64,000 nt of DNA from Cellulomonas cellasea (GTDB taxonomy: Bacteria > Actinomycetota > Actinomycetes > Actinomycetales > Cellulomonadaceae): contig NZ_BJLR01000025.1 in NCBI RefSeq assembly GCF_006538745.1, positions 1-64,000 of the forward strand, read 5' to 3'. Positions within the stretch are counted from its first letter, which is position 1. Every line of letters begins with the position of its first letter. The position numbers and the translations under genes are program-made. The notes under the pieces were generated by a model that was given only the letters and a program-made list of their open reading frames with translations, was not told the origin of the DNA and ran no database searches. Shown one piece after another: positions 1 to 64,000 of this stretch.

Positions 1-136
1 CCCCCCCCCCCCCCGCCCGGTCCGGGGCGCGCGCGCCGGGAGGCGCGGGCTCCCCGGCCGGCGGGCCGGGCGGTGCGGGTGGAGGACGGGCACGCCGCGT
101 GTAGCGTGCAACGAGAGCGACGGACGAGGGCGAGGG

Positions 137-841
137 GTGGCGGTGGCAGCGCACACGGAACTGCTCGCCCGCCTCGCGTCCGCGGTCGCGAGCGCACCGG
201 AGCACGAGAGCTTCACGTGGCGGCTGTGCGAGGCGACGCGCCGGCTCCTCGGGGCCGACGGGGCGTCCCTGACGGTCGACAACGCGTCGACGAACCGCAT
301 CACGCTGTGCGCCACGGACGAGGTCGCGGCCCGCCTCGAGAACCTCCACGACGTGCTCGGCGAGGGTCCCGCCACGTCGGCGTACCTCACCGGCGAGCCC
401 GTCGTCGTGACGCTCGCCCAGGCCGCGGAGCGCTGGCCGGTGTTCGCGGGGTCCGCCACGCGCCAGACCGACGCCGGCCAGATCTACGCCCTGCCCATGC
501 GCCAGGGGACCGCCGTGCAGGGCGTCCTGACCCTCTACCGCCGCACCGCCGGGCCGCTCACCGAGGATGAGGCGGGCGCGCAGTTCCTCGCGGACGCCCT
601 CGCCGCGGCGCTCCTGCACGACGCCGACGTCCTCTCCGACCTCGGCCCGGGCGGCTCCTGGTCGAACCGCGCGCAGGTCCACCAGGCCACCGGCATGGTC
701 GTCGCCCAGCTCGCCGTCGGCGTGCGCGACGCCCTCGCGATCCTGCGGGCCCACGCCTTCGCCCTCGATCAGCCGCTCGCGCAGGTCGCCCAGGCCGTCG
801 TCGCCCGCGAGCTGGTGTTCCGGCGGAAGGACGACGGATGA
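137..841 (+). CDS. GAF-ANTAR regulator (first of tandem pair)
   Basis: A 234-residue cytoplasmic signalling protein. An N-terminal GAF sensor fold (about residues 15-150) is followed by an ANTAR RNA-binding helix bundle (about 175-228), recognisable from the NRAQVHQATGMVVAQ segment. ANTAR proteins generally bind paired hairpins in nascent transcripts and prevent termination; the GAF ligand cannot be read from sequence. The start is a GTG preceded by a purine-rich GAGGGCGAGGG stretch. The ATGA overlap with the next GAF-ANTAR gene shows that the two are translated together. The window begins shortly upstream, so the promoter may be missing. Confidence 0.88.
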   Translation: MAVAAHTELLARLASAVASAPEHESFTWRLCEATRRLLGADGASLTVDNASTNRITLCATDEVAARLENLHDVLGEGPATSAYLTGEPVVVTLAQAAERWPVFAGSATRQTDAGQIYALPMRQGTAVQGVLTLYRRTAGPLTEDEAGAQFLADALAAALLHDADVLSDLGPGGSWSNRAQVHQATGMVVAQLAVGVRDALAILRAHAFALDQPLAQVAQAVVARELVFRRKDDG

Positions 842-1629
842 GCGAGGACGGTGCCCCCGTGACCGCCCGCACCCCGACCGAGAGAGCCCACCCCATGACC
901 GGACGCAGCCCGACCCGCGCGCTCGCCGACGTGTCCGCGACCCTGGTCGAGGAGTACGACGTCGTGAGCGCCCTGACGCACCTGTGCGTGGCGTGCACGG
1001 ACGTGTTCGGGGCGAGCGCCGCGGCGCTGCTCGTCGTGGGGGACGACGGCGCGGGCGCCGGGCTGGAGCTGCTCGCCGCGTCCTCGCACGGCGCTGCGGA
1101 GGTCGAGCTGCACCAGCAGCAGGTCGAGCAGGGCCCGTGCCTCGACGCCGTCGCCGAACGCCGGCCCGTGCACGCCGACGACGCCGACGAGCTCGCCCGG
1201 CGGTGGCCCCGGTTCGCCGCCGTCGCCGCGCCCTCGGGTGTTCGGTCGGCGCACGCCTACCCGCTGCGGTGGCGCGGGCGTGCGCTCGGCGGGCTGAACC
1301 TGTTCTTCGGCACCGACCGCCGGTTCGACGCCGAGGAGGAGATCGCCGCGCAAGCCTTCGCCGACGTCGCGACGATCGCGATCGTGCACGCGCGCGCCGA
1401 GCCCCGCGTCGAGGTCATCGCCCGGGAGGTGCAGGAGGCCCTCGACGGGCGGACCGTCGTCGAGCAGGCCAAGGGCGTGATCGCCGTGCAGGACTCGGTC
1501 GACCCGGCGGAGGCGTTCCTCCGCCTGCTCGACCGGTCGGACGCGCGCGGCGTGTCCCTGGCGGCGCTCGCCGCACGGGTCGTCGTGCACGCCCAGCGGG
1601 GCCGCCGCTGGGACGACGCCGACGGCTGA
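838..1629 (+). CDS. GAF-ANTAR regulator (second of tandem pair)
   Basis: A 263-residue paralogue of the preceding gene. The GAF domain covers about residues 30-190 and the ANTAR segment, with VVEQAKGVIAVQ, about 200-255. The ATG lies inside the 4-base ATGA overlap with the upstream gene. An internal ATG at 895 would remove 19 poorly conserved residues and is a possible alternative start. The ANTAR helices are shorter and more divergent than in the copies at 1699 and 15471. Ligand and RNA target are unknown. A strong bidirectional hairpin lies just downstream. Confidence 0.86.
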   Translation: MSEDGAPVTARTPTERAHPMTGRSPTRALADVSATLVEEYDVVSALTHLCVACTDVFGASAAALLVVGDDGAGAGLELLAASSHGAAEVELHQQQVEQGPCLDAVAERRPVHADDADELARRWPRFAAVAAPSGVRSAHAYPLRWRGRALGGLNLFFGTDRRFDAEEEIAAQAFADVATIAIVHARAEPRVEVIAREVQEALDGRTVVEQAKGVIAVQDSVDPAEAFLRLLDRSDARGVSLAALAARVVVHAQRGRRWDDADG

Positions 1630-1641
1630 CGCGCGCCGGTC

Positions 1642-1695
1642 ACGGACGCCGGCGCACCGGGCGGGGTCTCCCGCACCCGGTGCGCCGGCGTCCGT
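1642..1695. terminator. Bidirectional intrinsic terminator
   Basis: A perfect 20-bp inverted repeat (arms 1642-1661 and 1676-1695) sits between two convergent GAF-ANTAR genes. Its inner bases can pair further (GCGGG with CCCGC). There is no U-tract, as is common for actinobacterial terminators. Confidence 0.8.
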
Positions 1696-1698
1696 GCG

Positions 1699-2448
1699 TC
1701 AGCGGCTCGAGTCGCGGAACGCCGGGGGAGGGCTCGCGGGCTGACCCGTCACGCCCTCGATGATCGCGACGGCGACGTCGCGGAGCTTGGTGTTGCGGTG
1801 CTGCGACGCGGTCCGCAGGATCCCGAAGGCCTCCTCGGCGCTGCACCGGTTCTGCGCCATGATCACGCCCATCGCCTGGTCGATCGTCGCGCGGGAGGCG
1901 AGCGCGGCCTTGAGGTGCGCGTTGACCTCGGCCTGGCGGTGCGCCGTGCGGCACACCGTGAGCGCGTGCGCGAGCTCCTGGGCGTAGTGCGCGGCCGTGG
2001 TCAGCGCCGCGGTGTCCCACGCGTCGGGGACCAGGGAGTACAGGACGAGCAGCAGCTCGGCGTCACCGTCGAGACGGGCCGGGATGGCGACGGCGGACCG
2101 GAAGCCCGCGTCATGCGCGAGCTCCGCCCAGCCGGGCCACCGCGAGTCGTCGTCCACGTCGGGGACCACGACGACCCGGCCCTGGTGGTGCGCCGCGGTG
2201 GAGGGACCGGTCGCGGCGTCGTGCGCCGCGCGCTCGCACGCCTCGGCCCGCGCGCTGCTCGAGGCCACCAGGCGCGTGGTCTCGCCGTCGCGCACGGACA
2301 CGACCACCTGCGTCGAGGGCACCACCCGTTGGATGGCAGCGACGGAGAGTTGCTCGAGGAACCGCTCGACGCACGCCGTCTCCGTCACGCCGTGCTCGTG
2401 CGCGCCGACGTCGCCGTCGACCGTGATCTCGTCCCGTATGGTCGTCAT
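1699..2448 (-). CDS. GAF-ANTAR regulator
   Basis: A 249-residue protein with a GAF domain (about 30-170) and a well-preserved ANTAR domain (about 178-235, with [16 protein letters not shown]). It closely resembles the protein at 15471: both contain RWPxWA, AGFRSAxAIP and an almost identical ANTAR segment, so they look like recent paralogues. The ATG at 2448 is preferred because CAGGG lies about 12 bases upstream; a GTG at 2460 in the same frame would have no room for a ribosome-binding site. It is convergent with the tandem pair and divergent from the GT2 gene across a 255-base gap. Confidence 0.87.
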
Positions 2449-2703
2449 GCCGTTGCTCACCCCTGAACGTCCGGCTCGATGCCGCGTGCGCCCTCGTCGC
2501 CCGTGTTCCGCAGGCGCAGTTCGAGCCGCTGTCCCCGTCGTGGTGCGGGCACGGCGGACCCGCCGCAAACAGCATGAATCGCCCAGCGCCCCGGCGCAAC
2601 ACGGGGAGCGTTCCGCGCGCGCGTCGTGCCTGCTCATGCCATTCTTCGGGGGTCCGGCCGAGCCCCGTGCCGACGTCCCCGAGGGACCGACGGAGGCGCG
2701 CGC

Positions 2704-3632
2704 GTGCACCAGCAGCAGCAGGGAACCGGCCGGGTCGTCGAGGACGACCGCGTGACGGTCGTCGTCGCGAGCCGCGACCGGCGCGAGGAGCTGCTCGGCT
2801 CCCTCGCCCGGCACCGCGCCCCGGTCCTGCTTCTCGACAACGATTCTCGGGACGGCACCGCCGACGCCGTGCGCGCGGCGCTCCCCGACGTCGGCGTGAC
2901 CCGGCTCGACCGCAACGTCGGTGCGTACGCCCGGACCCTCGGGGTGCGGGCCGCACGCACGCCGTACGTCGCCTTCGCCGACGACGACTCCTGGTGGGCC
3001 CACGGCGCGCTGCGCCGCGCCGCCGACGTGCTCGACGCGCACCCGGACGTCGCCGTCGTGGCCGCCCGGATCCACGTCGGTCCGCGGGAGCGGCTCGACC
3101 CGTTCTGCGCCGAGCTCGCGCGCTCGCCGCTCCCGCGCCGGCCAGGGCTGCCCGGGCCGGCGGTCCTCGGCTTCGTCGCGTGCGCCGCGATGGTGCGCGC
3201 GGACGCGTTCGCCTCCGTGGGCGGCTTCGACGACGTGGTGCGCTTCCCCGGCGAGGAGGAGCGGGTCGCGCTCGACCTCGCCGCCGACGGGTGGCAGCTC
3301 GTGTACGTCGACGACGTCCTCGTGCACCACCACCCGTCGCCGGCCCGGCACTCGCCCGACGCGCGCGTGAGCGCCGTGACCCGCTCGCGCGTGCTCACCG
3401 CGGTGCTGCGCCTCCCGGTGCGCGACGTGCTGCGCACCGTGGCCGCGGCGTGGGGAGCCGGGCCCGCGTCGCGCGCCGGGGTCCGCGCCGCCCTGCACGA
3501 CGTGCCCCGGGCGCTGCGCGCACGCCGCGTCGTGCCGCGCCACGTGCAGGAGCTGCGCGCGCTGCTCCGCGACGACCCCGCACCGGCCCGACCCGCCCCC
3601 GCCCCCACCTCCGCCCCGCGACAGGAGACACC

Positions 3633-3636
<4 letters not shown>
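2704..3636 (+). CDS. Family 2 glycosyltransferase
   Basis: A roughly 310-residue GT-A fold transferase. The N-terminus carries [20 protein letters not shown] matches the nucleotide-binding loop, and FADDDSWW supplies the DxD-type metal site; a conserved GGFDD region follows. It should move a sugar from a nucleotide donor to an unknown acceptor at the cytoplasmic membrane face. Two starts are plausible: GTG at 2704 (GGAGG 7 bases upstream) and GTG at 2752 (GAGGA 7 bases upstream). The first was kept because the intervening codons have typical high GC at third positions. Its stop overlaps the next start (ATGA), forming a two-gene operon with the epimerase. Confidence 0.85.
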
Positions 3637-4625
<989 letters not shown>

Positions 4626-4659
4626 GGCTCCGCCGGAGGAGACACGCCGCGTGAGGCTC

Positions 4660-4707
4660 CGCTCGGTCGGTGCTCGTGCGCGTCGCCGCGCGAGCACCGA
4701 CCGAGCG
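4660..4707. terminator. Bidirectional intrinsic terminator
   Basis: A perfect 17-bp inverted repeat (4660-4676 with 4691-4707) and a 14-base loop lie between the plus-strand epimerase gene and the end of the convergent nine-gene heptose operon. Confidence 0.8.
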
Positions 4708-4711
4708 CGTC

Positions 4712-5731
4712 TCAGCCGTCGCGGCCGAGGAGCGCGTGGGCGCCCGTGAGGACCTCGTCCGCGGTGATCCGGGCCAGCGCGGGGTCGAGCGCCGCGCCGT
4801 GCGGGTCGCCCGGGGAGCCCGGGGACCCGTGCCACAGCACCGTGTGCAGCTCGGCATCGACCGCTGGGCCCCACTGCGCGGGCGGCACGGGGCCGAACAG
4901 CAGGACCGACGGGGTGCCGGTCGCGGTCGCGACGTGGGCGACGCCGGTGTCCCCGCACACGACGAGCCGCGCGCGGGCGACGAGCCCGACGAGCCCGCCC
5001 AGGTCGAGCGTCCCCGCGGTGCGGTGCACGAGGTCGGGGGCTGCGGCGGCCTGCGCGACCTGGTCGACGAGGTCCTTCTCGCCCGCCGAGCCGGTGAGCG
5101 CGACGGTCAGGCCGCGCGCGGTCAGGTCGTGCAGCACGGCGCGCCAGCGCGCGACGGGCCAGCGCCGGGACGCCGACGCCGCGCCGGGGTGCAGCACGAC
5201 GTCGGCGCGCAGAGCCGCGTCGCCGGCGGACGCCGGGGGGACGGGGAGCCGGAGGTCCTCGGCGCCGCACGGCCCGCCCGCGTCGCGCACGAGACGGCAC
5301 CACCGTGCGACCTCGTGCTCGGTGTCGTCCCACGCCGGCCCGGCGTCGTGCCCGGCCTCGGGGCACGCGAACGCCACGAGCCGCGCCGGTGCCGTGCGGA
5401 GCAGCAGGTGGTGGCTCTGCGGCCCGCGGCCGTGCAGGTTGACGGCGACGTGCCCGCGGGTGTCCCACGGCAGGGCGGCGTCCGGGGCGATGCCGCGCGC
5501 GGACACCCCGGTCGCGTCGGTCTCCAGGACCGTGTCGACGACCCCGAGGTCCCGCAGGAGCCCACCCTCGGCCCGGGGCGCGGCGAGCACGAGCCGGCGG
5601 TCCGGCCACGCGCGCCGCACCCCGCGCAGAGCCGGCACCGCGGTCAGGGCGTCCCCGAGGCCGAGCGCCCGCAGCACGAGCACGTCACCCGCGGGGTGCG
5701 CCGGGCCCGCGCCGCCGGGCGCACCGGTCAC
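4712..5731 (-). CDS. Glycosyltransferase family 9 (heptosyltransferase-like)
   Basis: A 339-residue GT-B fold protein of the ADP-heptose:LPS heptosyltransferase family. It has the N-terminal LRALGLGDALTAVPALRG, the central VVLHPGAASASRRWP donor loop and the C-terminal VCGDTGVAHVATATGTP motif. Family members transfer heptose from ADP-heptose to a lipid or glycan acceptor. The GTG start at 5731 overlaps the upstream SDR stop (GTGA). It is the last gene of the nine-gene operon, followed at once by a terminator. A second GT9 lies at 10761, so the pathway probably adds at least two heptose-type residues. Confidence 0.87.
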   Translation of the reverse strand: MTGAPGGAGPAHPAGDVLVLRALGLGDALTAVPALRGVRRAWPDRRLVLAAPRAEGGLLRDLGVVDTVLETDATGVSARGIAPDAALPWDTRGHVAVNLHGRGPQSHHLLLRTAPARLVAFACPEAGHDAGPAWDDTEHEVARWCRLVRDAGGPCGAEDLRLPVPPASAGDAALRADVVLHPGAASASRRWPVARWRAVLHDLTARGLTVALTGSAGEKDLVDQVAQAAAAPDLVHRTAGTLDLGGLVGLVARARLVVCGDTGVAHVATATGTPSVLLFGPVPPAQWGPAVDAELHTVLWHGSPGSPGDPHGAALDPALARITADEVLTGAHALLGRDG

Positions 5732-6456
5732 GGCCAGGAGCCCTCGCCGGACGCCATGACGAGCATCTCGCGGATCTCGCAGCCCACGGGCTGGCGCAGC
5801 GCGGTCAGCACGGCCGCGGCGGTGTCGGCCGGGTCGTTGAGGTCCGCGTCGGGCCCGGGGCGGTACTGCTCGGTGCGCCCGTCGAAGAACGGCGTCCGCA
5901 TCCCGCCGGGGACGAGCAGCGTGACCCCGACCCGCCCGGCGAGCTCGGCGGCGAGCGCCTGGCTGAAGCCGCGCACCGCGAACTTCGACGCGCAGTACGC
6001 CGTGGCGTCGCTCACGCCCTTGAGCCCGAGCGTCGACGCGACGGTCACCACCGTCCCGCGGGACTCCTCGAGGTAGGGCAGGCAGGCGCGGACGACCGCA
6101 ACGGTCCCGAACAGGTTGACCCGCACGACGCGCTCCCACGTCTCGGGGTCGATCTCGGCGAGCGTCCCGCACGCGTCGGTCCCGGCGGCGGTCACGACGG
6201 CCGTGGGCGGGCCGACCTGCGCGACGAGCTGCTCGACGGCGGCCGCGGCGGCCGCGCTGTCCGACAGGTCGACCTGCACGTGCGGGACGTCGCCCGCGGG
6301 GGCGGTCACGTCGAGCACCGCGGGGCGGCCCCCGGCGGCGGTGACGGCCTCCACGACGGCGGCGCCGAGCCCGCTCGCGCCGCCGGTCACGAAGACGGTG
6401 CCGATCTCACGCGGGGCCCGGGCGGCGGGTCGGGTCGAGGTGTCGAGCTGGGTCAC
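5728..6456 (-). CDS. Classical short-chain dehydrogenase/reductase
   Basis: A 242-residue classical SDR with TGGASGLG at residues 24-31, a VTAAG motif in place of the usual NNAG, and the catalytic pair Y154/K158 in YCASK. The size and this motif set are those of NAD(P)-dependent oxidoreductases acting on small alcohols or sugars, not of extended sugar-nucleotide epimerases. The GTG start follows TGAGGAGACCC. It lies 9 bases after hldE, the only operon junction without overlap. It may oxidise or reduce a heptose position, for example as part of a two-step epimerisation, but the substrate is unknown. Confidence 0.84.
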   Translation of the reverse strand: MTQLDTSTRPAARAPREIGTVFVTGGASGLGAAVVEAVTAAGGRPAVLDVTAPAGDVPHVQVDLSDSAAAAAAVEQLVAQVGPPTAVVTAAGTDACGTLAEIDPETWERVVRVNLFGTVAVVRACLPYLEESRGTVVTVASTLGLKGVSDATAYCASKFAVRGFSQALAAELAGRVGVTLLVPGGMRTPFFDGRTEQYRPGPDADLNDPADTAAAVLTALRQPVGCEIREMLVMASGEGSWP

Positions 6457-6465
6457 AGGGTCTCC

Positions 6466-7887
6466 TCACTGGTGGTCCGCACGGGCGAGCCCCGAGCGGC
6501 GGATCATGGTGCTGGTCGAGCGCCCGTCGAGGTAGGGCAGGAGGACCACGCGCCCCCCGTGCCGCTGCACGACCTCGGTCTCGGGCAGGTCTGCGCCGCC
6601 GTAGTCGGCGCCCTTGGCCCACACGTCGGGGCGCAGGGCGTCGAGCGCGGCGCGGGGGTCGTCCTCGTCGAACACGACGACGGCGTCGACGCAGTCGAAC
6701 GCGGCGAGCACGCGCGCCCGGTCGGCCTCGGTCACGACGGGCCGGCCGTCGCCCTTGAGGCGGCGCACCGACGCGTCGGAGTTGAGCAGGACGACGAGCG
6801 CGTCCCCGAGCCGGCGGGCCGACTCGAGCATCGCGACGTGCCCGGCGTGCACGAGGTCGAAGCAGCCACCGGTCGCGACGAGGGTCCCGCCGCCGGCCCG
6901 CAGCCGCGCGGCGACGTCGGCGACCGCGACGTCGCGGTGCTCGACGGCGTCGGGCCGCACGGGTGCCGCCGCGTCGCGGGCCGCGTCCGTGACGGCCCGG
7001 AACGCGTCGGCGCCGCCGCCGCGCACCCAGGCGGTGGCCTCGGCGACGGCGGCCTGGACGGCCTCGGTGAGCACGGCGCCGCGCGCGAGGGCGACGGCGG
7101 CGGTCGCGGCGAACCGGTCGCCGGCCCCGCACGGGTCGCCGCCCTCGACGCTCGGTGCGGGCACGAACAGGGGTGCGCCGCCGGTCGGGGCGACGTAGGC
7201 GCCCTGCGCGCCGACGGTCACGCACACGGCGCGGGCCTGCCACGTCGCGCGCAGGTGCACGGCGAGCGCCTCGGGGGAGTCGCCGGCGGGCGAGCGGTCA
7301 CCCGCCGCGGCGGCGCGCGCCTCGCCGAGGTTCGGCGTGACGAGCGTCGCGCGGGGTACGGGAGCGCCCCCGCGCGGGTGCGGGTCCCACACGAGCAGCC
7401 CGCGCGCGGCCCGCTCGGCGAGCAGCGAGCGCAGGTCCTCGTCGCGGGTCGTGCCGGCGCCGTAGTCGCTGACCAGCACGACGTCGGCGCTCTCGAGCGC
7501 GGCGCGCACCGCGCCGACCTCGACGTCGCGCGGGGTGCCGGGCCCGCCGTGGTCGAGGCGGACGAGCGACTGGCCGCCGCTGCGCACGCGCTCCTTGAGC
7601 CGGGTGGGTCCGCGGTGCCCGAGCGCGAGGACCCCGACGTGCGGCTCGAGGGCGGCGCGCAGGCGGCGGCCCTCGGGGTCGTCGGCGATCGGGGCGACGA
7701 GCGTCACGCGCGCACCGGACGCGGCGCACAGCAGCGCGGTGAGCCCCGCACCGCCGGGGCGCTCGCGCACGTCGGAGACGTCGACGACCGGGACGGGGGC
7801 GTCGGGGCTGAGCCGGTCGGAGCGTCCGTGCACGTCGCGGTCGAGGACGACGTCGCCGACCACGACGACGTGCGGGCGGGCGCTCAC
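6466..7887 (-). CDS. hldE: Bifunctional heptose-7-phosphate kinase / heptose-1-phosphate adenylyltransferase
   Basis: A 473-residue protein, the usual full HldE length. The PfkB kinase half (about 1-310) has GDVVLDRDVHG, RLSPDAPVPVVDV, RPGGAG and the catalytic DPCGAGDRF with D257. The nucleotidyltransferase half (about 335-473) has GGCFDLVHAGHV (H347, H350), NSDASVRRLKGDGRP and DGRSTSTMI. It should phosphorylate D-glycero-D-manno-heptose 7-phosphate at C1 and later transfer AMP to the 1-phosphate. The GTG start overlaps the gmhA stop (GTGA). Arg replaces the usual Thr after GAGD, so substrate details could differ from the enterobacterial enzyme. Confidence 0.92.
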   Translation of the reverse strand: MSARPHVVVVGDVVLDRDVHGRSDRLSPDAPVPVVDVSDVRERPGGAGLTALLCAASGARVTLVAPIADDPEGRRLRAALEPHVGVLALGHRGPTRLKERVRSGGQSLVRLDHGGPGTPRDVEVGAVRAALESADVVLVSDYGAGTTRDEDLRSLLAERAARGLLVWDPHPRGGAPVPRATLVTPNLGEARAAAAGDRSPAGDSPEALAVHLRATWQARAVCVTVGAQGAYVAPTGGAPLFVPAPSVEGGDPCGAGDRFAATAAVALARGAVLTEAVQAAVAEATAWVRGGGADAFRAVTDAARDAAAPVRPDAVEHRDVAVADVAARLRAGGGTLVATGGCFDLVHAGHVAMLESARRLGDALVVLLNSDASVRRLKGDGRPVVTEADRARVLAAFDCVDAVVVFDEDDPRAALDALRPDVWAKGADYGGADLPETEVVQRHGGRVVLLPYLDGRSTSTMIRRSGLARADHQ

Positions 7888-8576
7888 GCGCGGGCCCCCG
7901 TGCCGTCGAGCGTGCGGGCGCCGGCCGTGCGCGCGGGTCCCGGCGCTGCGGGGACAGCGGTCACGGTGAGGGCCGGGGTGTCCGCGGCGACGAGCCCCGC
8001 GTCGTGCTGCTCGACGCGGGCGTCGAACGCGGCGCACAGCGCGTGGATCGCGACGAGGTGCGCGGCCTGCACCGCGGCGGTCGACGGCGCGGGCACGGCC
8101 AGGGCCTCGTGCGAGCGCCCGACGAGCGGGTTCGGCGCGGCGCCGGACAGCGCCCACACGCGCAGGCCCAGCGCCTGGCCGCGCTCGGCGGCGCGCAGGA
8201 TGTTCGGGCTGCGGCCCGACGTGGAGAGCAGCACGAGCACGTCGCCGGGGCGCCCGTGCGCCTCGACCTGGCGGGCGAACATCTCGTCGGCGCCGTAGTC
8301 GTTGACGATCGCGGTGACGCTCGAGCTCTCCGCGCACAGCGACAGCGCGGAGAACGGGCGGCGGTCGGCGAGGAAGCGCCCGACGAGCTCGCTCGTGAGG
8401 TGCTGCGCCTCCGCGGCGCTGCCGCCGTTGCCCGCGACGAGCACGCGGTGCCCGGCGACGAGGCGGTCGGCGAGCTCGGCGCCCCACCGCTCGACGAGCC
8501 AGCTCTGGTCCCCGAGCCAGCGCAGCGCGCGGGTCAGCTCGTGGGTGTGCTCCTCGATCCACGACTGCGTGCTCAT
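7884..8576 (-). CDS. gmhA: Sedoheptulose-7-phosphate isomerase (SIS domain)
   Basis: A 230-residue SIS-fold isomerase. The family signature GNGGSAAEAQHLTSELVGRF is at about residues 48-67 and the second phosphate loop is LSTSGRSPNILRA. GmhA converts sedoheptulose 7-phosphate to D-glycero-D-manno-heptose 7-phosphate, the first committed step to ADP-heptose. The core matches the usual length of about 195 residues; about 35 extra residues at the C-terminus (VTAVPAAPGP and onward) look disordered. It overlaps both neighbours by 4 bases, directly upstream of hldE, which supports assignment over other SIS proteins. Confidence 0.88.
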   Translation of the reverse strand: MSTQSWIEEHTHELTRALRWLGDQSWLVERWGAELADRLVAGHRVLVAGNGGSAAEAQHLTSELVGRFLADRRPFSALSLCAESSSVTAIVNDYGADEMFARQVEAHGRPGDVLVLLSTSGRSPNILRAAERGQALGLRVWALSGAAPNPLVGRSHEALAVPAPSTAAVQAAHLVAIHALCAAFDARVEQHDAGLVAADTPALTVTAVPAAPGPARTAGARTLDGTGARA

Positions 8577-9808
8577 ACGGCCTGCTCCTCGACGACGTGG
8601 GCCACCCGGCCGGCGGACAGGACCTCTCGGTACACGCGTGCGGTCTGCTGCGCGACGCGGTCCCACCCGTACCGGCGCACGGCGCGCCGGCGTGCGGCGG
8701 TGCCGAGCCCGACGGCATGGTCGGGGTCGTCGACGATCGAGCGGACGGCGCGGGCGAGCGCGAGTGCGTCGCGCGGCGGGACGAGCACGCCGGTGGTGCC
8801 GTCCTGGACGGTGTCGAGCATCCCGCCGACCGCGCTCGCCACGACGGGCCGCCCGCACGCCGCGGCCTCGAGCGGGACGATCCCGAACGGCTCGTACCAG
8901 GGGGTCGCGACCACGACGTGCGCCGAGCGCAGCACGGCGGGCATGTCGTCGTGCGCGACGCGGCCGAGGAACCGGACGCGGTCCTCGACGTGCAGGTCGC
9001 ACGCGAGCTGCCACAGGCGCCGGCCCTCGGGGTCGTCGCGCACCTCCTCCTGCGCGGGCCCGCCGACCACGGCGAGCTCGACGTCGGGCAGGAGCGGCAG
9101 CGCGCGCACGGCGTTGTCGACGCCCTTGCGCTCGACGAGCCGGCCGACGGACAGCATCCGGAACCGGCCGTCCTGCAGCGGCGGGACGGCGTCGTCCGGC
9201 CGAGGCGGCCGGAAGTGCGTGACGTCCACGCCGCACGGCACGACCGACACGCGCGAGGACGGGACCCCGAGCCGCACGAGCTCGGCGAGCTCGTCGGTGC
9301 ACGTCGCCACGACCCGCGTGACCGTGCGGGCGATCTTCGCCTCGACGTCCGCGCGCCCCGCCGGGCTCGTGTCGCGCTCGCGCTGGTGGCGGCGCTTGAC
9401 GGAGCCGAGCGCATGGAACGTCTGCACCACGGGCGGTCCGGTCACGGCGGCGGCCCGCAGCGCGGCGAGCCCCGACATCCAGAAGTGGCCGTGCACGACG
9501 TCGGGTGCGCCGTGCTCGCGCCACTCGCGGGCGAGCTCGTCGCCGAGCTCGGTCATGTACGGCAGCAGCTCGTCCTTCGGCAGGGCCCGGGCCGGCCCCG
9601 CGGTCACGTGCACGACCCGCACGCCCGGGCGCATCTCGACGACGCGCGGCAGGCTCGCGTCGTCGCGCCGGGTGTACACGTCGACCTGGTGCCCGAGCCG
9701 CGCGAGGTGCTCGGCGAGCGCGGCGACGTGGACGTTCTGCCCGCCGGCGTCGACGCCACCGAGCGTGGCGAGCGGGCTGGCGTGCTCCGACACCATCGCG
9801 ATCCTCAT
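8573..9808 (-). CDS. Family 4 glycosyltransferase
   Basis: A 411-residue GT-B transferase. Its N-terminus (SEHASPLATLGGVDAGGQNV) is the acceptor-side signature of retaining GT4 enzymes close to sucrose-synthase and MshA types. The C-terminal donor site shows VGRLVERKGVD, GGPAQEE and the EPFGIVPLEAAACGRPVV motif with its conserved glutamates. The donor and acceptor cannot be assigned; operon position suggests a sugar added to the heptose glycan. ATGA overlaps on both sides fix the start. Confidence 0.88.
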   Translation of the reverse strand: MRIAMVSEHASPLATLGGVDAGGQNVHVAALAEHLARLGHQVDVYTRRDDASLPRVVEMRPGVRVVHVTAGPARALPKDELLPYMTELGDELAREWREHGAPDVVHGHFWMSGLAALRAAAVTGPPVVQTFHALGSVKRRHQRERDTSPAGRADVEAKIARTVTRVVATCTDELAELVRLGVPSSRVSVVPCGVDVTHFRPPRPDDAVPPLQDGRFRMLSVGRLVERKGVDNAVRALPLLPDVELAVVGGPAQEEVRDDPEGRRLWQLACDLHVEDRVRFLGRVAHDDMPAVLRSAHVVVATPWYEPFGIVPLEAAACGRPVVASAVGGMLDTVQDGTTGVLVPPRDALALARAVRSIVDDPDHAVGLGTAARRRAVRRYGWDRVAQQTARVYREVLSAGRVAHVVEEQAV

Positions 9809-10764
9809 CGGACGACCTCCTTGAGCAGGACTTGCCAGTCGGACAGGAAGCGGTCGAGACCGAAGTGCTCGAGCGCGTGGGCACGGGCGGCCCGGCCGTG
9901 GGCGCGGGCCTCCTCGGGGTCGTGCAACCAGCGGCGTGCGGCGGAGACGAGCACGTCGGGGTCCGAGCTCACGACCCCCGCCGACGGGGGGACCGCCTCG
10001 GGGGCCGCGGTCGTGGCGAGCGCGAGCACCGGCATGCCGATCGTCATCGCCTCGACGAGGGCCAGCCCGAGGCTCGTCCACCGGAACGGGTGCAGGTACG
10101 CGCGGGCCCCGGCGAGGCGGGCGTGCATCTGGGCCTGCGGGACGTCGTCGTGCAGGTGCCCGGCGAGCGCGGGCGCGAGGTCCGCGAGCCCGAGGACGCC
10201 CATGCCGTACACCTCGACGGGGACCCGCTCGGCGGCGTGCAGCAGCAGGTCCGTCCCGGCGACCCGGCCGCGGCGCACCGGTTCGTTGACGACGGCCGCG
10301 ATGCGCTCGCGCTCCCCGGTCCACAGCGGCCCCGGGTCGTGCACGCCGTGGTCGACGACCGTGGTGAGCGCGCGCCCGCAGTCCCACATGAGCGCGTTGA
10401 ACGCGGTCACGTGCGCGACGGGGATGTCGGAGCGGTCCGCGAGCGGGTGCCGGGTCGTCGCCGCGGGGCCCGCCGGGGTGTTGTGCTCGACGTACACCGC
10501 CGGCACGTCGACCCCGGCCCGCAGCCCCGTCCAGCGCTCGAGCAGCTCGATCTCGTGCGGGCGCTGGAGGACCACGACGTCGGGCTCGGCGTCCCGCAGG
10601 TCCTCGGGGGCGACCTCGCGGGCGCTCGCGGGCCACGTCCACGTCCGCGCGCGCCCGCGCCCGTCGGGGCCGCGGTCGGGCACGACGGGGATGAGGTACT
10701 CGTCCGGGCCGGCGACGAACGACGTCTGCCACGAGCCGTGCACGTGCCACACGAGGACCCTCAT
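9805..10764 (-). CDS. Glycosyltransferase-like protein, GT-B type
   Basis: A 319-residue protein recognised mainly by its C-terminal half: YLHPFRWTSLGLALVEAMTI and GMPVLAL resemble the donor-binding region of GT4 enzymes. The N-terminal half (VWHVHGSWQTSFVAGPDEYL) is typical of a less studied bacterial group. It probably adds a sugar in the same pathway as its neighbours. The ATG at 10764 overlaps the upstream GT9 stop, and its own stop overlaps the downstream GT4 start. Substrates are unknown, and remote homology is the only support for transferase function. Confidence 0.78.
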   Translation of the reverse strand: MRVLVWHVHGSWQTSFVAGPDEYLIPVVPDRGPDGRGRARTWTWPASAREVAPEDLRDAEPDVVVLQRPHEIELLERWTGLRAGVDVPAVYVEHNTPAGPAATTRHPLADRSDIPVAHVTAFNALMWDCGRALTTVVDHGVHDPGPLWTGERERIAAVVNEPVRRGRVAGTDLLLHAAERVPVEVYGMGVLGLADLAPALAGHLHDDVPQAQMHARLAGARAYLHPFRWTSLGLALVEAMTIGMPVLALATTAAPEAVPPSAGVVSSDPDVLVSAARRWLHDPEEARAHGRAARAHALEHFGLDRFLSDWQVLLKEVVR

Positions 10765-11792
10765 GCGCCCACCTCCGTGGCGACGCGCGCACCGGCGAGG
10801 GAGGCGACGGCGTCGACGACCTCCGCGGCGCCGACGCCCGTCAGGCACGGGTGGCCCGCGACGGGGCACTCCCGCGCCCGCGTCCCGCGGCACGCCGCGC
10901 CCTGGTCGCCCAGCAGCCGGACCGGCACGCCGTACGGCGCCCAGCGCTCCGCGGGGACGACGGGGGAGAACAACGACACCACGGGCGTGCCGACCGCGGC
11001 GGCGAGGTGCGCCGGGCCGGTGTTGCCCGTCACGACGCACGCCGCGCCCGCGAGCAGCGCCGCCAGCCGGTGCAGGTCGGTGCGGCCCGCCACCGGGGTC
11101 CCGGCGTCGCCCGCGACCTGCGCCGCGAGCTCGTGCTCCGCCGCGCCGCCGGTCACCAGGACCCGCCAGCCGGCGTCCGCGAGCGCCGCGACCATCGCCG
11201 CGGCGTGCCCGGGCGCGGGGGCCCGCGAGGGCACCGACGCCGACGGGTGCACCACCACGTACGGCGCGTCGGGCGCGAGGTCCGCGACCGAGGGCAGCGG
11301 CTCGCGCACCCGCAGGCGCCCGTCGTCGCCGGGCGCGAGCTCCCCGCCCGCCGCCCGCGCCAGCCCGAGCGCGGCCTCGACCTCGTGCAGGCCGTCCGGG
11401 CGCGGGTGGCGCACGTCGAGCAGCGACCCGGGGTAGTCGTGGCTCGTCGCGCCGACCCACCCGATGCCCGCCATCCGCGCGAGCAGCGCCATGGGCAGGG
11501 GGCTCTGGTGGTCGGACGTGAACACCACGGCCCGGTCGTACTGGTGGGCCCGCAGCCGCGCGAGCAGCGCCTGCACCGCACCCGTGCTGAACTCCGGGGG
11601 GCGGTAGCCGGTCCAGGGGGCGTCGAAGCGCAGCACCTCGTCGACCCCGGGCAGCAGCCGTGCGGCAGCCTCGCCCGACGCGGAGACCAGGAGGTCGACG
11701 CCTGACGCGGTCGCGGCGAGGGCCCGGACCGCGGGACCGGTCAGCAGGACGTCCCCGACGTTGTCGAGGCGGACAGCCAGGACCCTGCTCAT
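10761..11792 (-). CDS. Glycosyltransferase family 9 (heptosyltransferase-like)
   Basis: A 343-residue GT9 enzyme. It begins VLAVRLDNVGDVLLTGPAVR, the family N-terminal motif, has VVVHPSASVPSRAP in the donor loop and VVTGNTGPAHLAAAVGTPVV near the C-terminus. A late cysteine-bearing stretch (ACRGTRARECPVAGHPCL) resembles the metal or structural loop of some actinobacterial GT9 proteins. Expected role: transfer of a heptose from ADP-heptose to a growing glycan. Both ends overlap neighbouring genes by 4 bases. It differs clearly from the GT9 at 4712, suggesting a different acceptor. Confidence 0.88.
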   Translation of the reverse strand: MSRVLAVRLDNVGDVLLTGPAVRALAATASGVDLLVSASGEAAARLLPGVDEVLRFDAPWTGYRPPEFSTGAVQALLARLRAHQYDRAVVFTSDHQSPLPMALLARMAGIGWVGATSHDYPGSLLDVRHPRPDGLHEVEAALGLARAAGGELAPGDDGRLRVREPLPSVADLAPDAPYVVVHPSASVPSRAPAPGHAAAMVAALADAGWRVLVTGGAAEHELAAQVAGDAGTPVAGRTDLHRLAALLAGAACVVTGNTGPAHLAAAVGTPVVSLFSPVVPAERWAPYGVPVRLLGDQGAACRGTRARECPVAGHPCLTGVGAAEVVDAVASLAGARVATEVGA

Positions 11793-13453
11793 CGGGCACC
11801 CCCGCCCACGGTCGACAGCGGCGCGGGTCGCGCGGCGGGTCCGTGCTCGCCCGGCACGGGCACCGCGCCGGTGACCTCGGCCACCTCGGTGGGCGCCGCG
11901 GGGGAGCCGCCCGCGAGGCGCTCGCGGACCAGCGCGACGGCCTCGGTCAGGCTCACGGCCACCTGGGGTGCCGCGGCGACCTCCTCGGGCCGGGTCACGG
12001 GCGTCGGCACGAGCACCGCACCCGCCCCGGCGGCGACCGCCGCACCGACGTCCGCGCCGATGTCGCCGATCACGACGCACTCCGCGGGGCTCAGCCCGAG
12101 CTGCGCCGCGGCGCGCAGCACGAGACCCGGCTGCGGCTTGCGGCACGTGCACGCGTCCTCGGGGGCGTGCGGGCAGCGCACCCACACGTCGAACGGCCCG
12201 AGCTCGGCCTCGACCCGCGCCTCGACCGCCTCGACCTGCGCGAGGGTGACGATGCCCCGACCGATGCCCGACTGGTTCGTCACGACGCCGACCTGGATGC
12301 CGCGGGCCCGCAGGTCGTCGAGCACCGCGCGCGCGTCGTCGACGACCCGCACCCGGTCCGGGTCGCCGTTGTACGGGACGTCGTGCACGAGCGTGCCGTC
12401 CCGGTCGAAGAGCACCGCGCGCACCGGCGGCGGCCACGCGGGCGCCCCGCCGCGGTGGCGCAGGAGCCCCGCCACCCGGTGCCGCACCGCGACGGGCGGG
12501 ATCACCGCGCTCGTCCAGGCCATCGTCCGCCACTCCGCGACCCAGCCGTCCTCGCCGGGCCCCGGCCCGGGGGCGACCCGGCGCCGCACGAAGTCCGCGG
12601 TGAGCGCCGCCCACGCCGCGCCCGCGGCCGCCGCGACCCCGCGGCGGCCGAGGACCGCCGCCCCGAGCGCACCGACCCCGGCGCCCACGGTGGCGACGTG
12701 CCACGCGAACCGTCCGCGCCCCGTCTCGGCCGCCTCGCGCCACCGCGGTCCGTGCAGCGCCCGCATCAGCGCGTCGTCCCGCGCCCCGGCCTGGACGCGC
12801 ACGCTGACCCGCGGGTCCGCCGGCCGCACCGGGTGCTCCGTGGTGCGCGAGCCCCGCACGAGCCGCCAGCCCGCGCGCCGTGCCCGCAGCGCGAGGTCCG
12901 CGTCCTCGCGGTAGGCCCGCGGGAACCGCTCGTCGAAGCCGGCGAGCCCCTCGAGCACCTCCCGGCGGTACGCCATGTCCGCGGTCGCCCAGCGCGCACC
13001 CTCGAGCCCGGCGGTGTTCCGCTCCCAGTCCGTGGGGCGCCGGTGCGCGGGCAGCGGGACCCGCAGCCGCGCCTGCGTCCCCGCGACGTCCGGCCCCGTC
13101 GCCGCGAGGTCCGCCGCGAGGCGCTCCGACCAGTCCCCGGGCAGCACGACGTCGTCGTCGAGCAGCACGACCCACTCCGCGCGCACCGAGCGCCACCCGG
13201 CGTTGCGCGCCGCGGCCGGACCGCGGCCGCCCGAGCGCACGACCCGCACCGGCACGCCCCGCGCGGTCAGCGCGGGCAGGTCCGGGAGCACGAGCGCCTC
13301 CGGGGCGCCGTCGAGCGGCCGGTCGTCGCACACCACGACCTCGACCGGCGCCGGGCGCGCGTCGTCGAACCGCTGCGCCGCGAGGCTCTCGAGCAGCACC
13401 CCCAGCGAGGGACGCCCGATCGTCGGGACCACGACCGCGTACGCCGCCCTCAT
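11789..13453 (-). CDS. GT2 glycosyltransferase fused to GmhB-type heptose bisphosphate phosphatase
   Basis: A 554-residue two-domain protein. Residues 1 to about 300 are a GT-A transferase (VVVPTIGRPSLGVLLESLAA, GPAAARNAGW, LLDDDVVLPGDW, the last giving the DxD site). Residues about 345-505 are a HAD-IIIA phosphatase of the GmhB/HisB-N type: FDRDGTLV with D350 and D352, VTNQSGIGRG, the zinc-site CPHAPEDACTCRKPQPGL and VIGDIGADV. GmhB removes the 7-phosphate from heptose 1,7-bisphosphate, supplying the step between the two HldE reactions. A short Pro/Ala-rich tail follows. Fusion of a transferase to GmhB is unusual. Confidence 0.88.
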   Translation of the reverse strand: MRAAYAVVVPTIGRPSLGVLLESLAAQRFDDARPAPVEVVVCDDRPLDGAPEALVLPDLPALTARGVPVRVVRSGGRGPAAARNAGWRSVRAEWVVLLDDDVVLPGDWSERLAADLAATGPDVAGTQARLRVPLPAHRRPTDWERNTAGLEGARWATADMAYRREVLEGLAGFDERFPRAYREDADLALRARRAGWRLVRGSRTTEHPVRPADPRVSVRVQAGARDDALMRALHGPRWREAAETGRGRFAWHVATVGAGVGALGAAVLGRRGVAAAAGAAWAALTADFVRRRVAPGPGPGEDGWVAEWRTMAWTSAVIPPVAVRHRVAGLLRHRGGAPAWPPPVRAVLFDRDGTLVHDVPYNGDPDRVRVVDDARAVLDDLRARGIQVGVVTNQSGIGRGIVTLAQVEAVEARVEAELGPFDVWVRCPHAPEDACTCRKPQPGLVLRAAAQLGLSPAECVVIGDIGADVGAAVAAGAGAVLVPTPVTRPEEVAAAPQVAVSLTEAVALVRERLAGGSPAAPTEVAEVTGAVPVPGEHGPAARPAPLSTVGGGAR

Positions 13454-15126
13454 CGGGCGGCCACCCCGGCCGACGCCCCCACCCGCGCGAACATCGTGGA
13501 CCGCCGCACCAGGTACGGCCCCACCACCAGCAGGTCGACCGGCGCCGACCCGAACAGCTCGAGCGCGTCCCGCGGGTCGTCGACCATCGGCCGCCCCGCC
13601 GTGTTCAGGCTCGTGTTGATCACGACCGGCAGGCCCGTGCGCGCCTCGAACGCCCGCAGCGTCGCCCCCAGGCGCGGCTGCACCGCCGGGTCCACCGTCT
13701 GGATCCGCGCCGTCCCGTCGACGTGCACCGCCGCCGGGATCCGCTCGCGCCACGCCGGGCGGACGCTGTGCACGAACAGCATGTACGGGCTCGGGATCGG
13801 CCCGTCCGTGAAGATCTCCTCCGCGCGGTCCGCGAGCACCATCGGCGCGACCGGGCGGAACTGCTCGCGGCCCTTGACGTCGTTGAGGCGCTCGAGGTTC
13901 TCCGGGTGCCCCGGGTGCGCGAGCAGCGACCGGTGCCCGAGCGCTCGCGGGCCGAACTCGCTGCGGCCGTCGAACCACGCGACGACGCCGTTGCGCGCGA
14001 GGACGTCCGCCACCTCCGCGCCGAGGTCGGCGGGCTCGCTGAACGGGACGGCCGCCCCGCGCAGCCACGCCGCGAGGTCGTCGTCGCTCCACCCGCGGCC
14101 GAGGTCCGCCCCGGGCATCGGCGTGAGCTGCTCGCCGCCGTCGGCCGCGACCTGCAGCGCGGCGCCGAGCGACGTGCCCGCGTCCCCGGCGGCGGGCTGG
14201 ACCCACACGTCCTCGAACGGGGTCTCGCGCCAGATCCGGGAGTTGGCGACGCAGTTCAGCGCGGTGCCGCCAGCCATCGCGAGCATCCGGTCGCCGGTCT
14301 GCTCGTGCACCCAGCGCGCGAGCTCGACGAGGACCTCCTCGAGGCGGGCCTGCACCGAGCACGCGAGGTCGGCGTGGTCCCCGCCCCACGTGCCGTCGTC
14401 GACCCGCTTCGGGGCCCAGCGCGACCAGTCGGGCGCCTGCGCGACGAACCCGCCGTCGCCGGTGGTGTGGACGACCTCGCGGAGCTCCTCGAGGAAGCGC
14501 GGCTTGCCGTAGGAGGCGAGCGCCATGACCTTGTACTCGTCGCTCGAGCGCAGGAAGCCGAGGTGCTCGGTCAGCGACTCGTAGAGCAGACCGAGCGAGT
14601 GGGGCAGGCCCTGGCTCGCGAGCACCTCGAGGCGCCCGCCGCGGTACCGGCCGGCGAGGTGCGAGGCGCGCTCGCCGCGCCCGTCGAGGACGAGGACGCT
14701 GCAGTCGCCGTGCGGCGCGGCCAGCGCGGCGGAGGCGGCGTGCGCGACGTGGTGGGGGACGTAGCGCACGAGCGCGGGGTCGACCTCGCCGCCGAGCGCC
14801 GTGGAGATGAAGCCCGGGGCCTTCTCGGCGTACGTGGTGCGCAGGTGGTCCCAGGGGTCGTGCAGGCCGAGCTGCTCGGCGGGCACCACGAGGCTCGGGT
14901 CGAACGAGTACGCGACCGCGTCGAGGTCCTGAGGCCGCAGGCCGGCCTCGGCGAGGCACCAGCGCATCGACAGCTCGGGCAGCTCCCACGCCGAGAACGG
15001 CACGGGGCGCTTGCCGTGCTTGCGCCGGCTGAAGCGCTCCTCCTCGGCGGCGGCGACCGTCACGCCGTCGACGACGAGGGCTGCGGAGGGGTCGTGGTAG
15101 ATGGCGTTGATGCCGAGCACGCGCAT
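13450..15126 (-). CDS. Carbamoyltransferase, NodU/CmcH family
   Basis: A 558-residue protein beginning MRVLGINAIYHDPSAAL, the family's N-terminal ATPase-like motif. It has the metal-binding HxxxH (H125 and H129 in HHVAHAA), MAGGTALNCVANS, FGPRALGHRS and INTSLNTAGRPMV near the C-terminus. Such enzymes make carbamoyl-adenylate from carbamoyl phosphate and ATP, then carbamoylate a hydroxyl on a sugar or antibiotic. As first gene of the heptose operon it probably decorates the glycan or a sugar nucleotide. The ATG is preceded by GAGAAAGG at a rather long distance. Confidence 0.88.
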   Translation of the reverse strand: MRVLGINAIYHDPSAALVVDGVTVAAAEEERFSRRKHGKRPVPFSAWELPELSMRWCLAEAGLRPQDLDAVAYSFDPSLVVPAEQLGLHDPWDHLRTTYAEKAPGFISTALGGEVDPALVRYVPHHVAHAASAALAAPHGDCSVLVLDGRGERASHLAGRYRGGRLEVLASQGLPHSLGLLYESLTEHLGFLRSSDEYKVMALASYGKPRFLEELREVVHTTGDGGFVAQAPDWSRWAPKRVDDGTWGGDHADLACSVQARLEEVLVELARWVHEQTGDRMLAMAGGTALNCVANSRIWRETPFEDVWVQPAAGDAGTSLGAALQVAADGGEQLTPMPGADLGRGWSDDDLAAWLRGAAVPFSEPADLGAEVADVLARNGVVAWFDGRSEFGPRALGHRSLLAHPGHPENLERLNDVKGREQFRPVAPMVLADRAEEIFTDGPIPSPYMLFVHSVRPAWRERIPAAVHVDGTARIQTVDPAVQPRLGATLRAFEARTGLPVVINTSLNTAGRPMVDDPRDALELFGSAPVDLLVVGPYLVRRSTMFARVGASAGVAAR

Positions 15127-15470
15127 GCAGGGCCGACCTTTCTCAGGGGTCAGTCGTGTGAGCGCGTGGCTGGACTCGAGGGACACTCTGTTCCCCTCGG
15201 GCGGTTCTCGCACCTTGAACCGGTTCTCGGCGGTCTGTCCGGTTCGTTCCGAACCGCGAGCGCCTGACCTGCGACATCGGTTCCGGCGCCCGTTCCGCGA
15301 GCGGGCCGCAGGCGGGGGCCCCGGCGGTGCGCGCCGGGGCCGGACGCCGCCCCTCGGGGCGGTCCGCGGACGGTCCCGGGGCGGTCCACGGGCGGTTCCG
15401 CGGCGGTCTGCGGCCGGTCCCGGGGCGGGCGCGGCGGTGCCCGTGGCGGGCCGTCCGGGAGACGGTGGCG
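15127..15470 (-). promoter_or_regulatory. Leader/promoter region of the heptose operon
   Basis: A 344-base non-coding stretch. It contains two direct copies of CGGTTCTCG (15202-15210 and 15221-15229, 19 bp apart), and an inverted repeat CGGTTC-GTTCC-GAACCG (15240-15256). A related CGGTTCTC occurs at 16334-16341 upstream of the adjacent GAF-ANTAR gene. The distal part, roughly 15300-15460, is GC-rich with repeated GGGGCGGTCC-like words. No convincing -10/-35 pair was found. The repeats are seen directly; an operator role is inference. Confidence 0.5.
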
Positions 15471-16217
15471 TCAGAGCCCTGGCTTGCGCTCCGCGAACTC
15501 GGTGCCGGGCTGCGGGGCGACGCCGGTGACGTTCTCGATGAGCGACGCGGCGACGTCGCGGAGCTTGAGGTTGCGGTTCTGGGACGCGCTGCGCAGGATC
15601 CGGAACGCCTCCTCGGACGAGCAGCGGTTCTCGGCCATGATCACGCCCATCGCCTGGTCGATCACGGCCCGGGACGCGAGCGCGGCCTTGAGGTCCTCGT
15701 TGATCTCCGCCTGGTCCGCGGAGCGCAGGCACAGGCGCAGGGTCCGGGCCACCTCGTCGGCGTACATCTCGGCGGTCGCGAGCGCGGCGTCGTCCCACGC
15801 GCCCGGGTCCTCGGAGTACAGGTTGATCGCGATGTCGACGCCCTCCCGGACCGGGCGGGGGATCGCGGCGGCGGACCGGAAGCCCGCACGTCGGGCGGCG
15901 TCGGCCCACGCGGGCCAGCGGTCCTCGCCCTCGAGCTCCTGGATGACGATCCGCCCCCCGGTCTCCGCGGACGTCAGGCACGGACCCTCGTTCGCGGCGA
16001 ACTCGACCTCGTCGCACTGCGCGGCGCGCTCGTCGCTGCTCGCGACACCCGTCGGACGGCCCTGCCGCTTGAGCATGATCGCCACGTGCGCGTCGGGCGC
16101 GATGCGGCCGGCGGCGGCCTGCGCCACGCCCTCGACGAACTCCTCGACACCCGCCGCCTCGAGCAGGAGGGTGTGCAGCTCGGTGATCGCCTGTGCGCGC
16201 TCGACGGTCTGGTCCAT
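15471..16217 (-). CDS. GAF-ANTAR regulator upstream of heptose operon
   Basis: A 248-residue protein: GAF domain about 10-160, ANTAR about 172-230 ([15 protein letters not shown]). It is a close paralogue of the protein at 1699. GAGGAG lies 7 bases before the ATG at 16217. It is encoded on the same strand as, and 344 bases upstream of, the heptose operon, so it could be co-transcribed or act on that leader RNA. ANTAR proteins act by RNA antitermination, making the leader an obvious place to look for its target, but no dual-hexaloop motif was recognised by eye. Confidence 0.88.
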   Translation of the reverse strand: MDQTVERAQAITELHTLLLEAAGVEEFVEGVAQAAAGRIAPDAHVAIMLKRQGRPTGVASSDERAAQCDEVEFAANEGPCLTSAETGGRIVIQELEGEDRWPAWADAARRAGFRSAAAIPRPVREGVDIAINLYSEDPGAWDDAALATAEMYADEVARTLRLCLRSADQAEINEDLKAALASRAVIDQAMGVIMAENRCSSEEAFRILRSASQNRNLKLRDVAASLIENVTGVAPQPGTEFAERKPGL

Positions 16218-16540
16218 GGGGGCGCTCCTCGGGTCGACGACGTTCACGGGACCAGGATCGCGCGGGCACCCGGTTCCCGCACGCGCCGCGCGCGAGGCCG
16301 GTCGGACGCCCGTCCGGCTCCGGTCGCGAGAAGCGGTTCTCCGGCGCACCATCTGTCCCAAGAGCCGCGTCGGCTCGGTCCTCCAGCCAGCGGGGACGCC
16401 CGCCCGGGTCCGCCCGGGCGGACCGGTGCCGTCCGCCACCCGTGGACGCACCCGCCCGCCGGCGTCCGCGTCCGCTTCCGTCGACGACCGTCGGCCCGGA
16501 CCGGCGTGGGTCTCCACGGGCGGGATCGGAGGGGTGCGTG
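16218..16540. promoter_or_regulatory. Divergent intergenic region with 18-bp palindrome
   Basis: A 323-base gap between the GAF-ANTAR gene and the ABC importer. It holds a perfect 18-bp palindrome, GGTCCGCCCGGGCGGACC (16407-16424), about 117 bases upstream of the binding-protein start, a plausible operator. CGGTTCTC at 16334-16341 matches the repeats in the heptose-operon leader. No clear -10 element is visible on either strand. Confidence 0.45.
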
Positions 16541-17938
16541 ATGGGCACGCGACGGGTTGGACTGTGCGGGACGGTCGCGGCGGCCGGGGTGCTCGCGCTC
16601 GGCGCGTGCGCGTCGGGCAGCGGAGAGCCGAGCGAGGCCGACGTGACGTTCGGGTCGGACGCCGCGATGAGCGGCGAGCTCACGGTCATGGGCTTCGGGA
16701 CCGGGGACGACGTGGCGCAGGTGCGCTACGACCGCGCCACCGAGGAGCTCGGGGACGACGTGGAGGTCTCGCTCGTCGAGGGCGACCTCGACATCCAGGC
16801 GTTCCTGTCGGCGGTCGCGGCCGGCGACCCGCCCGACCTCGTGTACGCGAACCGCGACCAGATCGGCACGTTCGCCTCGCGCGGGGCGATCATGCCGCTG
16901 ACGGACTGCATCGCCGCGGAGGACGTCGACACGGGGCAGTTCCGGGAGGCCGCGTCGGGCCAGGTGACGTTCGACGACGTGGTGTACGCGCTGCCGGAGT
17001 TCAACCAGGTGCAGGTCACCATGGCGGACTCCTCGCTGCTGTCCGCGGCCGGCCTCGGCATCGAGGACGTCAACGGGTCGGACTGGGACGCCGTCACGCA
17101 GGCGACGTCGGCGCTGGTGCGCAACGACGGTGGGGCGCTGTCGGTCATCGGCTTCGACTCCAAGCTGCCCGAGTTCTTCCCGCTGTGGGCCAAGGCGAAC
17201 GGGGCGGACCTGCTGTCCGACGACGCGCGCACCGCGCAGCTGGACTCCCCGGAGGCGCTCGAGGCGCTCGAGCTCGCGGTGTCGGTGTACGACGCGCAGG
17301 GCGGGTTCCCCGCGGTCAAGGCGTTCCGCGACTCCGCGGACTTCTTCGGCGAGGGCAACCAGTTCGCGACGCACACGCTCGGCGCGATGCCCATGGAGAA
17401 CTGGTACGTCAACGTCCTCAACGAGGTCTCGCCCGACGCGACGCTCGCGTTCGACACGTTCCGCACGCGCGAGGGTGAGCCGCTCGCGTTCGCGACGGGC
17501 TCGGCGTGGGCCATCCCGGCGGGCAGCCCGAACGCGGCGGCGGCGTGCCGGTTCGCCGCGACGATGGTCGAGCAGGAGAGCTGGCTCGCGGCGGCCCGCG
17601 CCCGCGCGGACGCCCGCGCCGAGTCGGGCCAGGTGTTCACGGGCCTGCTGACCGGCAACGCGGACGCCGACGAGGAGATCCGCTCGACGCTCGTCGAGCC
17701 GTCCGGCTCCCCGGTGTGGGACGAGGCGGTCGAGGCGGTGTACGAGGCGAACGAGAACACGTTCTCCCTGCCGGCGAACCCGGCCGACGCCGAGTTCAAG
17801 GCCGCGTGGCAGGACGGCGTGAACCGCGTGCTCAACGGCCAGCAGGAGCCCGCCGAGGCGCTCGCGCAGGCGCAGGAGGAGGCCCAGTCCGCGCTCGACG
17901 ACGCGTGGGCCGAGTGGGACGAGCGGTCGGACGGCTGA
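16541..17938 (+). CDS. Carbohydrate ABC transporter substrate-binding lipoprotein
   Basis: A 465-residue extracytoplasmic binding protein. A short signal peptide ends in lipobox LGAC (Cys at about residue 20). It then shows the cluster B sugar-binding fold: an early acidic DxxVSLVEGD strand, DIQAFLSAVAAGDPPDLV, and a late PVWDEAVEAVY region. GGAGGGG lies 6 bases before the ATG at 16541; the preceding GTG at 16538 is a minor alternative. The sugar cannot be predicted. It heads a three-gene importer operon without its own ATPase, which is usual for actinobacterial sugar importers sharing an MsiK-type ATPase. Confidence 0.87.
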   Translation: MGTRRVGLCGTVAAAGVLALGACASGSGEPSEADVTFGSDAAMSGELTVMGFGTGDDVAQVRYDRATEELGDDVEVSLVEGDLDIQAFLSAVAAGDPPDLVYANRDQIGTFASRGAIMPLTDCIAAEDVDTGQFREAASGQVTFDDVVYALPEFNQVQVTMADSSLLSAAGLGIEDVNGSDWDAVTQATSALVRNDGGALSVIGFDSKLPEFFPLWAKANGADLLSDDARTAQLDSPEALEALELAVSVYDAQGGFPAVKAFRDSADFFGEGNQFATHTLGAMPMENWYVNVLNEVSPDATLAFDTFRTREGEPLAFATGSAWAIPAGSPNAAAACRFAATMVEQESWLAAARARADARAESGQVFTGLLTGNADADEEIRSTLVEPSGSPVWDEAVEAVYEANENTFSLPANPADAEFKAAWQDGVNRVLNGQQEPAEALAQAQEEAQSALDDAWAEWDERSDG

Positions 17939-17939
17939 C

Positions 17940-18899
17940 GTGACCACCACGACGGCCGCCCCGGTGGCCGCGGGCCCGGTCGCGCCCACGGCCGCCGCGC
18001 GGTCCCGCTCGCGCCGCAACCTGCGCTCCGCCCTGCTGTTCCTGAGCCCGTGGATCCTCGGGTTCCTGATCTTCACGCTGTGGCCGGTGCTGTACTCGGC
18101 GTACCTGTCGCTGACCGACTACGACGTGATCAACGACCCGCAGTTCATCGGGCTCGAGAACTACCGCGCCATGGCGACGGACCCGAAGATCGCGCTCGCG
18201 CTGACGAATACGGTCGTCTACACCGTGCTCGCGGTCCCGCTGCACGTCGCGGGCGCGCTCGGGCTCGCGCTGCTGCTCGAGCGGGCCGGGCGGTCCTCCG
18301 GGTTCTTCCGCACCGCGTTCTTCCTGCCCAAGATGACCCCGCCCGTCGCGGTCGGGGTGCTCGTGCTGCTGCTGTTCAACGGGCAGAACGGCCTCGTCAA
18401 CGAGGCGCTCGGCGCGGTCGGGATCCAGGGTCCGTACTGGACCACGGACCAGACGTGGATCAAGCCGGCGCTCGTGCTCATGAGCATGTGGACGATCGGG
18501 TCGACCGTGATCATCCTGCTCGCGGCGCTGCGCCAGGTGCCGTCCGAGCTGTACGACGCGGCCCGGGTCGACGGCGCCGGGTTCTGGCGGCGGACGTTCG
18601 CGGTCACCGTGCCGATGATCTCCGGGACGATCTTCTTCGTCGTCGTGGTCAACACGATCGCCGCGTTCCAGATGTTCACCGAGGCGTACACGGCGTTCTT
18701 CGGCTCCGGGAACACCACCTACGCCAACGAGGCCGCGCTGTTCTACGTCATCTACCTGTTCCAGCAGGGCTTCGAGAACCTCAACATGGGGTACGCCTCG
18801 GCGATGGCGTGGCTGCTGTTCGTGATCATCCTCGCGGTGACCCTCGTGCAGCTCGCGGTCTCGAAGCGGGTCGTCTACTACGAGGGGGACCAGAAGTGA
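17940..18899 (+). CDS. Sugar ABC transporter permease (MalF type)
   Basis: A 319-residue inner permease with six predicted membrane segments, the first at about 35-55 (LLFLSPWILGFLIFTLWPVL). The EAA loop that docks the ATPase is ELYDAARVDGAGFWRRTFAV. The GTG start lies 1 base after the binding-protein stop. It pairs with the following permease to form the translocation pore for an unidentified carbohydrate. Confidence 0.92.
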   Translation: MTTTTAAPVAAGPVAPTAAARSRSRRNLRSALLFLSPWILGFLIFTLWPVLYSAYLSLTDYDVINDPQFIGLENYRAMATDPKIALALTNTVVYTVLAVPLHVAGALGLALLLERAGRSSGFFRTAFFLPKMTPPVAVGVLVLLLFNGQNGLVNEALGAVGIQGPYWTTDQTWIKPALVLMSMWTIGSTVIILLAALRQVPSELYDAARVDGAGFWRRTFAVTVPMISGTIFFVVVVNTIAAFQMFTEAYTAFFGSGNTTYANEAALFYVIYLFQQGFENLNMGYASAMAWLLFVIILAVTLVQLAVSKRVVYYEGDQK

Positions 18900-19726
18900 C
18901 CCGCCGCGTGGGACGCCCGCTCATCCTGGCGGCGCTCGTCGCCGCGACCGTCGTGTTCGTCTACCCGTTCGTCTGGCTCGTCAGCGCGTCGTTCAAGCCG
19001 CGCGGGGAGGTCTTCGACAACCGGCTCGTCCCGGAGACGTTCACGCTCGACAACTACGTGCAGGTGTGGCGCGAGGTGCCGATGGCCCAGTGGCTCGGCA
19101 ACACCACGCTCGTCACGGTCCTCGCGGGGATCACCGTGACCCTGTCCAGCGCCGCCGTCGCGTGGGGGTTCGCGTACTTCCGGTTCCGGGGGCGCGGGCT
19201 GCTGTTCGGGCTCGTGCTCGCCACTATGATGCTGCCCGGCGCGGTCACGCTCATCCCGACGTACCTGATCTGGAAGGAGCTCGGGTTCGTCGGGACGCTC
19301 ACCCCGCTGTGGGCGGGGAACCTGTTCGGCAGCGCGTTCTACATCTTCCTGATCCGGCAGTTCTTCCTCGGGCTGCCCCGGGAGCTGTTCGAGGCGGCGC
19401 AGCTCGACGGCGCCGGGAACTGGACGATCTTCCGCGCCATCGCCCTGCCGCTCGCGCGCCCCGCGCTCGTGCTGACCCTGCTGTTCGAGACGCAGGCCGC
19501 GTGGACGGACCTCATGCGGCCCCTGATCTACGTGCAGGACACGGACAAGTTCACGGTCCCGCGCGGGCTCAAGGCGCTGCTCGACCAGTACGGGTTCGGC
19601 GGGGAGTGGCACTGGGAGATCGTCGTGACCGCCTCGGTCATCGCGACGCTGCCGATGATCCTGCTGTTCTTCGCCGGGCAGCGGCACTTCGTGCAGGGCA
19701 TCGCCACGACCGGCTCGAAGGGCTGA
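18896..19726 (+). CDS. Sugar ABC transporter permease (MalG type)
   Basis: A 276-residue permease with about six membrane segments and the EAA-loop ELFEAAQLDGAGNWTIFRAI. The GTG at 18896 forms a GTGA overlap with the upstream permease stop and is preceded by GAGGGGG. It is the last gene of the importer operon; a strong hairpin follows. Confidence 0.92.
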   Translation: MTRRVGRPLILAALVAATVVFVYPFVWLVSASFKPRGEVFDNRLVPETFTLDNYVQVWREVPMAQWLGNTTLVTVLAGITVTLSSAAVAWGFAYFRFRGRGLLFGLVLATMMLPGAVTLIPTYLIWKELGFVGTLTPLWAGNLFGSAFYIFLIRQFFLGLPRELFEAAQLDGAGNWTIFRAIALPLARPALVLTLLFETQAAWTDLMRPLIYVQDTDKFTVPRGLKALLDQYGFGGEWHWEIVVTASVIATLPMILLFFAGQRHFVQGIATTGSKG

Positions 19727-19730
19727 GCCC

Positions 19731-19764
19731 ACCGGCAGGTCCGGCGCCCGCCGGGCCTGCCGGT
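19731..19764 (+). terminator. Terminator of sugar importer operon
   Basis: A stem formed by ACCGGCAGG (19731-19739) and CCTGCCGGT (19756-19764), extended inward by CCGGC/GCCGG pairing, starts 5 bases after the permease stop. Confidence 0.7.
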
Positions 19765-19777
19765 CCCGCGCGTGCCG

Positions 19778-19828
19778 CGGACGGCGCGCCCGGGCCGCCC
19801 ACGGCACGCCCGGTCGGGGCGCCGTCCG
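19778..19828 (-). terminator. Terminator of the zinc-motif SDR gene
   Basis: A 10-bp inverted repeat, CGGACGGCGC (19778-19787) with GCGCCGTCCG (19819-19828), has further GC-rich pairing inside and lies 21 bases beyond the minus-strand SDR stop. Confidence 0.55.
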
Positions 19829-19849
19829 GTCAGCGACGCCGGGCGCCGG

Positions 19850-21430
19850 TCACCACGCGGAGCGCGCGTAGTCCTTGAGGAAGCACCCGAACAGGTCCTC
19901 GCCCGCCTCGCCGCGCACGATCGGGTCGTACACGCGCGCGGCGCCGTCGACCAGATCGAGCGGGGCGTGGAAGCCCTCCTCGGCGAGGCGCACCTTCGTC
20001 GGGTGCGGGCGCTCGTCGGTGATCCACCCCGTGTCGACCGCGGTCATGAGGATGCCGTCGCTCGCGAGCTCCGCCGCGCTCGTGCGCGTGAGCATGTTCA
20101 GCGCGGCCTTCGCCATGTTCGTGTGCGGGTGCCCCGGGCCCTTGTAGCCGCGCGAGAACACGCCCTCCATCGCCGAGACGTTCACCACGTACGTGCGCCG
20201 GGCGCTCGCGGCCCGCATCGCAGGGCGCAGGCGGCTGACGAGGATGAACGGCGCCGTCTGGTTGCAGAGCTGGACCTCGAGCAGCTCCATGGGGTCGACC
20301 TCGTCGACCGTCGCGACCCAGCTGTTGGTGTCGTGGGTGTCCGGGACGAGACCGCCCGCGTCGATCGACGTGCCCGCGACGAGCCGCTCGAGCGACGCCG
20401 CGTGCGCCGTGAGGGCCTGCGCGGTGAGCGCGTCCGCGTCGGCCGCGGCGAGCGCGAGCGTCGGGCTGGTGAGCTCGCTGACCGCGCCGGCGAGCGCGCG
20501 CGGGTGGGCGTCGCTCGTGTGCCCGAACGTGCGGATCGCCGGCAGCGGGCCCGCGGGCAGCGGCGCGAGCTCGGCGTCTGCGAGGCGCGAGTAGGCCCCG
20601 GGGGAGCGACGCACGGTCTGCGCGGCGTTGTTGATCAGGACGTCGAGCGGCCCGGCGGCGGCGACCGAGTCGGCGAGCGCGACGACCTGGGCGGGGTCGC
20701 GCAGGTCGATCCCGACGATCTCGAGCCGGTGGAGCCAGTCCGCGGCGTCGGGCATCGCGGCGAAGCGCCGGGCCGCGTCGCGCGGGAACCGGGTCGTGAT
20801 CGTGGTGTGCGCGCCGTCGCGCAGGAGCCGCAGCGCGATGTACATCCCGATCTTCGCCCGCCCGCCCGTCAGGAGCGCCCGCCGACCCGTCAGGTCGGTG
20901 CGGGCGTCCCGCTTGGCGTGGTTGAGCGCCGCGCACGACGGGCACAGCTGGTGGTAGAACGCGTCGACCTCGCTGTACAGCTCCTTGCAGATGTAGCAGG
21001 GCCGGGCCTTGAGCAGCGTCCCCGCGGTCGCGCCCCGCACGTTCGACACGAGCGGGATGCCGAGGGTCTCGTCGTCGATGCGCCCGGGGCTGCCGGTCGC
21101 GGTCGCGGCGACGACGGCCCGGTCCGCGGCGCTGATCGCGGCGCGCTTCTGGGTGCGTCGCTGCTTCTTCACGGCCTTGAACAGCCCCGAGGTCGCGCGC
21201 CGGGCGACCGCGTGCTGGGGGTGGTCGTGGGGGAGGGCGACGAGCTGGTCGACGACGCGCAGGAACGTGGCGAGGTCCGCGTCGTCGACGCCGGGGGCGT
21301 GCTCGGCCTGCTCGGTCCGCTCGTCCTGCTCCGCCGGGTCGGCCTGCTCGATCGCGTCGACCCCCGGGGCGTGCTCCTGCGGGGTGGGCGGGGCCTGCTC
21401 GCGCGCGTCGCGGCTCTCAGTGACGGTCAT
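19850..21430 (-). CDS. SDR oxidoreductase with N-terminal four-cysteine motif
   Basis: A 526-residue protein. Residues 1 to about 55 are acidic and low complexity; about 145-175 hold a CxxC...CxxC metal-binding motif (CYICKELYSEVDAFYHQLCP then SC); the rest is an SDR with TGGRAKIGMYIA, NNAAQT and the catalytic-type YKG/NMAK region late in the chain, with an insertion of about 100 residues between them. This architecture occurs in other actinobacteria but the substrate is unknown. The paired cysteines suggest structural zinc. The ATG at 21430 is preceded by GGAAGAG. It is convergent with the sugar importer. Confidence 0.82.
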   Translation of the reverse strand: MTVTESRDAREQAPPTPQEHAPGVDAIEQADPAEQDERTEQAEHAPGVDDADLATFLRVVDQLVALPHDHPQHAVARRATSGLFKAVKKQRRTQKRAAISAADRAVVAATATGSPGRIDDETLGIPLVSNVRGATAGTLLKARPCYICKELYSEVDAFYHQLCPSCAALNHAKRDARTDLTGRRALLTGGRAKIGMYIALRLLRDGAHTTITTRFPRDAARRFAAMPDAADWLHRLEIVGIDLRDPAQVVALADSVAAAGPLDVLINNAAQTVRRSPGAYSRLADAELAPLPAGPLPAIRTFGHTSDAHPRALAGAVSELTSPTLALAAADADALTAQALTAHAASLERLVAGTSIDAGGLVPDTHDTNSWVATVDEVDPMELLEVQLCNQTAPFILVSRLRPAMRAASARRTYVVNVSAMEGVFSRGYKGPGHPHTNMAKAALNMLTRTSAAELASDGILMTAVDTGWITDERPHPTKVRLAEEGFHAPLDLVDGAARVYDPIVRGEAGEDLFGCFLKDYARSAW

Positions 21431-21588
21431 GTGGCTCTTCCATCTCTGCCGCCCCGGCGGACGACGGGCCTCCTGCGGGGCCTCGTCCTCACGGGCACAC
21501 GCGGGCGCGAGGTGCGCGCCAACCGCTCAGCGTACCGGCGACGCGGCCGATCACCGGGGTGACGTTCACCGCATCTCCCTGCCGCTCC

Positions 21589-21679
21589 CCGCCCGGTGCA
21601 CCGGTGCCCGGGCGGTGTCGATGCACACCGCGTGTGCGTCATCGCGTGGCTGCTTCCACCGCTTCTGCGGTGATATCGT
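21589..21679 (+). promoter_or_regulatory. Candidate mod operon promoter with inverted repeat
   Basis: CCGCCCGG (21589-21596) and CCGGGCGG (21608-21615) form an inverted repeat. A -10-like TATCGT at 21674-21679 lies only 7 bases before the GTG of the regulator gene, and no ribosome-binding site is visible, suggesting a leaderless transcript. The operator role of the repeat is inference. Confidence 0.4.
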
Positions 21680-21686
21680 CCGGGTC

Positions 21687-22091
21687 GTGACGCACTTTCG
21701 GATCGCCGAGGCCGCGACCCTGCTCGGGGTGAGCGACGACACCGTCCGCCGGTGGGTCGACTCGGGCCTCCTGCGCGCCGGCTGGGACAGCGCCGGGCGC
21801 CGGCTCATCGACGGCGCCGACCTCGCCGCCCGTGCCGTGCAGAACGCCCGCACGCCCGACGACCCCGGTGCGGGCACCAGCTCGGCGCGCAACCGGTTCG
21901 TCGGGCTCGTCACCGCGATCACCGCGGACACCGTGATAGCGCAGGTCGAGCTGCAGTGCGGCCCCCACCGGGTCGTGTCGCTCATGTCGAGCGAGGCCGT
22001 GCGCGAGCTCGGGCTGCACGTGGGGGCGCTCGCGGTCGCGGTGGTCAAGGCGACGACGGTCGTGGTCGAGACGCCGGACACGCGGCGGTGA
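21687..22091 (+). CDS. Molybdate-type regulator: HTH plus TOBE/Mop domain
   Basis: A 134-residue protein. Residues 1-50 are an excisionase/MerR-type helix-turn-helix (RIAEAATLLGVSDDTVRRWV); about 67-130 are a TOBE/Mop domain (SARNRFVGLVTAI), a fold that binds molybdate. The combination, and a GTGA overlap with modA, argue for a molybdate-sensing regulator of the operon, functionally like ModE but with a different DNA-binding domain. The GTG start at 21687 lacks a ribosome-binding site. Confidence 0.85.
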   Translation: MTHFRIAEAATLLGVSDDTVRRWVDSGLLRAGWDSAGRRLIDGADLAARAVQNARTPDDPGAGTSSARNRFVGLVTAITADTVIAQVELQCGPHRVVSLMSSEAVRELGLHVGALAVAVVKATTVVVETPDTRR

Positions 22092-22927
22092 GCACGGTGC
22101 CGCTCCGCCTCCCGTGGTCGAGTGCGCGGACCGCGCCGGGGGCTGGGCCACGACGGGCACCCGGCGGCGGGCAGAGGTGCCGCGTGGTGCTCGTGCTGGC
22201 CGCCGGGGCGGGGCTGGTGCTGGCGGCGTGCTCGCCCCCGACGACCGGCGCAGCTGACCCCGTACGGGTGCTCGCCGCGGCATCGCTGCACGCCCCGCTC
22301 GACGAGCTGCTCGCGGCGCACGCCGAGAGCACCGGCGGACCGGCGCCGCTCGTGACGTACGACGGGTCGGCCGCGCTGCTGACGCAGCTGCGCGAGGGCG
22401 CCGTCGCCGACGTCGTCGTGCTCGCGGACGCCGCGTCGACGTCGCAGGCGCAGGACGCCGGCCTGCTCGCGGGCCGCGCCGTCGAGGTCGCCGCGAACAC
22501 GCTGCGGATCGCCGTCGCCCCGGGGAACCCGCTCGCGGTCACGGGCCTGGCCGACCTCGCCCGCCCGGACGTGACGGTCGTGCTGTGCGCGCCGCCCGTG
22601 CCGTGCGGGGCGGCGACCCGCACGCTGCTCGCGGACACCGGCGTCGAGGTCCCGCGCGCGAGCGAGGAGCAGGCCGTCACCGCGGTCCTGGCGAAGGTCG
22701 TCTCGGGCGAGGCCGACGCCGGGGTCGTGTACGTCACGGACGTGCTCGGCGCGGGCGGCGCGGTCGAGGGGGTCGCGATCCCCGGTGCGGACCGGGCGCG
22801 CACCACGGTCAGCGCCGCGGTCGTGGCCGGTGCACCGCACCCGGACGAGGCGGGCGACCTCGTCGCGCTGCTCGGCTCGGCGGGCGCGCGCGTGGTCTTC
22901 GCCCGGCACGGCTTCGAGGCGCCGTGA
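22088..22927 (+). CDS. modA: Molybdate ABC transporter binding lipoprotein
   Basis: A 279-residue periplasmic-type binding protein. After a basic, Pro-rich N-terminus a hydrophobic stretch (VVLVLAAGAGLVLAACS) ends in lipobox LAAC. The mature part begins VRVLAAASLHAPLDELL and continues with VTYDGSAALLTQL and ADVVVLADA, the oxyanion-binding pattern of ModA. It captures molybdate or tungstate outside the membrane. The GTG start overlaps the regulator stop; a downstream GTG near 22184 could give a shorter signal peptide. Confidence 0.9.
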   Translation: MSTVPLRLPWSSARTAPGAGPRRAPGGGQRCRVVLVLAAGAGLVLAACSPPTTGAADPVRVLAAASLHAPLDELLAAHAESTGGPAPLVTYDGSAALLTQLREGAVADVVVLADAASTSQAQDAGLLAGRAVEVAANTLRIAVAPGNPLAVTGLADLARPDVTVVLCAPPVPCGAATRTLLADTGVEVPRASEEQAVTAVLAKVVSGEADAGVVYVTDVLGAGGAVEGVAIPGADRARTTVSAAVVAGAPHPDEAGDLVALLGSAGARVVFARHGFEAP

Positions 22928-23796
22928 CCGGGCCGGGGTCGCACGGCGGCCGGTCTCCCGTGGATGAGGGAGCCCGCCCGCGCACCGTCCCGCCGCGGCC
23001 GCTCGGTCCGCGCGTGCCCCGCGTCGTGACCCTCGCCGCGGGGGCCGGCCTCGCGCTGCTGGTCCTGCCGGTGCTCGCGCTGCTCGTGCGCGCCGACTGG
23101 GGGAGCGTCCCGGCGGCGGTCACCTCACCCGAGGCGCTCGCCGCCCTGGGCCTGTCCCTGCGCACCGGTGCCGCCGCGACGGCCCTGTGCGTCGTGCTCG
23201 GCTTCCCGCTCGCGGTGCTGCTCGCCCGCTCGCAGGGTCGCGCCGCGGACGTGGTGCGCGCGCTCGTGACGCTGCCGCTCGTGCTGCCCCCGACGGTCGG
23301 GGGGATCGCGCTGCTCTACCTGCTGGGTCGCCAGGGGCTCGTGGGCGAGCACCTCGACGCGCTGCTCGGGGTCCGGGTCCCGTTCACGATCGCCGCGGTG
23401 GTCCTCGCGCAGGCGTTCGTCGCGCTGCCGTTCCTCGTGCTCGCGGTCGAGGGGTCGCTGCGCACGCTCGGCACGGGGTACGAGACGGTCGCCGCGACCC
23501 TCGGGGCGGGCCGCTGGATGGTCCTGCGCCGGGTCACCCTCCCGCTCGCGGCCCCGGGCCTCGCGAGCGGGACGGTCCTGTGCTTCGCGCGGGCCCTCGG
23601 GGAGTTCGGGGCGACGGCGCTGTTCGCGGGGAACGTCCCGGGGGTCACTCGCACGATGCCGCTCGCGATCTACACCGCGTTCAACGGCGCGGGGGTGTCC
23701 CCGGACACCGCGGTCGCGCTGTCGCTGCTCCTCGTCGGGGCCGCGGTCGTGATCCTCGTCCTGGCGCGAGCGTGGCGACCGGGGGTGCGGGCATGA
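22924..23796 (+). CDS. modB: Molybdate ABC transporter permease
   Basis: A 290-residue permease with about six membrane segments. It shows LPLVLPPTVGGIALLYLLGR and FARALGEFGATALFAGN, the ModB signature, and an EAA loop (YETVAATLGAGRWMVLRRV). The GTG at 22924 overlaps the modA stop (GTGA). The cytoplasmic N-terminus of about 35 residues is Pro/Arg-rich. Confidence 0.93.
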   Translation: MTGPGSHGGRSPVDEGARPRTVPPRPLGPRVPRVVTLAAGAGLALLVLPVLALLVRADWGSVPAAVTSPEALAALGLSLRTGAAATALCVVLGFPLAVLLARSQGRAADVVRALVTLPLVLPPTVGGIALLYLLGRQGLVGEHLDALLGVRVPFTIAAVVLAQAFVALPFLVLAVEGSLRTLGTGYETVAATLGAGRWMVLRRVTLPLAAPGLASGTVLCFARALGEFGATALFAGNVPGVTRTMPLAIYTAFNGAGVSPDTAVALSLLLVGAAVVILVLARAWRPGVRA

Positions 23797-24998
23797 GGTT
23801 CCCGCGCCGCCGCGCCGGGGGTGCACGACACGAATGGGGTCCCGGTCCGGGCGGGGGTGCCGGTCCGGGCGGCGGGGCCGCTGCCGCCGGCGTCACGGTG
23901 CCCGGGCGCCGGCTGCAGGCCGACGTGCGCGTGCACCGGGCCGCGCGCCAGGGGACCGCGGCGTTCACGCTCGACGTGCAGCTCGACGTCGGCGCCGGGG
24001 AGGTCCTCGCCGTCGTGGGCCCCAACGGGGCGGGCAAGTCGACGCTGCTCGCGGTCCTGGCCGGGCTCCTGCGCCCGAGCGGAGGGACCGTGCACCTCGC
24101 GGGACGGGCGCTGACCCACGTGGACCCCGCCGGCCGCGTCCACGCCGCGGTTCCCCCCGAGCAGCGCGGCGTCGGCCTGCTCGGCCAGGACCCGCGGCTG
24201 TTCCCGCACCTGACCGCCCTGGAGAACGTCGCCTTCGGGCCCCGCGCCCGCGGCGCCCGCCCCGCCCACGCGCGTGCCGACGCCGCCGCCTGGCTCGACG
24301 CCGTCGGGCTGCCCGACCTCGCCGCGCACCGCCCCGCCGAGCTCTCGGGCGGGCAGCGCCAGCGGGTCGCCCTCGCCCGCGCCCTCGCCGCACGCCCGCA
24401 CGCGCTCCTGCTCGACGAACCCGTCGCCGCCCTCGACGCCGCCCACGCCCCCCTCGTGCGCCAGCTCCTGCGCGAGCAGGTCGCCCGCACGGGGACCACG
24501 ACCGTCCTGGTGACCCACGACGTGCTCGACGCGGTCGTCCTCGCCGACCGGGTCCTCGTCCTCGACGCGGGCCGCGCCGTCCACCACGGCCCGACCGGCG
24601 CCGTGCTCGCCGCCCCGCGCGACCCGTTCACCGCGGCGCTCGCGGGCGTCAACCTCGTCGTCGGCACCGGGGAGCGGGGCGCCGTGCGTGCCGCGGACGG
24701 CCGGCTGCTGCGCGGGACGGACCCCGTGCCCGACGGCGTCGCGGCGGCCGCCGTGTTCGCCCCCGCGGCGGTGTCCGTGCACACTGAGGAGCCCGTGCAC
24801 GCCAGCCCGCGCAACGTGTGGCCGACGACGGTGGTCGCGCTCGAGCCGCGCGGCGCCGCCGTGGGGGTCCGCACGAGCGGGCGGCCCGAGGTCGTCGCGG
24901 ACGTCACGCCCGCGTCGGTCGCCGAGCTCGGCCTGCGCCCCGGGGTTCCGGTGTGGCTGTCCGTCAAGGCGACCGAGGTCGGCGTGCACCTGCGCTGA
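23793..24998 (+). CDS. modC: Molybdate ABC transporter ATPase with C-terminal TOBE domain
   Basis: A 401-residue ATPase: Walker A GPNGAGKS, Q-loop LLGQDPRLFPHLTA, signature LSGGQRQR, Walker B LLLDEP and switch THD, then a TOBE/Mop region (about 310-401, SPRNVWPTTVVALEP). It energises ModB. The N-terminal 30 residues are Gly/Pro-rich and poorly conserved. The ATG overlaps modB by 4 bases. Its stop is 3 bases from the convergent pirin stop, with no room for a terminator between them. Confidence 0.93.
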   Translation: MRFPRRRAGGARHEWGPGPGGGAGPGGGAAAAGVTVPGRRLQADVRVHRAARQGTAAFTLDVQLDVGAGEVLAVVGPNGAGKSTLLAVLAGLLRPSGGTVHLAGRALTHVDPAGRVHAAVPPEQRGVGLLGQDPRLFPHLTALENVAFGPRARGARPAHARADAAAWLDAVGLPDLAAHRPAELSGGQRQRVALARALAARPHALLLDEPVAALDAAHAPLVRQLLREQVARTGTTTVLVTHDVLDAVVLADRVLVLDAGRAVHHGPTGAVLAAPRDPFTAALAGVNLVVGTGERGAVRAADGRLLRGTDPVPDGVAAAAVFAPAAVSVHTEEPVHASPRNVWPTTVVALEPRGAAVGVRTSGRPEVVADVTPASVAELGLRPGVPVWLSVKATEVGVHLR

Positions 24999-25001
24999 GG
25001 G

Positions 25002-25961
25002 TCAGTCCGCGCGACGCCGCCGCGGCGTCAGGTGCACGTTCGGCAGCTCGGGGGCCGGGATGCGCGCCCCGTCGTGCCCGTCGACCACCCCGAAGCGCTC
25101 CTCCCGCGCGTGCTCCCAGTCGTGCCGCGCCCGCGCGACCTCGTCGTGGCTGCGCCCCACGAAGTTCCACCACATGACGATCTCGTCCGCGAACGGCTCC
25201 CCGCCGAGCAGCAGGAACCGGCCCCCCGACCCGCTCGCGACCGCGAGCCGGTCCCGGCCCGCCCCCAGGTACAGCAACGGCCCCGGGGGGAGCACCGCCC
25301 CGTCGACGGTGACGTCACCCGCGAGGACCAGGACCGCGTGCTCGAAGTCCGGGCGCAGCCCCACCTGCGTGGTCGCACCGGGGGCGACCTCGACGTCGGC
25401 CCCGAGCAGGGCGGTGTGCACGACCGCCGCCGACCCCGCCCCGCCGAGCTCACCCACCAGCACCGTGGCCACCAGCCCGTCACCGCTCACCCGCGGCAGG
25501 TCCCGGTGCTGGGCGAACGCCGCCGGGCCGTCCGCGGCGCTCGCGGGCAGCGCGACCCACAGCTGCACGCCGTCGAGCATCGGGCCGTCCCCGAGCGACA
25601 TCTCCGAGTGGGCGATCCCGTGGCCCGCGGTCATGAGGTTGAGCTCCCCGGGCCGCACGACGACGTCGCTGCCCAGGCTGTCCCGGTGGTGGATCTCCCC
25701 GGTGAGCGGCCAGGTCACCGTCTGCAGCCCGGTGTGGGGGTGGGGGAGCACCCGCATGTCGGTGCGGTCGGGGCCGAACCGGTCCAGGAAGCACCACGCG
25801 CCGACGAGGGGCAGGTCCCGCTGCGGGAGCGTGCGACTCACGTGCATCGCCCGCAGCCCACCGAGCGGCACGTCCCGCGGCTCGAGGAGCCGGTGCACCG
25901 GCCCGCGCTGCAGCACGGGGTGGCACAGGGTCTCGTCGGGGCGCACGTCGAGGTTCGTCAC
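25002..25961 (-). CDS. Pirin family protein
   Basis: A 319-residue bicupin. The N-terminal cupin carries the pirin metal ligands in LPHPHTGLQTVTW, GEIHHRDSLG and HGIAHSEMS; the C-terminal half ends with FVGRSHDEVARAR, also typical. Some pirins are iron-dependent quercetinases, others modulate transcription or respiration; the sequence does not decide between these. The GTG at 25961 is the likely start, giving the ordinary family length. Confidence 0.9.
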   Translation of the reverse strand: MTNLDVRPDETLCHPVLQRGPVHRLLEPRDVPLGGLRAMHVSRTLPQRDLPLVGAWCFLDRFGPDRTDMRVLPHPHTGLQTVTWPLTGEIHHRDSLGSDVVVRPGELNLMTAGHGIAHSEMSLGDGPMLDGVQLWVALPASAADGPAAFAQHRDLPRVSGDGLVATVLVGELGGAGSAAVVHTALLGADVEVAPGATTQVGLRPDFEHAVLVLAGDVTVDGAVLPPGPLLYLGAGRDRLAVASGSGGRFLLLGGEPFADEIVMWWNFVGRSHDEVARARHDWEHAREERFGVVDGHDGARIPAPELPNVHLTPRRRRAD

Positions 25962-26037
25962 GCCCCCACTGTCTCAGGCGCGCGCCCACCGCGGCAGGCG
26001 TCACGCCCTGCCGGGGTGACGCCCCCCACACGCACGC

Positions 26038-26067
26038 CGGCCCGCCCCGGAGGTCCGGGACGGGCCG
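26038..26067 (-). terminator. Terminator downstream of GH74 gene
   Basis: A 13-bp stem with one mismatch, CGGCCCGCCCCGG (26038-26050) with CCGGGACGGGCCG (26055-26067), and a 4-base loop lie 60 bases beyond the GH74 stop. Confidence 0.65.
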
Positions 26068-26126
26068 ACGTGCTCCGCCGAGATCGGGCCCCGCGCGCCG
26101 CGACGGCGGTGCGCGCCGGGGTCAGC

Positions 26127-28892
26127 TCACCCCGTGGTGCACGCCGTGCCGTTCAGCGTGAACGCCGACGGCCGCGCGTTCGCGCCCGAGTACGAGGCGT
26201 TGAACCCCACCTCGGCCGTCGCCCCCGCCGCGAGGGCGCCGTTCCACGCCGCGTTCGACACCGTCACCGCCGTGCCGCTCTGCGCGAACTCGCCCGACCA
26301 CCCGTTCGTGACCTTCTGGTTCCCCGCGAAGGAGAAGCCCAGCCGCCACGACTGCAGGGCGCTCGCGGACGTGTTGGTGATCTTGACCGACGCCGTGAAG
26401 CCGGAGCCCCAGTCGCTGGTCGTGTAGGTCACCCGGCACGCCCCGGGGGCCATGGTGGCCGTCGAGGTCGGGGTCGGCGTCGGCGTCGAGGTGGCCGTCG
26501 GCGTGGCGGTCGGGGTCACGGTCGGCGTCGGGGTGGACGTCGCCGTGGGAGTCGCGGTGGACGTCGGCGTCGCGGTCGGTGTCGGCACCGTCCCGTCGAG
26601 GTCGCCCATCACGATGCCGCGCCCGTTGGTGCCGACGTAGACCCGGCCGTACACGTCGGGGTCGCCCGTGATGGCCCCGCCGGTCCACGCCCACTGGTGC
26701 TGGTCGTCGTTGATGCGCACCCACGTGGCGCCCGCGTCGTCGGACCGGAAGATGCCGCGCACGCCGCCGATCTTCGCGGAGGTGTACACCGCCGGGTACG
26801 TCGTCCCCGGGGCCGCCTTGCCGAAGCCCACGACGTCGCCCTGGTCGACGCCTCCCAGGCGCGTGAACGTCTTCCCGGAGTCCGTCGAGCGCCACAGGCC
26901 GTACGCCGAGGTCGCTGCGCCGCCCGCGAGCCACACGTCGCCCTCGACGCCCGGGACCGCCGCGAAGCGCAGGTTGCCCTCAGTCGGCAGACCCGTCGCG
27001 GCCGACGCCGAGAAGCTCACCCCGCCGTCCGTCGAGACGTACACCCTCCCGGCGGCGTACGCGTAGAACGTCTTCGGGTTCACGCGGTCCGACTCGACGC
27101 GCGCACCGGCCGGCACCCCCGTCGAGGCCGTCCACGACGACCCGAACGTCGTCGAGACGTGCACGCCCGTGCCCTCGGGGCTCCACACGATCGCCCCGCC
27201 GTCCGCGCTCATCGCGACGGTGCCCGAGCCCGTGACGCCCGCGGGCTCCTGCCCGGCCCACCAGCTGCTGCCCGAGCTCGTCGAGACGCCGATGTGCGAC
27301 TCGACGGCGCCGTCGACCGCCTGCCCGACCCGCACCATCGTGGCCGGCTTCAGCGCCGCGAAGTCCACCCCGGTGACCGAGCCGTGGTACGGCTGGGTGT
27401 ACATCCTCGACGGGACCGTGCGGACGTCGGTGTGCACGAACCCGCCGATGTCCCCGAGCCCCGAGACGAGCTCGACCGCACCGGGCGGCGCCGCGAGGTC
27501 GAGCACCGCGGTCTCCTCGAGCCCCTGCGCCCGCACCGTGATGTCGATCTTCCCGCCCGCGTCCCACCGTGTCAGGTTGTCGGTGCCGTAGATCGTCGCG
27601 CCCGTCCCGTACAGCGCGCGGTCCGAGTCGAACGGGTCGATCTCGAACGACTCCGTCATCCAGCCGAGCTTCGGGCTGAGCTCCGGCTCGACCGACTGCT
27701 TGCCGAACGTGAGCCACGGCGCGCCGCTGATGTCCTGCGTGTAGCGCAGCGTCCGGGCCGGGTAGCCCGCCCAGTCCCAGATCCGCGTCCACGTCGCCCC
27801 GCGGTCGGTGCTGCGGAACACGTTGATGTCCGGCCACCACGACACCTGCGTCGTGACCATGATCGTGTCCGGGTCCTGCCGGTCGATCGTCAGGCCCGAG
27901 TACCCGAACGTGTTGTCCGTGCTCGACGAGGGGACCGGGCTGATCTGCGTCCACGCGCCCGTCGTCGTGTCGAGCCGCCACACGTCACCCTTGCCGCCGT
28001 CGTACGGGCCGCCCGTGTCCGACGTCGCGACGTACAGCTGCTTGCCGACGTGGTCGAAGACGCCCTTGTGCGGCAGGTACCCGGTCGGCTGACCCGCCAC
28101 CCGCTCCCACGTCACGCCGGCGTCGGTCGAGCGGTAGACGCTGTTCTCCTTGTCGGCGACCCCGACGTACAGCGTCCTCGTCGCCTGACCCCTCGTCCCC
28201 GTCGTCGGGTCGAACGTCGTCCACAGCACGCCCTGGTTGTCGGCGGTGTAGTCGTAGGACGCGTCCTGCACGTAGTTCCCCACGTTCGGGAAGCTCGTGA
28301 CCTTGTTCCAGGTGGCCCCGTAGTCGGTGCTCCGCCACAGGCCGTTGCCGCTCTCGGCCCCGAAGTACAGGATCGAGCTCTTGTTCGGGTCGATGCTGAG
28401 CCGCTCACCCATGCCGCGCCCCGGCATGTTGCCGCCCACCTTGAACGGCAGGACCGTCGTCCGCCACGTCTCGCCCTTGTCGGTCGAGCGCAGGATCGCC
28501 CCGTTGTTCGGGTCCCAGCCGTTCGTGTAGGTGCCCGCCGCGACGTACACCCGGTTCGTCTCCACCGGGTCCGTCGCGAGGCTCAGGATGCCGTTGTGCC
28601 CCCAGTCGTCCCACCCCACGTGGTCCGTGATCGGCACCCAGCGCCGCGTCGCCTTGTCGAGCCGGTACGCGCCCCCGATGTCGGTGCGTGCGTACACCAG
28701 GTCCTTCTCCGACTGGTTGAAGACGATCCCGGGGACGAAGCCCCCGCCCACGACCTCCACGTTGCCCCAGCCGTACCCGGTGGCCGCAGCCGCCCCGGGG
28801 GCCGAGGCGACGTCCGCCGCGCTCACGCCGACCGCCGCCGCAGCGACCAGGCCGATCGCCGTCAGTGGCGCCATCACTGGTAGGACACGCAT
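26127..28892 (-). CDS. Secreted GH74 xyloglucanase with CBM2
   Basis: A 921-residue secreted enzyme. The signal peptide covers about residues 1-37 (cleavage near AAAAT). The GH74 double beta-propeller covers about 40-765; the two catalytic aspartates are D71 in ARTDIGGAYR and D481 in GLGDIGGF. Repeated GxTW/STDxG blade motifs run throughout. A Pro/Thr/Ser linker (about 767-813) leads to a CBM2 cellulose-binding module (about 814-921). GH74 enzymes hydrolyse xyloglucan backbones. AAGGAG lies 8 bases before the ATG at 28892. It is divergent from a SARP-type regulator gene. Confidence 0.94.
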   Translation of the reverse strand: MRVLPVMAPLTAIGLVAAAAVGVSAADVASAPGAAAATGYGWGNVEVVGGGFVPGIVFNQSEKDLVYARTDIGGAYRLDKATRRWVPITDHVGWDDWGHNGILSLATDPVETNRVYVAAGTYTNGWDPNNGAILRSTDKGETWRTTVLPFKVGGNMPGRGMGERLSIDPNKSSILYFGAESGNGLWRSTDYGATWNKVTSFPNVGNYVQDASYDYTADNQGVLWTTFDPTTGTRGQATRTLYVGVADKENSVYRSTDAGVTWERVAGQPTGYLPHKGVFDHVGKQLYVATSDTGGPYDGGKGDVWRLDTTTGAWTQISPVPSSSTDNTFGYSGLTIDRQDPDTIMVTTQVSWWPDINVFRSTDRGATWTRIWDWAGYPARTLRYTQDISGAPWLTFGKQSVEPELSPKLGWMTESFEIDPFDSDRALYGTGATIYGTDNLTRWDAGGKIDITVRAQGLEETAVLDLAAPPGAVELVSGLGDIGGFVHTDVRTVPSRMYTQPYHGSVTGVDFAALKPATMVRVGQAVDGAVESHIGVSTSSGSSWWAGQEPAGVTGSGTVAMSADGGAIVWSPEGTGVHVSTTFGSSWTASTGVPAGARVESDRVNPKTFYAYAAGRVYVSTDGGVSFSASAATGLPTEGNLRFAAVPGVEGDVWLAGGAATSAYGLWRSTDSGKTFTRLGGVDQGDVVGFGKAAPGTTYPAVYTSAKIGGVRGIFRSDDAGATWVRINDDQHQWAWTGGAITGDPDVYGRVYVGTNGRGIVMGDLDGTVPTPTATPTSTATPTATSTPTPTVTPTATPTATSTPTPTPTSTATMAPGACRVTYTTSDWGSGFTASVKITNTSASALQSWRLGFSFAGNQKVTNGWSGEFAQSGTAVTVSNAAWNGALAAGATAEVGFNASYSGANARPSAFTLNGTACTTG
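26452..26590. repeat. Low-complexity linker repeat in GH74 gene
   Basis: Imperfect 6- to 12-base repeats of the GTCGGCGTC kind encode the Pro-Thr-Ala-Ser linker between catalytic and binding modules. This is normal for secreted actinobacterial cellulases and prone to length variation. Confidence 0.8.
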
Positions 28893-28965
28893 CCGGTTCA
28901 CTCCTTCGGGAACGGTGAGGTGCCCCCGGGACCCGGACAGTGGGCTGCGGCGGCGCCCGACCGTA

Positions 28966-29042
28966 TCGAAGCGGTTCGACGACCACGAGGCCACGAAACA
29001 TTTCAGCGCACCCCGAAGCGCCCATTCCCCCCGAAACGCCCA
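28966..29042. promoter_or_regulatory. Operator-like repeats between GH74 and SARP-type regulator
   Basis: The 232-base divergent gap contains the palindrome TCGAA-GCGG-TTCGA (28966-28979) and two direct copies of CCCGAARCGCCCA (29012-29024 and 29030-29042, 18 bp apart). The stretch 28975-29060 is the least GC-rich part of the gap, as expected for promoters. Binding partners are unknown; the regulator at 29125 and a LacI protein are candidates. Confidence 0.5.
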
Positions 29043-29124
29043 CCCGATACTGTGCACCGGTACGCGGCACGAGGGGCACGAGGGCAGTTGCAACGACGCA
29101 ACGGGACACCCAGGCGAGGTGCGT

Positions 29125-32100
29125 ATGACCACATCAGGCCAACCGGCCCTGCTCCGCAGCCGCACCTGGCCGCCCCCCGCACCCACCCTGCACCGACCCC
29201 ACCTCCTCCACACCCTCCTCGCCCCCGACACCCCCCACCTCGCCGCCCTCGTCGCTCCCGCCGGCTGGGGCAAGACCACCCTCCTCGCCGACGCCACCAC
29301 GACGTGGACCGGCGCTCGCGGATGGCTGACCCTCGACCCGGGGCTCCGCGACCTCACCGCGCTGCTCGAGCACCTGCGCCTCGCGTGCGCCGCCCTCACC
29401 GACGCGCCCGCGCCGTGGACGACGGCGGAGCACGCCGTCGCCGCGCTGCACGAGTCCGGGCCCCCGGGGCTGCTCGTGCTCGACGACGTGCACACCCTGG
29501 GCGCCGGTCCCGCGGCCGACGCCGTCACGCTGCTGCTGCGCCACCAGCCCGCCCGGCTGCGCGTGCTGCTCGCCTCGCGCACGACGCCGGCCGCTCTGCT
29601 CACGCGGCGCCTGCGCGGCACGGCGACCCAGCTCGACGCCGACGACCTGCGGCTGCGGACCTGGGAGGTCGCCGAGCTCGCGCGGACGCACGGCTCGCCG
29701 GTCACGGCCCGCGAGGTCGTGGCGCTCACCCGGCGCACCGGAGGGTGGGCCGCGGGCGTCGAGCTGTTCGACCTCGCGACGCGCCGCCTGCCCGCCTCCC
29801 GACGGCGCGACGTCGCGGGGGAGGGAACCGGCCTCGAGCACGAGTACCTGAGCTGGCACGTCCTGGCCGACGTCCCCGACGCCACCCGCGAGTTCCTCGT
29901 CACGACGAGCGTCCTCGCGCACCTGACGGTCGCCCGCTGCACGGCGCTCGTCGACGGCGACGCGCGTCAGCACCTCGACGCCGCCCAGGACCTCGGGATC
30001 GTCAGCGCCGCGCCCGACGACCCCGGCCGGTTCCGCTGCACCGGGCCGCTGCGCGCGCACCTGCTCGACGCGCTCGAGCGGCGCGACGGCCCTGCCCGCA
30101 CGCGCGCCCTGCACGCGGCGGCCGCGCGCCTCGCCGCCGCCGACGGCGACCCGCACGACGCGCTCGACGCCGCGTGCCGCGCCCACGACCACGCGACGGT
30201 GCACCACCTCCTCGCGGTCGACGGCCCCGAGCTCGCGCGACGCCCCGGACCCTGGCTCGACGAGCTCCCCGACGTGCTGCGCGCGAGCGACCCGTGGGCG
30301 CTCCTCGCGGGTGCGCGCCGCAGCGTCGCCGACGGGGACCTCCGCGCCGCCGCGCACGCCTACCGCGCGGCCCTCGACCACGCCGCCACCGCGGCCGACC
30401 GTGCGGGGGTCCAGCGCGAGCTCGCGTGCGTCCTCGCGTGGGTGCCCGGCGCCGACCGCCTGGCCCTCCGGCGGGAGCCGGCCCGCGCGGCGCTCGTCGC
30501 GCCGGACCGGAGCCGGTCGGGCGCCACCTCCGGTGACCGGCCCACGGTCGCCCGCGGGCTCGCGGAGCTGGTCGCGGGCGACCCCCGCCGCAGCGCCGAC
30601 CAGCTGGGCGCCGTCGTCGACGCCGGCGCGGCCACACCGGTGGTCGAGGCGCTCGCGCTCCTCGGCCGGGCCGCGGCGCTCAGCCTCACCGGGGACGCCG
30701 CGGCGCACGACGCCCGGACCCGCGCGAGCACCGCGGCGCACCTGCTCGGCAGCGCGGCGCTCGAGCGCCTCGCGGAGGGACTCGACCTCGCGTGCCGCCC
30801 GCGCCCGCACCGGCGCGCGCTGCGGCACCTCGCGGAGTGCGCCGACGCCGCCGGCGACGACTGGGGTGCCGCCGTGCTCCGGCTCCTCGCGCTGTGCGCG
30901 GACCTGACCCGCCGGGCGGCCACGCCCGGAGACGCCGACGACCTGCGTGCCCGCTTCGCGGCCCTCGACGCACCGGCGGCGGCCGCCTGGTGCACCGGGA
31001 TCTCCGCGGTGGCACGCGCGCACGCCGCAGGGCGGCCCCTGGCGCGTGCCGTCGGCCGCCACCGCGACACCGGCGAGCCGGGCCTCGTGGCGGCGGAGGA
31101 CGCCCCGCAGCCGACGGGTGTCCCGGCGGCCCTCGTCCGGCTCGCGAGCACCGGCGCGACGGCCGTCCCGGCGTCGGTGCCCGGCGGCCAGGGCTCCGCG
31201 CGGCTCACGGCGGGGGGCGACGCGTCGGGGGCGTCCGCGCGCGGCTGGCTCGACGCGGTGGCCCGGACGCTGGAGTCGTCGGGGCGCCGAGCAGCGCGGC
31301 GCGGCACCGCGGGGTCCGCCGGCGTCGTCCCGCTGACCGGGGATCGGCGCGCCGTCCCGCGTGGTCCGGTGCCCGTGCACGCGTGGGTCGGCCGGGCCGG
31401 GCTCGAGCCCCCTGGACCGGTCGCGGCGCTCGGACGGGTCGCGGCGCTCGACGTCGCGACGCGACCGCACGCACTCGTCCCTGCGCCGGCGACGCCCGGC
31501 CCGCCGGTGACGCCCGCGGTGGGCGGCACGCGTCTCGTCGTCCGGTGCCTCGGGGGCTTCTCGCTCGACCGGGACGGTCGCCCGGTGCCGCTCGTGCACC
31601 TGCGCCCCCAGCACCAGGAGCTGCTGCGGGCGTTGTGCGCGCACGCCGGTGCCCCGGTGAACCGCGACCGGCTGCTCGAGTGGTTCTGGCCGGGGCGGGA
31701 CCCCGAGCGCGCGCAGCACAGCCTCCAGGTCGCCGTCAGCGAGCTGCGCAAGCTCCTCGAGCCGGCGACACCCGGCGCGCGGGGCTCGGTGATCTGCCGC
31801 GACGCCGGGGGCTACGGCCTCCAGCTCGGGCCCGACGACGAGCACGACGCCCGCACCTTCGAGCGCCTGCTGCACGACGCCCGGATCGCCGCCGACGGCG
31901 CGGCGGGGACCGCGCTCTACCAGGCTGCGGTCGACGCCTACCCCGCGGACCTCCTGCCGGACGACGGCGTGAGCGAGTGGGTCGTGCACGAGCGCGAGCG
32001 GCTGCGCACCGCCGCCGTGTCCGCGTGCCGGGTGCTCGCCGACCGGTACGCGCGGGCGGGCGACCACGCGGCGGCGATCCAGGTGTGCCGCCGGGGCCTC

Positions 32101-32361
32101 GCGGTCGACGCCTACCAGGACGGCCTGTGGCAGCGGCTCGCCCTCTCGCTCGACGAGGCCGGGGAGCCGGCGGCCGCGGCGGCGGCCCGGCGTGCGTACG
32201 CCGGGATCCTCCGCGAGCTCGACGTGCTCGTCGGTCCCGGGCCGGCGCGGTCCGGCGCCGCGTCGCGCACGGTCGAGGACGGCGCCCGCACGGCGCCGGT
32301 GCGTGCGGTGCGCGCGGCCGGTCCGCTCGTCGGGTCGGTGCCGCGGCGGACACCTTCCTGA
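29125..32361 (+). CDS. Large regulator: MalT-like NTPase, helical repeats and C-terminal SARP/BTAD module
   Basis: A 1078-residue cytoplasmic protein. Residues about 35-230 form a P-loop NTPase (Walker A APAGWGKTT, Walker B LLVLDDVH). About 250-640 are Ala/Arg-rich helical repeats of TPR type; about 640-790 look disordered. About 800-895 form an OmpR-type winged helix (VRCLGGFSLDRDGRPVPL, QHSLQVAVSELRKLLEP), followed by a BTAD domain to about 1045. SARP modules usually sit at the N-terminus, so the order is reversed here. The ATG is preceded by GCGAGG. The divergent GH74 gene is a plausible target. Confidence 0.87.
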   Translation: MTTSGQPALLRSRTWPPPAPTLHRPHLLHTLLAPDTPHLAALVAPAGWGKTTLLADATTTWTGARGWLTLDPGLRDLTALLEHLRLACAALTDAPAPWTTAEHAVAALHESGPPGLLVLDDVHTLGAGPAADAVTLLLRHQPARLRVLLASRTTPAALLTRRLRGTATQLDADDLRLRTWEVAELARTHGSPVTAREVVALTRRTGGWAAGVELFDLATRRLPASRRRDVAGEGTGLEHEYLSWHVLADVPDATREFLVTTSVLAHLTVARCTALVDGDARQHLDAAQDLGIVSAAPDDPGRFRCTGPLRAHLLDALERRDGPARTRALHAAAARLAAADGDPHDALDAACRAHDHATVHHLLAVDGPELARRPGPWLDELPDVLRASDPWALLAGARRSVADGDLRAAAHAYRAALDHAATAADRAGVQRELACVLAWVPGADRLALRREPARAALVAPDRSRSGATSGDRPTVARGLAELVAGDPRRSADQLGAVVDAGAATPVVEALALLGRAAALSLTGDAAAHDARTRASTAAHLLGSAALERLAEGLDLACRPRPHRRALRHLAECADAAGDDWGAAVLRLLALCADLTRRAATPGDADDLRARFAALDAPAAAAWCTGISAVARAHAAGRPLARAVGRHRDTGEPGLVAAEDAPQPTGVPAALVRLASTGATAVPASVPGGQGSARLTAGGDASGASARGWLDAVARTLESSGRRAARRGTAGSAGVVPLTGDRRAVPRGPVPVHAWVGRAGLEPPGPVAALGRVAALDVATRPHALVPAPATPGPPVTPAVGGTRLVVRCLGGFSLDRDGRPVPLVHLRPQHQELLRALCAHAGAPVNRDRLLEWFWPGRDPERAQHSLQVAVSELRKLLEPATPGARGSVICRDAGGYGLQLGPDDEHDARTFERLLHDARIAADGAAGTALYQAAVDAYPADLLPDDGVSEWVVHERERLRTAAVSACRVLADRYARAGDHAAAIQVCRRGLAVDAYQDGLWQRLALSLDEAGEPAAAAAARRAYAGILRELDVLVGPGPARSGAASRTVEDGARTAPVRAVRAAGPLVGSVPRRTPS

Positions 32362-32396
32362 GCCCAGCCGCCCCGCCCGACCTGGCCCACCCAGCC

Positions 32397-32460
32397 GGCC
32401 CAGCCCTGCGTAGCCGTGCCCTGCCTGGCCCAGCCCTGCCCGGCCCTGCGTAGAGCAGAG
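32397..32460. repeat. Short direct repeats between convergent regulator genes
   Basis: GGCCCAGCCCTGC occurs at 32397-32409 and 32427-32439, and GGCCCTGCGTAG-like words recur nearby, giving a degenerate CCTGCC-rich tract. No stable terminator stem was identified. It may reflect slippage. Confidence 0.55.
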
Positions 32461-32496
32461 AGCCCAGGCGCCCCGCGCGTGCCAGCGACCGGTGGA

Positions 32497-33231
32497 CTAC
32501 GCCAGGCCGTGCCGCACGGCGTACGCGACCGCGTGCGAGCGGTTGCGCAGGCCGAAGCGCCGCGTGATGTCCTGGATCACGGTCTTGACGGTGCGCTCCG
32601 AGTAGCAGAGCCGGTGCGCGATCTCGCGCGTGTCCGACCCCGCGGCGAGCATCCGCAGGACCTCGATCTCCCGCTCGCTCAGCGCCGGGCCGGCACCGGC
32701 TCTCGTCGCGGGGGCCGCGTGCTCACCGGCTCCCTGCGCCACGGGTGCGACATGCGGTGCGGGCGCCGCGTGCGGCGCAGGCGCGGCGGCGGCCGCCCGC
32801 AGGAGCGCGGCCAGGCTCGCGCGCGTCACGTCCCGGCGCCACAGCACCCCGACGACGCCGGCGGACCGGGCGAGCGCGAAGTCCTGCGCGTCGAGCTCGG
32901 TGACCACGAGGACGCGCCGTGCCCGCTGGCGACCGCCCGGGTCGGCCGACGCGAGGTCCTCGGCGCGGACGTGGTCCAGCACGAGGAGCTGCACGTCGGC
33001 CGCGCCCCGCTCGGGGCGCGGCACGAGGACGAGGTCGGCGCAGTCGCGCAGCAGGGTCTCGAGGCCGGCGGCGCTGAGCGCGTCGTCGCAGTGCACGGCG
33101 ACGTGGACGCGGGGGAGCGGCTCGGGGCGCACGTGGGCGGCACGGTCGTGCGTGGGCCTGTCGTGGGCGGTGCGGTCGGCGACCGGTGCAACGGGACGCT
33201 GGGTCGCCGGACGCGTGGCTGTCGTCGTCAT
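32497..33231 (-). CDS. LuxR-type regulator with atypical receiver-like domain
   Basis: A 244-residue protein. The C-terminal NarL/LuxR helix-turn-helix is clear (LSEREIEVLRMLAAGSDTRE, then RTVKTVIQDITRRFGLRNRS). The N-terminal half resembles a response-regulator receiver (VAVHCDDALSAAGLETLL, LLVLDHV) but the usual switch lysine is replaced within WRRDV, so phosphorylation is doubtful. An Ala/Pro/His-rich linker joins the halves. No histidine kinase is adjacent. ATG at 33231 is favoured; a TTG at 33258 is possible but would fall in the operator-like repeats. Confidence 0.84.
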   Translation of the reverse strand: MTTTATRPATQRPVAPVADRTAHDRPTHDRAAHVRPEPLPRVHVAVHCDDALSAAGLETLLRDCADLVLVPRPERGAADVQLLVLDHVRAEDLASADPGGRQRARRVLVVTELDAQDFALARSAGVVGVLWRRDVTRASLAALLRAAAAAPAPHAAPAPHVAPVAQGAGEHAAPATRAGAGPALSEREIEVLRMLAAGSDTREIAHRLCYSERTVKTVIQDITRRFGLRNRSHAVAYAVRHGLA

Positions 33232-33253
33232 GGGGGCAGCGTGTCCGACGCCG

Positions 33254-33286
33254 CTCAACAGGGGCTCAACAGGGTGTCAACGGGGC
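33254..33286 (-). promoter_or_regulatory. Three heptamer direct repeats at 11-bp period
   Basis: CTCAACAGGGG, CTCAACAGGGT and GTCAACGGGGC lie head to tail (33254-33264, 33265-33275, 33276-33286), ending 22 bases upstream of the LuxR-type start. Read on the coding strand they give GTTGA-type heptamers one helical turn apart, the arrangement bound by SARP regulators. Repeats are seen; the binding protein is inferred. Confidence 0.55.
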
Positions 33287-33428
33287 AGGCCGTCTCGACC
33301 GGGCGTCCAAGTCCGTGCACGATAACGGAAACACGCGCCGCCGACGGCGCAACAGCAACAAGCCACAACCAGCTCAGGACGACCGGGGGCCGGATGCGGC
33401 GGGGCGTCCGAGACGGTAGAACCAGACC

Positions 33429-33638
33429 ATGAGCACCGTGCCCCGCGACCTGACGTCCGACACCGCCGCCGACCACCGCGCCGAGCGCGTCCTCACCGAG
33501 GCGGAGGCTTTCGCCGGTGACGCGCGGACCGGGGGAGACCCGAGCCGGGCCCCGCACTCGCTGTCCGCGACCGAGCAGCAGGCGGACGACGAGGCGATCG
33601 CCGCCACGGAGGAGTGGGACGACCCCGCGCGTCTTTGA
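33429..33638 (+). CDS. Small acidic hypothetical protein
   Basis: A 69-residue, strongly acidic protein with no membrane segment or recognisable domain; it has acidic ends (ATEEWDDPARL) and is rich in Ala, Asp and Glu. Coding is supported by the high third-position GC and by isolation between a promoter-like TAGAAC (33417-33422) and a strong terminator. The ATG lies about 6 bases after that hexamer, so the mRNA may be leaderless. Function unknown. Confidence 0.62.
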   Translation: MSTVPRDLTSDTAADHRAERVLTEAEAFAGDARTGGDPSRAPHSLSATEQQADDEAIAATEEWDDPARL

Positions 33639-33648
33639 GCACAGCCCC

Positions 33649-33702
33649 GCACGCACGGATGCGCCCGACCCCCGGTGAGGGGTCGGGCGCATCCGTGCGT
33701 GC
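33649..33702. terminator. Bidirectional terminator with 24-bp perfect stem
   Basis: A perfect 24-bp inverted repeat (33649-33672 with 33679-33702) and a 6-base loop CGGTGA lie between the small acidic gene and the convergent App1-like gene. Confidence 0.85.
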
Positions 33703-33722
33703 GGTCAGGCCGCCGGCTCAAG

Positions 33723-34832
33723 TCAGGTCAGCGTGACGCCCCGGGACCGCCACTCCTGCAGGATCGCCTTGCCGTCGGCGCCCTGGACCACCGGCACGCC
33801 CTCGGCCTGCGTGCGGCCCTCGGCCCGGCTCGCCTGGTCGGTCGAGGTCGGCGCACCGTGCGCGAGCACGTGCTCGGCCCCCGTCAGCTGACGGATCACG
33901 ACGGCGCGCACCCGGTCCGGCCGCTCGCGCACGAGGCTCGCGTAGATCTCCGGGTCGTGCTGCCCGTCGTCCCCGACGAGCACCCAGCGCATCTCGGGGA
34001 AGTCCTGCACGAGCCGGCGCAGGGTCTGGTTCTTGTGCTCCTGCCCGCTGCGGAACCAGCCGGTGTTGGTGGGCCCCCAGTCGGTCAGCATGAGCGGCCC
34101 GACGGGGTACTCGTGGCGGCGGATGAACCGGCCGAGGGTCGGGGCTGCGTTCCAGGCGCCGGTCGACAGGTAGATCACCGGCATGTCCGGGCGGTCCGTC
34201 AGCAGAGCGCGGTAGAGCGACGCCATCCCCGGGACGGGCTCGCGCGCGTTCTCGTGCCGCACGAAGCTGTTCCAGGCCGCGATCAGGGGACGCGGCAGGC
34301 GCGTGACCATGATCGTGTCGTCGATGTCGCTCACGAGCCCGTAGGGCGTAGCCGGGTCGATCACGAGGACCGGGACCGACTGGCTCGCCCCGCCGGGCGC
34401 CCGCACGGTGACGTCGTGCCAGCCCGGAGCGAGCTCGGCCTCCACGACCGCGTCGACGTACCCGCCGCGGTCCGCGACCGCGGTGAAGGTCCGGCCCGAG
34501 ACCTCGATCTCGACGCGGGCCTCGGGCACCTGCGCGGTCGCGAAGGACCGCCAGCCGCGCACCGCGCCGACGTCGCGCGCGTCGCGCTCGCTCGTCACGG
34601 TGCCGGCACCCGGGAGGTCCGCGTCGGGCACGGCCGGCGAGGCGAGGAGCACGCGCGCGAGCACGCGGACCCACCCGGCCGACGAGCCGTAGCCGACGTA
34701 GGGCTCGATCCGGGCGGTCCACCCGCGGCCGGACAGCCAGCGCGCGACCCGCCGGTTGAGCGCGTCCTCGTAGCGCGCCGCGCGGTGCGGGCGCTGGGTC
34801 GTGGTCGCGGCGGGTCGCGCGTGGTGCGTCAT
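33723..34832 (-). CDS. App1-like phosphatidate phosphatase family protein
   Basis: A 369-residue protein with a beta-rich N-terminal part (about 40-160, with GYVDAVVEAELAPGWHDV) and a HAD-like catalytic part. SDIDDTIM at about residue 168 is the DxDxT motif of App1/lipin phosphatases; ILVGDDGQHDPEIY-like residues (WVLVGDDGQHDPEIY) complete the site. Yeast App1 dephosphorylates phosphatidate; bacterial substrates are not established. It starts 8 bases after the dps stop and is probably co-transcribed with it. Confidence 0.86.
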   Translation of the reverse strand: MTHHARPAATTTQRPHRAARYEDALNRRVARWLSGRGWTARIEPYVGYGSSAGWVRVLARVLLASPAVPDADLPGAGTVTSERDARDVGAVRGWRSFATAQVPEARVEIEVSGRTFTAVADRGGYVDAVVEAELAPGWHDVTVRAPGGASQSVPVLVIDPATPYGLVSDIDDTIMVTRLPRPLIAAWNSFVRHENAREPVPGMASLYRALLTDRPDMPVIYLSTGAWNAAPTLGRFIRRHEYPVGPLMLTDWGPTNTGWFRSGQEHKNQTLRRLVQDFPEMRWVLVGDDGQHDPEIYASLVRERPDRVRAVVIRQLTGAEHVLAHGAPTSTDQASRAEGRTQAEGVPVVQGADGKAILQEWRSRGVTLT

Positions 34833-34840
34833 CGGAGCGC

Positions 34841-35425
34841 TCAGCGGTCTGCCGCGCCCTTGGCGGCGGAGCCGGCCTTGCTCGCCGCTGCCTTCTCGGT
34901 CGTCGCGCCGTCGGTGCTCAGCACGCCGCCCGCCGACTCGAGGTGGGCGCGGACGAACCAGTGGAACAGCTCGAGCTCGTGCAGGTGCCCGACGAGCAGG
35001 TCGTTCGTGACGTCGTCGAGCTCCTCGGTGTCCTTGGCCGCCTTGCGGTGGTCCGTGATGACGCCCTGGTAGACCTCGTCGAGCGCGCCCAGGTGCTCAA
35101 TGGCGCCGGCGCGGCCGATCGAGTAGTCGTCCCAGGTCCGCTCGGCGACGAGCGCGCCCGGCGTGCCGCGCGGGGGGACACCGAGGGTCGCGATGCGCTC
35201 GGCGATCGCGTCGACCATCGCCCGGACCGCCTCCACCTGCGGGTCGAGCATCTCGTGGACCGCGATGAAGTGCGGGCCGACCACGTTCCAGTGGATGTGC
35301 TTGAGCGTGAGCGCCAGGTCGTTGAGGGCGTTCAGGCGGGTCTGCAGGATCTCGGCGAGCTGGGCGCCGTCCTCGGGGGAGATCGACGGCACGGTGAACT
35401 TGGGCAGACCTGTACGACGGGCCAT
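34841..35425 (-). CDS. dps: Dps family DNA-protection ferritin
   Basis: A 194-residue ferritin-like protein. The ferroxidase region HIHWNVVGPHFIAVHEMLD (about 42-60) contains the His, Asp and Glu ligands that sit at the dimer interface. Dps dodecamers oxidise and store iron and shield DNA under stress. A Lys/Ala-rich C-terminal tail (TTEKAAASKAG) could bind DNA, as in other actinobacterial Dps proteins. GAGGAGG precedes the ATG by about 10 bases. Confidence 0.92.
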   Translation of the reverse strand: MARRTGLPKFTVPSISPEDGAQLAEILQTRLNALNDLALTLKHIHWNVVGPHFIAVHEMLDPQVEAVRAMVDAIAERIATLGVPPRGTPGALVAERTWDDYSIGRAGAIEHLGALDEVYQGVITDHRKAAKDTEELDDVTNDLLVGHLHELELFHWFVRAHLESAGGVLSTDGATTEKAAASKAGSAAKGAADR

Positions 35426-35536
35426 GGTGGGGTGCCTCCTCGTGTCCGGCGCCGTGCTGGCGCCTGGATTCGTGTGCCTCCACCGTGCCCTACCTGCGAC
35501 GGCGTCGCATCCGGGCGTCGCCGACCGCAGGAGCGC

Positions 35537-35579
35537 CGCCCGCCCGCGAGCGCGCAGGTGGGCGCGTCGCGGGCGGGCG
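35537..35579 (-). terminator. Terminator of bioY
   Basis: A 13-bp perfect inverted repeat, CGCCCGCCCGCGA (35537-35549) with TCGCGGGCGGGCG (35567-35579), lies 24 bases beyond the bioY stop. Confidence 0.7.
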
Positions 35580-35602
35580 GAGGCGGGTCTCGCGGTGGCG
35601 GG

Positions 35603-36250
35603 TCAGCCCTGGTCGTCGGGTCCGGCGGCGGCGGGTCCGGGGGCCGCTGCGAGGGTGCCGGTGTGCCGTCCGAGGAGGCGCCAGGCGCCCGGGAGGGCGA
35701 GCGCGACGAGGACGGCCTTGATCGTGTCGCCGACGAGGAACGGCCACACCCCGAGCTGCGCGGCGGTCGCGAGGTCGACGTCGAGGAAGGCCATGAGCCA
35801 CGGCACCCCGCCGAGGTACACGACCGCGGAGGCGAGCACGACGGCGCCGAACGCCCGGACCGGCCCGCGGTCGGCGCCGCGCCGGGCGAGGTAGCCCGCG
35901 AGCGCGCTCGCCGGGAGGTAGCCGAGGATGTAGCCGAACGACGCGATCGCCCAGCCGCTGTTCCCGTCCGCGTAGAACGGGGCACCCAGGACGCCGCAGG
36001 CGATGTAGAGCAGCACGCTCAGGGCGCCGCGCCGGGCACCGAGCGCGGCGCCGCCGAGCAGCACGGCGAGCGTCGAGAGGCTGATCGGGACCGGGGTGAA
36101 CGGCAGCGTGATGGTCAGCTGGGCGAACGCCGCGATAAAGAGCGTCCCCGTGACCACGAGCGCGGCGTCGACGGCCGCTCGGGCCCGCACCGCCGGGACG
36201 AGGTCGGCGAGGACGTGCGGGCGTGGTGCGGACAGGCTCACGGTGGTCAT
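35603..36250 (-). CDS. bioY: Biotin transporter BioY
   Basis: A 215-residue membrane protein with about six helices. LPFTPVPISLSTLAVLLGGA and GALSVLLYIACGVLGAPFYA are the conserved BioY segments. It is the substrate-binding S component for biotin uptake, able to work with an ECF module; no bioMN genes are adjacent, so it may act alone or with an energising module encoded elsewhere. GAGGAG precedes the ATG at 36250. It is divergent from a TetR gene with shared BioQ-like operators. Confidence 0.93.
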   Translation of the reverse strand: MTTVSLSAPRPHVLADLVPAVRARAAVDAALVVTGTLFIAAFAQLTITLPFTPVPISLSTLAVLLGGAALGARRGALSVLLYIACGVLGAPFYADGNSGWAIASFGYILGYLPASALAGYLARRGADRGPVRAFGAVVLASAVVYLGGVPWLMAFLDVDLATAAQLGVWPFLVGDTIKAVLVALALPGAWRLLGRHTGTLAAAPGPAAAGPDDQG

Positions 36251-36566
36251 GGGGCTCCTCGGGTCGGTGCGGGTGGTGGTCGGGAGGGACGGGGTCAAGC
36301 GTTCGGCCGAGTGCGGTGCCCGCGCCGGGCCGGCGCGCGACGACCGGCGGGGGAGCGTCGTCCACCGCCGTCCGCTCGGTCGCCGCCCCCTCGACGACCG
36401 CCCGGCGTCTGCGATCGTGCGAGGTCCTGTCCACCGGGCCTCCGGACGATTGAACATCGTTCAGGCGACCTGAACGGCGTTCAAGTTAGCGTCGGCCTGC
36501 AGTAGCGTCAAGGCGCGCAGCCGGTCCGGTCGCTGCGCGTGACCGACGGTCTGGAGGGGAGGGAGC
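36251..36566. promoter_or_regulatory. bioY-bioQ divergent region with twin operators
   Basis: In a 316-base gap, two copies of TGAAC-N3-GTTCA occur at 36451-36463 and 36471-36483, their centres 20 bp apart, on the same helix face. They resemble the TGAAC-N3-GTTAC motif described for BioQ in corynebacteria. They lie 84 bases before the TetR start and about 200 before bioY. The rest of the gap is GC-rich and shows no other feature. Confidence 0.75.
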
Positions 36567-37241
36567 GTGGCCCTCAGTCGCGTCCAGGTCGTCGCGGCCG
36601 CGCTCGAGATCCTCGACGAGTACGGTCTGGGCGACCTCACGATGCGTCGCCTGGCGACGTCGCTCGGCGTGCAGCCCGGGGCGCTGTACTGGCACGTCGC
36701 GAACAAGCAGGCGCTGCTCGCGGAGGTCGCGGACGCGATCGTCGCCGACCTCCCGGCGCTCACGACCGGCGACGCTCCCGGGCTCACGACCGCCGACGCT
36801 CCCGGGCTCGCGCCGGCCGCGCCGGACGCGCTCGACGCGCCGGAGGACCGTGTCTCCCCGGATGCCTCGGCCGCCCCGGAGGCCCTCGCGGGGGTCGCCG
36901 GCTGGGCGCGCGCCCTGCGCCGCACGCTCCTCGGGCACCGGGACGGCGCCGACGTCGTCGCGACGGCCTACGCGCTGCGCTCGGACCAGGACCCCACCGT
37001 CTCGGCGCTCACGGACCGCATCCGTGCGGCGGGCGTCCCGCAGGCGCTGGCGGCCGCCGGCGCGGCCGCGCTCGTGCACTACGTGCTCGGGCACACCGCG
37101 CACGAGCAGGCGCACGCGCAGCTCGTGGCCGGGGCCCCGGCGGGCGCCGAGACCGGGCACGACGCGGGGGAGCGCTTCGAGCTCGGCCTCGCGCTGCTCC
37201 TCGACGGGCTCGCCCTGCGAGCCGTCGAGCCACCGGCCTGA
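36567..37241 (+). CDS. bioQ: TetR family regulator, probable BioQ
   Basis: A 224-residue TetR protein. The N-terminal HTH covers about 1-47 (AALEILDEYGLGDLTMRRLA, GALYWHVANKQALL) and the ligand domain follows. Residues about 65-88 are a tandem repeat (LTTGDAPG, LTTADAPG, LAPAAPDA) likely to be a flexible insertion. Divergence from bioY and the twin BioQ-like operators argue for control of biotin genes by biotin supply. GGGAGGGAGC precedes the GTG. The BioQ name rests on context rather than on close sequence comparison. Confidence 0.8.
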   Translation: MALSRVQVVAAALEILDEYGLGDLTMRRLATSLGVQPGALYWHVANKQALLAEVADAIVADLPALTTGDAPGLTTADAPGLAPAAPDALDAPEDRVSPDASAAPEALAGVAGWARALRRTLLGHRDGADVVATAYALRSDQDPTVSALTDRIRAAGVPQALAAAGAAALVHYVLGHTAHEQAHAQLVAGAPAGAETGHDAGERFELGLALLLDGLALRAVEPPA

Positions 37242-37389
37242 TCCCTCGCGCCCGGCCGGGAGCCTCGCTCCTGGCGTGAAGCCTCGCTTCCGGCCTCAAC
37301 CCTCGCACCGTCGAGGTGCCCGGCTCGGGCGGGGCCGCGTCCCGCCGGCCCAGGACGACCACGGCGTGACGCGCGGCGTCGCGCGTCTC

Positions 37390-38013
37390 CTAGCCGACGA
37401 GCGGCGGCGGTGCCCCGTCGGCCTCGACGCCGGTCCGCGCACGCGCCGCCCGGCGTCGCCGCAGGCGCCACCACACGAACCCGAGCCCGACGAGCAGCAG
37501 CAGTACGAGCACCGGAGCGAGGATCGCGGCGAACGACAGGCCGACGCTCGTCGCGTCCTCGGCCGTGCTGGCCAGCGGGGCACCCATCCCGAGCGTCGCG
37601 GCGTTGAGCACCGGCCGGGCGGTCGCCTTGGCCGCGTGCACGACCAGCGCGAGCACGATCCCGATCACGACGGGAACCCACCGGCCCGACTCGACGAACG
37701 CGCCCGGGTCGCTCACGACGGCGGTCTGCGAGGTCGAGCCCGCACCGAAGGCGATGCCGCCGGCAGCGGGGCGGACGACCGTCTGGACGACATCGTTGAC
37801 CGAGTCGACGCCGGGGATCTTGTCCGCGACGACCTCGAGCAGCAGGAGCACCCCGAGCACGACGAGGACCCACTCGTTCGACAGCCACTCCCAGCCGACC
37901 GGCGGGTCCACGAGGTCGGTCCAGCGACCCAGCAGCCCGATGACGAGCAGCGGGACGTACGCGTTGAGGCCCGCCGCGGTGGCCAGGCCCGTGCCGGTGA
38001 GCGCCTCGAGCAT
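37390..38013 (-). CDS. DUF4126 family membrane protein
   Basis: A 207-residue protein with about four or five hydrophobic helices. The conserved start GLATAAGLNAYVPLLVIGLL and the RPAAGGIAFGAG segment identify DUF4126. The C-terminal helix (about 160-182) is followed by a basic tail RLRRRRAARAR on the cytoplasmic side. Function unknown. It starts 39 bases after the LigD-polymerase stop on the same strand and may be co-transcribed with the NHEJ genes by chance of location. Confidence 0.88.
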   Translation of the reverse strand: MLEALTGTGLATAAGLNAYVPLLVIGLLGRWTDLVDPPVGWEWLSNEWVLVVLGVLLLLEVVADKIPGVDSVNDVVQTVVRPAAGGIAFGAGSTSQTAVVSDPGAFVESGRWVPVVIGIVLALVVHAAKATARPVLNAATLGMGAPLASTAEDATSVGLSFAAILAPVLVLLLLVGLGFVWWRLRRRRAARARTGVEADGAPPPLVG

Positions 38014-38052
38014 GCGGTCAGCATCCCATCCCGGGCGACGGCCGCACCCCGG

Positions 38053-38934
38053 TCAGGCGAGCGGGTCGCCGTCCTCCTCGAGCCGACGGACGACCTCGTC
38101 GGGACCCAGCTGCGTGAGCCCGGGGCCGATCTCGTCCCACCGGCGCGGTGCCGCGACGGACGGCCGCTCGCGCCCGCGCAGCGAGTACGGCGTGATCGTC
38201 GTCTTGGCGGGGTGGTTCTGGCTCCAGTCGAGCAGGACCTTCCCGCCGCGCAGCTCCTTGCGCATGATCGCGACGACGAGGTCGGGGTGGGCCGCCGCGA
38301 GCTCGTGCGCGACGTCGCGGGCGTACGCGCGGACCTCCATGACCCTGCGCCGCCCCGGCAGCGGCGCGTAGAGCTGCATGCCCTTGCTGCCCGACGTCAC
38401 CGGCAGGCACGCGAGCCCGTCGGCACGCAGCCGCTCGCGCACGAGGAGGGCCACCTCGGCGCACGCGTCGAGCCCCGCGGGCGGCCCGGGGTCGAGGTCG
38501 ATCACCAGCCGGTCGGGGTGACGCACGCCGCCGCGCGGTCCGACGCGCCACTGCGGGGTGTGCAGCTCGAGCGCGCCCTGGTTCGTCGCCCAGACGAGCG
38601 ACGCGAGGTCGTCGAGGAAGGGCAGGGTCAGCTCCTTGCCCTCGTCGTCGGCCCCGGGTGCGGCCCGCAGCGTCTGGCGCCGGACCCAGTCGGGCGCCGA
38701 CGCGGGCAGGTTCTTCTCGAAGAACGTCTCGCCGTCGACGCCGCCCGTGAACCGGATGCGGGTCACCGGCCGGTCCCGCAGCTGCCGCAGCAGCGCGGGT
38801 GCCACCTGCGTGACGTAGTGCAGCACCTCGCCCTTCGTCGTCCCCGTCGACGGGTACATGACGCGATCGAGGTGCGTCAGCCGCACCGGACGCCCGCCCA
38901 CGTCGACGACCTGGACGTCACCCTGCGGCGTCAC
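38053..38934 (-). CDS. LigD-type DNA polymerase/primase domain protein
   Basis: A 293-residue archaeo-eukaryotic primase-type polymerase, the stand-alone form of the LigD polymerase domain. It has DRLVIDLDPG (catalytic aspartates), TSGSKGMQLYAPL and TPYSLRGRERP. In non-homologous end joining this domain adds nucleotides at breaks with Ku and ligase. The GTG start overlaps the ligase stop (GTGA), so polymerase and ligase are separate chains made from one transcript. Confidence 0.92.
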   Translation of the reverse strand: MTPQGDVQVVDVGGRPVRLTHLDRVMYPSTGTTKGEVLHYVTQVAPALLRQLRDRPVTRIRFTGGVDGETFFEKNLPASAPDWVRRQTLRAAPGADDEGKELTLPFLDDLASLVWATNQGALELHTPQWRVGPRGGVRHPDRLVIDLDPGPPAGLDACAEVALLVRERLRADGLACLPVTSGSKGMQLYAPLPGRRRVMEVRAYARDVAHELAAAHPDLVVAIMRKELRGGKVLLDWSQNHPAKTTITPYSLRGRERPSVAAPRRWDEIGPGLTQLGPDEVVRRLEEDGDPLA

Positions 38935-39866
38935 AGGTCCTCCCACGGGTCGACCGGCACCTCGTCGCGCACCCCCCGGACGGCGGGGTGACGCAGCCGT
39001 CCCGAGCCCGTGCGGCCCAGGTACGCGACGTCGACCTGCACCACGGGCTCGCACCAGTGGGTGTCGCGCCGGTCGACGGTCGCCATCTCGTCGTCGAGCG
39101 GCGAGCCGGCGCGCGCGTGCGGCTCCAGCAGCCGCCGCAGCTCCCGCCCGAGCTCCCCGGCGAGCCCGCTGCCGGCGCGACCGAGGTAGCGCAGCCGGCC
39201 GTCGGCGGCGGGGGCGGCCAGGTGCACCGCGCCGAGCCGCCCGGAGCCCGTCGTCTCGGGACGCCAGCCCGCGACGAGCGCCGTGCGGGTCGAGCGGTGC
39301 GCCGCCTTGAGCCAGTCGGGTGAACGTCGCCCGGGCTGGTACGTCGAGGACCGGCGCTTGGCGACGACCCCCTCGAGCCCGTGCGCGCGCGTGACCTCCC
39401 AGAGCTCGGGGCCGTCGGGGTAGACCGGGGACAGCGTCGCGGGCGCCGGCAGGTCGAGGCGCTCGAGGGTCGCGCGACGCTCGTCGAACGTCCGGCGGGT
39501 CACGTCCACGCCGTACAGCTGCAGGACGTCGAACACGAGGTAGCTGACGGGCAGCTGCTGCGCGAGCGCCGCCGCGCGGGCCGCGTCGCGCACGTGCATG
39601 CGGGAGGCGAGCGCCTCGAACGACGGGATCCCGTCGGCCATCGCGACGACCTCGCCGTCGAGCACCGCGCCGGGGACGCCCGCGAGCGCGGCGAGCTCGG
39701 GGTAGGCGACGGTGACGTCCCGCCCGCTGCGTGCGTGCAGCCGCAGGCGCCCGCTCGTGGTGTCGGCGAGCACGCGGACCCCGTCCCACTTGATCTCGAA
39801 CGCCCAGTCCGGGCCGCTCGGCAGGGGTGACCCGGAGGTCGTAGGGGTGGCGAGCATGGGCTGCAC
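38931..39866 (-). CDS. ATP-dependent DNA ligase, LigD ligase-domain type
   Basis: A 311-residue ATP-dependent ligase. The adenylated lysine is K26 in FEIKWDGVRV; GAVLDGEVVA, EGVVAKRRSS and PDWLKAAHR follow, and an OB-fold C-terminus completes the core. The GTG at 39866 has AGGA 8 bases upstream and avoids overlap with the divergent ku gene; an upstream ATG at 40010 would overlap ku by 44 bases and is rejected. It should seal breaks in NHEJ with the adjoining polymerase and Ku. Confidence 0.9.
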   Translation of the reverse strand: MQPMLATPTTSGSPLPSGPDWAFEIKWDGVRVLADTTSGRLRLHARSGRDVTVAYPELAALAGVPGAVLDGEVVAMADGIPSFEALASRMHVRDAARAAALAQQLPVSYLVFDVLQLYGVDVTRRTFDERRATLERLDLPAPATLSPVYPDGPELWEVTRAHGLEGVVAKRRSSTYQPGRRSPDWLKAAHRSTRTALVAGWRPETTGSGRLGAVHLAAPAADGRLRYLGRAGSGLAGELGRELRRLLEPHARAGSPLDDEMATVDRRDTHWCEPVVQVDVAYLGRTGSGRLRHPAVRGVRDEVPVDPWEDL

Positions 39867-39899
39867 GGGTCCATCCTGCCCAGGTAGGCCGTGTTCGGC

Positions 39900-39915
39900 G
39901 CGCGCTCGAGCGCGC
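39900..39915. promoter_or_regulatory. 16-bp palindrome between ligase and ku
   Basis: GCGCGCTCGAGCGCGC is a perfect palindrome centred in the 100-base divergent gap. It could be a shared operator, although such GC palindromes are not rare in this genome. Confidence 0.35.
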
Positions 39916-39966
39916 TCTGCGGACCGGCGAGGCTGCGCGTCACGGAGCTCGAGGAGGTGGTCGTCG

Positions 39967-41055
39967 GTGCGTGCCATCTGGAAGGGTGCCGTCGCCTTCG
40001 GTCTGGTCAACGTCCCGGTGAAGCTCTACGCGGCCACGGGCGAGCACGAGGTCCCGCTGCACCAGGTGCACCGCGACGACGGCGGGCGGATCCGCTACCG
40101 CAAGGTGTGCAGCGTGTGCGGCGAGACGATCCAGTTCAGCGACATCGCCAAGGGCTACGAGACCGACGAGGGCGAGCTCGTCGTGCTGACCGACCAGGAC
40201 CTCGCGGAGCTCCCGCTCGCGACCGAGCGCGAGATCTCGGTCGTCGAGTTCGTGCCCGCCGAGCAGGTCGACCCGATCCTGCTCGCCAAGACGTACTACC
40301 TCGAGCCGGAGAAGACGTCGGCGAAGCCGTACGCGCTGCTGCGCGAGGCGCTCGAGGCGAGCGACCGGATGGCGGTCGTCAAGGTCGCGCTGCGGCAGCG
40401 CGAGTCGATGGCCGTGCTGCGGGTGCGGGACAACGTGATCTGCCTGCAGACGCTGCTGTGGCCGGACGAGGTGCGCGAGGCGGACTTCCCGATCCTCGAC
40501 ACCGACGTGACGGTGCGCCCGCAGGAGCTCGCGATGGCCTCCTCGCTCGTGGAGTCCCTCGCGGGGGACTTCGACCCGTCGGGCTTCGAGGACTCCTACC
40601 AGGCGGCGCTCGAGGCGCTCATCGAGGCGAAGGTCTCCTCGGGCAGCACGCGCCAGGTCCCGGCGACGGCGGCGAAGGACGAGAGCACCGGCGGCGAGGT
40701 CGTGGACCTGCTCGCTGCGCTGCAGCGCAGCGTCGAGAAGGCGCGCGCGGGGCGTGGGGGAGCGGCGGCGGACACGGAGGAGGCGACGGAGGAGACCTCA
40801 CCCGCGAAGCGCGCGCGTGCGTCGTCGTCGGACGAGGACGGCGACCCCGGTGCCGGGCGCAAGCCCGCGGCGAAGCGCGCGTCGAAGGCGTCCGCGAGCG
40901 CGAAGGACGACGCCCCCGCGGCGAGCACGAGGTCGCGCCGCGCGAAGGCCGACGACGACGGCGAGCCGGCGGCACCGAAGAAGCGCGCGTCGACCGCGCG
41001 GTCGGGCGCGGCGAAGGAGCCCGCGAAGGCGGCGTCGCGTCGTCGGGCGTCCTGA
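39967..41055 (+). CDS. ku: Ku DNA end-binding protein
   Basis: A 362-residue protein. The Ku core (about 1-262) begins RAIWKGAVAFGLVNVPVKLY and includes KVCSVCGETIQFSDIAKGYE and LLAKTYYLEP. A tail of about 95 residues is rich in Ala, Lys, Arg, Asp and Ser, like the long basic tails of other actinobacterial Ku proteins that aid DNA bridging and sliding. Ku homodimers ring broken ends and recruit the ligase and polymerase. GGAGG lies 9 bases before the GTG. It is divergent from the ligase-polymerase pair. Confidence 0.94.
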   Translation: MRAIWKGAVAFGLVNVPVKLYAATGEHEVPLHQVHRDDGGRIRYRKVCSVCGETIQFSDIAKGYETDEGELVVLTDQDLAELPLATEREISVVEFVPAEQVDPILLAKTYYLEPEKTSAKPYALLREALEASDRMAVVKVALRQRESMAVLRVRDNVICLQTLLWPDEVREADFPILDTDVTVRPQELAMASSLVESLAGDFDPSGFEDSYQAALEALIEAKVSSGSTRQVPATAAKDESTGGEVVDLLAALQRSVEKARAGRGGAAADTEEATEETSPAKRARASSSDEDGDPGAGRKPAAKRASKASASAKDDAPAASTRSRRAKADDDGEPAAPKKRASTARSGAAKEPAKAASRRRAS

Positions 41056-41059
41056 GGCC

Positions 41060-42112
41060 GTGGGGCACGCCTCGACGGGCGACCTGCGCGAGCGGGTCGT
41101 CGCGACGCTGCGGCGTGTCGCGTTCCTGCTGGAGCGGGCGCAGGAGAGCGGGTACCGGGCCGAGGCGTTCCGTGGGGCGGCGCGCGCGGTCGAGCGGCTC
41201 GGGGCCGACGAGGTCGCGGCCCGGGTCGCCGCCGGGACCCTGACGGACCTCCCGGGCGTCGGCGCCCGCACGGCGCAGGTCGCGGCGGACGTGGCCGCCG
41301 GGGGAGCCGTCGACTACCTCGCGGACCTCGAGCAGCGTCTCGGGACGCGCGCGTCGGACGCCGGTCCCGGGGCGGCGCTCCGGGCCGCGTTGCGCGGGGA
41401 CCTGCACTCCCACACCGAGGCGAGCGACGGGTCGAGCCCGCTGCAGGAGATGGTGCTCGCGGCGGTCGACCTGGGCCACGAGTACCTGGCGATCACGGAC
41501 CACTCGCCGCGCCTGACGGTCGCGAACGGCCTGAGCGCGGCACGGCTGCGCGTCCAGCTCGAGCAGGTCGCGGCCCTCAACCGTGCGGTGACGCCGTTCC
41601 GGGTGCTCACGGGCATCGAGGTCGACATCCTCGACGACGGGACCCTCGACCAGGACCCCGACCTGCTCGACGAGCTCGACGTCGTCGTCGCGTCGGTGCA
41701 CTCGAAGCTGCGCATGGGGCGCGAGGAGATGACCCGGCGCATGGTCGCGGCGGTCAGCGACCCGCGCACCGACGTCCTCGGGCACTGCACGGGCCGCCGC
41801 CTGACCGGCCGGCCACGGCCCGAGAGCGAGTTCGACGCGCGTGCGGTCTTCGAGGCGTGCGCGGAGCACGGCGTCGCGGTCGAGATCAACAGCCGCCCCG
41901 ACCGGCTCGACCCGCCGCACGCGCTGCTCGACGTCGCGATCGAGGCCGGCTGCGTCTTCTCGATCGACTCGGACGCGCACGCCCCCGGGCAGCTCGACTG
42001 GCAGGTCGCGGGGTGCGAGCGCGCCGTCGAGCACGACCTAGGGCCCGAGCGGATCGTGTGCACGTGGCCGGTCGAGCGGCTCCTCGACCGCGCGGAACGG
42101 CGCGTCGGGTGA
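41060..42112 (+). CDS. PHP-domain phosphoesterase with helix-hairpin-helix
   Basis: A 350-residue protein. Residues about 1-110 carry a helix-hairpin-helix (TDLPGVGARTAQVAADV) as in the polymerase-X thumb; about 113-345 form a PHP phosphoesterase (RGDLHSHTEASDGSS, AITDHSPR, VVASVHSKL, DSDAHAP). This matches the C-terminal part of bacterial PolX without its polymerase domain. It follows ku by only 4 bases, suggesting a role in trimming DNA ends before joining; that role is inferred. Confidence 0.88.
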   Translation: MGHASTGDLRERVVATLRRVAFLLERAQESGYRAEAFRGAARAVERLGADEVAARVAAGTLTDLPGVGARTAQVAADVAAGGAVDYLADLEQRLGTRASDAGPGAALRAALRGDLHSHTEASDGSSPLQEMVLAAVDLGHEYLAITDHSPRLTVANGLSAARLRVQLEQVAALNRAVTPFRVLTGIEVDILDDGTLDQDPDLLDELDVVVASVHSKLRMGREEMTRRMVAAVSDPRTDVLGHCTGRRLTGRPRPESEFDARAVFEACAEHGVAVEINSRPDRLDPPHALLDVAIEAGCVFSIDSDAHAPGQLDWQVAGCERAVEHDLGPERIVCTWPVERLLDRAERRVG

Positions 42113-42275
42113 CGCGCTCGACGCCCGTCCTGGCGTGCGCGAGCCTGAGCGGCCACTAAGGTCGTCCGCGACAGGCCGACGGCGGAGGGGTCCCCACCCC
42201 GCCGCCACGGGTGCGGCCTGAACGTCCGGGCGTGTCGCCCGGGCAGGCACGTCCGACCTACAAGGAGCACATCCC

Positions 42276-42557
42276 GTGAGCGTGAACCGCACCGAGCTCG
42301 TCCAGGCCATCGCCGCCAAGGCGGGTCTGACCAACACCGCCGCCGACGCGGCGCTCAAGGCCTTCCAGGAGGTCCTGGTCGAGCAGCTCTCCGCCGGCGA
42401 GAGCGTCACCATCCCCGGGCTGCTCGCAGTCTCCCGTGCGGACCGTTCCGCTCGTACCGGCATCAACCCCCAGACCGGCGAGAAGCTCGAGATCCCGGCC
42501 GGCTACCGCGTGAAGCTCACGGCCGGCAGCGCGCTCAAGCGCGCCGTCGCCAAGTAG
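42276..42557 (+). CDS. hup: HU family nucleoid protein
   Basis: A 93-residue HU protein (MSVNRTELVQAIAAKAGL, IPGLLAVSRADRSARTGINP). It lacks the long Lys/Ala-rich tail of mycobacterial HupB, so it is the short form. Dimers bend and compact DNA. AAGGAG lies 8 bases before the GTG. A TAAGGT hexamer at 42157-42162 may be its -10 element, leaving a leader of about 105 bases. Confidence 0.94.
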   Translation: MSVNRTELVQAIAAKAGLTNTAADAALKAFQEVLVEQLSAGESVTIPGLLAVSRADRSARTGINPQTGEKLEIPAGYRVKLTAGSALKRAVAK

Positions 42558-42599
42558 TCGTCCCCTCGGGCGCCGCATCCGGGCGCCCGGACCCGGTCC

Positions 42600-42628
42600 G
42601 GGCCCTCGTGCTGACCGCACGGGGGCCC
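42600..42628 (+). terminator. Terminator of hup
   Basis: GGGCCCTCGTGC (42600-42611) pairs with GCACGGGGGCCC (42617-42628) through a 12-bp stem with one G-T pair and a 5-base loop, 42 bases after the HU stop. Confidence 0.75.
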
Positions 42629-42678
42629 GAGCCGTGCCCGCGCACGCCCCCGACCCGGGTGCCCGCGGGCCGCTCGCC

Positions 42679-42684
42679 TAGAAT
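42679..42684 (+). promoter_or_regulatory. Candidate -10 element of the Zur-like gene
   Basis: TAGAAT stands out in a GC-rich stretch 66 bases before the GTG. No good -35 hexamer is seen at the expected distance. Confidence 0.4.
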
Positions 42685-42750
42685 CTTCCGTGCGGCGGGG
42701 TCGTCCCCGCCGTGCCCCAGCCCGCCGCGTGACCCGGACGGAGGAAACCC

Positions 42751-43164
42751 GTGGCCGTGATCCAGCGCAACACGCGCCAGCGCGCGGAGATCCTCGCGCT
42801 CCTCGACGGGCTCGACGAGTTCCGCAGCGCGCAGCAGCTCCACGAGCTCCTGCGGGCGCGGGGGTCGTCCACGGGCCTCGCGACCGTCTACCGCGCGGTG
42901 CAGTCGCTCACCGAGAGCGGTGAGGTCGACGTGCTGCGCAGCGAGGACGGCGAGTCCGTGTACCGCCGGTGCGAGCGCCGCGGCAGCCACCACCACCACC
43001 TCGTGTGCCGGTACTGCGGGCGAACCGTCGAGATCGACGGTCCCGCGGCCGAGACGTGGGCCGACCAGATCGCCGCGGCGCACGCGTTCGTCGACGTGGA
43101 GCACACGATCGAGCTCGTCGGCACGTGCGCCGACTGCCGCGCCGCCCGCAGCGCCACGCACTGA
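42751..43164 (+). CDS. zur: Fur family zinc-type repressor (Zur-like)
   Basis: A 137-residue Fur-fold repressor. The winged HTH shows STGLATVYRAVQSL; the regulatory metal site lies in HHHHLVCRYCGRTVEI, and the structural CxxC pair is CRYCG with TCADCRA. The poly-His and C-terminal cysteines fit actinobacterial Zur, which shuts off zinc uptake genes when zinc is ample, but a Fur or nickel role is possible. GGAGGAAA precedes the GTG. No zinc transporter genes are nearby. Confidence 0.86.
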   Translation: MAVIQRNTRQRAEILALLDGLDEFRSAQQLHELLRARGSSTGLATVYRAVQSLTESGEVDVLRSEDGESVYRRCERRGSHHHHLVCRYCGRTVEIDGPAAETWADQIAAAHAFVDVEHTIELVGTCADCRAARSATH

Positions 43165-43241
43165 GCACCCCGGCCCGTCGCGACGCCCGGTCGCGCCCGC
43201 CCCGCGCGGACGACCGACCGGCGTGGGGGAGACTGGGACGC

Positions 43242-44294
43242 GTGAACCGACTGCACGACACCGAGCGGCGCGAGCTCGCGTCCGACAACTACGCCGGGGT
43301 GCACCCCGAGGTCCTCGCCGCGATCGCGGCGGCGAACGGCGGTCACCAGACCGCGTACGGCGGCGACGCGTACACCGCGCGCCTCCAGGAGGTCGTCGCC
43401 CACCACTTCGGCGGCGACGCGCACGCGTACCCCGTGTTCAACGGCACCGGCGCCAACGTGCTCGCGCTGCAGTCCGCGCTCCCGCGCTGGGGCGCCGTGA
43501 TCTGCGCCGAGACCGCGCACATCAACACCGACGAGAACGCCGCCCCCGAGCGCGTCGGCGGGCTCAAGCTCCTGACCGTCCCGACGCCCGACGGCAAGCT
43601 CACCCCCGAGCTCGTGGCCCGGCACGCGTGGGGCTGGGGCGACGAGCACCGTGCTCAGCCGGGCGTCGTGTCGCTCACGCAGTCGACGGAGCTGGGGACG
43701 ACCTACACGCCCGAGGAGGTGCGCGCGATCACCGAGCACGCGCACGGCCTCGGCATGCGCGTGCACGTGGACGGCGCGCGGATCGCCAACGCCGCCGCGT
43801 GGCTCGACGTCCCGCTGCGCGCGTTCACGACCGACGCGGGCGTCGACCTCGTGTCGCTCGGCGGGACCAAGAACGGCGCGATGTTCGGCGAGGCCGTCGT
43901 CGTGCTCGACCCCGCGGCCGTGACGGGCGTCGAGTTCCTGCGCAAGATCGACATGCAGCTCGCGTCGAAGATGCGGTTCGTGTCCGCCCAGCTCGTCGCG
44001 CTCTTCGAGGACGACCTGTGGCTGCGCTCCGCCCGGCGCGCCAACGCGATGGCGGCCCGGCTGCGCGCCGGCGTCGAGCGCCTCGACGGCGTCACGCTCA
44101 TGCTGCCCACGCAGGCGAACGCCGTGTTCGCGGTCGTCCCGCCGCCGGTCGCGGAGCGGCTGCGCGAGGTGCGGCGGTTCTACGACTGGGACCCCGCGAC
44201 GGGCTCGGTGCGGTGGATGTGCTCGTTCGACACGACCGAGGACGACGTCGACGGCTTCGTCGCCGCGCTCGAGGGCGAGCTCGCCCGGGTCTGA
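43242..44294 (+). CDS. Low-specificity threonine aldolase
   Basis: A 350-residue PLP-dependent enzyme of the beta-eliminating lyase fold. LASDNYAGVHPEVLAAI starts the fold, VDGARIANAA holds the cofactor aspartate, and SLGGTKNGAMFGEAVV carries the PLP lysine. It cleaves threonine or allo-threonine to glycine and acetaldehyde. The GTG at 43242 is 77 bases after the Zur-like gene; no strong ribosome-binding site is visible (GGGGGAGACTGGGAC). Two hairpins follow. Confidence 0.91.
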   Translation: MNRLHDTERRELASDNYAGVHPEVLAAIAAANGGHQTAYGGDAYTARLQEVVAHHFGGDAHAYPVFNGTGANVLALQSALPRWGAVICAETAHINTDENAAPERVGGLKLLTVPTPDGKLTPELVARHAWGWGDEHRAQPGVVSLTQSTELGTTYTPEEVRAITEHAHGLGMRVHVDGARIANAAAWLDVPLRAFTTDAGVDLVSLGGTKNGAMFGEAVVVLDPAAVTGVEFLRKIDMQLASKMRFVSAQLVALFEDDLWLRSARRANAMAARLRAGVERLDGVTLMLPTQANAVFAVVPPPVAERLREVRRFYDWDPATGSVRWMCSFDTTEDDVDGFVAALEGELARV

Positions 44295-44339
44295 CGCGTC
44301 GCCGGGGAGAACCCGCGCGCGCCGCGGGGGCGCACGCAG

Positions 44340-44382
44340 GAGGCCCCGCGCAACCGGTGGGGGTCCGGTCGCGCGGGGCCTC
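44340..44382 (+). terminator. Terminator of threonine aldolase gene
   Basis: GAGGCCCCGCGC (44340-44351) pairs with GCGCGGGGCCTC (44371-44382); an inner ACCGG/CCGGT pair extends the stem. Confidence 0.75.
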
Positions 44383-44423
44383 GTGCTGTCACCCGGAGAT
44401 CACGGGAGGGTGACACGTGGGAA

Positions 44424-44460
44424 CAGGTGCGGGGGGCGATCCGCCCGCCCCCCGCACCTG
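44424..44460 (-). terminator. Terminator of GH5 gene
   Basis: A perfect 15-bp stem (44424-44438 with 44446-44460) and 7-base loop lie 17 bases beyond the minus-strand GH5 stop. Confidence 0.75.
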
Positions 44461-44477
44461 CGTTCAGGGGCCGGCGG

Positions 44478-46730
44478 TCAGCCGGCCGTGCACGTCGCGC
44501 CGTTCAGCGTGAACGCGGTCGGTGCGGTGTTGGTGCCGCCGTGGGCGCCGTTGAAGCCGACCTCGACGCTGGCGCCCGGAGCGACGGTGCCGTTCCAGGG
44601 CAGCGACGTCGCGGTGACGGCGGTCCCGGTCTGCGCCCACGTCGCGCTCCAGCCCTGCGTCACCGTCTGGCCGGACGGGAACGCGAACCCGAGCGTCCAG
44701 CTCGAGAGGGCCGAGGTGCCGGTGTTGGTGAGCCGGACGGTCCCCGTGAAGCCGGCGTTCCAGCCGTTCGCGGTGTACCGGACCGCGCACGCACCCGTCG
44801 CCCGGTCCGGCGGGGTCGTCACCGCGACCGGCGCCGACGCGGCCGAGACGTTCCCGGCGGCGTCCTTGGCGCGGACGGTGAACGTGTACGCCGTGGCGGG
44901 GCTGAGCCCGCTCACCCCGAGCATGGTCGTCGTGCTGCTGCCGACGAGCGTCGTGCCGCGGTACACGTCGTACCCGGCGACCCCGCTGCCGCCCGCCTCG
45001 TCCGTCGAGGCGTCCCAGGCGAGGGCCACCGACGTCGACGTCCCCGTGCCGGCCCGCAGACCCGTCGGCACGCTGGGCGCCGTCGTGTCGGTCGGGGTGG
45101 TCCCGGTCCTCGTGCGTGCGGCCACGGCGGCCGAGGCGGCCGAGATGTTGCCGACGCGGTCGGTGGCCCGCACGGTGAAGGAGTAGGCGGTGTCGGCGGT
45201 GAGGCCGGTCGCGGTGAACGACGTCGTCGTGGACGTGCCGACGCGCGTCGCACCGCGGTACACCTCGTAGCCCGCGACGCCCGAGCCGGCGTCGGTCGAC
45301 GCGGTCCAGGTCAGCGACACGCTCGAGGCGGTGGTCGCCGCGACGGTGAGGCCGGTCGGGACCGACGGCGCCGTGGTGTCCGCGGGCTCGCCGCCGCCGC
45401 CCGTCGCCTCGCTGAGCGAGATGCCCGTGGTGCTGGCCGCGCCGCCCAGCTTGACCTGGTGGTCGAGGCTGACGAACTTGCCGCCCTCGGCCCACAGCGC
45501 CGGCTTCACCAGCGCGTACTTGGCCTCGTCCCACGAGACCCAGTCGTTCCCGAGGAGGCCGCCGGTGTCGCCCGAGTTCGGGTTGAGGACCCAGAACGTG
45601 TGGTGCAGGCGGTACTTCGCGATGAGGTCGCGCAGCGCCGTCATCCACTTCTGGTTCGGGCCGCCGTCCATGAACCCGCCCCACTCACCGATGAGCAGCG
45701 GAGCGATGTCCTGCTTGTGGATGTACAGCCAGTTCGGGTCCCACACGTCGCGCTCGAGCGTCGTCGCGTCCCACGTGCCCGTGAACCAGGGCTGCTCGAA
45801 CACGAGCGGGCCGTAGTCGTGCGGGGAGTACACGAGCTGGTCCTGGTTCGCCCCGAGGTCGATCGGGTGGTCGGCGACGCCGCGCAGCTGGCCGCCCCAC
45901 CACGTGTTGTACCAGTCGTCCTTGTTCTTCGAGGTCCAGCTCGCGCCGTCCTTCGGGTACACCGCGGTGCCCTCGACGAAGATCAGCAGGTTCGGGTTGA
46001 TCGCGAGGATCCGCTTGCCGGCGGTCTCCGCGAAGTGCTTGAAGTTGTCCGCGTCGGTGGTGTCGTTCCACTTCGCGAACTCGGGCTCGGAGAAGGACCC
46101 GTGCGGCTCGTTCTTGACGTCCGCGCCGATGATCGTGTCGTTGGTCTTGTACCGCGCGGTGACCCACTCCCACGCCTCGTAGACCTTCTCGGTGGTGATC
46201 GAGCCCTTCCACCACATCGGGTACACGTGCCCGGAGTTGTCCGCCTCGGCGCTGTGCAGGTCGAGGAACACCTTGAGGCCGTACTTCTCGCACAGCTCGA
46301 GGAACCGGTCGAAGATCTGGAGGTTGTTCAGGCCCACCAGGTCGGGGTTCGCGAACGTGTTGACGTTCGGCGCCGCGACGGTCTTGCCCTGGGACCACTC
46401 GAGGAGCAGCTGCGCGGAGATCGGCACGCGCACGACGTTGAGGCCGCGGTCCGCCATGGCCTTCGTCGTCTGCTCGAGGTTCGCGGACCACAGACCGTGG
46501 AACACGCGCTCGCTCGCGTTGAATCCGAACCAGTTCACGCCCGTGAGCCAGACCTCCTGGCCCGCCTCGTCGACGATCTGGTTGCCCTCGACATGGAGCC
46601 AGTCCTGCGCGGGCGCGGCCTGCGCCGGAGGGGCGAGAACCAGCGGGGCGGCGACGACCGCGGCCGCGGCGAGCGCCGACACGGCGGCGCGCACGCGACG
46701 GGGAGCCGTCGACCAGGGAGCGAGTGACAC
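44478..46730 (-). CDS. Secreted GH5 endoglucanase with two FN3 modules and CBM2
   Basis: A 750-residue secreted cellulase. The signal peptide covers about 1-39 (ends PPAQAA). The GH5 TIM barrel (about 42-430) has NWFGFNASERVFHGLWS, acid/base E208 in VKNEPHG and nucleophile E349 in LLIGEWGGF, close to the Acidothermus E1 type. FN3 modules at about 450-537 and 556-636 precede a CBM2 (about 648-750, starting CAVRYTANGWNAGF). GGAGG lies 6 bases before the GTG at 46730. A gh6 terminator separates it from the upstream cellulase, so it needs read-through or a promoter in the 115-base gap; none was obvious. Confidence 0.92.
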   Translation of the reverse strand: MSLAPWSTAPRRVRAAVSALAAAAVVAAPLVLAPPAQAAPAQDWLHVEGNQIVDEAGQEVWLTGVNWFGFNASERVFHGLWSANLEQTTKAMADRGLNVVRVPISAQLLLEWSQGKTVAAPNVNTFANPDLVGLNNLQIFDRFLELCEKYGLKVFLDLHSAEADNSGHVYPMWWKGSITTEKVYEAWEWVTARYKTNDTIIGADVKNEPHGSFSEPEFAKWNDTTDADNFKHFAETAGKRILAINPNLLIFVEGTAVYPKDGASWTSKNKDDWYNTWWGGQLRGVADHPIDLGANQDQLVYSPHDYGPLVFEQPWFTGTWDATTLERDVWDPNWLYIHKQDIAPLLIGEWGGFMDGGPNQKWMTALRDLIAKYRLHHTFWVLNPNSGDTGGLLGNDWVSWDEAKYALVKPALWAEGGKFVSLDHQVKLGGAASTTGISLSEATGGGGEPADTTAPSVPTGLTVAATTASSVSLTWTASTDAGSGVAGYEVYRGATRVGTSTTTSFTATGLTADTAYSFTVRATDRVGNISAASAAVAARTRTGTTPTDTTAPSVPTGLRAGTGTSTSVALAWDASTDEAGGSGVAGYDVYRGTTLVGSSTTTMLGVSGLSPATAYTFTVRAKDAAGNVSAASAPVAVTTPPDRATGACAVRYTANGWNAGFTGTVRLTNTGTSALSSWTLGFAFPSGQTVTQGWSATWAQTGTAVTATSLPWNGTVAPGASVEVGFNGAHGGTNTAPTAFTLNGATCTAG

Positions 46731-46790
46731 GGAGTACCTCCGGGGTACGGGGTGGGCCGCGGTGCGACCGGGGGAGGTGGGGAGCGGGGG

Positions 46791-46833
46791 CCGTGCGTGG
46801 TCCCCGCTCGCGAGGAGCGGGGACCACGCACGG
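46791..46833 (-). terminator. Terminator between gh6 and gh5 genes
   Basis: A perfect 19-bp stem (46791-46809 with 46815-46833) and loop GCGAG lie 13 bases beyond the GH6 stop and 61 bases before the GH5 start. Confidence 0.8.
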
Positions 46834-46845
46834 GGGGCTGCGGTG

Positions 46846-49161
46846 TCAGCCGTTCGTGCAGGCCGCACCGTTGACCGCGAACCCGGTCGGGGCGTTGTTC
46901 GTGCCCGAGTGGTTCCCGTTGAAGCCGATGTCGACGCTCTGGCCCGGTGCGAGCGTGGAGTTCCACGACGCGCCGGTGGCGGTGACCGCCGTGCCCGACT
47001 GGCTCCACGTGGCGCTCCAGCCCTGCTGGACCGTCTGGCCGTTCGCGAACGAGAACGTCAGCTTCCAGTTGGCCAGCGGCGTGGTGCCGGTGTTCTTCAC
47101 CTTGACCGAGGCCGTGAAGCCGGAGTTCCAGCTGTTGGCCGAGTAGGTGACCGAGCAGCCACCGGTCGGGACCGTGTCGGCCGGCTTCGTGGTGACCGAC
47201 AGCGCGGTCGACGACGCCGAGACGTTGCCCGCCGCGTCCTTGGCCTTGACGGTGAACGAGTACGCCGTGGCGGCGGTGAGGCCGGTCGCGGTGAAGCTCG
47301 TCGTGGTCGAGGTGCCGACCGACGTGGTGCCGTTGAAGATCTCGTAGCCCGTGACGCCGACCGCGTCGGTCGAGGCGGTCCAGGAGATCGCGGCCGAGTT
47401 CTGCGTGACCGTGCCGGCCACGAGGCCCGAAGGCGCCGTGGGAGCGGTCGTGTCGAGCGGCGGGACCGTCGTGTCGTTCGTGGTGCGGGCCGAGACCGCG
47501 GTCGACGGCGACGAGACGTTGCCGGCGGCGTCCTTGGCGCGGACGGTGAACGAGTAGGCGGTGTTGGCCGTCAGACCGGTCACCGTGAAGCTCGTCGTCG
47601 CCGAGGTGCCGACGCGCGTCGTGCCCTGGTAGACGTCGTAACCGGCCACGCCGACAGCGTCGGTCGAGGCGGTCCACGAGAGTGCGACCGAGGTGTTCGT
47701 CACCGCACCGGCCGTGACGCCCGAGGGCACCGTGGGGGCGACGGTGTCGGTCGGGTCGACCGTGCCGTTGCCCTCGATGACCGGGTAGGCGTTCTTCACG
47801 AGCGTGACGAACTGCTCCTCGAACCACTGACCCGCGAGCGGGGCGTTGGGCGTGGCGCCCGTGAGCGCGCCGGCGAGCTTCGGGGAGTTGAACGTCGGGT
47901 CGCACATGCGGTCGAACCGCTTGCCCTGGTCGTTCGCGATCTCCGACGAGGCACCGTCGGACTCGCCCGGAGGCTTGATCCAGACGAACGCGTCGAGGTG
48001 CGAGGCGGCGTAGCCGGACGGCGTCGCCTTCGGGCGCTCACCGATACCGGCACCGAGCGGGTTGCACCAGGCGCCGCGGTGCGTGCGCTTGTCGATGCGG
48101 GACTGGTCGACATAGGTGTCGAGCGTCGTGCTCGTCGACGCGGCGGTGGGACGGGCAGCACCGCCCCAGCCGTTGCGCGACGTGTCGATGAGCATGCCGG
48201 TGGTGGCCGGGAAGCCCTCGGCGACGAGCAGGCGGTGCAGGTGCGCCGTCCAGTCGATCTCGTCGAAGTCGGGGTTCCACTCGTAGTACTTCGACGAGCG
48301 GACCTGGCCGCTGCCGACCTGCTTGGTCGGGTCGGTCAGGAACGGCTCCTCGAGCGGGGTCGAGTTCGCCGTGTTGGTGACGAAGCCGTCGATCGACGCG
48401 AAGCCGGCCTTGGTCGTCTTGGCGACGTCGGCGAAGAGCTTGGCCGCCGGACCCGCGTTGGAGTCCCAGCCGAGCCAGCCCGAGTGGGCCGCGTCGATGT
48501 AGTTGTAGACGTTCGGGATCGCGTGCAGCTTGTCGAGCGCGTACTTGACGCCCTCGCGGTAGTACGGAGCCGCGGTCGCACACGTCGGCTCGGCGATGTT
48601 GGTGATGAGGTTCGGCAGCGAGTCCGGCTCGATCGTCGCCGCGACGCGGATGTCCTGGTACTTCGGGTCTGCGAGGAGCGCCGCGATCGGGTCGATGTAC
48701 TCGGTCTTGTAGCGCGCGAGCCCGGCGTCCGTGGCGGGCAGCTCACCGTTCGAGGCGAGCGCGAAGCAGTCGCGACCCGGCAGGTCGTAGATGACGAGGT
48801 TGAAGACGAGCGGGGTGCCGGCCTTCTTCTGGGCCACCGCGTTGTCGAGGTGGAACTTCAGCCCGTTCCCGTCCGCGTTGCCGTTGATGGCGCTGATGCG
48901 GTCCATCCACACGGCTGTCGGCATGCTCTTGATCGCACGCATCTTCGCGGCGAGCGCCGGGTCCGAGACGCGCGTCGCTGCGCCCTCGACCGCAGCGGAC
49001 CAGGTCGGGTTCACGTACTGCGTCGCACCCGCGTACGGGTTGTCGACGTGCGCCTCGGCCGCCTGGGCGCCGGTGGCGACGAAGGTCAGCGGCGCGACGA
49101 CGAGCGCCGCTGCAGCTGCGGCGGTGGTGGCGGCCCTCAGCCGCTTGGGGATCTTGGACAC
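46846..49161 (-). CDS. Secreted GH6 cellobiohydrolase with two FN3 modules and CBM2
   Basis: A 771-residue secreted enzyme. The signal peptide is about 1-35 (ATGAQAAEA). The GH6 barrel (about 38-463) shows YDLPGRDC with D131 and IEPDSLPNL with the catalytic acid D180, plus WIKPPGESDG near the end. The length and extra loops fit an exoglucanase like C. fimi CbhA. FN3 modules lie at about 470-555 and 565-652, CBM2 at about 665-771. GGAGGA precedes the GTG at 49161 by 4-5 bases. An inverted repeat at 49292-49320 may be its operator; a LacI gene lies just upstream. Confidence 0.93.
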   Translation of the reverse strand: MSKIPKRLRAATTAAAAAALVVAPLTFVATGAQAAEAHVDNPYAGATQYVNPTWSAAVEGAATRVSDPALAAKMRAIKSMPTAVWMDRISAINGNADGNGLKFHLDNAVAQKKAGTPLVFNLVIYDLPGRDCFALASNGELPATDAGLARYKTEYIDPIAALLADPKYQDIRVAATIEPDSLPNLITNIAEPTCATAAPYYREGVKYALDKLHAIPNVYNYIDAAHSGWLGWDSNAGPAAKLFADVAKTTKAGFASIDGFVTNTANSTPLEEPFLTDPTKQVGSGQVRSSKYYEWNPDFDEIDWTAHLHRLLVAEGFPATTGMLIDTSRNGWGGAARPTAASTSTTLDTYVDQSRIDKRTHRGAWCNPLGAGIGERPKATPSGYAASHLDAFVWIKPPGESDGASSEIANDQGKRFDRMCDPTFNSPKLAGALTGATPNAPLAGQWFEEQFVTLVKNAYPVIEGNGTVDPTDTVAPTVPSGVTAGAVTNTSVALSWTASTDAVGVAGYDVYQGTTRVGTSATTSFTVTGLTANTAYSFTVRAKDAAGNVSSPSTAVSARTTNDTTVPPLDTTAPTAPSGLVAGTVTQNSAAISWTASTDAVGVTGYEIFNGTTSVGTSTTTSFTATGLTAATAYSFTVKAKDAAGNVSASSTALSVTTKPADTVPTGGCSVTYSANSWNSGFTASVKVKNTGTTPLANWKLTFSFANGQTVQQGWSATWSQSGTAVTATGASWNSTLAPGQSVDIGFNGNHSGTNNAPTGFAVNGAACTNG

Positions 49162-49291
49162 ACGGTCCTCCGGGTTGGGATCGGCGTGCCGGTCCCAAGC
49201 AGGAGGGCCCAGGCACGAGTCGCCCGGGGTGAGTCCTCGGCGACTGCCGTGAACCTCACACGCGGCGCCGCAGGCCGGGCAGCGGGTGAAG

Positions 49292-49320
49292 CGATTAGGC
49301 GTTTCCGCGTTACCTAATCG
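49292..49320 (-). promoter_or_regulatory. Operator-like inverted repeat upstream of gh6
   Basis: CGATTAGG (49292-49299) and CCTAATCG (49313-49320) form an inverted repeat with a 13-base spacer in the 267-base gap between the LacI gene and gh6. The stretch is notably AT-richer than its surroundings. A related CGCCTAG occurs next to the lacI start near 50480. A LacI-family binding site is the obvious hypothesis. Confidence 0.55.
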
Positions 49321-49428
49321 TGACCTTCACGCGGCCGGCGCCGAGGCCACGCCGAACACCGGGAAAGGCCACCCGCAGCAGGGCATCCCTGCCGCGGACG
49401 CCCGCCCCCGGTGCGTCGTCGTGCGCCG

Positions 49429-50475
49429 TCAGCGCGAGCGCGGCCCTGTGCTCCCGCGCACCGCGATGCCGCCGATCGGCACCGTGCGCTCGATGTCCGC
49501 GGTGCCGTCGAGCACCGCCAGCACGGCCTCGCCCGCCGCCGTGCCGAGGTCACCGAGCGGCAGGGGCAGCGTCGTGATCGAGGGCGTCGCGAGCCGGCAC
49601 AGCGCCGAGTCGCTGCCCGCGAGGATCGACAGGTCCCACGGCACCTCGAGCCCCGTGCGACGGGCGACGTCGAGTGCCGCGACCGCCATCTGGTCCGAGT
49701 CGTACACGATGACCGACGGGGGGACCGGCGCCGTCAGCAGCCGCCGCGTGGCCGCGGCCGCCTCCTCGGGGGTGGCGTTCGTCGGCTCGTGCACGAGCCG
49801 GCCGCCGACCGCGTCCATCGCCCGCCCCAGCGCGTCCAGGCGCAGGCGCGTGCGGTGCAGCGTCGCCGGTGCGGTGACCGCGGCGACGTCGTGGTGGCCG
49901 AGCTCGAGCAGGTAGTTCGCGACGCGCGTGTACGCCTCGTCCTCGTCGAGCGAGACCGACGCGAGCCCCTGCGCGACCGACGGCGGCCCGAGCACCACGG
50001 CGGGTGCGCGCATGCGGCGCAGCGCCTCGACGCGCGGGTCCTGCGTCAGGACGTCCGTGACGACCATGACGTCGAACCGCCGCTCGGCCCACCACTCGCG
50101 GTACGTCGTGACGGCGGCCTCGGCGGAGTCCACGATCTGGAGCACGAGGGCCAGCCCGCGCTGCGCGACGACGTCCTGCGTCGCCGTGACGAAGTCGAGG
50201 AACGAGGTCGCGTGCGCGGCGGCCCCCGCCCCGCGGCTGAGCACGAGACCAACGGCTCGTGGACCGGTCCGCATCGAGCGCGCCGCCGCGCTCGGGCGCC
50301 ACCCGAACTCGTCGGCGACCCGCAGGACGCGCTCGCGCGTCGCCGCCGAGACCCCCGGCCTGCCGTTCAGCGCGTACGAGACGACGGCGATCGAGACCCC
50401 TGCCGCGCGCGCCACGTCGGAGATCGTGGGGCGGCGGGAGAGCGATCCTGGGCTGTCTGCTGCGGGTGTGACCAC
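49429..50475 (-). CDS. LacI family transcriptional regulator
   Basis: A 348-residue regulator. The LacI HTH (about 16-40) reads PTISDVARAAGVSIAVVSYA with the hinge helix RPSAAARSMRTG, followed by a PBP1-type sugar-binding domain (about 72-340, ending GIAVRGSTGPRSR). It probably represses the cellulase genes until an inducer such as cellobiose binds, as CelR does in Thermobifida; the operator and ligand here are unproven. The GTG at 50475 has a weak AGG upstream. It is divergent from a sensor protein sharing the same ligand-domain fold. Confidence 0.88.
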   Translation of the reverse strand: MVTPAADSPGSLSRRPTISDVARAAGVSIAVVSYALNGRPGVSAATRERVLRVADEFGWRPSAAARSMRTGPRAVGLVLSRGAGAAAHATSFLDFVTATQDVVAQRGLALVLQIVDSAEAAVTTYREWWAERRFDVMVVTDVLTQDPRVEALRRMRAPAVVLGPPSVAQGLASVSLDEDEAYTRVANYLLELGHHDVAAVTAPATLHRTRLRLDALGRAMDAVGGRLVHEPTNATPEEAAAATRRLLTAPVPPSVIVYDSDQMAVAALDVARRTGLEVPWDLSILAGSDSALCRLATPSITTLPLPLGDLGTAAGEAVLAVLDGTADIERTVPIGGIAVRGSTGPRSR

Positions 50476-50547
50476 AATCGCCTAGTGTGTCGCCCGATGC
50501 GTGCGAGCGCATCGTCTCGGCTCCGATGACGTGGACGAGGAGTGTGC

Positions 50548-53259
50548 ATGGGCACGATTCGGCGCGGCCCGGTGGCGGCGAGCGCTCGGCGCACCATCGG
50601 CGTCCTGTCCCCGGTCGTCGGGGGCTTCTACTTCGGCGGGCTCATCGCGGGCGTCTCCCGCGCGGCACGCACGTCGGGTCACCGGGTGGTGGCGGTGCAG
50701 ACCTACCCCGCGGGCCTCGACCGGGAGCGCTACCCCGACGAGCCCCTGCTCGAGGTGCCGGTCGCGCTCGGCGCGGTCGACGGCATCATCATCATCGCGA
50801 AGGCGGTGCGCCACGACCGGCTCGCGTCGGTGCAGGAGTGGGGCCGCCCGGTCGTCATGATCAGCGAGGACGAGACGCAGCTCCCCGCGCCCGTGGTCGT
50901 CCCCGACAACGCGGGCGGCGTGTGCGCGGCCGTCGAGCACCTGCTCGAGCACGGCCACACGCGCATCGCGTTCGTCGGCAGCCTCGCCCAGCGCGACATC
51001 CGCGAGCGCTACGAGGCGTACCGCGCGACGCTCGCCGAGCACGGCGTCGAGCCGGACCCCGAGTGGTTCTACGAGACCGTCGACAACCACGAGCAGGGCG
51101 GCGCGGACGCGGCGGCCCGGTTCCTCGCGGCGGGCGTGCCGACCACGGCGACGATCGCGGCGACGGACCGCAACGCGATCGGCTTCCTGCGGGCGCTGCG
51201 CGCGAGCGGGCTCGTCCTGCCGCGGGACCAGGCGGTCGTCGGGTTCGACCACACCGAGAGCGGCGCCCGGCTCGTCCCGCGCCTGTCGACGGTCGACCCG
51301 CACAACGACCGTGTCGGCGAGCTCGCCGTCAAGCTGCTGCTCGCGCGGCTGCGCGGCGAGGAGGTCGCAACGGGTGCGCACCGGGCGCCGGCGACGCTCG
51401 TGACCCGGGAGTCGTGCGGGTGCGGCGAGCCCAGCACGACGCCCGACGCGTGCCACGAGGACGGCTCGCTCGACACGTACGGCTCCACGCCGGCCCGGGC
51501 GCGGCTGCGGCGCCTGTCCGACACCGGTTTCGCAGGTCCGTCTGCGGCCGCCGGAACCCGGCGTGCGGGCGACGAGGCACGCACGAGCTGGCTGCACGCG
51601 GTGGTCGACCCGGTCGCCGCGGCCGCGGAGCGCGGCTCGGCGCCGTCCGGGGTCGCCCTCGGTCGCCTGGCGGACCTCACGTCCGCGCTGCAACCGCACC
51701 CCGAGGCGCTCGAGCAGCTCGTCTCGGCGGTCCGGGACCTCGAGAGCGAGCTCATGGGCGCGCTCCCACCGACGTCCGACCGGCACCCCGTGCTGCGTCG
51801 CGTGACGACCGAGGTGCTGCTGACCCTGACCAAGGGCTGCACGCGCCCGATGCTCGCCCGCAGCGGGTACCTCGAGCGGACGATCGCGGACCAGTACGAG
51901 GTCGACATGGACCTCCTGCGCGGCAAGGGGCCGAGCCCCCGCGCGCTCACCTGGCTCCCACGGGCCGTGCGTGGGCCGGCGTGCTTGGGCCTGTGGGTCG
52001 GTCACGAGCGGTCCCCGGGCGACCGGGAGATCGAGATCGTCGGCGTCAACGACACGTCGGGCACGCTCTCGCGCCTCATCGGACTGCGCACGCCCGCGAG
52101 CCAGTTCCCGCCGCCGGCGCTGACGCGGGCGGGGACGATCGGGAGCACCGAGCTCACGTTCGTCATCCCCGTGACGTTCGGCGGGAGCGACTGGGGCCTG
52201 CTCGCGATCGACGGGAACGTCGAGACGCGCATGACGAGCGCGCGCGACAAGTACAACCACTGGGCGGCGCTGCTCGCGGTCGCGCTCGACCAGGAGCGGC
52301 TCGTGGCCTCGCTGCGGGACCAGCGCCGCGCGCTCGAGCAGGCGGCGGCCCGGGAGCGAGCGCTGGCCGACACCGTCCGGGCGAGCGAGGAACGGTACGC
52401 GCTCGCGTCGATGGCGGCGCAGGACGGCACGTGGGACTGGGACGTCTCCGCGGGCACGGTCTACTACTCGCCCCGGTGGAAGCAGACGCTCGGCTACGAG
52501 GAGGACGAGATCGGCTCCTCGCCGACCGAGTGGCTCGAGCGGGTGCACCCCGACGACCGCGACGAGCTCTCGGCGTCGATCGCCGCTCAGCTCGGTGGTG
52601 CCCGCACGCCGCTCGAGCTCGAGCACCGCGTGCGCACGTCGTCGGGCGACTACCGCTGGATGATGTGCCGCGCGGTCACGGTGCTCGACGACGCCGGCTG
52701 CCCGGCCCGCCTCGTCGGTGCGCTCGTCGACATGACCGAGCGCAAGGAGCAGGAGCTCGCGCTGCGCCGCAACGCGCTGCGCGACCCCGAGACCGGGCTC
52801 GCGAACCGCATGCTGTTCCTCGACCGGCTGGGCGCCGCGATCAAACGCACCCGCCGCTCGGGGCACTTCGACTGCACGGTCGTGCTGCTGCGGGTGGTCG
52901 CCGAGCCGGGGCACCCGCTGCGCGACGACGGCACCGAGCTGGGCGACGGCGACGTCGAGGTGCGTCGGGAGGTCGTGCGCCGGCTGCGGCGAGCGCTGCA
53001 CGAGGGCGACTCGGCGGCGCGGCTCGGCCAGGACGAGTTCGCGGTGCTGCTCGACGACGTGGGCGCCGGCGGTGACCCGGTGCGCGTCGAGGAGCTCCTG
53101 ACGCACGTGCGGACCGACCTCGGCGTCGACGTCGCCGTCGGGGTCCTGTCGAGCATCCAGCGCTTCCACGACGCCGACGACGCCCTGCGCGAGGCGGACA
53201 TCGCGCTGCTCCGGGCGCAGACGCAGCCCGACCCGCGGCGCCGCTCGACCGTGCGCTGA
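50548..53259 (+). CDS. LacI-type ligand sensor fused to PAS and degenerate GGDEF domains
   Basis: A 903-residue soluble protein. Residues about 15-295 are a LacI/PBP1 sugar-binding fold without an HTH (TIGVLSPVVGGFYFGGLIAG, GHTRIAFVGS, VVGFDHTESG). A cysteine pair CGCGE and a long helical/GAF-like region (about 350-600) follow. PAS covers about 612-731 (RYALASMAAQDGTWDWDV). The last 150 residues resemble GGDEF (DPETGLANRMLFLDRL) but the active site reads LGQDEF, at about residue 827, so cyclase activity is doubtful. GAGGAG lies 5 bases before the ATG. Position beside lacI and cellulases suggests sugar sensing. Confidence 0.85.
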   Translation: MGTIRRGPVAASARRTIGVLSPVVGGFYFGGLIAGVSRAARTSGHRVVAVQTYPAGLDRERYPDEPLLEVPVALGAVDGIIIIAKAVRHDRLASVQEWGRPVVMISEDETQLPAPVVVPDNAGGVCAAVEHLLEHGHTRIAFVGSLAQRDIRERYEAYRATLAEHGVEPDPEWFYETVDNHEQGGADAAARFLAAGVPTTATIAATDRNAIGFLRALRASGLVLPRDQAVVGFDHTESGARLVPRLSTVDPHNDRVGELAVKLLLARLRGEEVATGAHRAPATLVTRESCGCGEPSTTPDACHEDGSLDTYGSTPARARLRRLSDTGFAGPSAAAGTRRAGDEARTSWLHAVVDPVAAAAERGSAPSGVALGRLADLTSALQPHPEALEQLVSAVRDLESELMGALPPTSDRHPVLRRVTTEVLLTLTKGCTRPMLARSGYLERTIADQYEVDMDLLRGKGPSPRALTWLPRAVRGPACLGLWVGHERSPGDREIEIVGVNDTSGTLSRLIGLRTPASQFPPPALTRAGTIGSTELTFVIPVTFGGSDWGLLAIDGNVETRMTSARDKYNHWAALLAVALDQERLVASLRDQRRALEQAAARERALADTVRASEERYALASMAAQDGTWDWDVSAGTVYYSPRWKQTLGYEEDEIGSSPTEWLERVHPDDRDELSASIAAQLGGARTPLELEHRVRTSSGDYRWMMCRAVTVLDDAGCPARLVGALVDMTERKEQELALRRNALRDPETGLANRMLFLDRLGAAIKRTRRSGHFDCTVVLLRVVAEPGHPLRDDGTELGDGDVEVRREVVRRLRRALHEGDSAARLGQDEFAVLLDDVGAGGDPVRVEELLTHVRTDLGVDVAVGVLSSIQRFHDADDALREADIALLRAQTQPDPRRRSTVR

Positions 53260-53300
53260 TCGAGGGCGGCCGGGGGCCGGGGAGGTCGTTCGCCGAGTGT

Positions 53301-53315
53301 CGGGCCGAAGGCCCG
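53301..53315. terminator. Short hairpin between convergent genes
   Basis: CGGGCC-GAA-GGCCCG forms a tight 6-bp stem just before the helicase stop and 42 bases after the sensor stop. Confidence 0.4.
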
Positions 53316-53320
53316 CGGGC

Positions 53321-55147
53321 TCAGCGGGCGGCGTGCGGGCGGGCGTGGCGCTCGCGCGAGTCCGAGCGGTTCTCGGGACGACGCTCGCCCCGGTGCGTGC
53401 TCGGGCCGGTCGGTCGCGAGGCGCCCTGGCCGCTGCGCGGGCCCGGTCCCTCGTCGACCCGGATGCGCATCGGACGGCCCGCGACGCGCGCGCGCCCGAT
53501 GCGGTCGAACGCCTCGGGCGTCAGGCCGCCGGGGATCTCGACGAGCGAGAAGCTCGGGAAGATGTCGATCTTCCCCAGGTCCTTGCCGGTCAGCCCGCCC
53601 TCGTTCGTGAGCGCACCGACGATCGCGCCCGGCTGCACGCCGTGCGTGTGCCCGACCGCGATGCGGTAGCGGAGCGCACCGTCGGGACGGTGGCTGGTCC
53701 GCCGCGGGCCGGAGCCCGACGCCGACGACCGCTGGCCGTCGCGCTCGGGGCTGAGCGACGCCCGCGAGAGCGCGTCGTCCATGTCGTCACCCTGCGTGGG
53801 GCGTGCGCTCGGGCCGGTGTCGCCGACCGCGAGCGCCGCGAGGACCGCCACGAGCTCGACCGGGTCGACGCCCGGGTTCGCGCCCAGGTACTCGCTCACC
53901 GCGGTGCGGTAGAGGTCGAGCCGGCCGAGCGCGGTGCGCTCCTCGACCTGCCCGAGCAGCTTGGTCACGCGGTGCGCGGAGACGTCGGCGGGCGAGGGGA
54001 TCTGGATCTCCTCGAGGCGCTGGCGGGTCGTCCGCTCGATTGCGCGCAGGCGGTGCTGCTCGCTCGGCGTGACGAACGTGAGCGCCTCACCCGTGCGCCC
54101 GGCGCGGCCGGTGCGGCCGATGCGGTGCACGTACGCCTCGGGCTCGGTCGGGACGTCGAAGTTCACGACGAGCCCGATGCGGTCGACGTCGAGCCCGCGC
54201 GCAGCGACCTCGGTCGCGACGAGCACGTCGAGCGTGCCGTTGCGCAGGCGCTCGACGATCTTCTCGCGGTCACCCTGCGCGACCTCGCCCGAGATGTACG
54301 CCGCGGGGATGCCGCGCTCGACGAGCGCGCTGCCGACCTCCTCGGCCGCGCCGCGGGTCCGCACGAAGACGATCGCGGCCTCGGCGTCCGAGACGGCCAG
54401 GACGCGCGCGAGCGCACCGGTCTTGTGCCGGAACGGCACGACCGCGTAGGTCTGGCGGATGTCGGTCACGGTCGACGACTGGCGCGAGACGGTGATCTCG
54501 ACCGGGTCGGTCAGGTGGTGCGCGGCGACGCGGCGGATCGCGGGCGGCATCGTCGCGGAGAACAGGGCGACCTGACGCTGGGCCGGCGCGAACGCGAAGA
54601 TCTTCTCGACGTCCTCCGCGAAGCCCATGCGGAGCATCTCGTCGGCCTCGTCGAGCGCGAGGAAGCGCACGTCGTCGAGGCGCAGCGTGCGCCGGTCGAG
54701 GTGGTCCATGACGCGGCCGGGCGTGCCGACGACGATCTGGGCGCCGCGGGCCAGCGCGCGCTGCTGGGGGAGGAACGGCGAGCCGCCGTACACGGCGACG
54801 ACCTCGACGCCCGGCAGGTGCCGCGCGAAGGACTCGATCGCCTCGGCGACCTGCATCGCGAGCTCGCGCGTCGGGGTCAGGACGAGCGCCTGCACCTGGC
54901 GCAGCTCGGGGTCGATCGCGGCGAGGAGCGGCAGGCCGAACGCGGCGGTCTTGCCGGTGCCGGTCTGGGCGACGCCCGTGATGTCGCGGCCGGCGAGGAG
55001 CGCCGGGATGGCCTCGGCCTGGATCGCGGAGGGGATCTCGAAGCCGAGGTCGGCGATCGCGCGCTCGAGCGCCTCGGGCAGGCCGAGGTCGGCGAAGGCG
55101 GGGCCGGTGGGGGAGGTCGCGGGCAGCGTGGGGTCGGTCAAGGTCAT
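53321..55147 (-). CDS. DEAD-box RNA helicase with DbpA-type RNA-binding domain
   Basis: A 608-residue helicase: Q motif at about 36-44, Walker A AQTGTGKTAAF, TPTRELAMQV, LDEADEML, LFSATMPP and HRIGRTGRAG, all within about 15-380. A DbpA-like RRM follows (about 480-560, YRIAVGHTHGVQPGAIVGAL), then a basic Arg/Gly/Pro-rich tail. The arrangement is that of DeaD/CsdA proteins, which unwind RNA during ribosome assembly and cold shock. The ATG at 55147 has a GTGATCC-type weak upstream site. The 263-base upstream gap may hold a long leader, common for cold-regulated helicases. Confidence 0.93.
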   Translation of the reverse strand: MTLTDPTLPATSPTGPAFADLGLPEALERAIADLGFEIPSAIQAEAIPALLAGRDITGVAQTGTGKTAAFGLPLLAAIDPELRQVQALVLTPTRELAMQVAEAIESFARHLPGVEVVAVYGGSPFLPQQRALARGAQIVVGTPGRVMDHLDRRTLRLDDVRFLALDEADEMLRMGFAEDVEKIFAFAPAQRQVALFSATMPPAIRRVAAHHLTDPVEITVSRQSSTVTDIRQTYAVVPFRHKTGALARVLAVSDAEAAIVFVRTRGAAEEVGSALVERGIPAAYISGEVAQGDREKIVERLRNGTLDVLVATEVAARGLDVDRIGLVVNFDVPTEPEAYVHRIGRTGRAGRTGEALTFVTPSEQHRLRAIERTTRQRLEEIQIPSPADVSAHRVTKLLGQVEERTALGRLDLYRTAVSEYLGANPGVDPVELVAVLAALAVGDTGPSARPTQGDDMDDALSRASLSPERDGQRSSASGSGPRRTSHRPDGALRYRIAVGHTHGVQPGAIVGALTNEGGLTGKDLGKIDIFPSFSLVEIPGGLTPEAFDRIGRARVAGRPMRIRVDEGPGPRSGQGASRPTGPSTHRGERRPENRSDSRERHARPHAAR

Positions 55148-55410
55148 GTGGGATCACCGATCGTGTGCGGGGGAGTGGCGTCGTGGCCGGCCAGGGGGGC
55201 CGTCCAGGAGGTCGCTTGTCCCGAACACATCGACGGTGCGGACACCGGCACAGACACACGAGGGAAGCGCGACAAACTCCGGGGGTGATCCCAGCCTACC
55301 GGGCCACCGCCGTCCTGGCGTGGGGACCGGGGGTGACGTCGGGCACACGGGGACCTCGCGCGGTCCTCCGACGCGACGCCGCGAGCAGTGCCGGGGGCCC
55401 GGGGGCAGCG

Positions 55411-55830
55411 TCAGACGAGGCCGGTGCGCCGCCCCTCGATCACGGGGCACGTGTCCATCACGACGTCGAGACCCGCGGCGAGCGCGCGCTGCGACGCCTC
55501 CTCGTCGACGACGCCGAGCTGGAGCCACACCGCGCCCGCCCCGGCCGCGATCGCGTCGTCGACGACGGCGCCCGCGAGCCGCGAGTTCACGAAGACGTCG
55601 ACGACGTCCACCCGCCCGGGGACGTCCGCGAGCGCGGCGTACCCGGCGGCGCCGTGCACGGTCTCCGCCCGGGGGTGCACCGGGACGATCTCGTGGCCGA
55701 GCGTGCCCTGGACGTAGGCCGCGACGCCGAACGCGGCCCGCGCACGGTTCGTGGACAGCCCGACGACCGCCCAGCGCGCCGGGGTCGTCAGGAGCCGGCG
55801 GATGACCTCGGGGTCGTTGACGTGGCTCAC
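55411..55830 (-). CDS. CoA-binding domain protein (YccU-like)
   Basis: A 139-residue Rossmann-fold protein. WAVVGLSTNRARAAFGVAAY, IVPVHPRAETVHG and WLQLGVVDEEAS match the small CoA-binding (CoA_binding_2) family. Cellular role is unknown; the fold resembles succinyl-CoA synthetase alpha subunits. The GTG at 55830 gives the usual family length; an upstream start at 55914 would add 28 non-conserved residues. It is divergent from the RNB ribonuclease gene. Confidence 0.85.
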   Translation of the reverse strand: MSHVNDPEVIRRLLTTPARWAVVGLSTNRARAAFGVAAYVQGTLGHEIVPVHPRAETVHGAAGYAALADVPGRVDVVDVFVNSRLAGAVVDDAIAAGAGAVWLQLGVVDEEASQRALAAGLDVVMDTCPVIEGRRTGLV

Positions 55831-55996
55831 CCACCCAGCGAACCACAGCGCCCCGTCCGGCACAGCGCCCGGGCTCGCTCGGGACGCCGCACGCGGAGGC
55901 GGCGCACCGCGCACCGGGGCGCGGCGCCCAGCACCGCCGCGTGGGCACGCCGCCCGGCGCCCGGCGGGCCCCGCGGGCCGGCCCTACTGTGAGGGC

Positions 55997-57448
55997 GTGC
56001 CGAGACCATCGCTGACCCTGGCCGCCGACGGTGACGTCCTGCGCGGGGCCTTCGCCGCCGTCCGCCGGGAGCTCGAGGTGCCCGAGGAGCTGCCCGCCGA
56101 CGTGCTCGCCGAGGCCCACGCGGCCGCGACGTCGACGCAGGACCCGTACGACGGCGAGCGGACCGACCTGCGCGACGTCCCGTTCGTGACCATCGACCCG
56201 CCGGGGTCGACCGACCTCGACCAGGCGGTGCACCTCGAGCGCCGCGGCACGGGCTACCGCGTCCGGTACGCGATCGCGGACGTCGCCGCGTTCGTGCGGG
56301 CCGGCGGCGCCATCGACGCGGAGGCGCACCGGCGCGGGGAGACCGTCTACTGCCCGGACGGGCGCATCCCGCTGCACCCCGCGGAGCTGTCCGAGGGTGC
56401 GGCGTCGCTGCTCGCGGGCGTCGAGCGGCTCGCCGTGGTGTGGACCTTCGACCTCGATGCCGAGGGAGCGGTGGCGTCGACCGACGTGCGCCGGGGACGG
56501 GTGCGCAGCCGCGAGCAGCTCGACTACGCCGGCGTCCAGGCGCAGCTCGCCTCGGCGGGCCGCGACGACCTGCCGGCGCTGCTCGCCGAGATCGGCACGC
56601 TGCGCGCCCGGCAGGAGCGGGCCCGCGGCGGCGTCTCGCTCGGGCGCCCGGAGCAGGAGGTCGTGCCCGACAGCACCGGCTGGCGTCTCGAGTACCGCGC
56701 GCCGCTGCCGGTCGAGGACCACAACGCGCAGATCTCGCTGCTGACCGGCATGGCTGCCGCGGGGCTGATGCTCGACGCCGGCGCCGGGATCCTGCGGACG
56801 ATGCCCCCGGCCGACGCCGAGGCGCTCGCCCGGCTGCGGCGGCAGGCACGCGCGCTCGGGGTGGCGTGGGCCGACGGCGAGGAGTACGGCGACGTCCTCG
56901 CGCGGCTCGACCACACCGAGCCGGGGACGGCCGCGTTCCTCTCCGCGGCGACGGCGCTGTTCCGCGGTGCGGCCTGGACGCCGTTCGACGGCACTCCGCC
57001 CGCGCAGCCGCTGCACGGCGCCATCGCGGCGCCGTACGCGCACGTGACCGCGCCGCTGCGCCGGCTCGTCGACCGGTACGGGCTCGAGGTCAGCCTCGCG
57101 GCGCACGCCGGGACGCCGGTCCCGGAGTGGGTGACGGCCGCGCTGCCCACGCTCGGGGAGGAGATGGCGACGGCCGCGCGGCGGTCGTCCGCGGTGGACC
57201 GCGCGTGCACCGACGTCGTCGAGGCCGCCGTGCTGGCGCTGCACGTCGGTACGGTCTTCGACGGTGTCGCGCTCGACCACGACACCGTGCAGCTCGCCGA
57301 CCCCGCCGTCGTGGCGCGGTGCGACGGCGAGGACCTCCCCGTCGGGGAGCGCGTCCGGGTGCGGCTGGTGCGGGCCGACGTCGACACGCGCGAGGTCCGC
57401 TTCACGCTCGACGCGGACGTGCGGGCCGCGGAGCCTGCGCGCCCCTGA
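55997..57448 (+). CDS. RNB-domain ribonuclease (RNase II/R type, compact)
   Basis: A 483-residue protein consisting mainly of the RNB catalytic domain (about 50-380) plus a small C-terminal beta-rich part. The metal site reads FVTIDPPGSTDLDQA: relative to RNase II three of the four aspartates are kept and the fourth is Gln. APYAHVTAPLRRLVDRY is the conserved late motif. N-terminal cold-shock domains are absent, so RNA is probably captured differently. The GTG has only a closely spaced GAGGG. It probably degrades RNA 3' to 5'; the Gln may alter activity. Confidence 0.87.
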   Translation: MPRPSLTLAADGDVLRGAFAAVRRELEVPEELPADVLAEAHAAATSTQDPYDGERTDLRDVPFVTIDPPGSTDLDQAVHLERRGTGYRVRYAIADVAAFVRAGGAIDAEAHRRGETVYCPDGRIPLHPAELSEGAASLLAGVERLAVVWTFDLDAEGAVASTDVRRGRVRSREQLDYAGVQAQLASAGRDDLPALLAEIGTLRARQERARGGVSLGRPEQEVVPDSTGWRLEYRAPLPVEDHNAQISLLTGMAAAGLMLDAGAGILRTMPPADAEALARLRRQARALGVAWADGEEYGDVLARLDHTEPGTAAFLSAATALFRGAAWTPFDGTPPAQPLHGAIAAPYAHVTAPLRRLVDRYGLEVSLAAHAGTPVPEWVTAALPTLGEEMATAARRSSAVDRACTDVVEAAVLALHVGTVFDGVALDHDTVQLADPAVVARCDGEDLPVGERVRVRLVRADVDTREVRFTLDADVRAAEPARP

Positions 57449-57558
57449 CCCGACCGGCCGGGTGTCCGGCACGCCCTCGCGGAGGCCTGACCCGACACCT
57501 GCTCACGTCGTCCACCTGATCACCGCGTGTGCCGGTCCGTGCCCACGCACCGGCACCA

Positions 57559-57564
57559 TAGGAT
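57559..57564 (+). promoter_or_regulatory. Candidate -10 element of the pgsA operon
   Basis: TAGGAT lies 37 bases before the pgsA GTG, in a gap of 152 bases. No clear -35 is present. Confidence 0.35.
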
Positions 57565-57600
57565 CGTCCCCGTCCATCCGGGTCGACGTCAGGGGAGGCA

Positions 57601-58188
57601 GTGACCGAGCAGGGTGCCGTCTCGGATCGCGTCCTGACCGTCCCGAACGTGATCAGCCTCGTGCGGCTGGTCCTCGTGCCGGTGTTCGCGGTCCTCATCG
57701 CGGTCGGCAACGACGGGTGGGCCCTGGTCGTCCTCGCGGTCTCCGGTGCGAGCGACTGGCTCGACGGGGTGCTCGCGCGGCGCCTCGGCCAGGTCTCGAA
57801 GCTCGGCCAGATGCTCGACCCGGCGGCGGACCGCCTCTTCATCCTCGTGACGCTGCTCGGGCTGGCGTGGCGCGACCTCGTGCCGTGGTGGCTGGTCGCC
57901 GTGCTCGTGGCGCGCGACGTCCTCCTGCTCGGGCTGTTCGCCGTGGTCGCGCGGCACGGCTACGGCCCGCTCCCCGTCCACCTCGCGGGCAAGGCCGGCA
58001 CGTTCGCCCTGCTCTATGCGTTCCCGCTCCTGCTGCTCGCTGAGTGGCGTGCACCGATCGGGACCGTCTCCTACGTCCTCGGGTGGGCGTTCGCCTGGTG
58101 GGGGATCGCGCTCTACTGGTTCGCCGGCCTGATCTACGTCGTCCAGGCGCGTCGGCTGCTCGCCGTCGACGGGCGCACCGGCGCATGA
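57601..58188 (+). CDS. pgsA: CDP-alcohol phosphatidyltransferase (PgsA2 type)
   Basis: A 195-residue membrane enzyme with about five helices. The family catalytic motif DG(x)2AR(x)8G(x)3D(x)3D is seen in WLDGVLARRLGQVSKLGQML followed by DPAADR. It joins a CDP-diacylglycerol-derived phosphatidyl group to a small alcohol; the context corresponds to M. tuberculosis PgsA2 rather than the main PgsA, so the exact lipid is uncertain. GGGGAGGC precedes the GTG. Its stop overlaps the first DUF881 gene (ATGA). Confidence 0.9.
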   Translation: MTEQGAVSDRVLTVPNVISLVRLVLVPVFAVLIAVGNDGWALVVLAVSGASDWLDGVLARRLGQVSKLGQMLDPAADRLFILVTLLGLAWRDLVPWWLVAVLVARDVLLLGLFAVVARHGYGPLPVHLAGKAGTFALLYAFPLLLLAEWRAPIGTVSYVLGWAFAWWGIALYWFAGLIYVVQARRLLAVDGRTGA

Positions 58189-59138
58189 CGTCCCGGCACC
58201 GTCCCGCACCCGTGCCGACCGTGCCCCGGGTGGCGGACGCGTCGATGACGCTGCTCAACGAGGTGATCCGGCGCCCGCTGGACCCCGGCTACGCGATGGT
58301 CGCCGAGCGCCGCCGCAGCCAGGGCGACCCCCCGCGCTCCACGCCGCGCCGCGTCGTGCTCCTGCTCACCGCCGTCGGGCTCGGGCTGGCGACGACCGCA
58401 GCGACCCTCGCGCTGCGGGCGCCCGAGCCGTCGGTGCTCGCGGCCCGCTCGTTGCTCGAGGAGCAGATCACCGAGCGGACGGCTGCGGTCGAGCGGCTGC
58501 GTGAGGAGAACGCCGACCGCAGCCGGGAGATCGCGGAGCTGCAGGCCGCAGTGCTCGCCGCGGAGGACACCGAGCTGCTCGAGCGGATCGCCGCCGACTC
58601 CCTCGTCTCCGGTGCGGTCCCGGTCACCGGGCCGGGCCTACGGATCACGATCAAGGACGGACCTCCGCGAGCGCCGGGGGACGAGGCGCTCTCGCGGGTC
58701 CAGGACCAGGACCTGCAGATCCTCGTCAACGGGCTGTGGGCGGTCGGCGCGGAGGCGATCGCCGTCGACGGCCAGCGCCTGACGTCGACGACCGCGATCC
58801 GCAGCGCCGGCAGCGCGATCCTCGTCGACCTCGTGCCGCTGTCGGGCCCCTACGTCGTCGAGGCGATCGGCGACACGCAGAAGCTGCACACCGGTCTCGC
58901 GCGGTCGAGCGTCGGCACGTACCTGAGCGACCTGACGGTGAGCTGGGGCATCGGGGTGGACATCTCGTCGCAGTCCGAGCTCGAGCTCCCGTCCGCCGCG
59001 CGCCCCGGCCTGCGGTCCGCGAGCGTGCCCCTCGGCGTCCCCCTCCTGGGTGGCGCGACGCAGGGCCCGGTCGGGACGGGCACGCCGACGGGTACCGTGA
59101 CGGACGAGCAGCAGGACCCGGCGGGGTCCGGGGGATGA
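58185..59138 (+). CDS. DUF881 family protein (first copy)
   Basis: A 317-residue protein: a cytoplasmic N-terminus of about 60 residues, one membrane helix (about 60-80, VVLLLTAVGLGLATTAATLAL), a coiled coil (about 90-130, VERLREENADRSREIAELQA) and the extracytoplasmic DUF881 domain to about 265, then a Thr/Gly-rich tail. The shape recalls divisome-type bitopic proteins, but function is unknown. The ATG overlaps pgsA. A DUF881-Sbp-DUF881 trio is conserved across actinobacteria. Confidence 0.9.
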   Translation: MTSRHRPAPVPTVPRVADASMTLLNEVIRRPLDPGYAMVAERRRSQGDPPRSTPRRVVLLLTAVGLGLATTAATLALRAPEPSVLAARSLLEEQITERTAAVERLREENADRSREIAELQAAVLAAEDTELLERIAADSLVSGAVPVTGPGLRITIKDGPPRAPGDEALSRVQDQDLQILVNGLWAVGAEAIAVDGQRLTSTTAIRSAGSAILVDLVPLSGPYVVEAIGDTQKLHTGLARSSVGTYLSDLTVSWGIGVDISSQSELELPSAARPGLRSASVPLGVPLLGGATQGPVGTGTPTGTVTDEQQDPAGSGG

Positions 59139-59160
59139 CGCGCACGAGGAGGAGCTGTCC

Positions 59161-59493
59161 GTGATCGCAGTGATCGGCCTGGTCGTCGGCGTCGTCGCCG
59201 GGCTGCTCGTGCAGCCCACGGTGCCCGTGGGACTGCAGCCCTACCTGCCGATCGCGGTCGTGGCGGCGCTCGACGCGCTGTTCGGCGGCCTGCGCGCGCT
59301 GCTCGACGGGATCTTCGACGACCGCGTGTTCCTCGTGTCGTTCCTGTCCAACGTCGTGGTCGCCGCGTTCATCGTGTTCCTCGGTGACCAGCTCGGGGTC
59401 GGCACGCAGCTCTCGACCGGCGTCGTCGTCGTGCTCGGCATCCGGATCTTCTCCAACGCCGCGTCCATCCGTCGCCACCTGTTCAAGGCATGA
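59161..59493 (+). CDS. sbp: Small basic protein family (DUF1290)
   Basis: A 110-residue integral membrane protein with three helices (IAVIGLVVGVVAGLLVQPTV and two more). PYLPIAVVAALDALFGGLRA and NVVVAAFIVFLGDQLGVG are its conserved segments. Function unknown. It lies between two DUF881 genes, its stop overlapping the second by 4 bases, so the three products probably form a membrane complex. GAGGAG lies 8-9 bases before the GTG. Confidence 0.92.
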   Translation: MIAVIGLVVGVVAGLLVQPTVPVGLQPYLPIAVVAALDALFGGLRALLDGIFDDRVFLVSFLSNVVVAAFIVFLGDQLGVGTQLSTGVVVVLGIRIFSNAASIRRHLFKA

Positions 59494-61388
59494 CGCGCGC
59501 ACCCGAGTCCGACGAGCCGGTCGACGCCCGCACCGGACCCGTCGCGCTGCCTGCCCGGACCGGCGGGGCGTCCGGACCGCGCGACCTCGTGACCGACGGG
59601 GTCGAGCCCGGCGAGGTCGGGTCCGGCGAGGTGGGGCCCGACGGCCTCGCGCCGCACGATCCGGCGCCTGAGGACCTCGCCGCCGACGGCCTCGCCCCGG
59701 ACGACGCCGTGCCGGACGGCCTCGCCCCCGACGACGCGGGGCCGGACGACACGGTGCCGGACGACACGGTCGCGGACGAGCGGCGCAACGACGTGCCGTC
59801 CGACGAGGCAGCGTGGGAACGGGCGGCCCGCGCCGCTGCGCTCGAGGTGCCCGAGCGCCATGACGACCCGCAGGACGACGAGCGTGCCGGCGTGCAGGGT
59901 GCCGGCGCTCTGGTCGGTACTCCGGGCGACGAGACAGCGCCCCCCACCCGGCTGGTGCCGCGCGTCGAGCCCCCTCCGCTCGTCACCGACGACGAGCCCG
60001 CCTGCTCGTCCGGCTGGCTGCCGGACGCCGCTGCGGGTGCCCACGACGACGACACGACCGAGGCGGACGACGACGCGGTCCCCAGGCCGGCGCTCCCGCC
60101 CGGGGTCGACCCGTGGGAGGCCTCCGCGCCCGGCGCCCGGCTCTCCTGGCCGCCCCTCGAGCTCCCCGGACGGCCCGACGAGGTCGACCCCATCTCGGGC
60201 GACGACCCCGGCGCGCTCCTCGACCACGACGCCGCTGACCCGGGCCCCGGAGACGACACGGGCCCGCACGACCACCACGAGCCCGGGCCGCACGGCGCGC
60301 GCACCTCCGACCACGGGCCGCGCGCCGGGCATGCGCTCGACGCGGGCGTCCCGCCCACCCCCGCCGACGAGCGCGACGCGGAGGTCCCGGACATCGCGCC
60401 GACACCGGGCCCGAGTCCGGACGACAGGCAGCCGCACGGGCTGCCCCACGACGACTCCGCCCCGCCCGACCCGGACCCGGCCGTCGAGGACCCGGCCGAC
60501 CCGTCCGACCCGTCGTCGGACGACGGCGAGCACGCCCCGTCGGTGCCCGCTCGCCCGGTGCCGGGCACCCCGGTCGACGAGCGCGAGCCGGGGCCGACCG
60601 GTGCGACGGCGCCCGCCCCGGCACCGGAGCACGCCGCGCCCGCGCCCGCCGGTGCCGAGCCCCCCGAGGCGTGGCGCACGCTCGGCCGCAGCCTGCGCCC
60701 GCGCGCCAACCGGGCCCAGGTCCTCGCGGGCGTGCTGTGCGGGATGCTCGGCTTCGCGGTCGTCGTGCAGGTCCGCCAGACGCACGACGAGGGGCTCTCG
60801 ACGCTGCGGCAGTCCGAGCTCGTCGGCATCCTCGACCAGACGACCCGGCAGGGGGACGAGCTCGAGCGGGAGGCGGACTCCCTCGAGCGCACGCGCCAGA
60901 AGCTGCTCACCGGCTCGACGAGCAGCCAGGCCGCGCTGGACGCCGCGATGAGCAGCGCCGCGACGCAGGGCATCCTCGCGGGCCGGCTCCCCGCCGAGGG
61001 CCCGGGACTGACCATCACCGTGACGGACCCGGACGGCGTCGTCGCGGCCCGGTCGCTGCTCAACCTGCTCGAGGAGCTGCGCAACGCGGGCGCCGAGGCC
61101 GTCCAGCTCAACGACCTGCGCATCACGGCGAGCAGCTACGTCGTCGAGGGCGAGGGGCGGGGCGTCGTGGTCGACGGCGTCGCGGTCGAGCCGCCGTACC
61201 GGTGGCTCGTGATCGGCGACCCGGCGACGATGGGCAACGCGATGGAGATCCCGGGCGGGGCGTTCGCGACGATCCGCAACGACGGGGGGCGCCCGACGGC
61301 GGTGCAGCAGGACGAGCTCAGCATCCCGGCGACCCGCACGGTGCCCGAGCCGCGGTTCGCGACCCCGCTCGCGCCCGAGGAGGGCTGA
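59490..61388 (+). CDS. DUF881 family protein with long acidic N-terminal extension
   Basis: A 632-residue protein, about twice normal DUF881 length. Residues 1-390 are a disordered, acidic Pro/Asp/Ala/Glu-rich region with internal repeats (DGLAPDD, PDDTVPDDTV). A membrane helix (about 408-428) is followed by a coiled-coil stretch and the conserved DUF881 domain (about 480-620, GPGLTITVTDPDG, IPGGAFATIRNDGGRP-like residues). The extension should face the cytoplasm. The ATG overlaps the sbp stop. High third-position GC persists across the extension, so it is genuinely coding. Confidence 0.87.
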   Translation: MTRAPESDEPVDARTGPVALPARTGGASGPRDLVTDGVEPGEVGSGEVGPDGLAPHDPAPEDLAADGLAPDDAVPDGLAPDDAGPDDTVPDDTVADERRNDVPSDEAAWERAARAAALEVPERHDDPQDDERAGVQGAGALVGTPGDETAPPTRLVPRVEPPPLVTDDEPACSSGWLPDAAAGAHDDDTTEADDDAVPRPALPPGVDPWEASAPGARLSWPPLELPGRPDEVDPISGDDPGALLDHDAADPGPGDDTGPHDHHEPGPHGARTSDHGPRAGHALDAGVPPTPADERDAEVPDIAPTPGPSPDDRQPHGLPHDDSAPPDPDPAVEDPADPSDPSSDDGEHAPSVPARPVPGTPVDEREPGPTGATAPAPAPEHAAPAPAGAEPPEAWRTLGRSLRPRANRAQVLAGVLCGMLGFAVVVQVRQTHDEGLSTLRQSELVGILDQTTRQGDELEREADSLERTRQKLLTGSTSSQAALDAAMSSAATQGILAGRLPAEGPGLTITVTDPDGVVAARSLLNLLEELRNAGAEAVQLNDLRITASSYVVEGEGRGVVVDGVAVEPPYRWLVIGDPATMGNAMEIPGGAFATIRNDGGRPTAVQQDELSIPATRTVPEPRFATPLAPEEG

Positions 61389-61523
61389 CCTGGCGCCGCT
61401 GCGGCGGCGTCGGTGCAGGTTGACCGGCGTCGCGTGCTGCACGCAGGGCTCACGTCCGCATAGGCTGTGCGCGACCCGGCACCAGTGCCGTGGTCGTCGG
61501 CACGACGAGTCCCGGGAGGCGGC

Positions 61524-62045
61524 ATGAGCGACGAACGGCACCTGCCCGAGCAGCGTGGTGCGCAGGACGCCCGGCAGAGCGCCCGGACGTCGTCGGACAC
61601 GACGATCAGCTTCGGCAACCTCGACCCGGTCGACCTCGACCTGGTCGCCCCCTCGGGCCTCACGGCCGACGAGCTCGCCGCCGTCCAGGCGCTCCCGCCC
61701 ACGTCGGCGCTCCTGATCATGCAGCGCGGGCCGTCGGTGGGCGCGCGCTTCCTGCTCGACGCGGAGCGCACCGTCGCGGGGCGCAGCACGGACGCGGACG
61801 TGTTCCTCGACGACGTGACGGTCTCGCGCAAGCACGCCGAGTTCGTCCGCGAGGCCGACGACTTCGTGGTGCGCGACATCGGCTCGCTCAACGGCACGTA
61901 CGTGAACCGCCGCCGGATCGACGCAGCCGCGCTGCGCGCCGGCGACGAGGTCCAGATCGGCAAGTACCGCCTGACGTTCCACCCGAGCCCGGCTCGGGAC
62001 GGCGACCGTCGCGGCCCTGCGAGCTCTGCCGACGCCCGGTCATGA
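61524..62045 (+). CDS. garA: FHA-domain regulator (GarA/OdhI type)
   Basis: A 173-residue protein. A flexible N-terminus contains TTISF-like threonines (SDTTISFGNL), the position phosphorylated by Ser/Thr kinases in GarA/OdhI, and the C-terminal FHA domain (about 70-155) has VAGRSTDADVFLDDVTVSRK and SLNGTYVNRR. When unphosphorylated such proteins bind and inhibit 2-oxoglutarate dehydrogenase and tune glutamate metabolism; phosphorylation makes the tail bind its own FHA. GGGAGGC precedes the ATG, and its stop overlaps ftsR. Confidence 0.88.
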   Translation: MSDERHLPEQRGAQDARQSARTSSDTTISFGNLDPVDLDLVAPSGLTADELAAVQALPPTSALLIMQRGPSVGARFLLDAERTVAGRSTDADVFLDDVTVSRKHAEFVREADDFVVRDIGSLNGTYVNRRRIDAAALRAGDEVQIGKYRLTFHPSPARDGDRRGPASSADARS

Positions 62046-62854
62046 GGGCGGGCGAGCGCACGTCCCGGCTCGCCGCAGCCTCGGAGGGTCCCGCACCGAC
62101 CCGGGCGGGCGCGCCTGACCCGCAGGTGGGCGCGGGCGCCGTCGTCGAGCCGTGGCCCCGCGGCATCTCGCGCCGCGCGTCGATGCGCATCTCCGACGTG
62201 CTCGCCGCGCTGCGGATCGAGTTCCCGGCGGTCACCAACAGCAAGCTCCGCTTCCTCGAGGAGCAGGGGCTCGTCGAGCCGGTCCGCACACCCGCGGGCT
62301 ACCGGCAGTACAGCCCCGCGGACATCGAACGGCTGAGGTACGTGCTGCGCCAGCAACGCGACCGCTACATGCCGCTCAAGGTCATCGGCGAGCAGCTCGC
62401 CGCGCTCGACGCGGGGGACGACGACGAGCCCGCCCCGCGCGCTCAGCTCGCGACGCGTGACGGTGTGGTGCAGGGCCCCGCGGTCGCCGCGCGCTACACC
62501 GGGGACGCCCTCGCCCGGGAGGCCGGTGTCGACGTCGCGCTCGTCGAGGAGCTCGTGCGCTCCGGCGTCCTGCGCCCGAGCGTGTCCGGCCACTTCGACC
62601 CGTGGGCCCGCGACGTCGTGGTGCTCGCGGCGGCGCTCGGCGAGCACGGGGTCGACGCGCGTCACCTGCGGGTCTTCCGCGCGGCCGCGGACCGTCAGGC
62701 GGACCTCGTCGAGCAGATCGTCGCGCCCTGGCGCGGTCACAACGCCGCGTCGTCCCGGGCGCGCGCGGGGACGCTGGCCGCCGAGGTCGGCGAGCTGTGC
62801 ACGCAGCTGCACACCGCGCTGCTCCGTTCCGCGGTCTCCGGCCTCACCTCCTGA
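62042..62854 (+). CDS. ftsR: MerR-type regulator FtsR
   Basis: A 270-residue protein. After a variable 50-residue N-terminus, the winged HTH reads RISDVLAALRIEFPAVTNSK and LRFLEEQGLVEPVRTPAGYR. A second helical region follows. It corresponds by gene order and sequence to Rv1828 and corynebacterial FtsR, which activates ftsZ. The ATG sits inside an ATGA overlap with garA; translation might also begin further down, since the first 45 residues are not conserved in character. Confidence 0.86.
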   Translation: MRAGERTSRLAAASEGPAPTRAGAPDPQVGAGAVVEPWPRGISRRASMRISDVLAALRIEFPAVTNSKLRFLEEQGLVEPVRTPAGYRQYSPADIERLRYVLRQQRDRYMPLKVIGEQLAALDAGDDDEPAPRAQLATRDGVVQGPAVAARYTGDALAREAGVDVALVEELVRSGVLRPSVSGHFDPWARDVVVLAAALGEHGVDARHLRVFRAAADRQADLVEQIVAPWRGHNAASSRARAGTLAAEVGELCTQLHTALLRSAVSGLTS

Positions 62855-62929
62855 CGGCGTCGGGTCGCCGCCCGAGCGTGCGGTGGTTCTCGTGCAGACG
62901 CGCGGCCGTTCGGGTCGTAGCGTGAGGGT

Positions 62930-63499
62930 GTGGCGGACGACGAGCAGCTGGTGCAGGTGGAGGTCGTCGGGGTGCGTCAGCACCTCGTGGACGACGAGCT
63001 CGTCGTGCTCCTGCTCGACCCGGCCGCGGAGCTGTTCGTCCCGATCCTGATCGGCCCCACCGAGGCGACCGCGATCGCGTCGGCGCAGGCGGGCATCGTG
63101 CCGCGCCGGCCGATGACGCACGACCTGCTGTGCGACGTCGTCGCCGCGCTCGGGTCCGCGGTCGCGACGGTCGAGATCACGGAGCTGCGGCAAGGCGTCT
63201 TCCACGCGGCCCTCGTGCTCGCGTCGGGGGTCCGGGTCGACTCGCGCGCGTCCGACGCGATCGCGGTCGCGGTGCGGGTCGGGTGCCCGGTGCTGTGTGC
63301 CGCCGAGGTCGTCGCGGTCGCCGGCATCGAGGCGTCGGACGGCCCGTCGGAGCAGGAGGTCGAGCGCTTCCGGGCGTTCCTCGAGCAGGTCAGCGCGGAG
63401 GACTTCCTCACCGGTCAGGAGCCGGGGCCCGCCGGGGAGCCGGGCGCCCGCGAGGAGGAGGACGAGGACGAGGACCCCGAGCAGCGGCCCGGAGGGTGA
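62930..63499 (+). CDS. DUF151 bifunctional-nuclease domain protein
   Basis: A 189-residue protein. The BFN domain (about 5-140) shows LFVPILIGPTEATAIASAQA, RRPMTHDLL and RVDSRASDAIAVAVRV. The C-terminal 45 residues are acidic and disordered (EEEDEDEDPEQRP). Plant homologues show nuclease activity; the bacterial role is unknown. It matches Rv1829 in order. A TAGCGT hexamer just upstream could serve as a -10 element. Confidence 0.9.
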   Translation: MADDEQLVQVEVVGVRQHLVDDELVVLLLDPAAELFVPILIGPTEATAIASAQAGIVPRRPMTHDLLCDVVAALGSAVATVEITELRQGVFHAALVLASGVRVDSRASDAIAVAVRVGCPVLCAAEVVAVAGIEASDGPSEQEVERFRAFLEQVSAEDFLTGQEPGPAGEPGAREEEDEDEDPEQRPGG

Positions 63500-63567
63500 G
63501 CCGACCCTCAAGCAGCGGGTGAGACACGCCGGGACGACACGCCGGTTCGGCGCGTCGCTCCGCGTCG

Positions 63568-63596
63568 TTGACGCCCCCAGGGTGCAGGCTTAGCGT
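63568..63596 (+). promoter_or_regulatory. Candidate promoter of second MerR gene
   Basis: TTGACG (63568-63573) and TAGCGT (63591-63596) are separated by exactly 17 bases, a good match to a housekeeping promoter, about 100 bases before the MerR start. Confidence 0.6.
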
Positions 63597-63696
63597 TGCA
63601 AGGTCAGACATCCGAGGCAGGACGGCGCCGCTGCGTGAGACGCGGCCTCCTGAGCAGGCGCCGATCAGGGCGGGTGCGGGCGTGAGTGGAGGACGC

Positions 63697-64000
63697 GTGA
63701 GCGGCAGCGGGGAGAGCGTGGAGGTCGCGGGCGGGGTCCCGCAGCGCGCACAGGGGCTGCTGTTCGGCGACGAGCTGCCGGACCTGGACACGGCGACGGG
63801 GTACCGCGGGCCCACGGCGTGCCGCGCGGCCGGCATCACCTACCGCCAGCTCGACTACTGGGCGCGGACCGGCCTCGTCGAGCCGACGATCCGGCCCGCG
63901 ACGGGCTCAGGCACGCAGCGCCTGTACAGCTTCCGCGACATCCTCGTGCTGAAGGTCGTCAAGCGCCTCCTCGACACCGGGGTCTCGCTGCAGCAGATCC
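63697..64000 (+). CDS. MerR-type regulator (Rv1830-like), truncated by window end
   Basis: The first 101 codons of a MerR protein. After a 40-residue leader, the winged HTH reads CRAAGITYRQLDYWARTGLV, then GTQRLYSFRDILVLKVVKRL. GGAGG lies a few bases before the GTG at 63697. Gene order after garA, ftsR and DUF151 matches Rv1830 of M. tuberculosis. The C-terminal domain is outside the window. Confidence 0.85.
   Translation, partial: MSGSGESVEVAGGVPQRAQGLLFGDELPDLDTATGYRGPTACRAAGITYRQLDYWARTGLVEPTIRPATGSGTQRLYSFRDILVLKVVKRLLDTGVSLQQI

What the first reader, a model, noticed from the sequence alone, without database searches (positions are those of the whole stretch)
4712..15126. ADP-heptose-type glycan operon in a Gram-positive actinobacterium
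GmhA, HldE with both domains, and a GmhB domain are encoded with two GT9 heptosyltransferase-like enzymes, further glycosyltransferases and a carbamoyltransferase in one nine-gene operon. These steps suffice to make ADP-D-glycero-D-manno-heptose from sedoheptulose 7-phosphate. ADP-heptose is established in Gram-negative LPS, in some S-layer glycans and in a few antibiotics, and is a known trigger of the ALPK1 innate sensor. The product here is likely a surface glycan or glycoconjugate; that is inference.
Basis: partly seen in the sequence, partly recalled or inferred. Interest (0 to 1): 0.78.

Follow-up and report, generated by a model that had tools for sequence, protein, structure and literature searches.

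The report
Carbamoyl-heptose sugar-assembly operon in actinobacterium
A Gram-positive bacterium carries a conserved gene set that looks able to make an activated seven-carbon sugar, best known from the outer coat of Gram-negative bacteria, and to build it into a decorated sugar compound whose final form is unknown.

Summary
Window 4712-15126 (minus strand) carries nine packed genes: carbamoyltransferase, GT2-GmhB fusion, GT9, two GT4, GmhA, HldE, SDR, GT9. The GmhA, HldE and GmhB residues checked are present. In the 4.7-Mb genome these are the only GmhA, GmhB and GT9 matches and the only clear HldE. No HldD passes its cut-off and no LpxC is found, so the likely donor is NDP-D,D-heptose and the product is not LPS. 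The set is patchy in Actinomycetota (37 of 396 genomes); 46 of 67 loci with enough flank hold all nine genes.

Strongest new evidence: all eight Burkholderiales loci fetched carry the assembly genes without GmhA/HldE, as expected where the host already makes ADP-heptose for LPS. The carbamoyltransferases of both groups form one set in a tree. This supports heptose as building block and O-carbamoylation, as in Pseudomonas core LPS. All reactions, the acceptor and the location are inferred; 'surface glycan' is unproven. NDP-heptose synthesis in actinobacteria is already published, so this is a new variant of a known kind.

The parts
13450..15126 (-). Carbamoyltransferase (CT), first gene of the operon, ATG start at 15126
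   Evidence: Pfam Carbam_trans_N/C; PDB relatives TobZ, GdmN, decarbamoylnovobiocin CT; 47-48% to Burkholderiales CTs and one set with them in a tree
11789..13453 (-). GT2 glycosyltransferase fused to GmhB-type HAD phosphatase
   Evidence: AlphaFold model pLDDT 85.4, strands and helices of a GT-A-like part, three helices (249-332), HAD part; HAD part matches GmhB 3l8h Z 23.3, rmsd 2.1, 169 aligned
10761..11792 (-). GT9 heptosyltransferase-like (GT9a)
   Evidence: PF01075 100.1 bits; PDB 1psw, 2gt1
9805..10764 (-). GT4 glycosyltransferase (GT4a)
   Evidence: PF00534 41.6 bits
8573..9808 (-). GT4 glycosyltransferase, MshA-like (GT4b); not the genome's MshA
   Evidence: TIGR03449 259.2 bits, cut-off 462.5; the genome's MshA (560.4 bits with its neighbour in frame) lies on contig C18
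7884..8576 (-). GmhA-type sedoheptulose 7-phosphate isomerase
   Evidence: TIGR00441 143.2 bits; E63/H178 present (catalytic role recalled); only GmhA match in the genome
6466..7887 (-). HldE: heptose 7-phosphate kinase + heptose 1-phosphate nucleotidyltransferase; carries YLDGRSTS
   Evidence: NF008454 291.4 bits over both domains; D257, H347, H350; PDB 4e84 and 5x9q
5728..6456 (-). Classical short-chain dehydrogenase, role unassigned
   Evidence: PF00106 128.5 bits; 57 of 80 loci, 50 of them at 59% identity or more and 7 under 40% (counted from the list)
4712..5731 (-). Second GT9 heptosyltransferase-like (GT9b)
   Evidence: PF01075 85.7 bits
3633..4625 (+). UDP-glucuronate decarboxylase (UDP-xylose synthase, UXS), convergent with the operon
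   Evidence: 345 bits to the solved UDP-glucuronate decarboxylase 1 chain 2b69; match in 54 of 80 loci at E 1e-5, family in 50 of 80 by clustering, and in 8 of 8 Burkholderiales loci fetched
2707..3636 (+). GT2 glycosyltransferase (GT2b); start codon not determined
   Evidence: PF00535 63.1 bits; family in 37 of 80 loci, counterpart in 7 of 8 Burkholderiales loci
15471..16247 (-). GAF-ANTAR regulator directly upstream of the operon (functional link inferred)
   Evidence: PF03861 76.3 bits; kept at 94% in congener G003
1699..2460 (-). GAF-ANTAR regulator beside GT2b (functional link inferred)
   Evidence: PF03861 75.3 bits; 74% in G003
15127..15470 (-). Leader of the operon; its part next to the CT start is, by eye, much better kept in G003 than the rest; holds a possible ACAGAG hexaloop hairpin and a degenerate palindrome at 15215-15228
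   Evidence: function inferred
16328..16341 (.). Perfect palindrome GAGAAGCGGTTCTC between the ANTAR gene and the solute-binding-protein gene; related palindromes lie upstream of CT in other genera

Best explanation
A self-contained heptose-glycoconjugate pathway. GmhA isomerises sedoheptulose 7-phosphate, the HldE kinase phosphorylates it at C1, the GmhB domain of the fusion removes the 7-phosphate, and the HldE nucleotidyltransferase activates heptose 1-phosphate as ADP-heptose (possibly also CDP/UDP). With no HldD, the sugar probably stays D-glycero-D-manno. The two GT9 enzymes transfer heptose; the GT4 and GT2 enzymes add other residues, one likely xylose from the neighbouring UDP-xylose synthase; the carbamoyltransferase caps a sugar, by analogy the heptose. 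The result is a short, carbamoylated, heptose-containing oligosaccharide on an unknown acceptor. Shown by computation: gene content, residues, exclusivity in the genome, conservation, and the parallel Burkholderiales module lacking GmhA/HldE. Inferred: every reaction, the sequence of steps, the acceptor and the location.
For: Domain families of all nine genes. Residues: GmhB D350, D352, C427, K439, D464 identical in 80 of 80 loci and H429, C435, C437 in 79 of 80; GmhA E63 in 71 of 71 and H178 in 70 of 71; HldE D257 in 71 of 71, H347 and H350 in 70 of 71 (for H178, H347 and H350 the one exception was not covered by the alignment). Only GmhA, GmhB and GT9 matches of the genome, only clear HldE. 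No HldD over cut-off (best 118.9 of 274.6 bits), no LpxC. All ten domains in 46 of 67 loci with enough flank, nine or more in 59 of 67. In the 8 Burkholderiales loci fetched (of 9 listed at that identity) CT, GT2, GmhB, both GT9, both GT4 and UXS are present and GmhA/HldE give no match at E 1e-8; both are present in 3 of 3 actinobacterial loci of the same collection. CT tree: the two groups form one set at 100/99 against 7 other CTs. Precedent: two heptosyltransferases and the putative carbamoyltransferase WapO in the Pseudomonas inner core (PMC8005017 passages).
Against: No enzyme reaches the cut-off of a heptose-named NCBIfam model, and the HAD passes the histidinol-phosphatase-domain model. 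The Burkholderiales module keeps a GmhB-type HAD although it drops GmhA/HldE, so the HAD may act on another phosphate. GT9 and GT4 donors cannot be read from sequence. A close SDR relative is in only 50 of 80 loci (list). The CT target sugar is by analogy only. Burkholderiales chromosomes were not held, so their own GmhA/HldE are established knowledge, not tested here. The 80 loci were kept for the best match to the fusion, which biases the neighbourhood counts.
Confidence: 0.72

Rival explanations
1. The product is a small soluble or exported molecule (pseudo-oligosaccharide or glycoside, perhaps stress-linked) rather than a surface glycan: the MshA-like GT4b, the HAD phosphatase and, in Burkholderiales, a PIG-L deacetylase resemble the transferase / phosphatase / deacetylase order of mycothiol synthesis (recalled), decorated with heptose, pentose and carbamoyl.
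For: GT4b matches MshA at 259 bits; PIG-L in 7 of 8 Burkholderiales loci, one being the query's own; the HAD is kept there without GmhA/HldE; no flippase, polymerase or ligase recognised on reading the 30 largest flank families; an ABC exporter counterpart in 7 of 8 Burkholderiales loci, one being the query's own.
Against: With the Burkholderiales proteins as queries, PIG-L gave no match in the 80 named actinobacterial loci and the ABC exporter matched only 3; the modelled three-helix segment after the GT2 domain hints at membrane work; 16 of 80 loci carry a polysaccharide pyruvyl-transferase-like family.
Confidence: 0.3
2. A secondary-metabolite (antibiotic) sugar cluster like those of septacidin or bleomycin.
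For: Carbamoyltransferase or heptose genes occur in such clusters (septacidin heptose: PMC10948575 passage; bleomycin BlmD carbamoyltransferase with sugar genes: PMC7017467 passages).
Against: The set is conserved over many families from Cellulomonas to Nocardia and Solirubrobacteraceae; the Pfam-scanned neighbours (genes within window 2-4625 and 15471-28865) show no NRPS or PKS (28866-64000 was not scanned); a Burkholderiales counterpart exists.
Confidence: 0.1
3. The enzymes act on a hexose or other phosphate (for example ADP-mannose), with heptose names being only family labels.
For: Cut-offs of heptose-named models not met; HldE enzymes of E. coli and Vibrio accept beta-mannose 1-phosphate in vitro (PMC10948575 passage).
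Against: A GmhA with the expected residue pair and a two-domain HldE occur together with GT9 as the only copies in the genome; GmhA/HldE are missing from the 8 Gram-negative loci examined.
Confidence: 0.12

Closest known systems
Actinobacterial NDP-heptose synthetases (Tang et al. [quoted passage not shown] title seen in reference lists only)
   Same: Same activities in the same phylum (from the title); 10 of the 80 loci of this cluster carry GmhA and HldE in one frame, the tridomain form
   Different: In the window GmhA and HldE are separate genes and the phosphatase is fused to a GT2; the paper is not held, so what it says of the cluster is unknown to me
Pseudomonas LPS inner-core heptose region with WapO carbamoyltransferase (PMC8005017 passages)
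   Same: Two heptosyltransferases with a carbamoyltransferase and further GTs; a PIG-L gene as in the Burkholderiales module
   Different: No LpxC in the window's genome; heptose kinases of the core type not seen in the operon; GmhA/HldE are inside the operon
Burkholderiales module on records filed as plasmids, some of them megaplasmids or secondary replicons (for example NZ_CP020399.1, NZ_CP134198.1, NZ_CP017563.2)
   Same: CT, GT2, GmhB HAD, two GT9, two GT4, UXS as counterparts at 33-54% identity (L258 also holds a second UXS match at 65%)
   Different: No GmhA/HldE; GT2 and HAD are separate; PIG-L and ABC exporter added in 7 of 8
ADP-heptose of septacidin biosynthesis (Tang et al. 2018; reference and a passage citing it only)
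   Same: S7P-derived heptose in an actinobacterium
   Different: Here a GT-rich cluster spread over the phylum; no nucleoside-antibiotic genes recognised among the scanned neighbours

Membership tests
ADP-heptose biosynthesis (GmhA-HldE-GmhB route) | Isomerase, kinase, phosphatase and nucleotidyltransferase domains all present with key residues | tested here: met
   (roles of the residues recalled)
ADP-heptose biosynthesis (GmhA-HldE-GmhB route) | NCBIfam cut-offs of heptose-named models of GmhA, HldE, GmhB | tested here: not met
   All below cut-off; so not filed as NCBIfam equivalogs, and the claim rests on residues and context
ADP-heptose biosynthesis (GmhA-HldE-GmhB route) | Enzymatic formation of ADP-heptose from S7P | not testable with these tools
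   Needs purified proteins
ADP-L-glycero-D-manno-heptose (HldD step) | HldD 6-epimerase over cut-off in the genome | tested here: not met
   Best 118.9 bits, cut-off 274.6
GDP-D-alpha-D-heptose route (HddA/HddC) | HddC-type nucleotidyltransferase and alpha-type phosphatase in the operon | tested here: not met
   Nucleotidyltransferase domain is CTP_transf_like/rfaE_dom_II; HAD scores 110.4 bits to the beta model NF006506, 44.3 to the alpha model NF050049; the rest of the genome was not searched for this
Lipopolysaccharide inner core | Lipid A pathway (LpxC) | tested here: not met
   No LpxC match in the genome; 4 of 14 control genomes match
GT9 glycosyltransferases | PF01075 over gathering score | tested here: met
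   100.1 and 85.7 bits, cut-off 22; donor not testable
Tridomain NDP-heptose synthetase | Isomerase, kinase and nucleotidyltransferase in one chain | tested here: not met
   Separate genes 7884-8576 and 6466-7887; in one frame in 10 of 80 related loci
STTR5 promiscuous nucleotidyltransferase motif (F/L)XXGRSTT | Exact motif | tested here: not met
   Window has YLDGRSTS: Arg5 kept, first and last positions differ; Arg in 44 of 71 loci, 2 of the 71 not covered; motif from PMC11573728
NodU/CmcH-type O-carbamoyltransferase | Carbam_trans_N and Carbam_trans_C domains over gathering score | tested here: met
   176.9 and 212.2 bits

The most novel reading that the evidence does not exclude
The assembly genes are one old module shared by Actinomycetota and Burkholderiales that makes an undescribed carbamoylated heptose (plus pentose) glycoconjugate, probably stress-related; actinobacteria carry their own NDP-heptose supply because they have no LPS pathway to draw on. 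It would be a heptose-based conjugate common to Gram-positive and Gram-negative bacteria and separate from LPS, possibly built on a mycothiol-like pseudo-disaccharide core.
Probability: 0.35. Interest if true: 0.78.

Novelty: new variant of a known kind. Interest (0 to 1): 0.58.

Why it matters
A 2008 survey of bacterial glycan structures found L-glycero-D-manno-heptose confined to Gram-negative bacteria (PMC2543016 passage). A patchy but phylum-wide operon in Actinomycetota that seems to make and use NDP-heptose, with a matching module in Burkholderiales that appears to borrow the host's ADP-heptose, gives a direct way to find the missing heptose conjugate and its role. Because NDP-heptoses activate ALPK1 (PMC11573728), it also predicts which Gram-positive species could trigger that sensor.

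Tried and rejected
Rejected: LPS-like product (no LpxC); GDP-heptose route within the operon; HldD epimerisation; the UXS as a 6-epimerase (61.2 bits to TIGR02197, cut-off 274.6, against 345 bits to a solved UDP-glucuronate decarboxylase). Bleomycin-type sugar cluster as parent: a paper gives BlmE as sugar transferase, BlmF as hydroxylase and BlmD as carbamoyltransferase; my own recollection of BlmF as a GT/phosphatase could not be checked, so it stays a lead.

Led nowhere: the SDR2 gene 19850-21430 as island edge. Five congeners lacking the cluster have a relative of it, but G005 and G002 share no match with the left flank of G003, and G005 matches neither the G003 cluster region nor the window apart from the SDR2 stretch, so no empty site could be defined. 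Rfam search of the window: nothing at gathering score. Folding of the whole leader is no better than shuffles (z -0.90). The ACAGAG hexaloop hairpin is weak evidence: in the window 8 pairs, reached by 11 of 300 mononucleotide shuffles; in G003 13 pairs, 0 of 300; and the minimum-energy fold closes the loop further, to three bases, in both. Paper searches for actinobacterial heptose glycans found no description of this cluster in the listings; only open-licence PMC papers are held.

Weak or mixed: stress-gene neighbourhood. Control stretches were two 20-kb pieces per genome at places I chose, in the same 20 genomes as the foreground flanks. GAF-ANTAR: 15 of 700 flank ORFs against 1 of 738 control ORFs (Fisher p 0.00017) and 12 of 785 flank ORFs of the 80 named loci (p 0.0023); but by genome, without the congener, 6 of 19 against 1 of 20 (p 0.039), and 5 of 19 against 1 of 20 with the Streptomyces-plasmid query only (p 0.08). 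Several queries (STAS2, HHE2, SigBF, KatA, DUF3618, holin) came from the foreground loci themselves and are biased; SigB/F showed no enrichment. By genome with outside queries, CBS, hemerythrin, Mn-catalase, STAS, CsbD and PRC showed no significant enrichment. The same control supports the sugar partners: GT2b 14 of 700 against 0 of 738, UXS 9 of 700 against 2 of 738 (p 3.9e-5 and 0.026). An aldehyde dehydrogenase family in 21 of 80 loci was not followed up. The palindrome was read by eye in 13 loci; of the 59 other loci with usable upstream sequence, 7 score at least 9 of 10, against about 0.7% of random stretches of the same loci, which are mostly coding (counted from the list). Two of its three perfect copies in the genome lie inside coding-like frames.

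Rows dropped: one search counted only ORFs with 80% query coverage (GMHB 19, GmhA 25), so those figures were replaced. One search used 67 of 80 loci (13 too short). In one search, L249 was cut to 1000 bases because it overlaps L229. In one search two genes were given in a wrong frame (567-1629 and 2574-3636, no hits) and were repeated in the right one. Of the plasmid hits, 25 of 170 were listed and 18 fetched. Of the nine listed Burkholderiales rows near 47%, H6 was not fetched.


Full report
WHAT IS THERE. Gene calling by codon-position GC bias gives nine minus-strand genes that fill 4712-15126 with almost no spacing. In order of transcription: carbamoyltransferase (CT), GT2-GmhB fusion, GT9a, GT4a, GT4b, GmhA, HldE, SDR, GT9b (Pfam and NCBIfam). 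HldE has kinase and nucleotidyltransferase domains that match a solved heptose 7-phosphate kinase (4e84) and a solved putative cytidylyltransferase (5x9q). GmhA matches 15 solved sequences: 13 named phosphoheptose isomerase (one of them 'putative') and 2 DiaA. The HAD part of the fusion matches solved D,D-heptose 1,7-bisphosphate phosphatases best and HisB phosphatase less well, and an AlphaFold model (mean pLDDT 85.4) aligns its residues 344-513 to GmhB 3l8h with Z 23.3, rmsd 2.1 over 169 residues. None of the three enzymes reaches the cut-off of a heptose-named NCBIfam model, which I report as a limit.

SELF-CONTAINED PATHWAY. In the whole genome (4.73 Mb, 99.98% complete) the operon holds the only GmhA match, the only GmhB match, both GT9 genes and the only clear HldE (one other weak match of 28.5 bits). 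No HldD epimerase passes its cut-off and no LpxC is found, while 4 of 14 control genomes match. So, if the enzymes do what their families do, the cell makes NDP-D,D-heptose for this operon and not for LPS.

WIDER LOCUS. Convergent with the operon lie a GT2 (GT2b, about 2707-3636) and a UDP-glucuronate decarboxylase (3633-4625; 345 bits to a solved chain). Their families recur beside the cluster: UXS in 54 of 80 loci at E 1e-5 (50 by clustering), the GT2 family in 37, an aldehyde dehydrogenase in 21, UDP-glucose dehydrogenase in 19, a polysaccharide pyruvyl-transferase-like family in 16 (one member each of the UXS, GT2, UDP-glucose dehydrogenase and pyruvyl-transferase families was checked by Pfam). 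Against control stretches of the same genomes GT2b (14 of 700 ORFs against 0 of 738) and UXS (9 against 2) are enriched. Four GAF-ANTAR genes flank the operon (161-841 +, 838-1629 +, 1699-2460 -, 15471-16247 -).

DISTRIBUTION. The fusion profile matches 37 of 396 genomes drawn from the phylum at E 1e-60 (some by one domain only); HldE 28 of 246 at E 1e-40; the fusion 17 of 59 relatives at E 1e-20, and 2 of the 7 genomes of the window's genus, the window's own included. A scan of the named genome collection found at least 447 relatives and kept the best 80, from Cellulomonas, Georgenia and Isoptericola to Nocardia, Actinomadura, Kribbella, Geodermatophilus, Solirubrobacteraceae and one Dormibacteraeota bin. 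By domain: CT 75, GT9a 74, GT4b 71, GmhA 71, HldE 71, GT9b 70, GT4a 68, SDR 57 of 80; of the 57 SDR matches 50 are at 59% identity or more and 7 are under 40%, likely other SDRs. Of 67 loci with enough flank, 46 have all ten domains and 31 of these have them in the window's order on one strand. GmhA and HldE share one frame in 10 loci, GT4b and GmhA in 8, GT2 and GmhB in 75. In congener G003 the region is kept with dN/dS 0.05-0.29 for the 11 sugar genes. Key residues are invariant or nearly so. No tool named the window's genus; G036 of the same family has a contig of the same length as one of Promicromonospora thailandica, so a Cellulomonas-like organism is likely (inference).

THE BURKHOLDERIALES MODULE. 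A protein search of plasmid records with the CT found three actinobacterial records (69-72%; one of them an 11.9-Mb Nonomuraea record) and then nine listed rows at 46.7-47.7% in Burkholderia, Paraburkholderia, Caballeronia and Cupriavidus, ahead of the remaining listed rows at 40% and below (145 rows were not listed). I fetched 8 of the 9; some of these records are megaplasmids or secondary replicons of up to 2.5 Mb. All 8 hold CT, GT2, GmhB-type HAD, GT9a, GT9b, GT4a, GT4b and UXS counterparts; 7 of 8 GT2b; 7 of 8 PIG-L and 7 of 8 an ABC exporter counterpart (one of each 7 being the query's own locus; the receiver domain joined to the exporter was checked only in L174); 3 of 8 an SDR counterpart. 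GmhA and HldE give no match in any of the 8 stretches of about 30 kb, and both match in 3 of 3 actinobacterial records (E 1e-8). For one locus (L174) the genes were also compared protein by protein. In a CT tree of 31 rows the 16 actinobacterial and 8 Burkholderiales sequences form one set against 7 other carbamoyltransferases (100/99), each group being whole (root placed at the midpoint). The simplest reading is that the assembly enzymes use ADP-heptose, which Gram-negative hosts make for LPS (established knowledge; chromosomes not held here), and that actinobacteria bring their own supply. The tension: the HAD is kept in Burkholderiales, where a host GmhB should exist.

HOW IT LIKELY WORKS. 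S7P to D,D-heptose 7-phosphate (GmhA), to the 1,7-bisphosphate (HldE kinase), to the 1-phosphate (GmhB domain), to ADP-heptose (HldE), then transfer by the two GT9 enzymes, extension by GT4 and GT2 enzymes with xylose or similar from UXS, and O-carbamoylation. A carbamoyl group on heptose of the Pseudomonas inner core, set by the putative carbamoyltransferase WapO, is the precedent (PMC8005017, passages). Whether the nucleotide is ADP only is open: the window has YLDGRSTS where the promiscuity motif is (F/L)XXGRSTT (PMC11573728, first of two parts of the whole text). All reactions are inferred.

SURFACE OR NOT. Reading one member of each of the 30 largest flank families, I recognised no flippase, polymerase or ligase; only four were checked by Pfam, and flanks reach at most 10 kb. 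The modelled three-helix stretch (249-332) after the GT2 domain would fit membrane association, but hydropathy is modest: a 19-residue window of 1.52 at 250-268, and a window over 1.2 in that region in 10 of 13 aligned fusions. GT4b is MshA-like and, in Burkholderiales, accompanied by PIG-L and a phosphatase, which recalls mycothiol synthesis (recalled). I therefore keep a soluble pseudo-oligosaccharide as the main rival.

REGULATION AND CONTEXT. GAF-ANTAR genes lie beside the cluster also in a Streptomyces plasmid, with STAS, CBS and CsbD genes. Against control stretches of the same genomes the enrichment is strong per ORF and marginal per genome. Two of the Burkholderiales loci lie near Mn-catalase, hemerythrin and phasin genes. 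A Frankia study lists an ADP-heptose:LPS heptosyltransferase gene, unique to salt-tolerant strains, as up-regulated under salt stress (PMC5563000, passages); whether it belongs to this cluster is unknown. A stress role is a lead, not a result. The leader holds, in both congeners, a possible hairpin with an ACAGAG hexaloop; the A1/G4 hexaloop rule for ANTAR targets is recalled, the usual second hairpin was not established, and the minimum-energy fold closes the loop to three bases.

NOVELTY. NDP-heptose synthesis outside Gram-negatives, and in actinobacteria in particular, is in print: the commentaries PMC11573728 and PMC11461863 (first of two parts of each text read) and the title of Tang et al. 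2022 (paper not held). What I did not find in the searches made (listings and passages only) is the nine-gene assembly cluster, its GT2-GmhB fusion, or its Burkholderiales counterpart. Hence: new variant of a known kind, interest 0.58.

Noticed in passing
window 161-841 (+), 838-1629 (+), 1699-2460 (-), 15471-16247 (-): Four GAF-ANTAR regulator genes flank the operon; three have close counterparts in the same places in congener G003, and ANTAR genes also lie near the cluster in a Streptomyces plasmid (L173).
   Followed up: partly
window 16328-16341 and 15215-15228; upstream of CT in L051-L130: Palindrome of the type GAGAAGCGCTTCTC before the carbamoyltransferase start: 14 of 73 upstream stretches score at least 9 of 10 (31-133 bases before the start), against 0.7% of random stretches. 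Binding protein unknown.
   Followed up: partly
window 15127-15290 (-): Leader segment that looks, by eye, far better kept in G003 than the sequence before it, with a possible hairpin whose loop is ACAGAG; possible ANTAR target.
   Followed up: partly
L174 8019-10763; counterparts in L177, L258-L262: ABC exporter with a C-terminal response-regulator receiver domain (PF00664, PF00005, PF00072; checked in L174 only) beside the Burkholderiales heptose module; an unusual join.
   Followed up: no
window 26127-28865 (-): Large protein with BNR/sortilin-type repeats and a C-terminal CBM2 cellulose-binding domain, likely secreted.
   Followed up: no
L071, L070, L100, L098, L075, L073, L117, L069: GT4b and GmhA in one frame in eight loci, a link between an MshA-like transferase and the heptose isomerase.
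   Followed up: no
L108, L111, L125 (Nocardia): The GmhB-type domain fails the simple motif patterns, although the aligned residues are kept in nearly all loci (one of 80 departs at each of H429, C435 and C437).
   Followed up: partly
L052-L130, mostly minus strand, about 3.4 kb before the fusion gene: An aldehyde dehydrogenase family in 21 of 80 loci; link to the cluster unknown.
   Followed up: no
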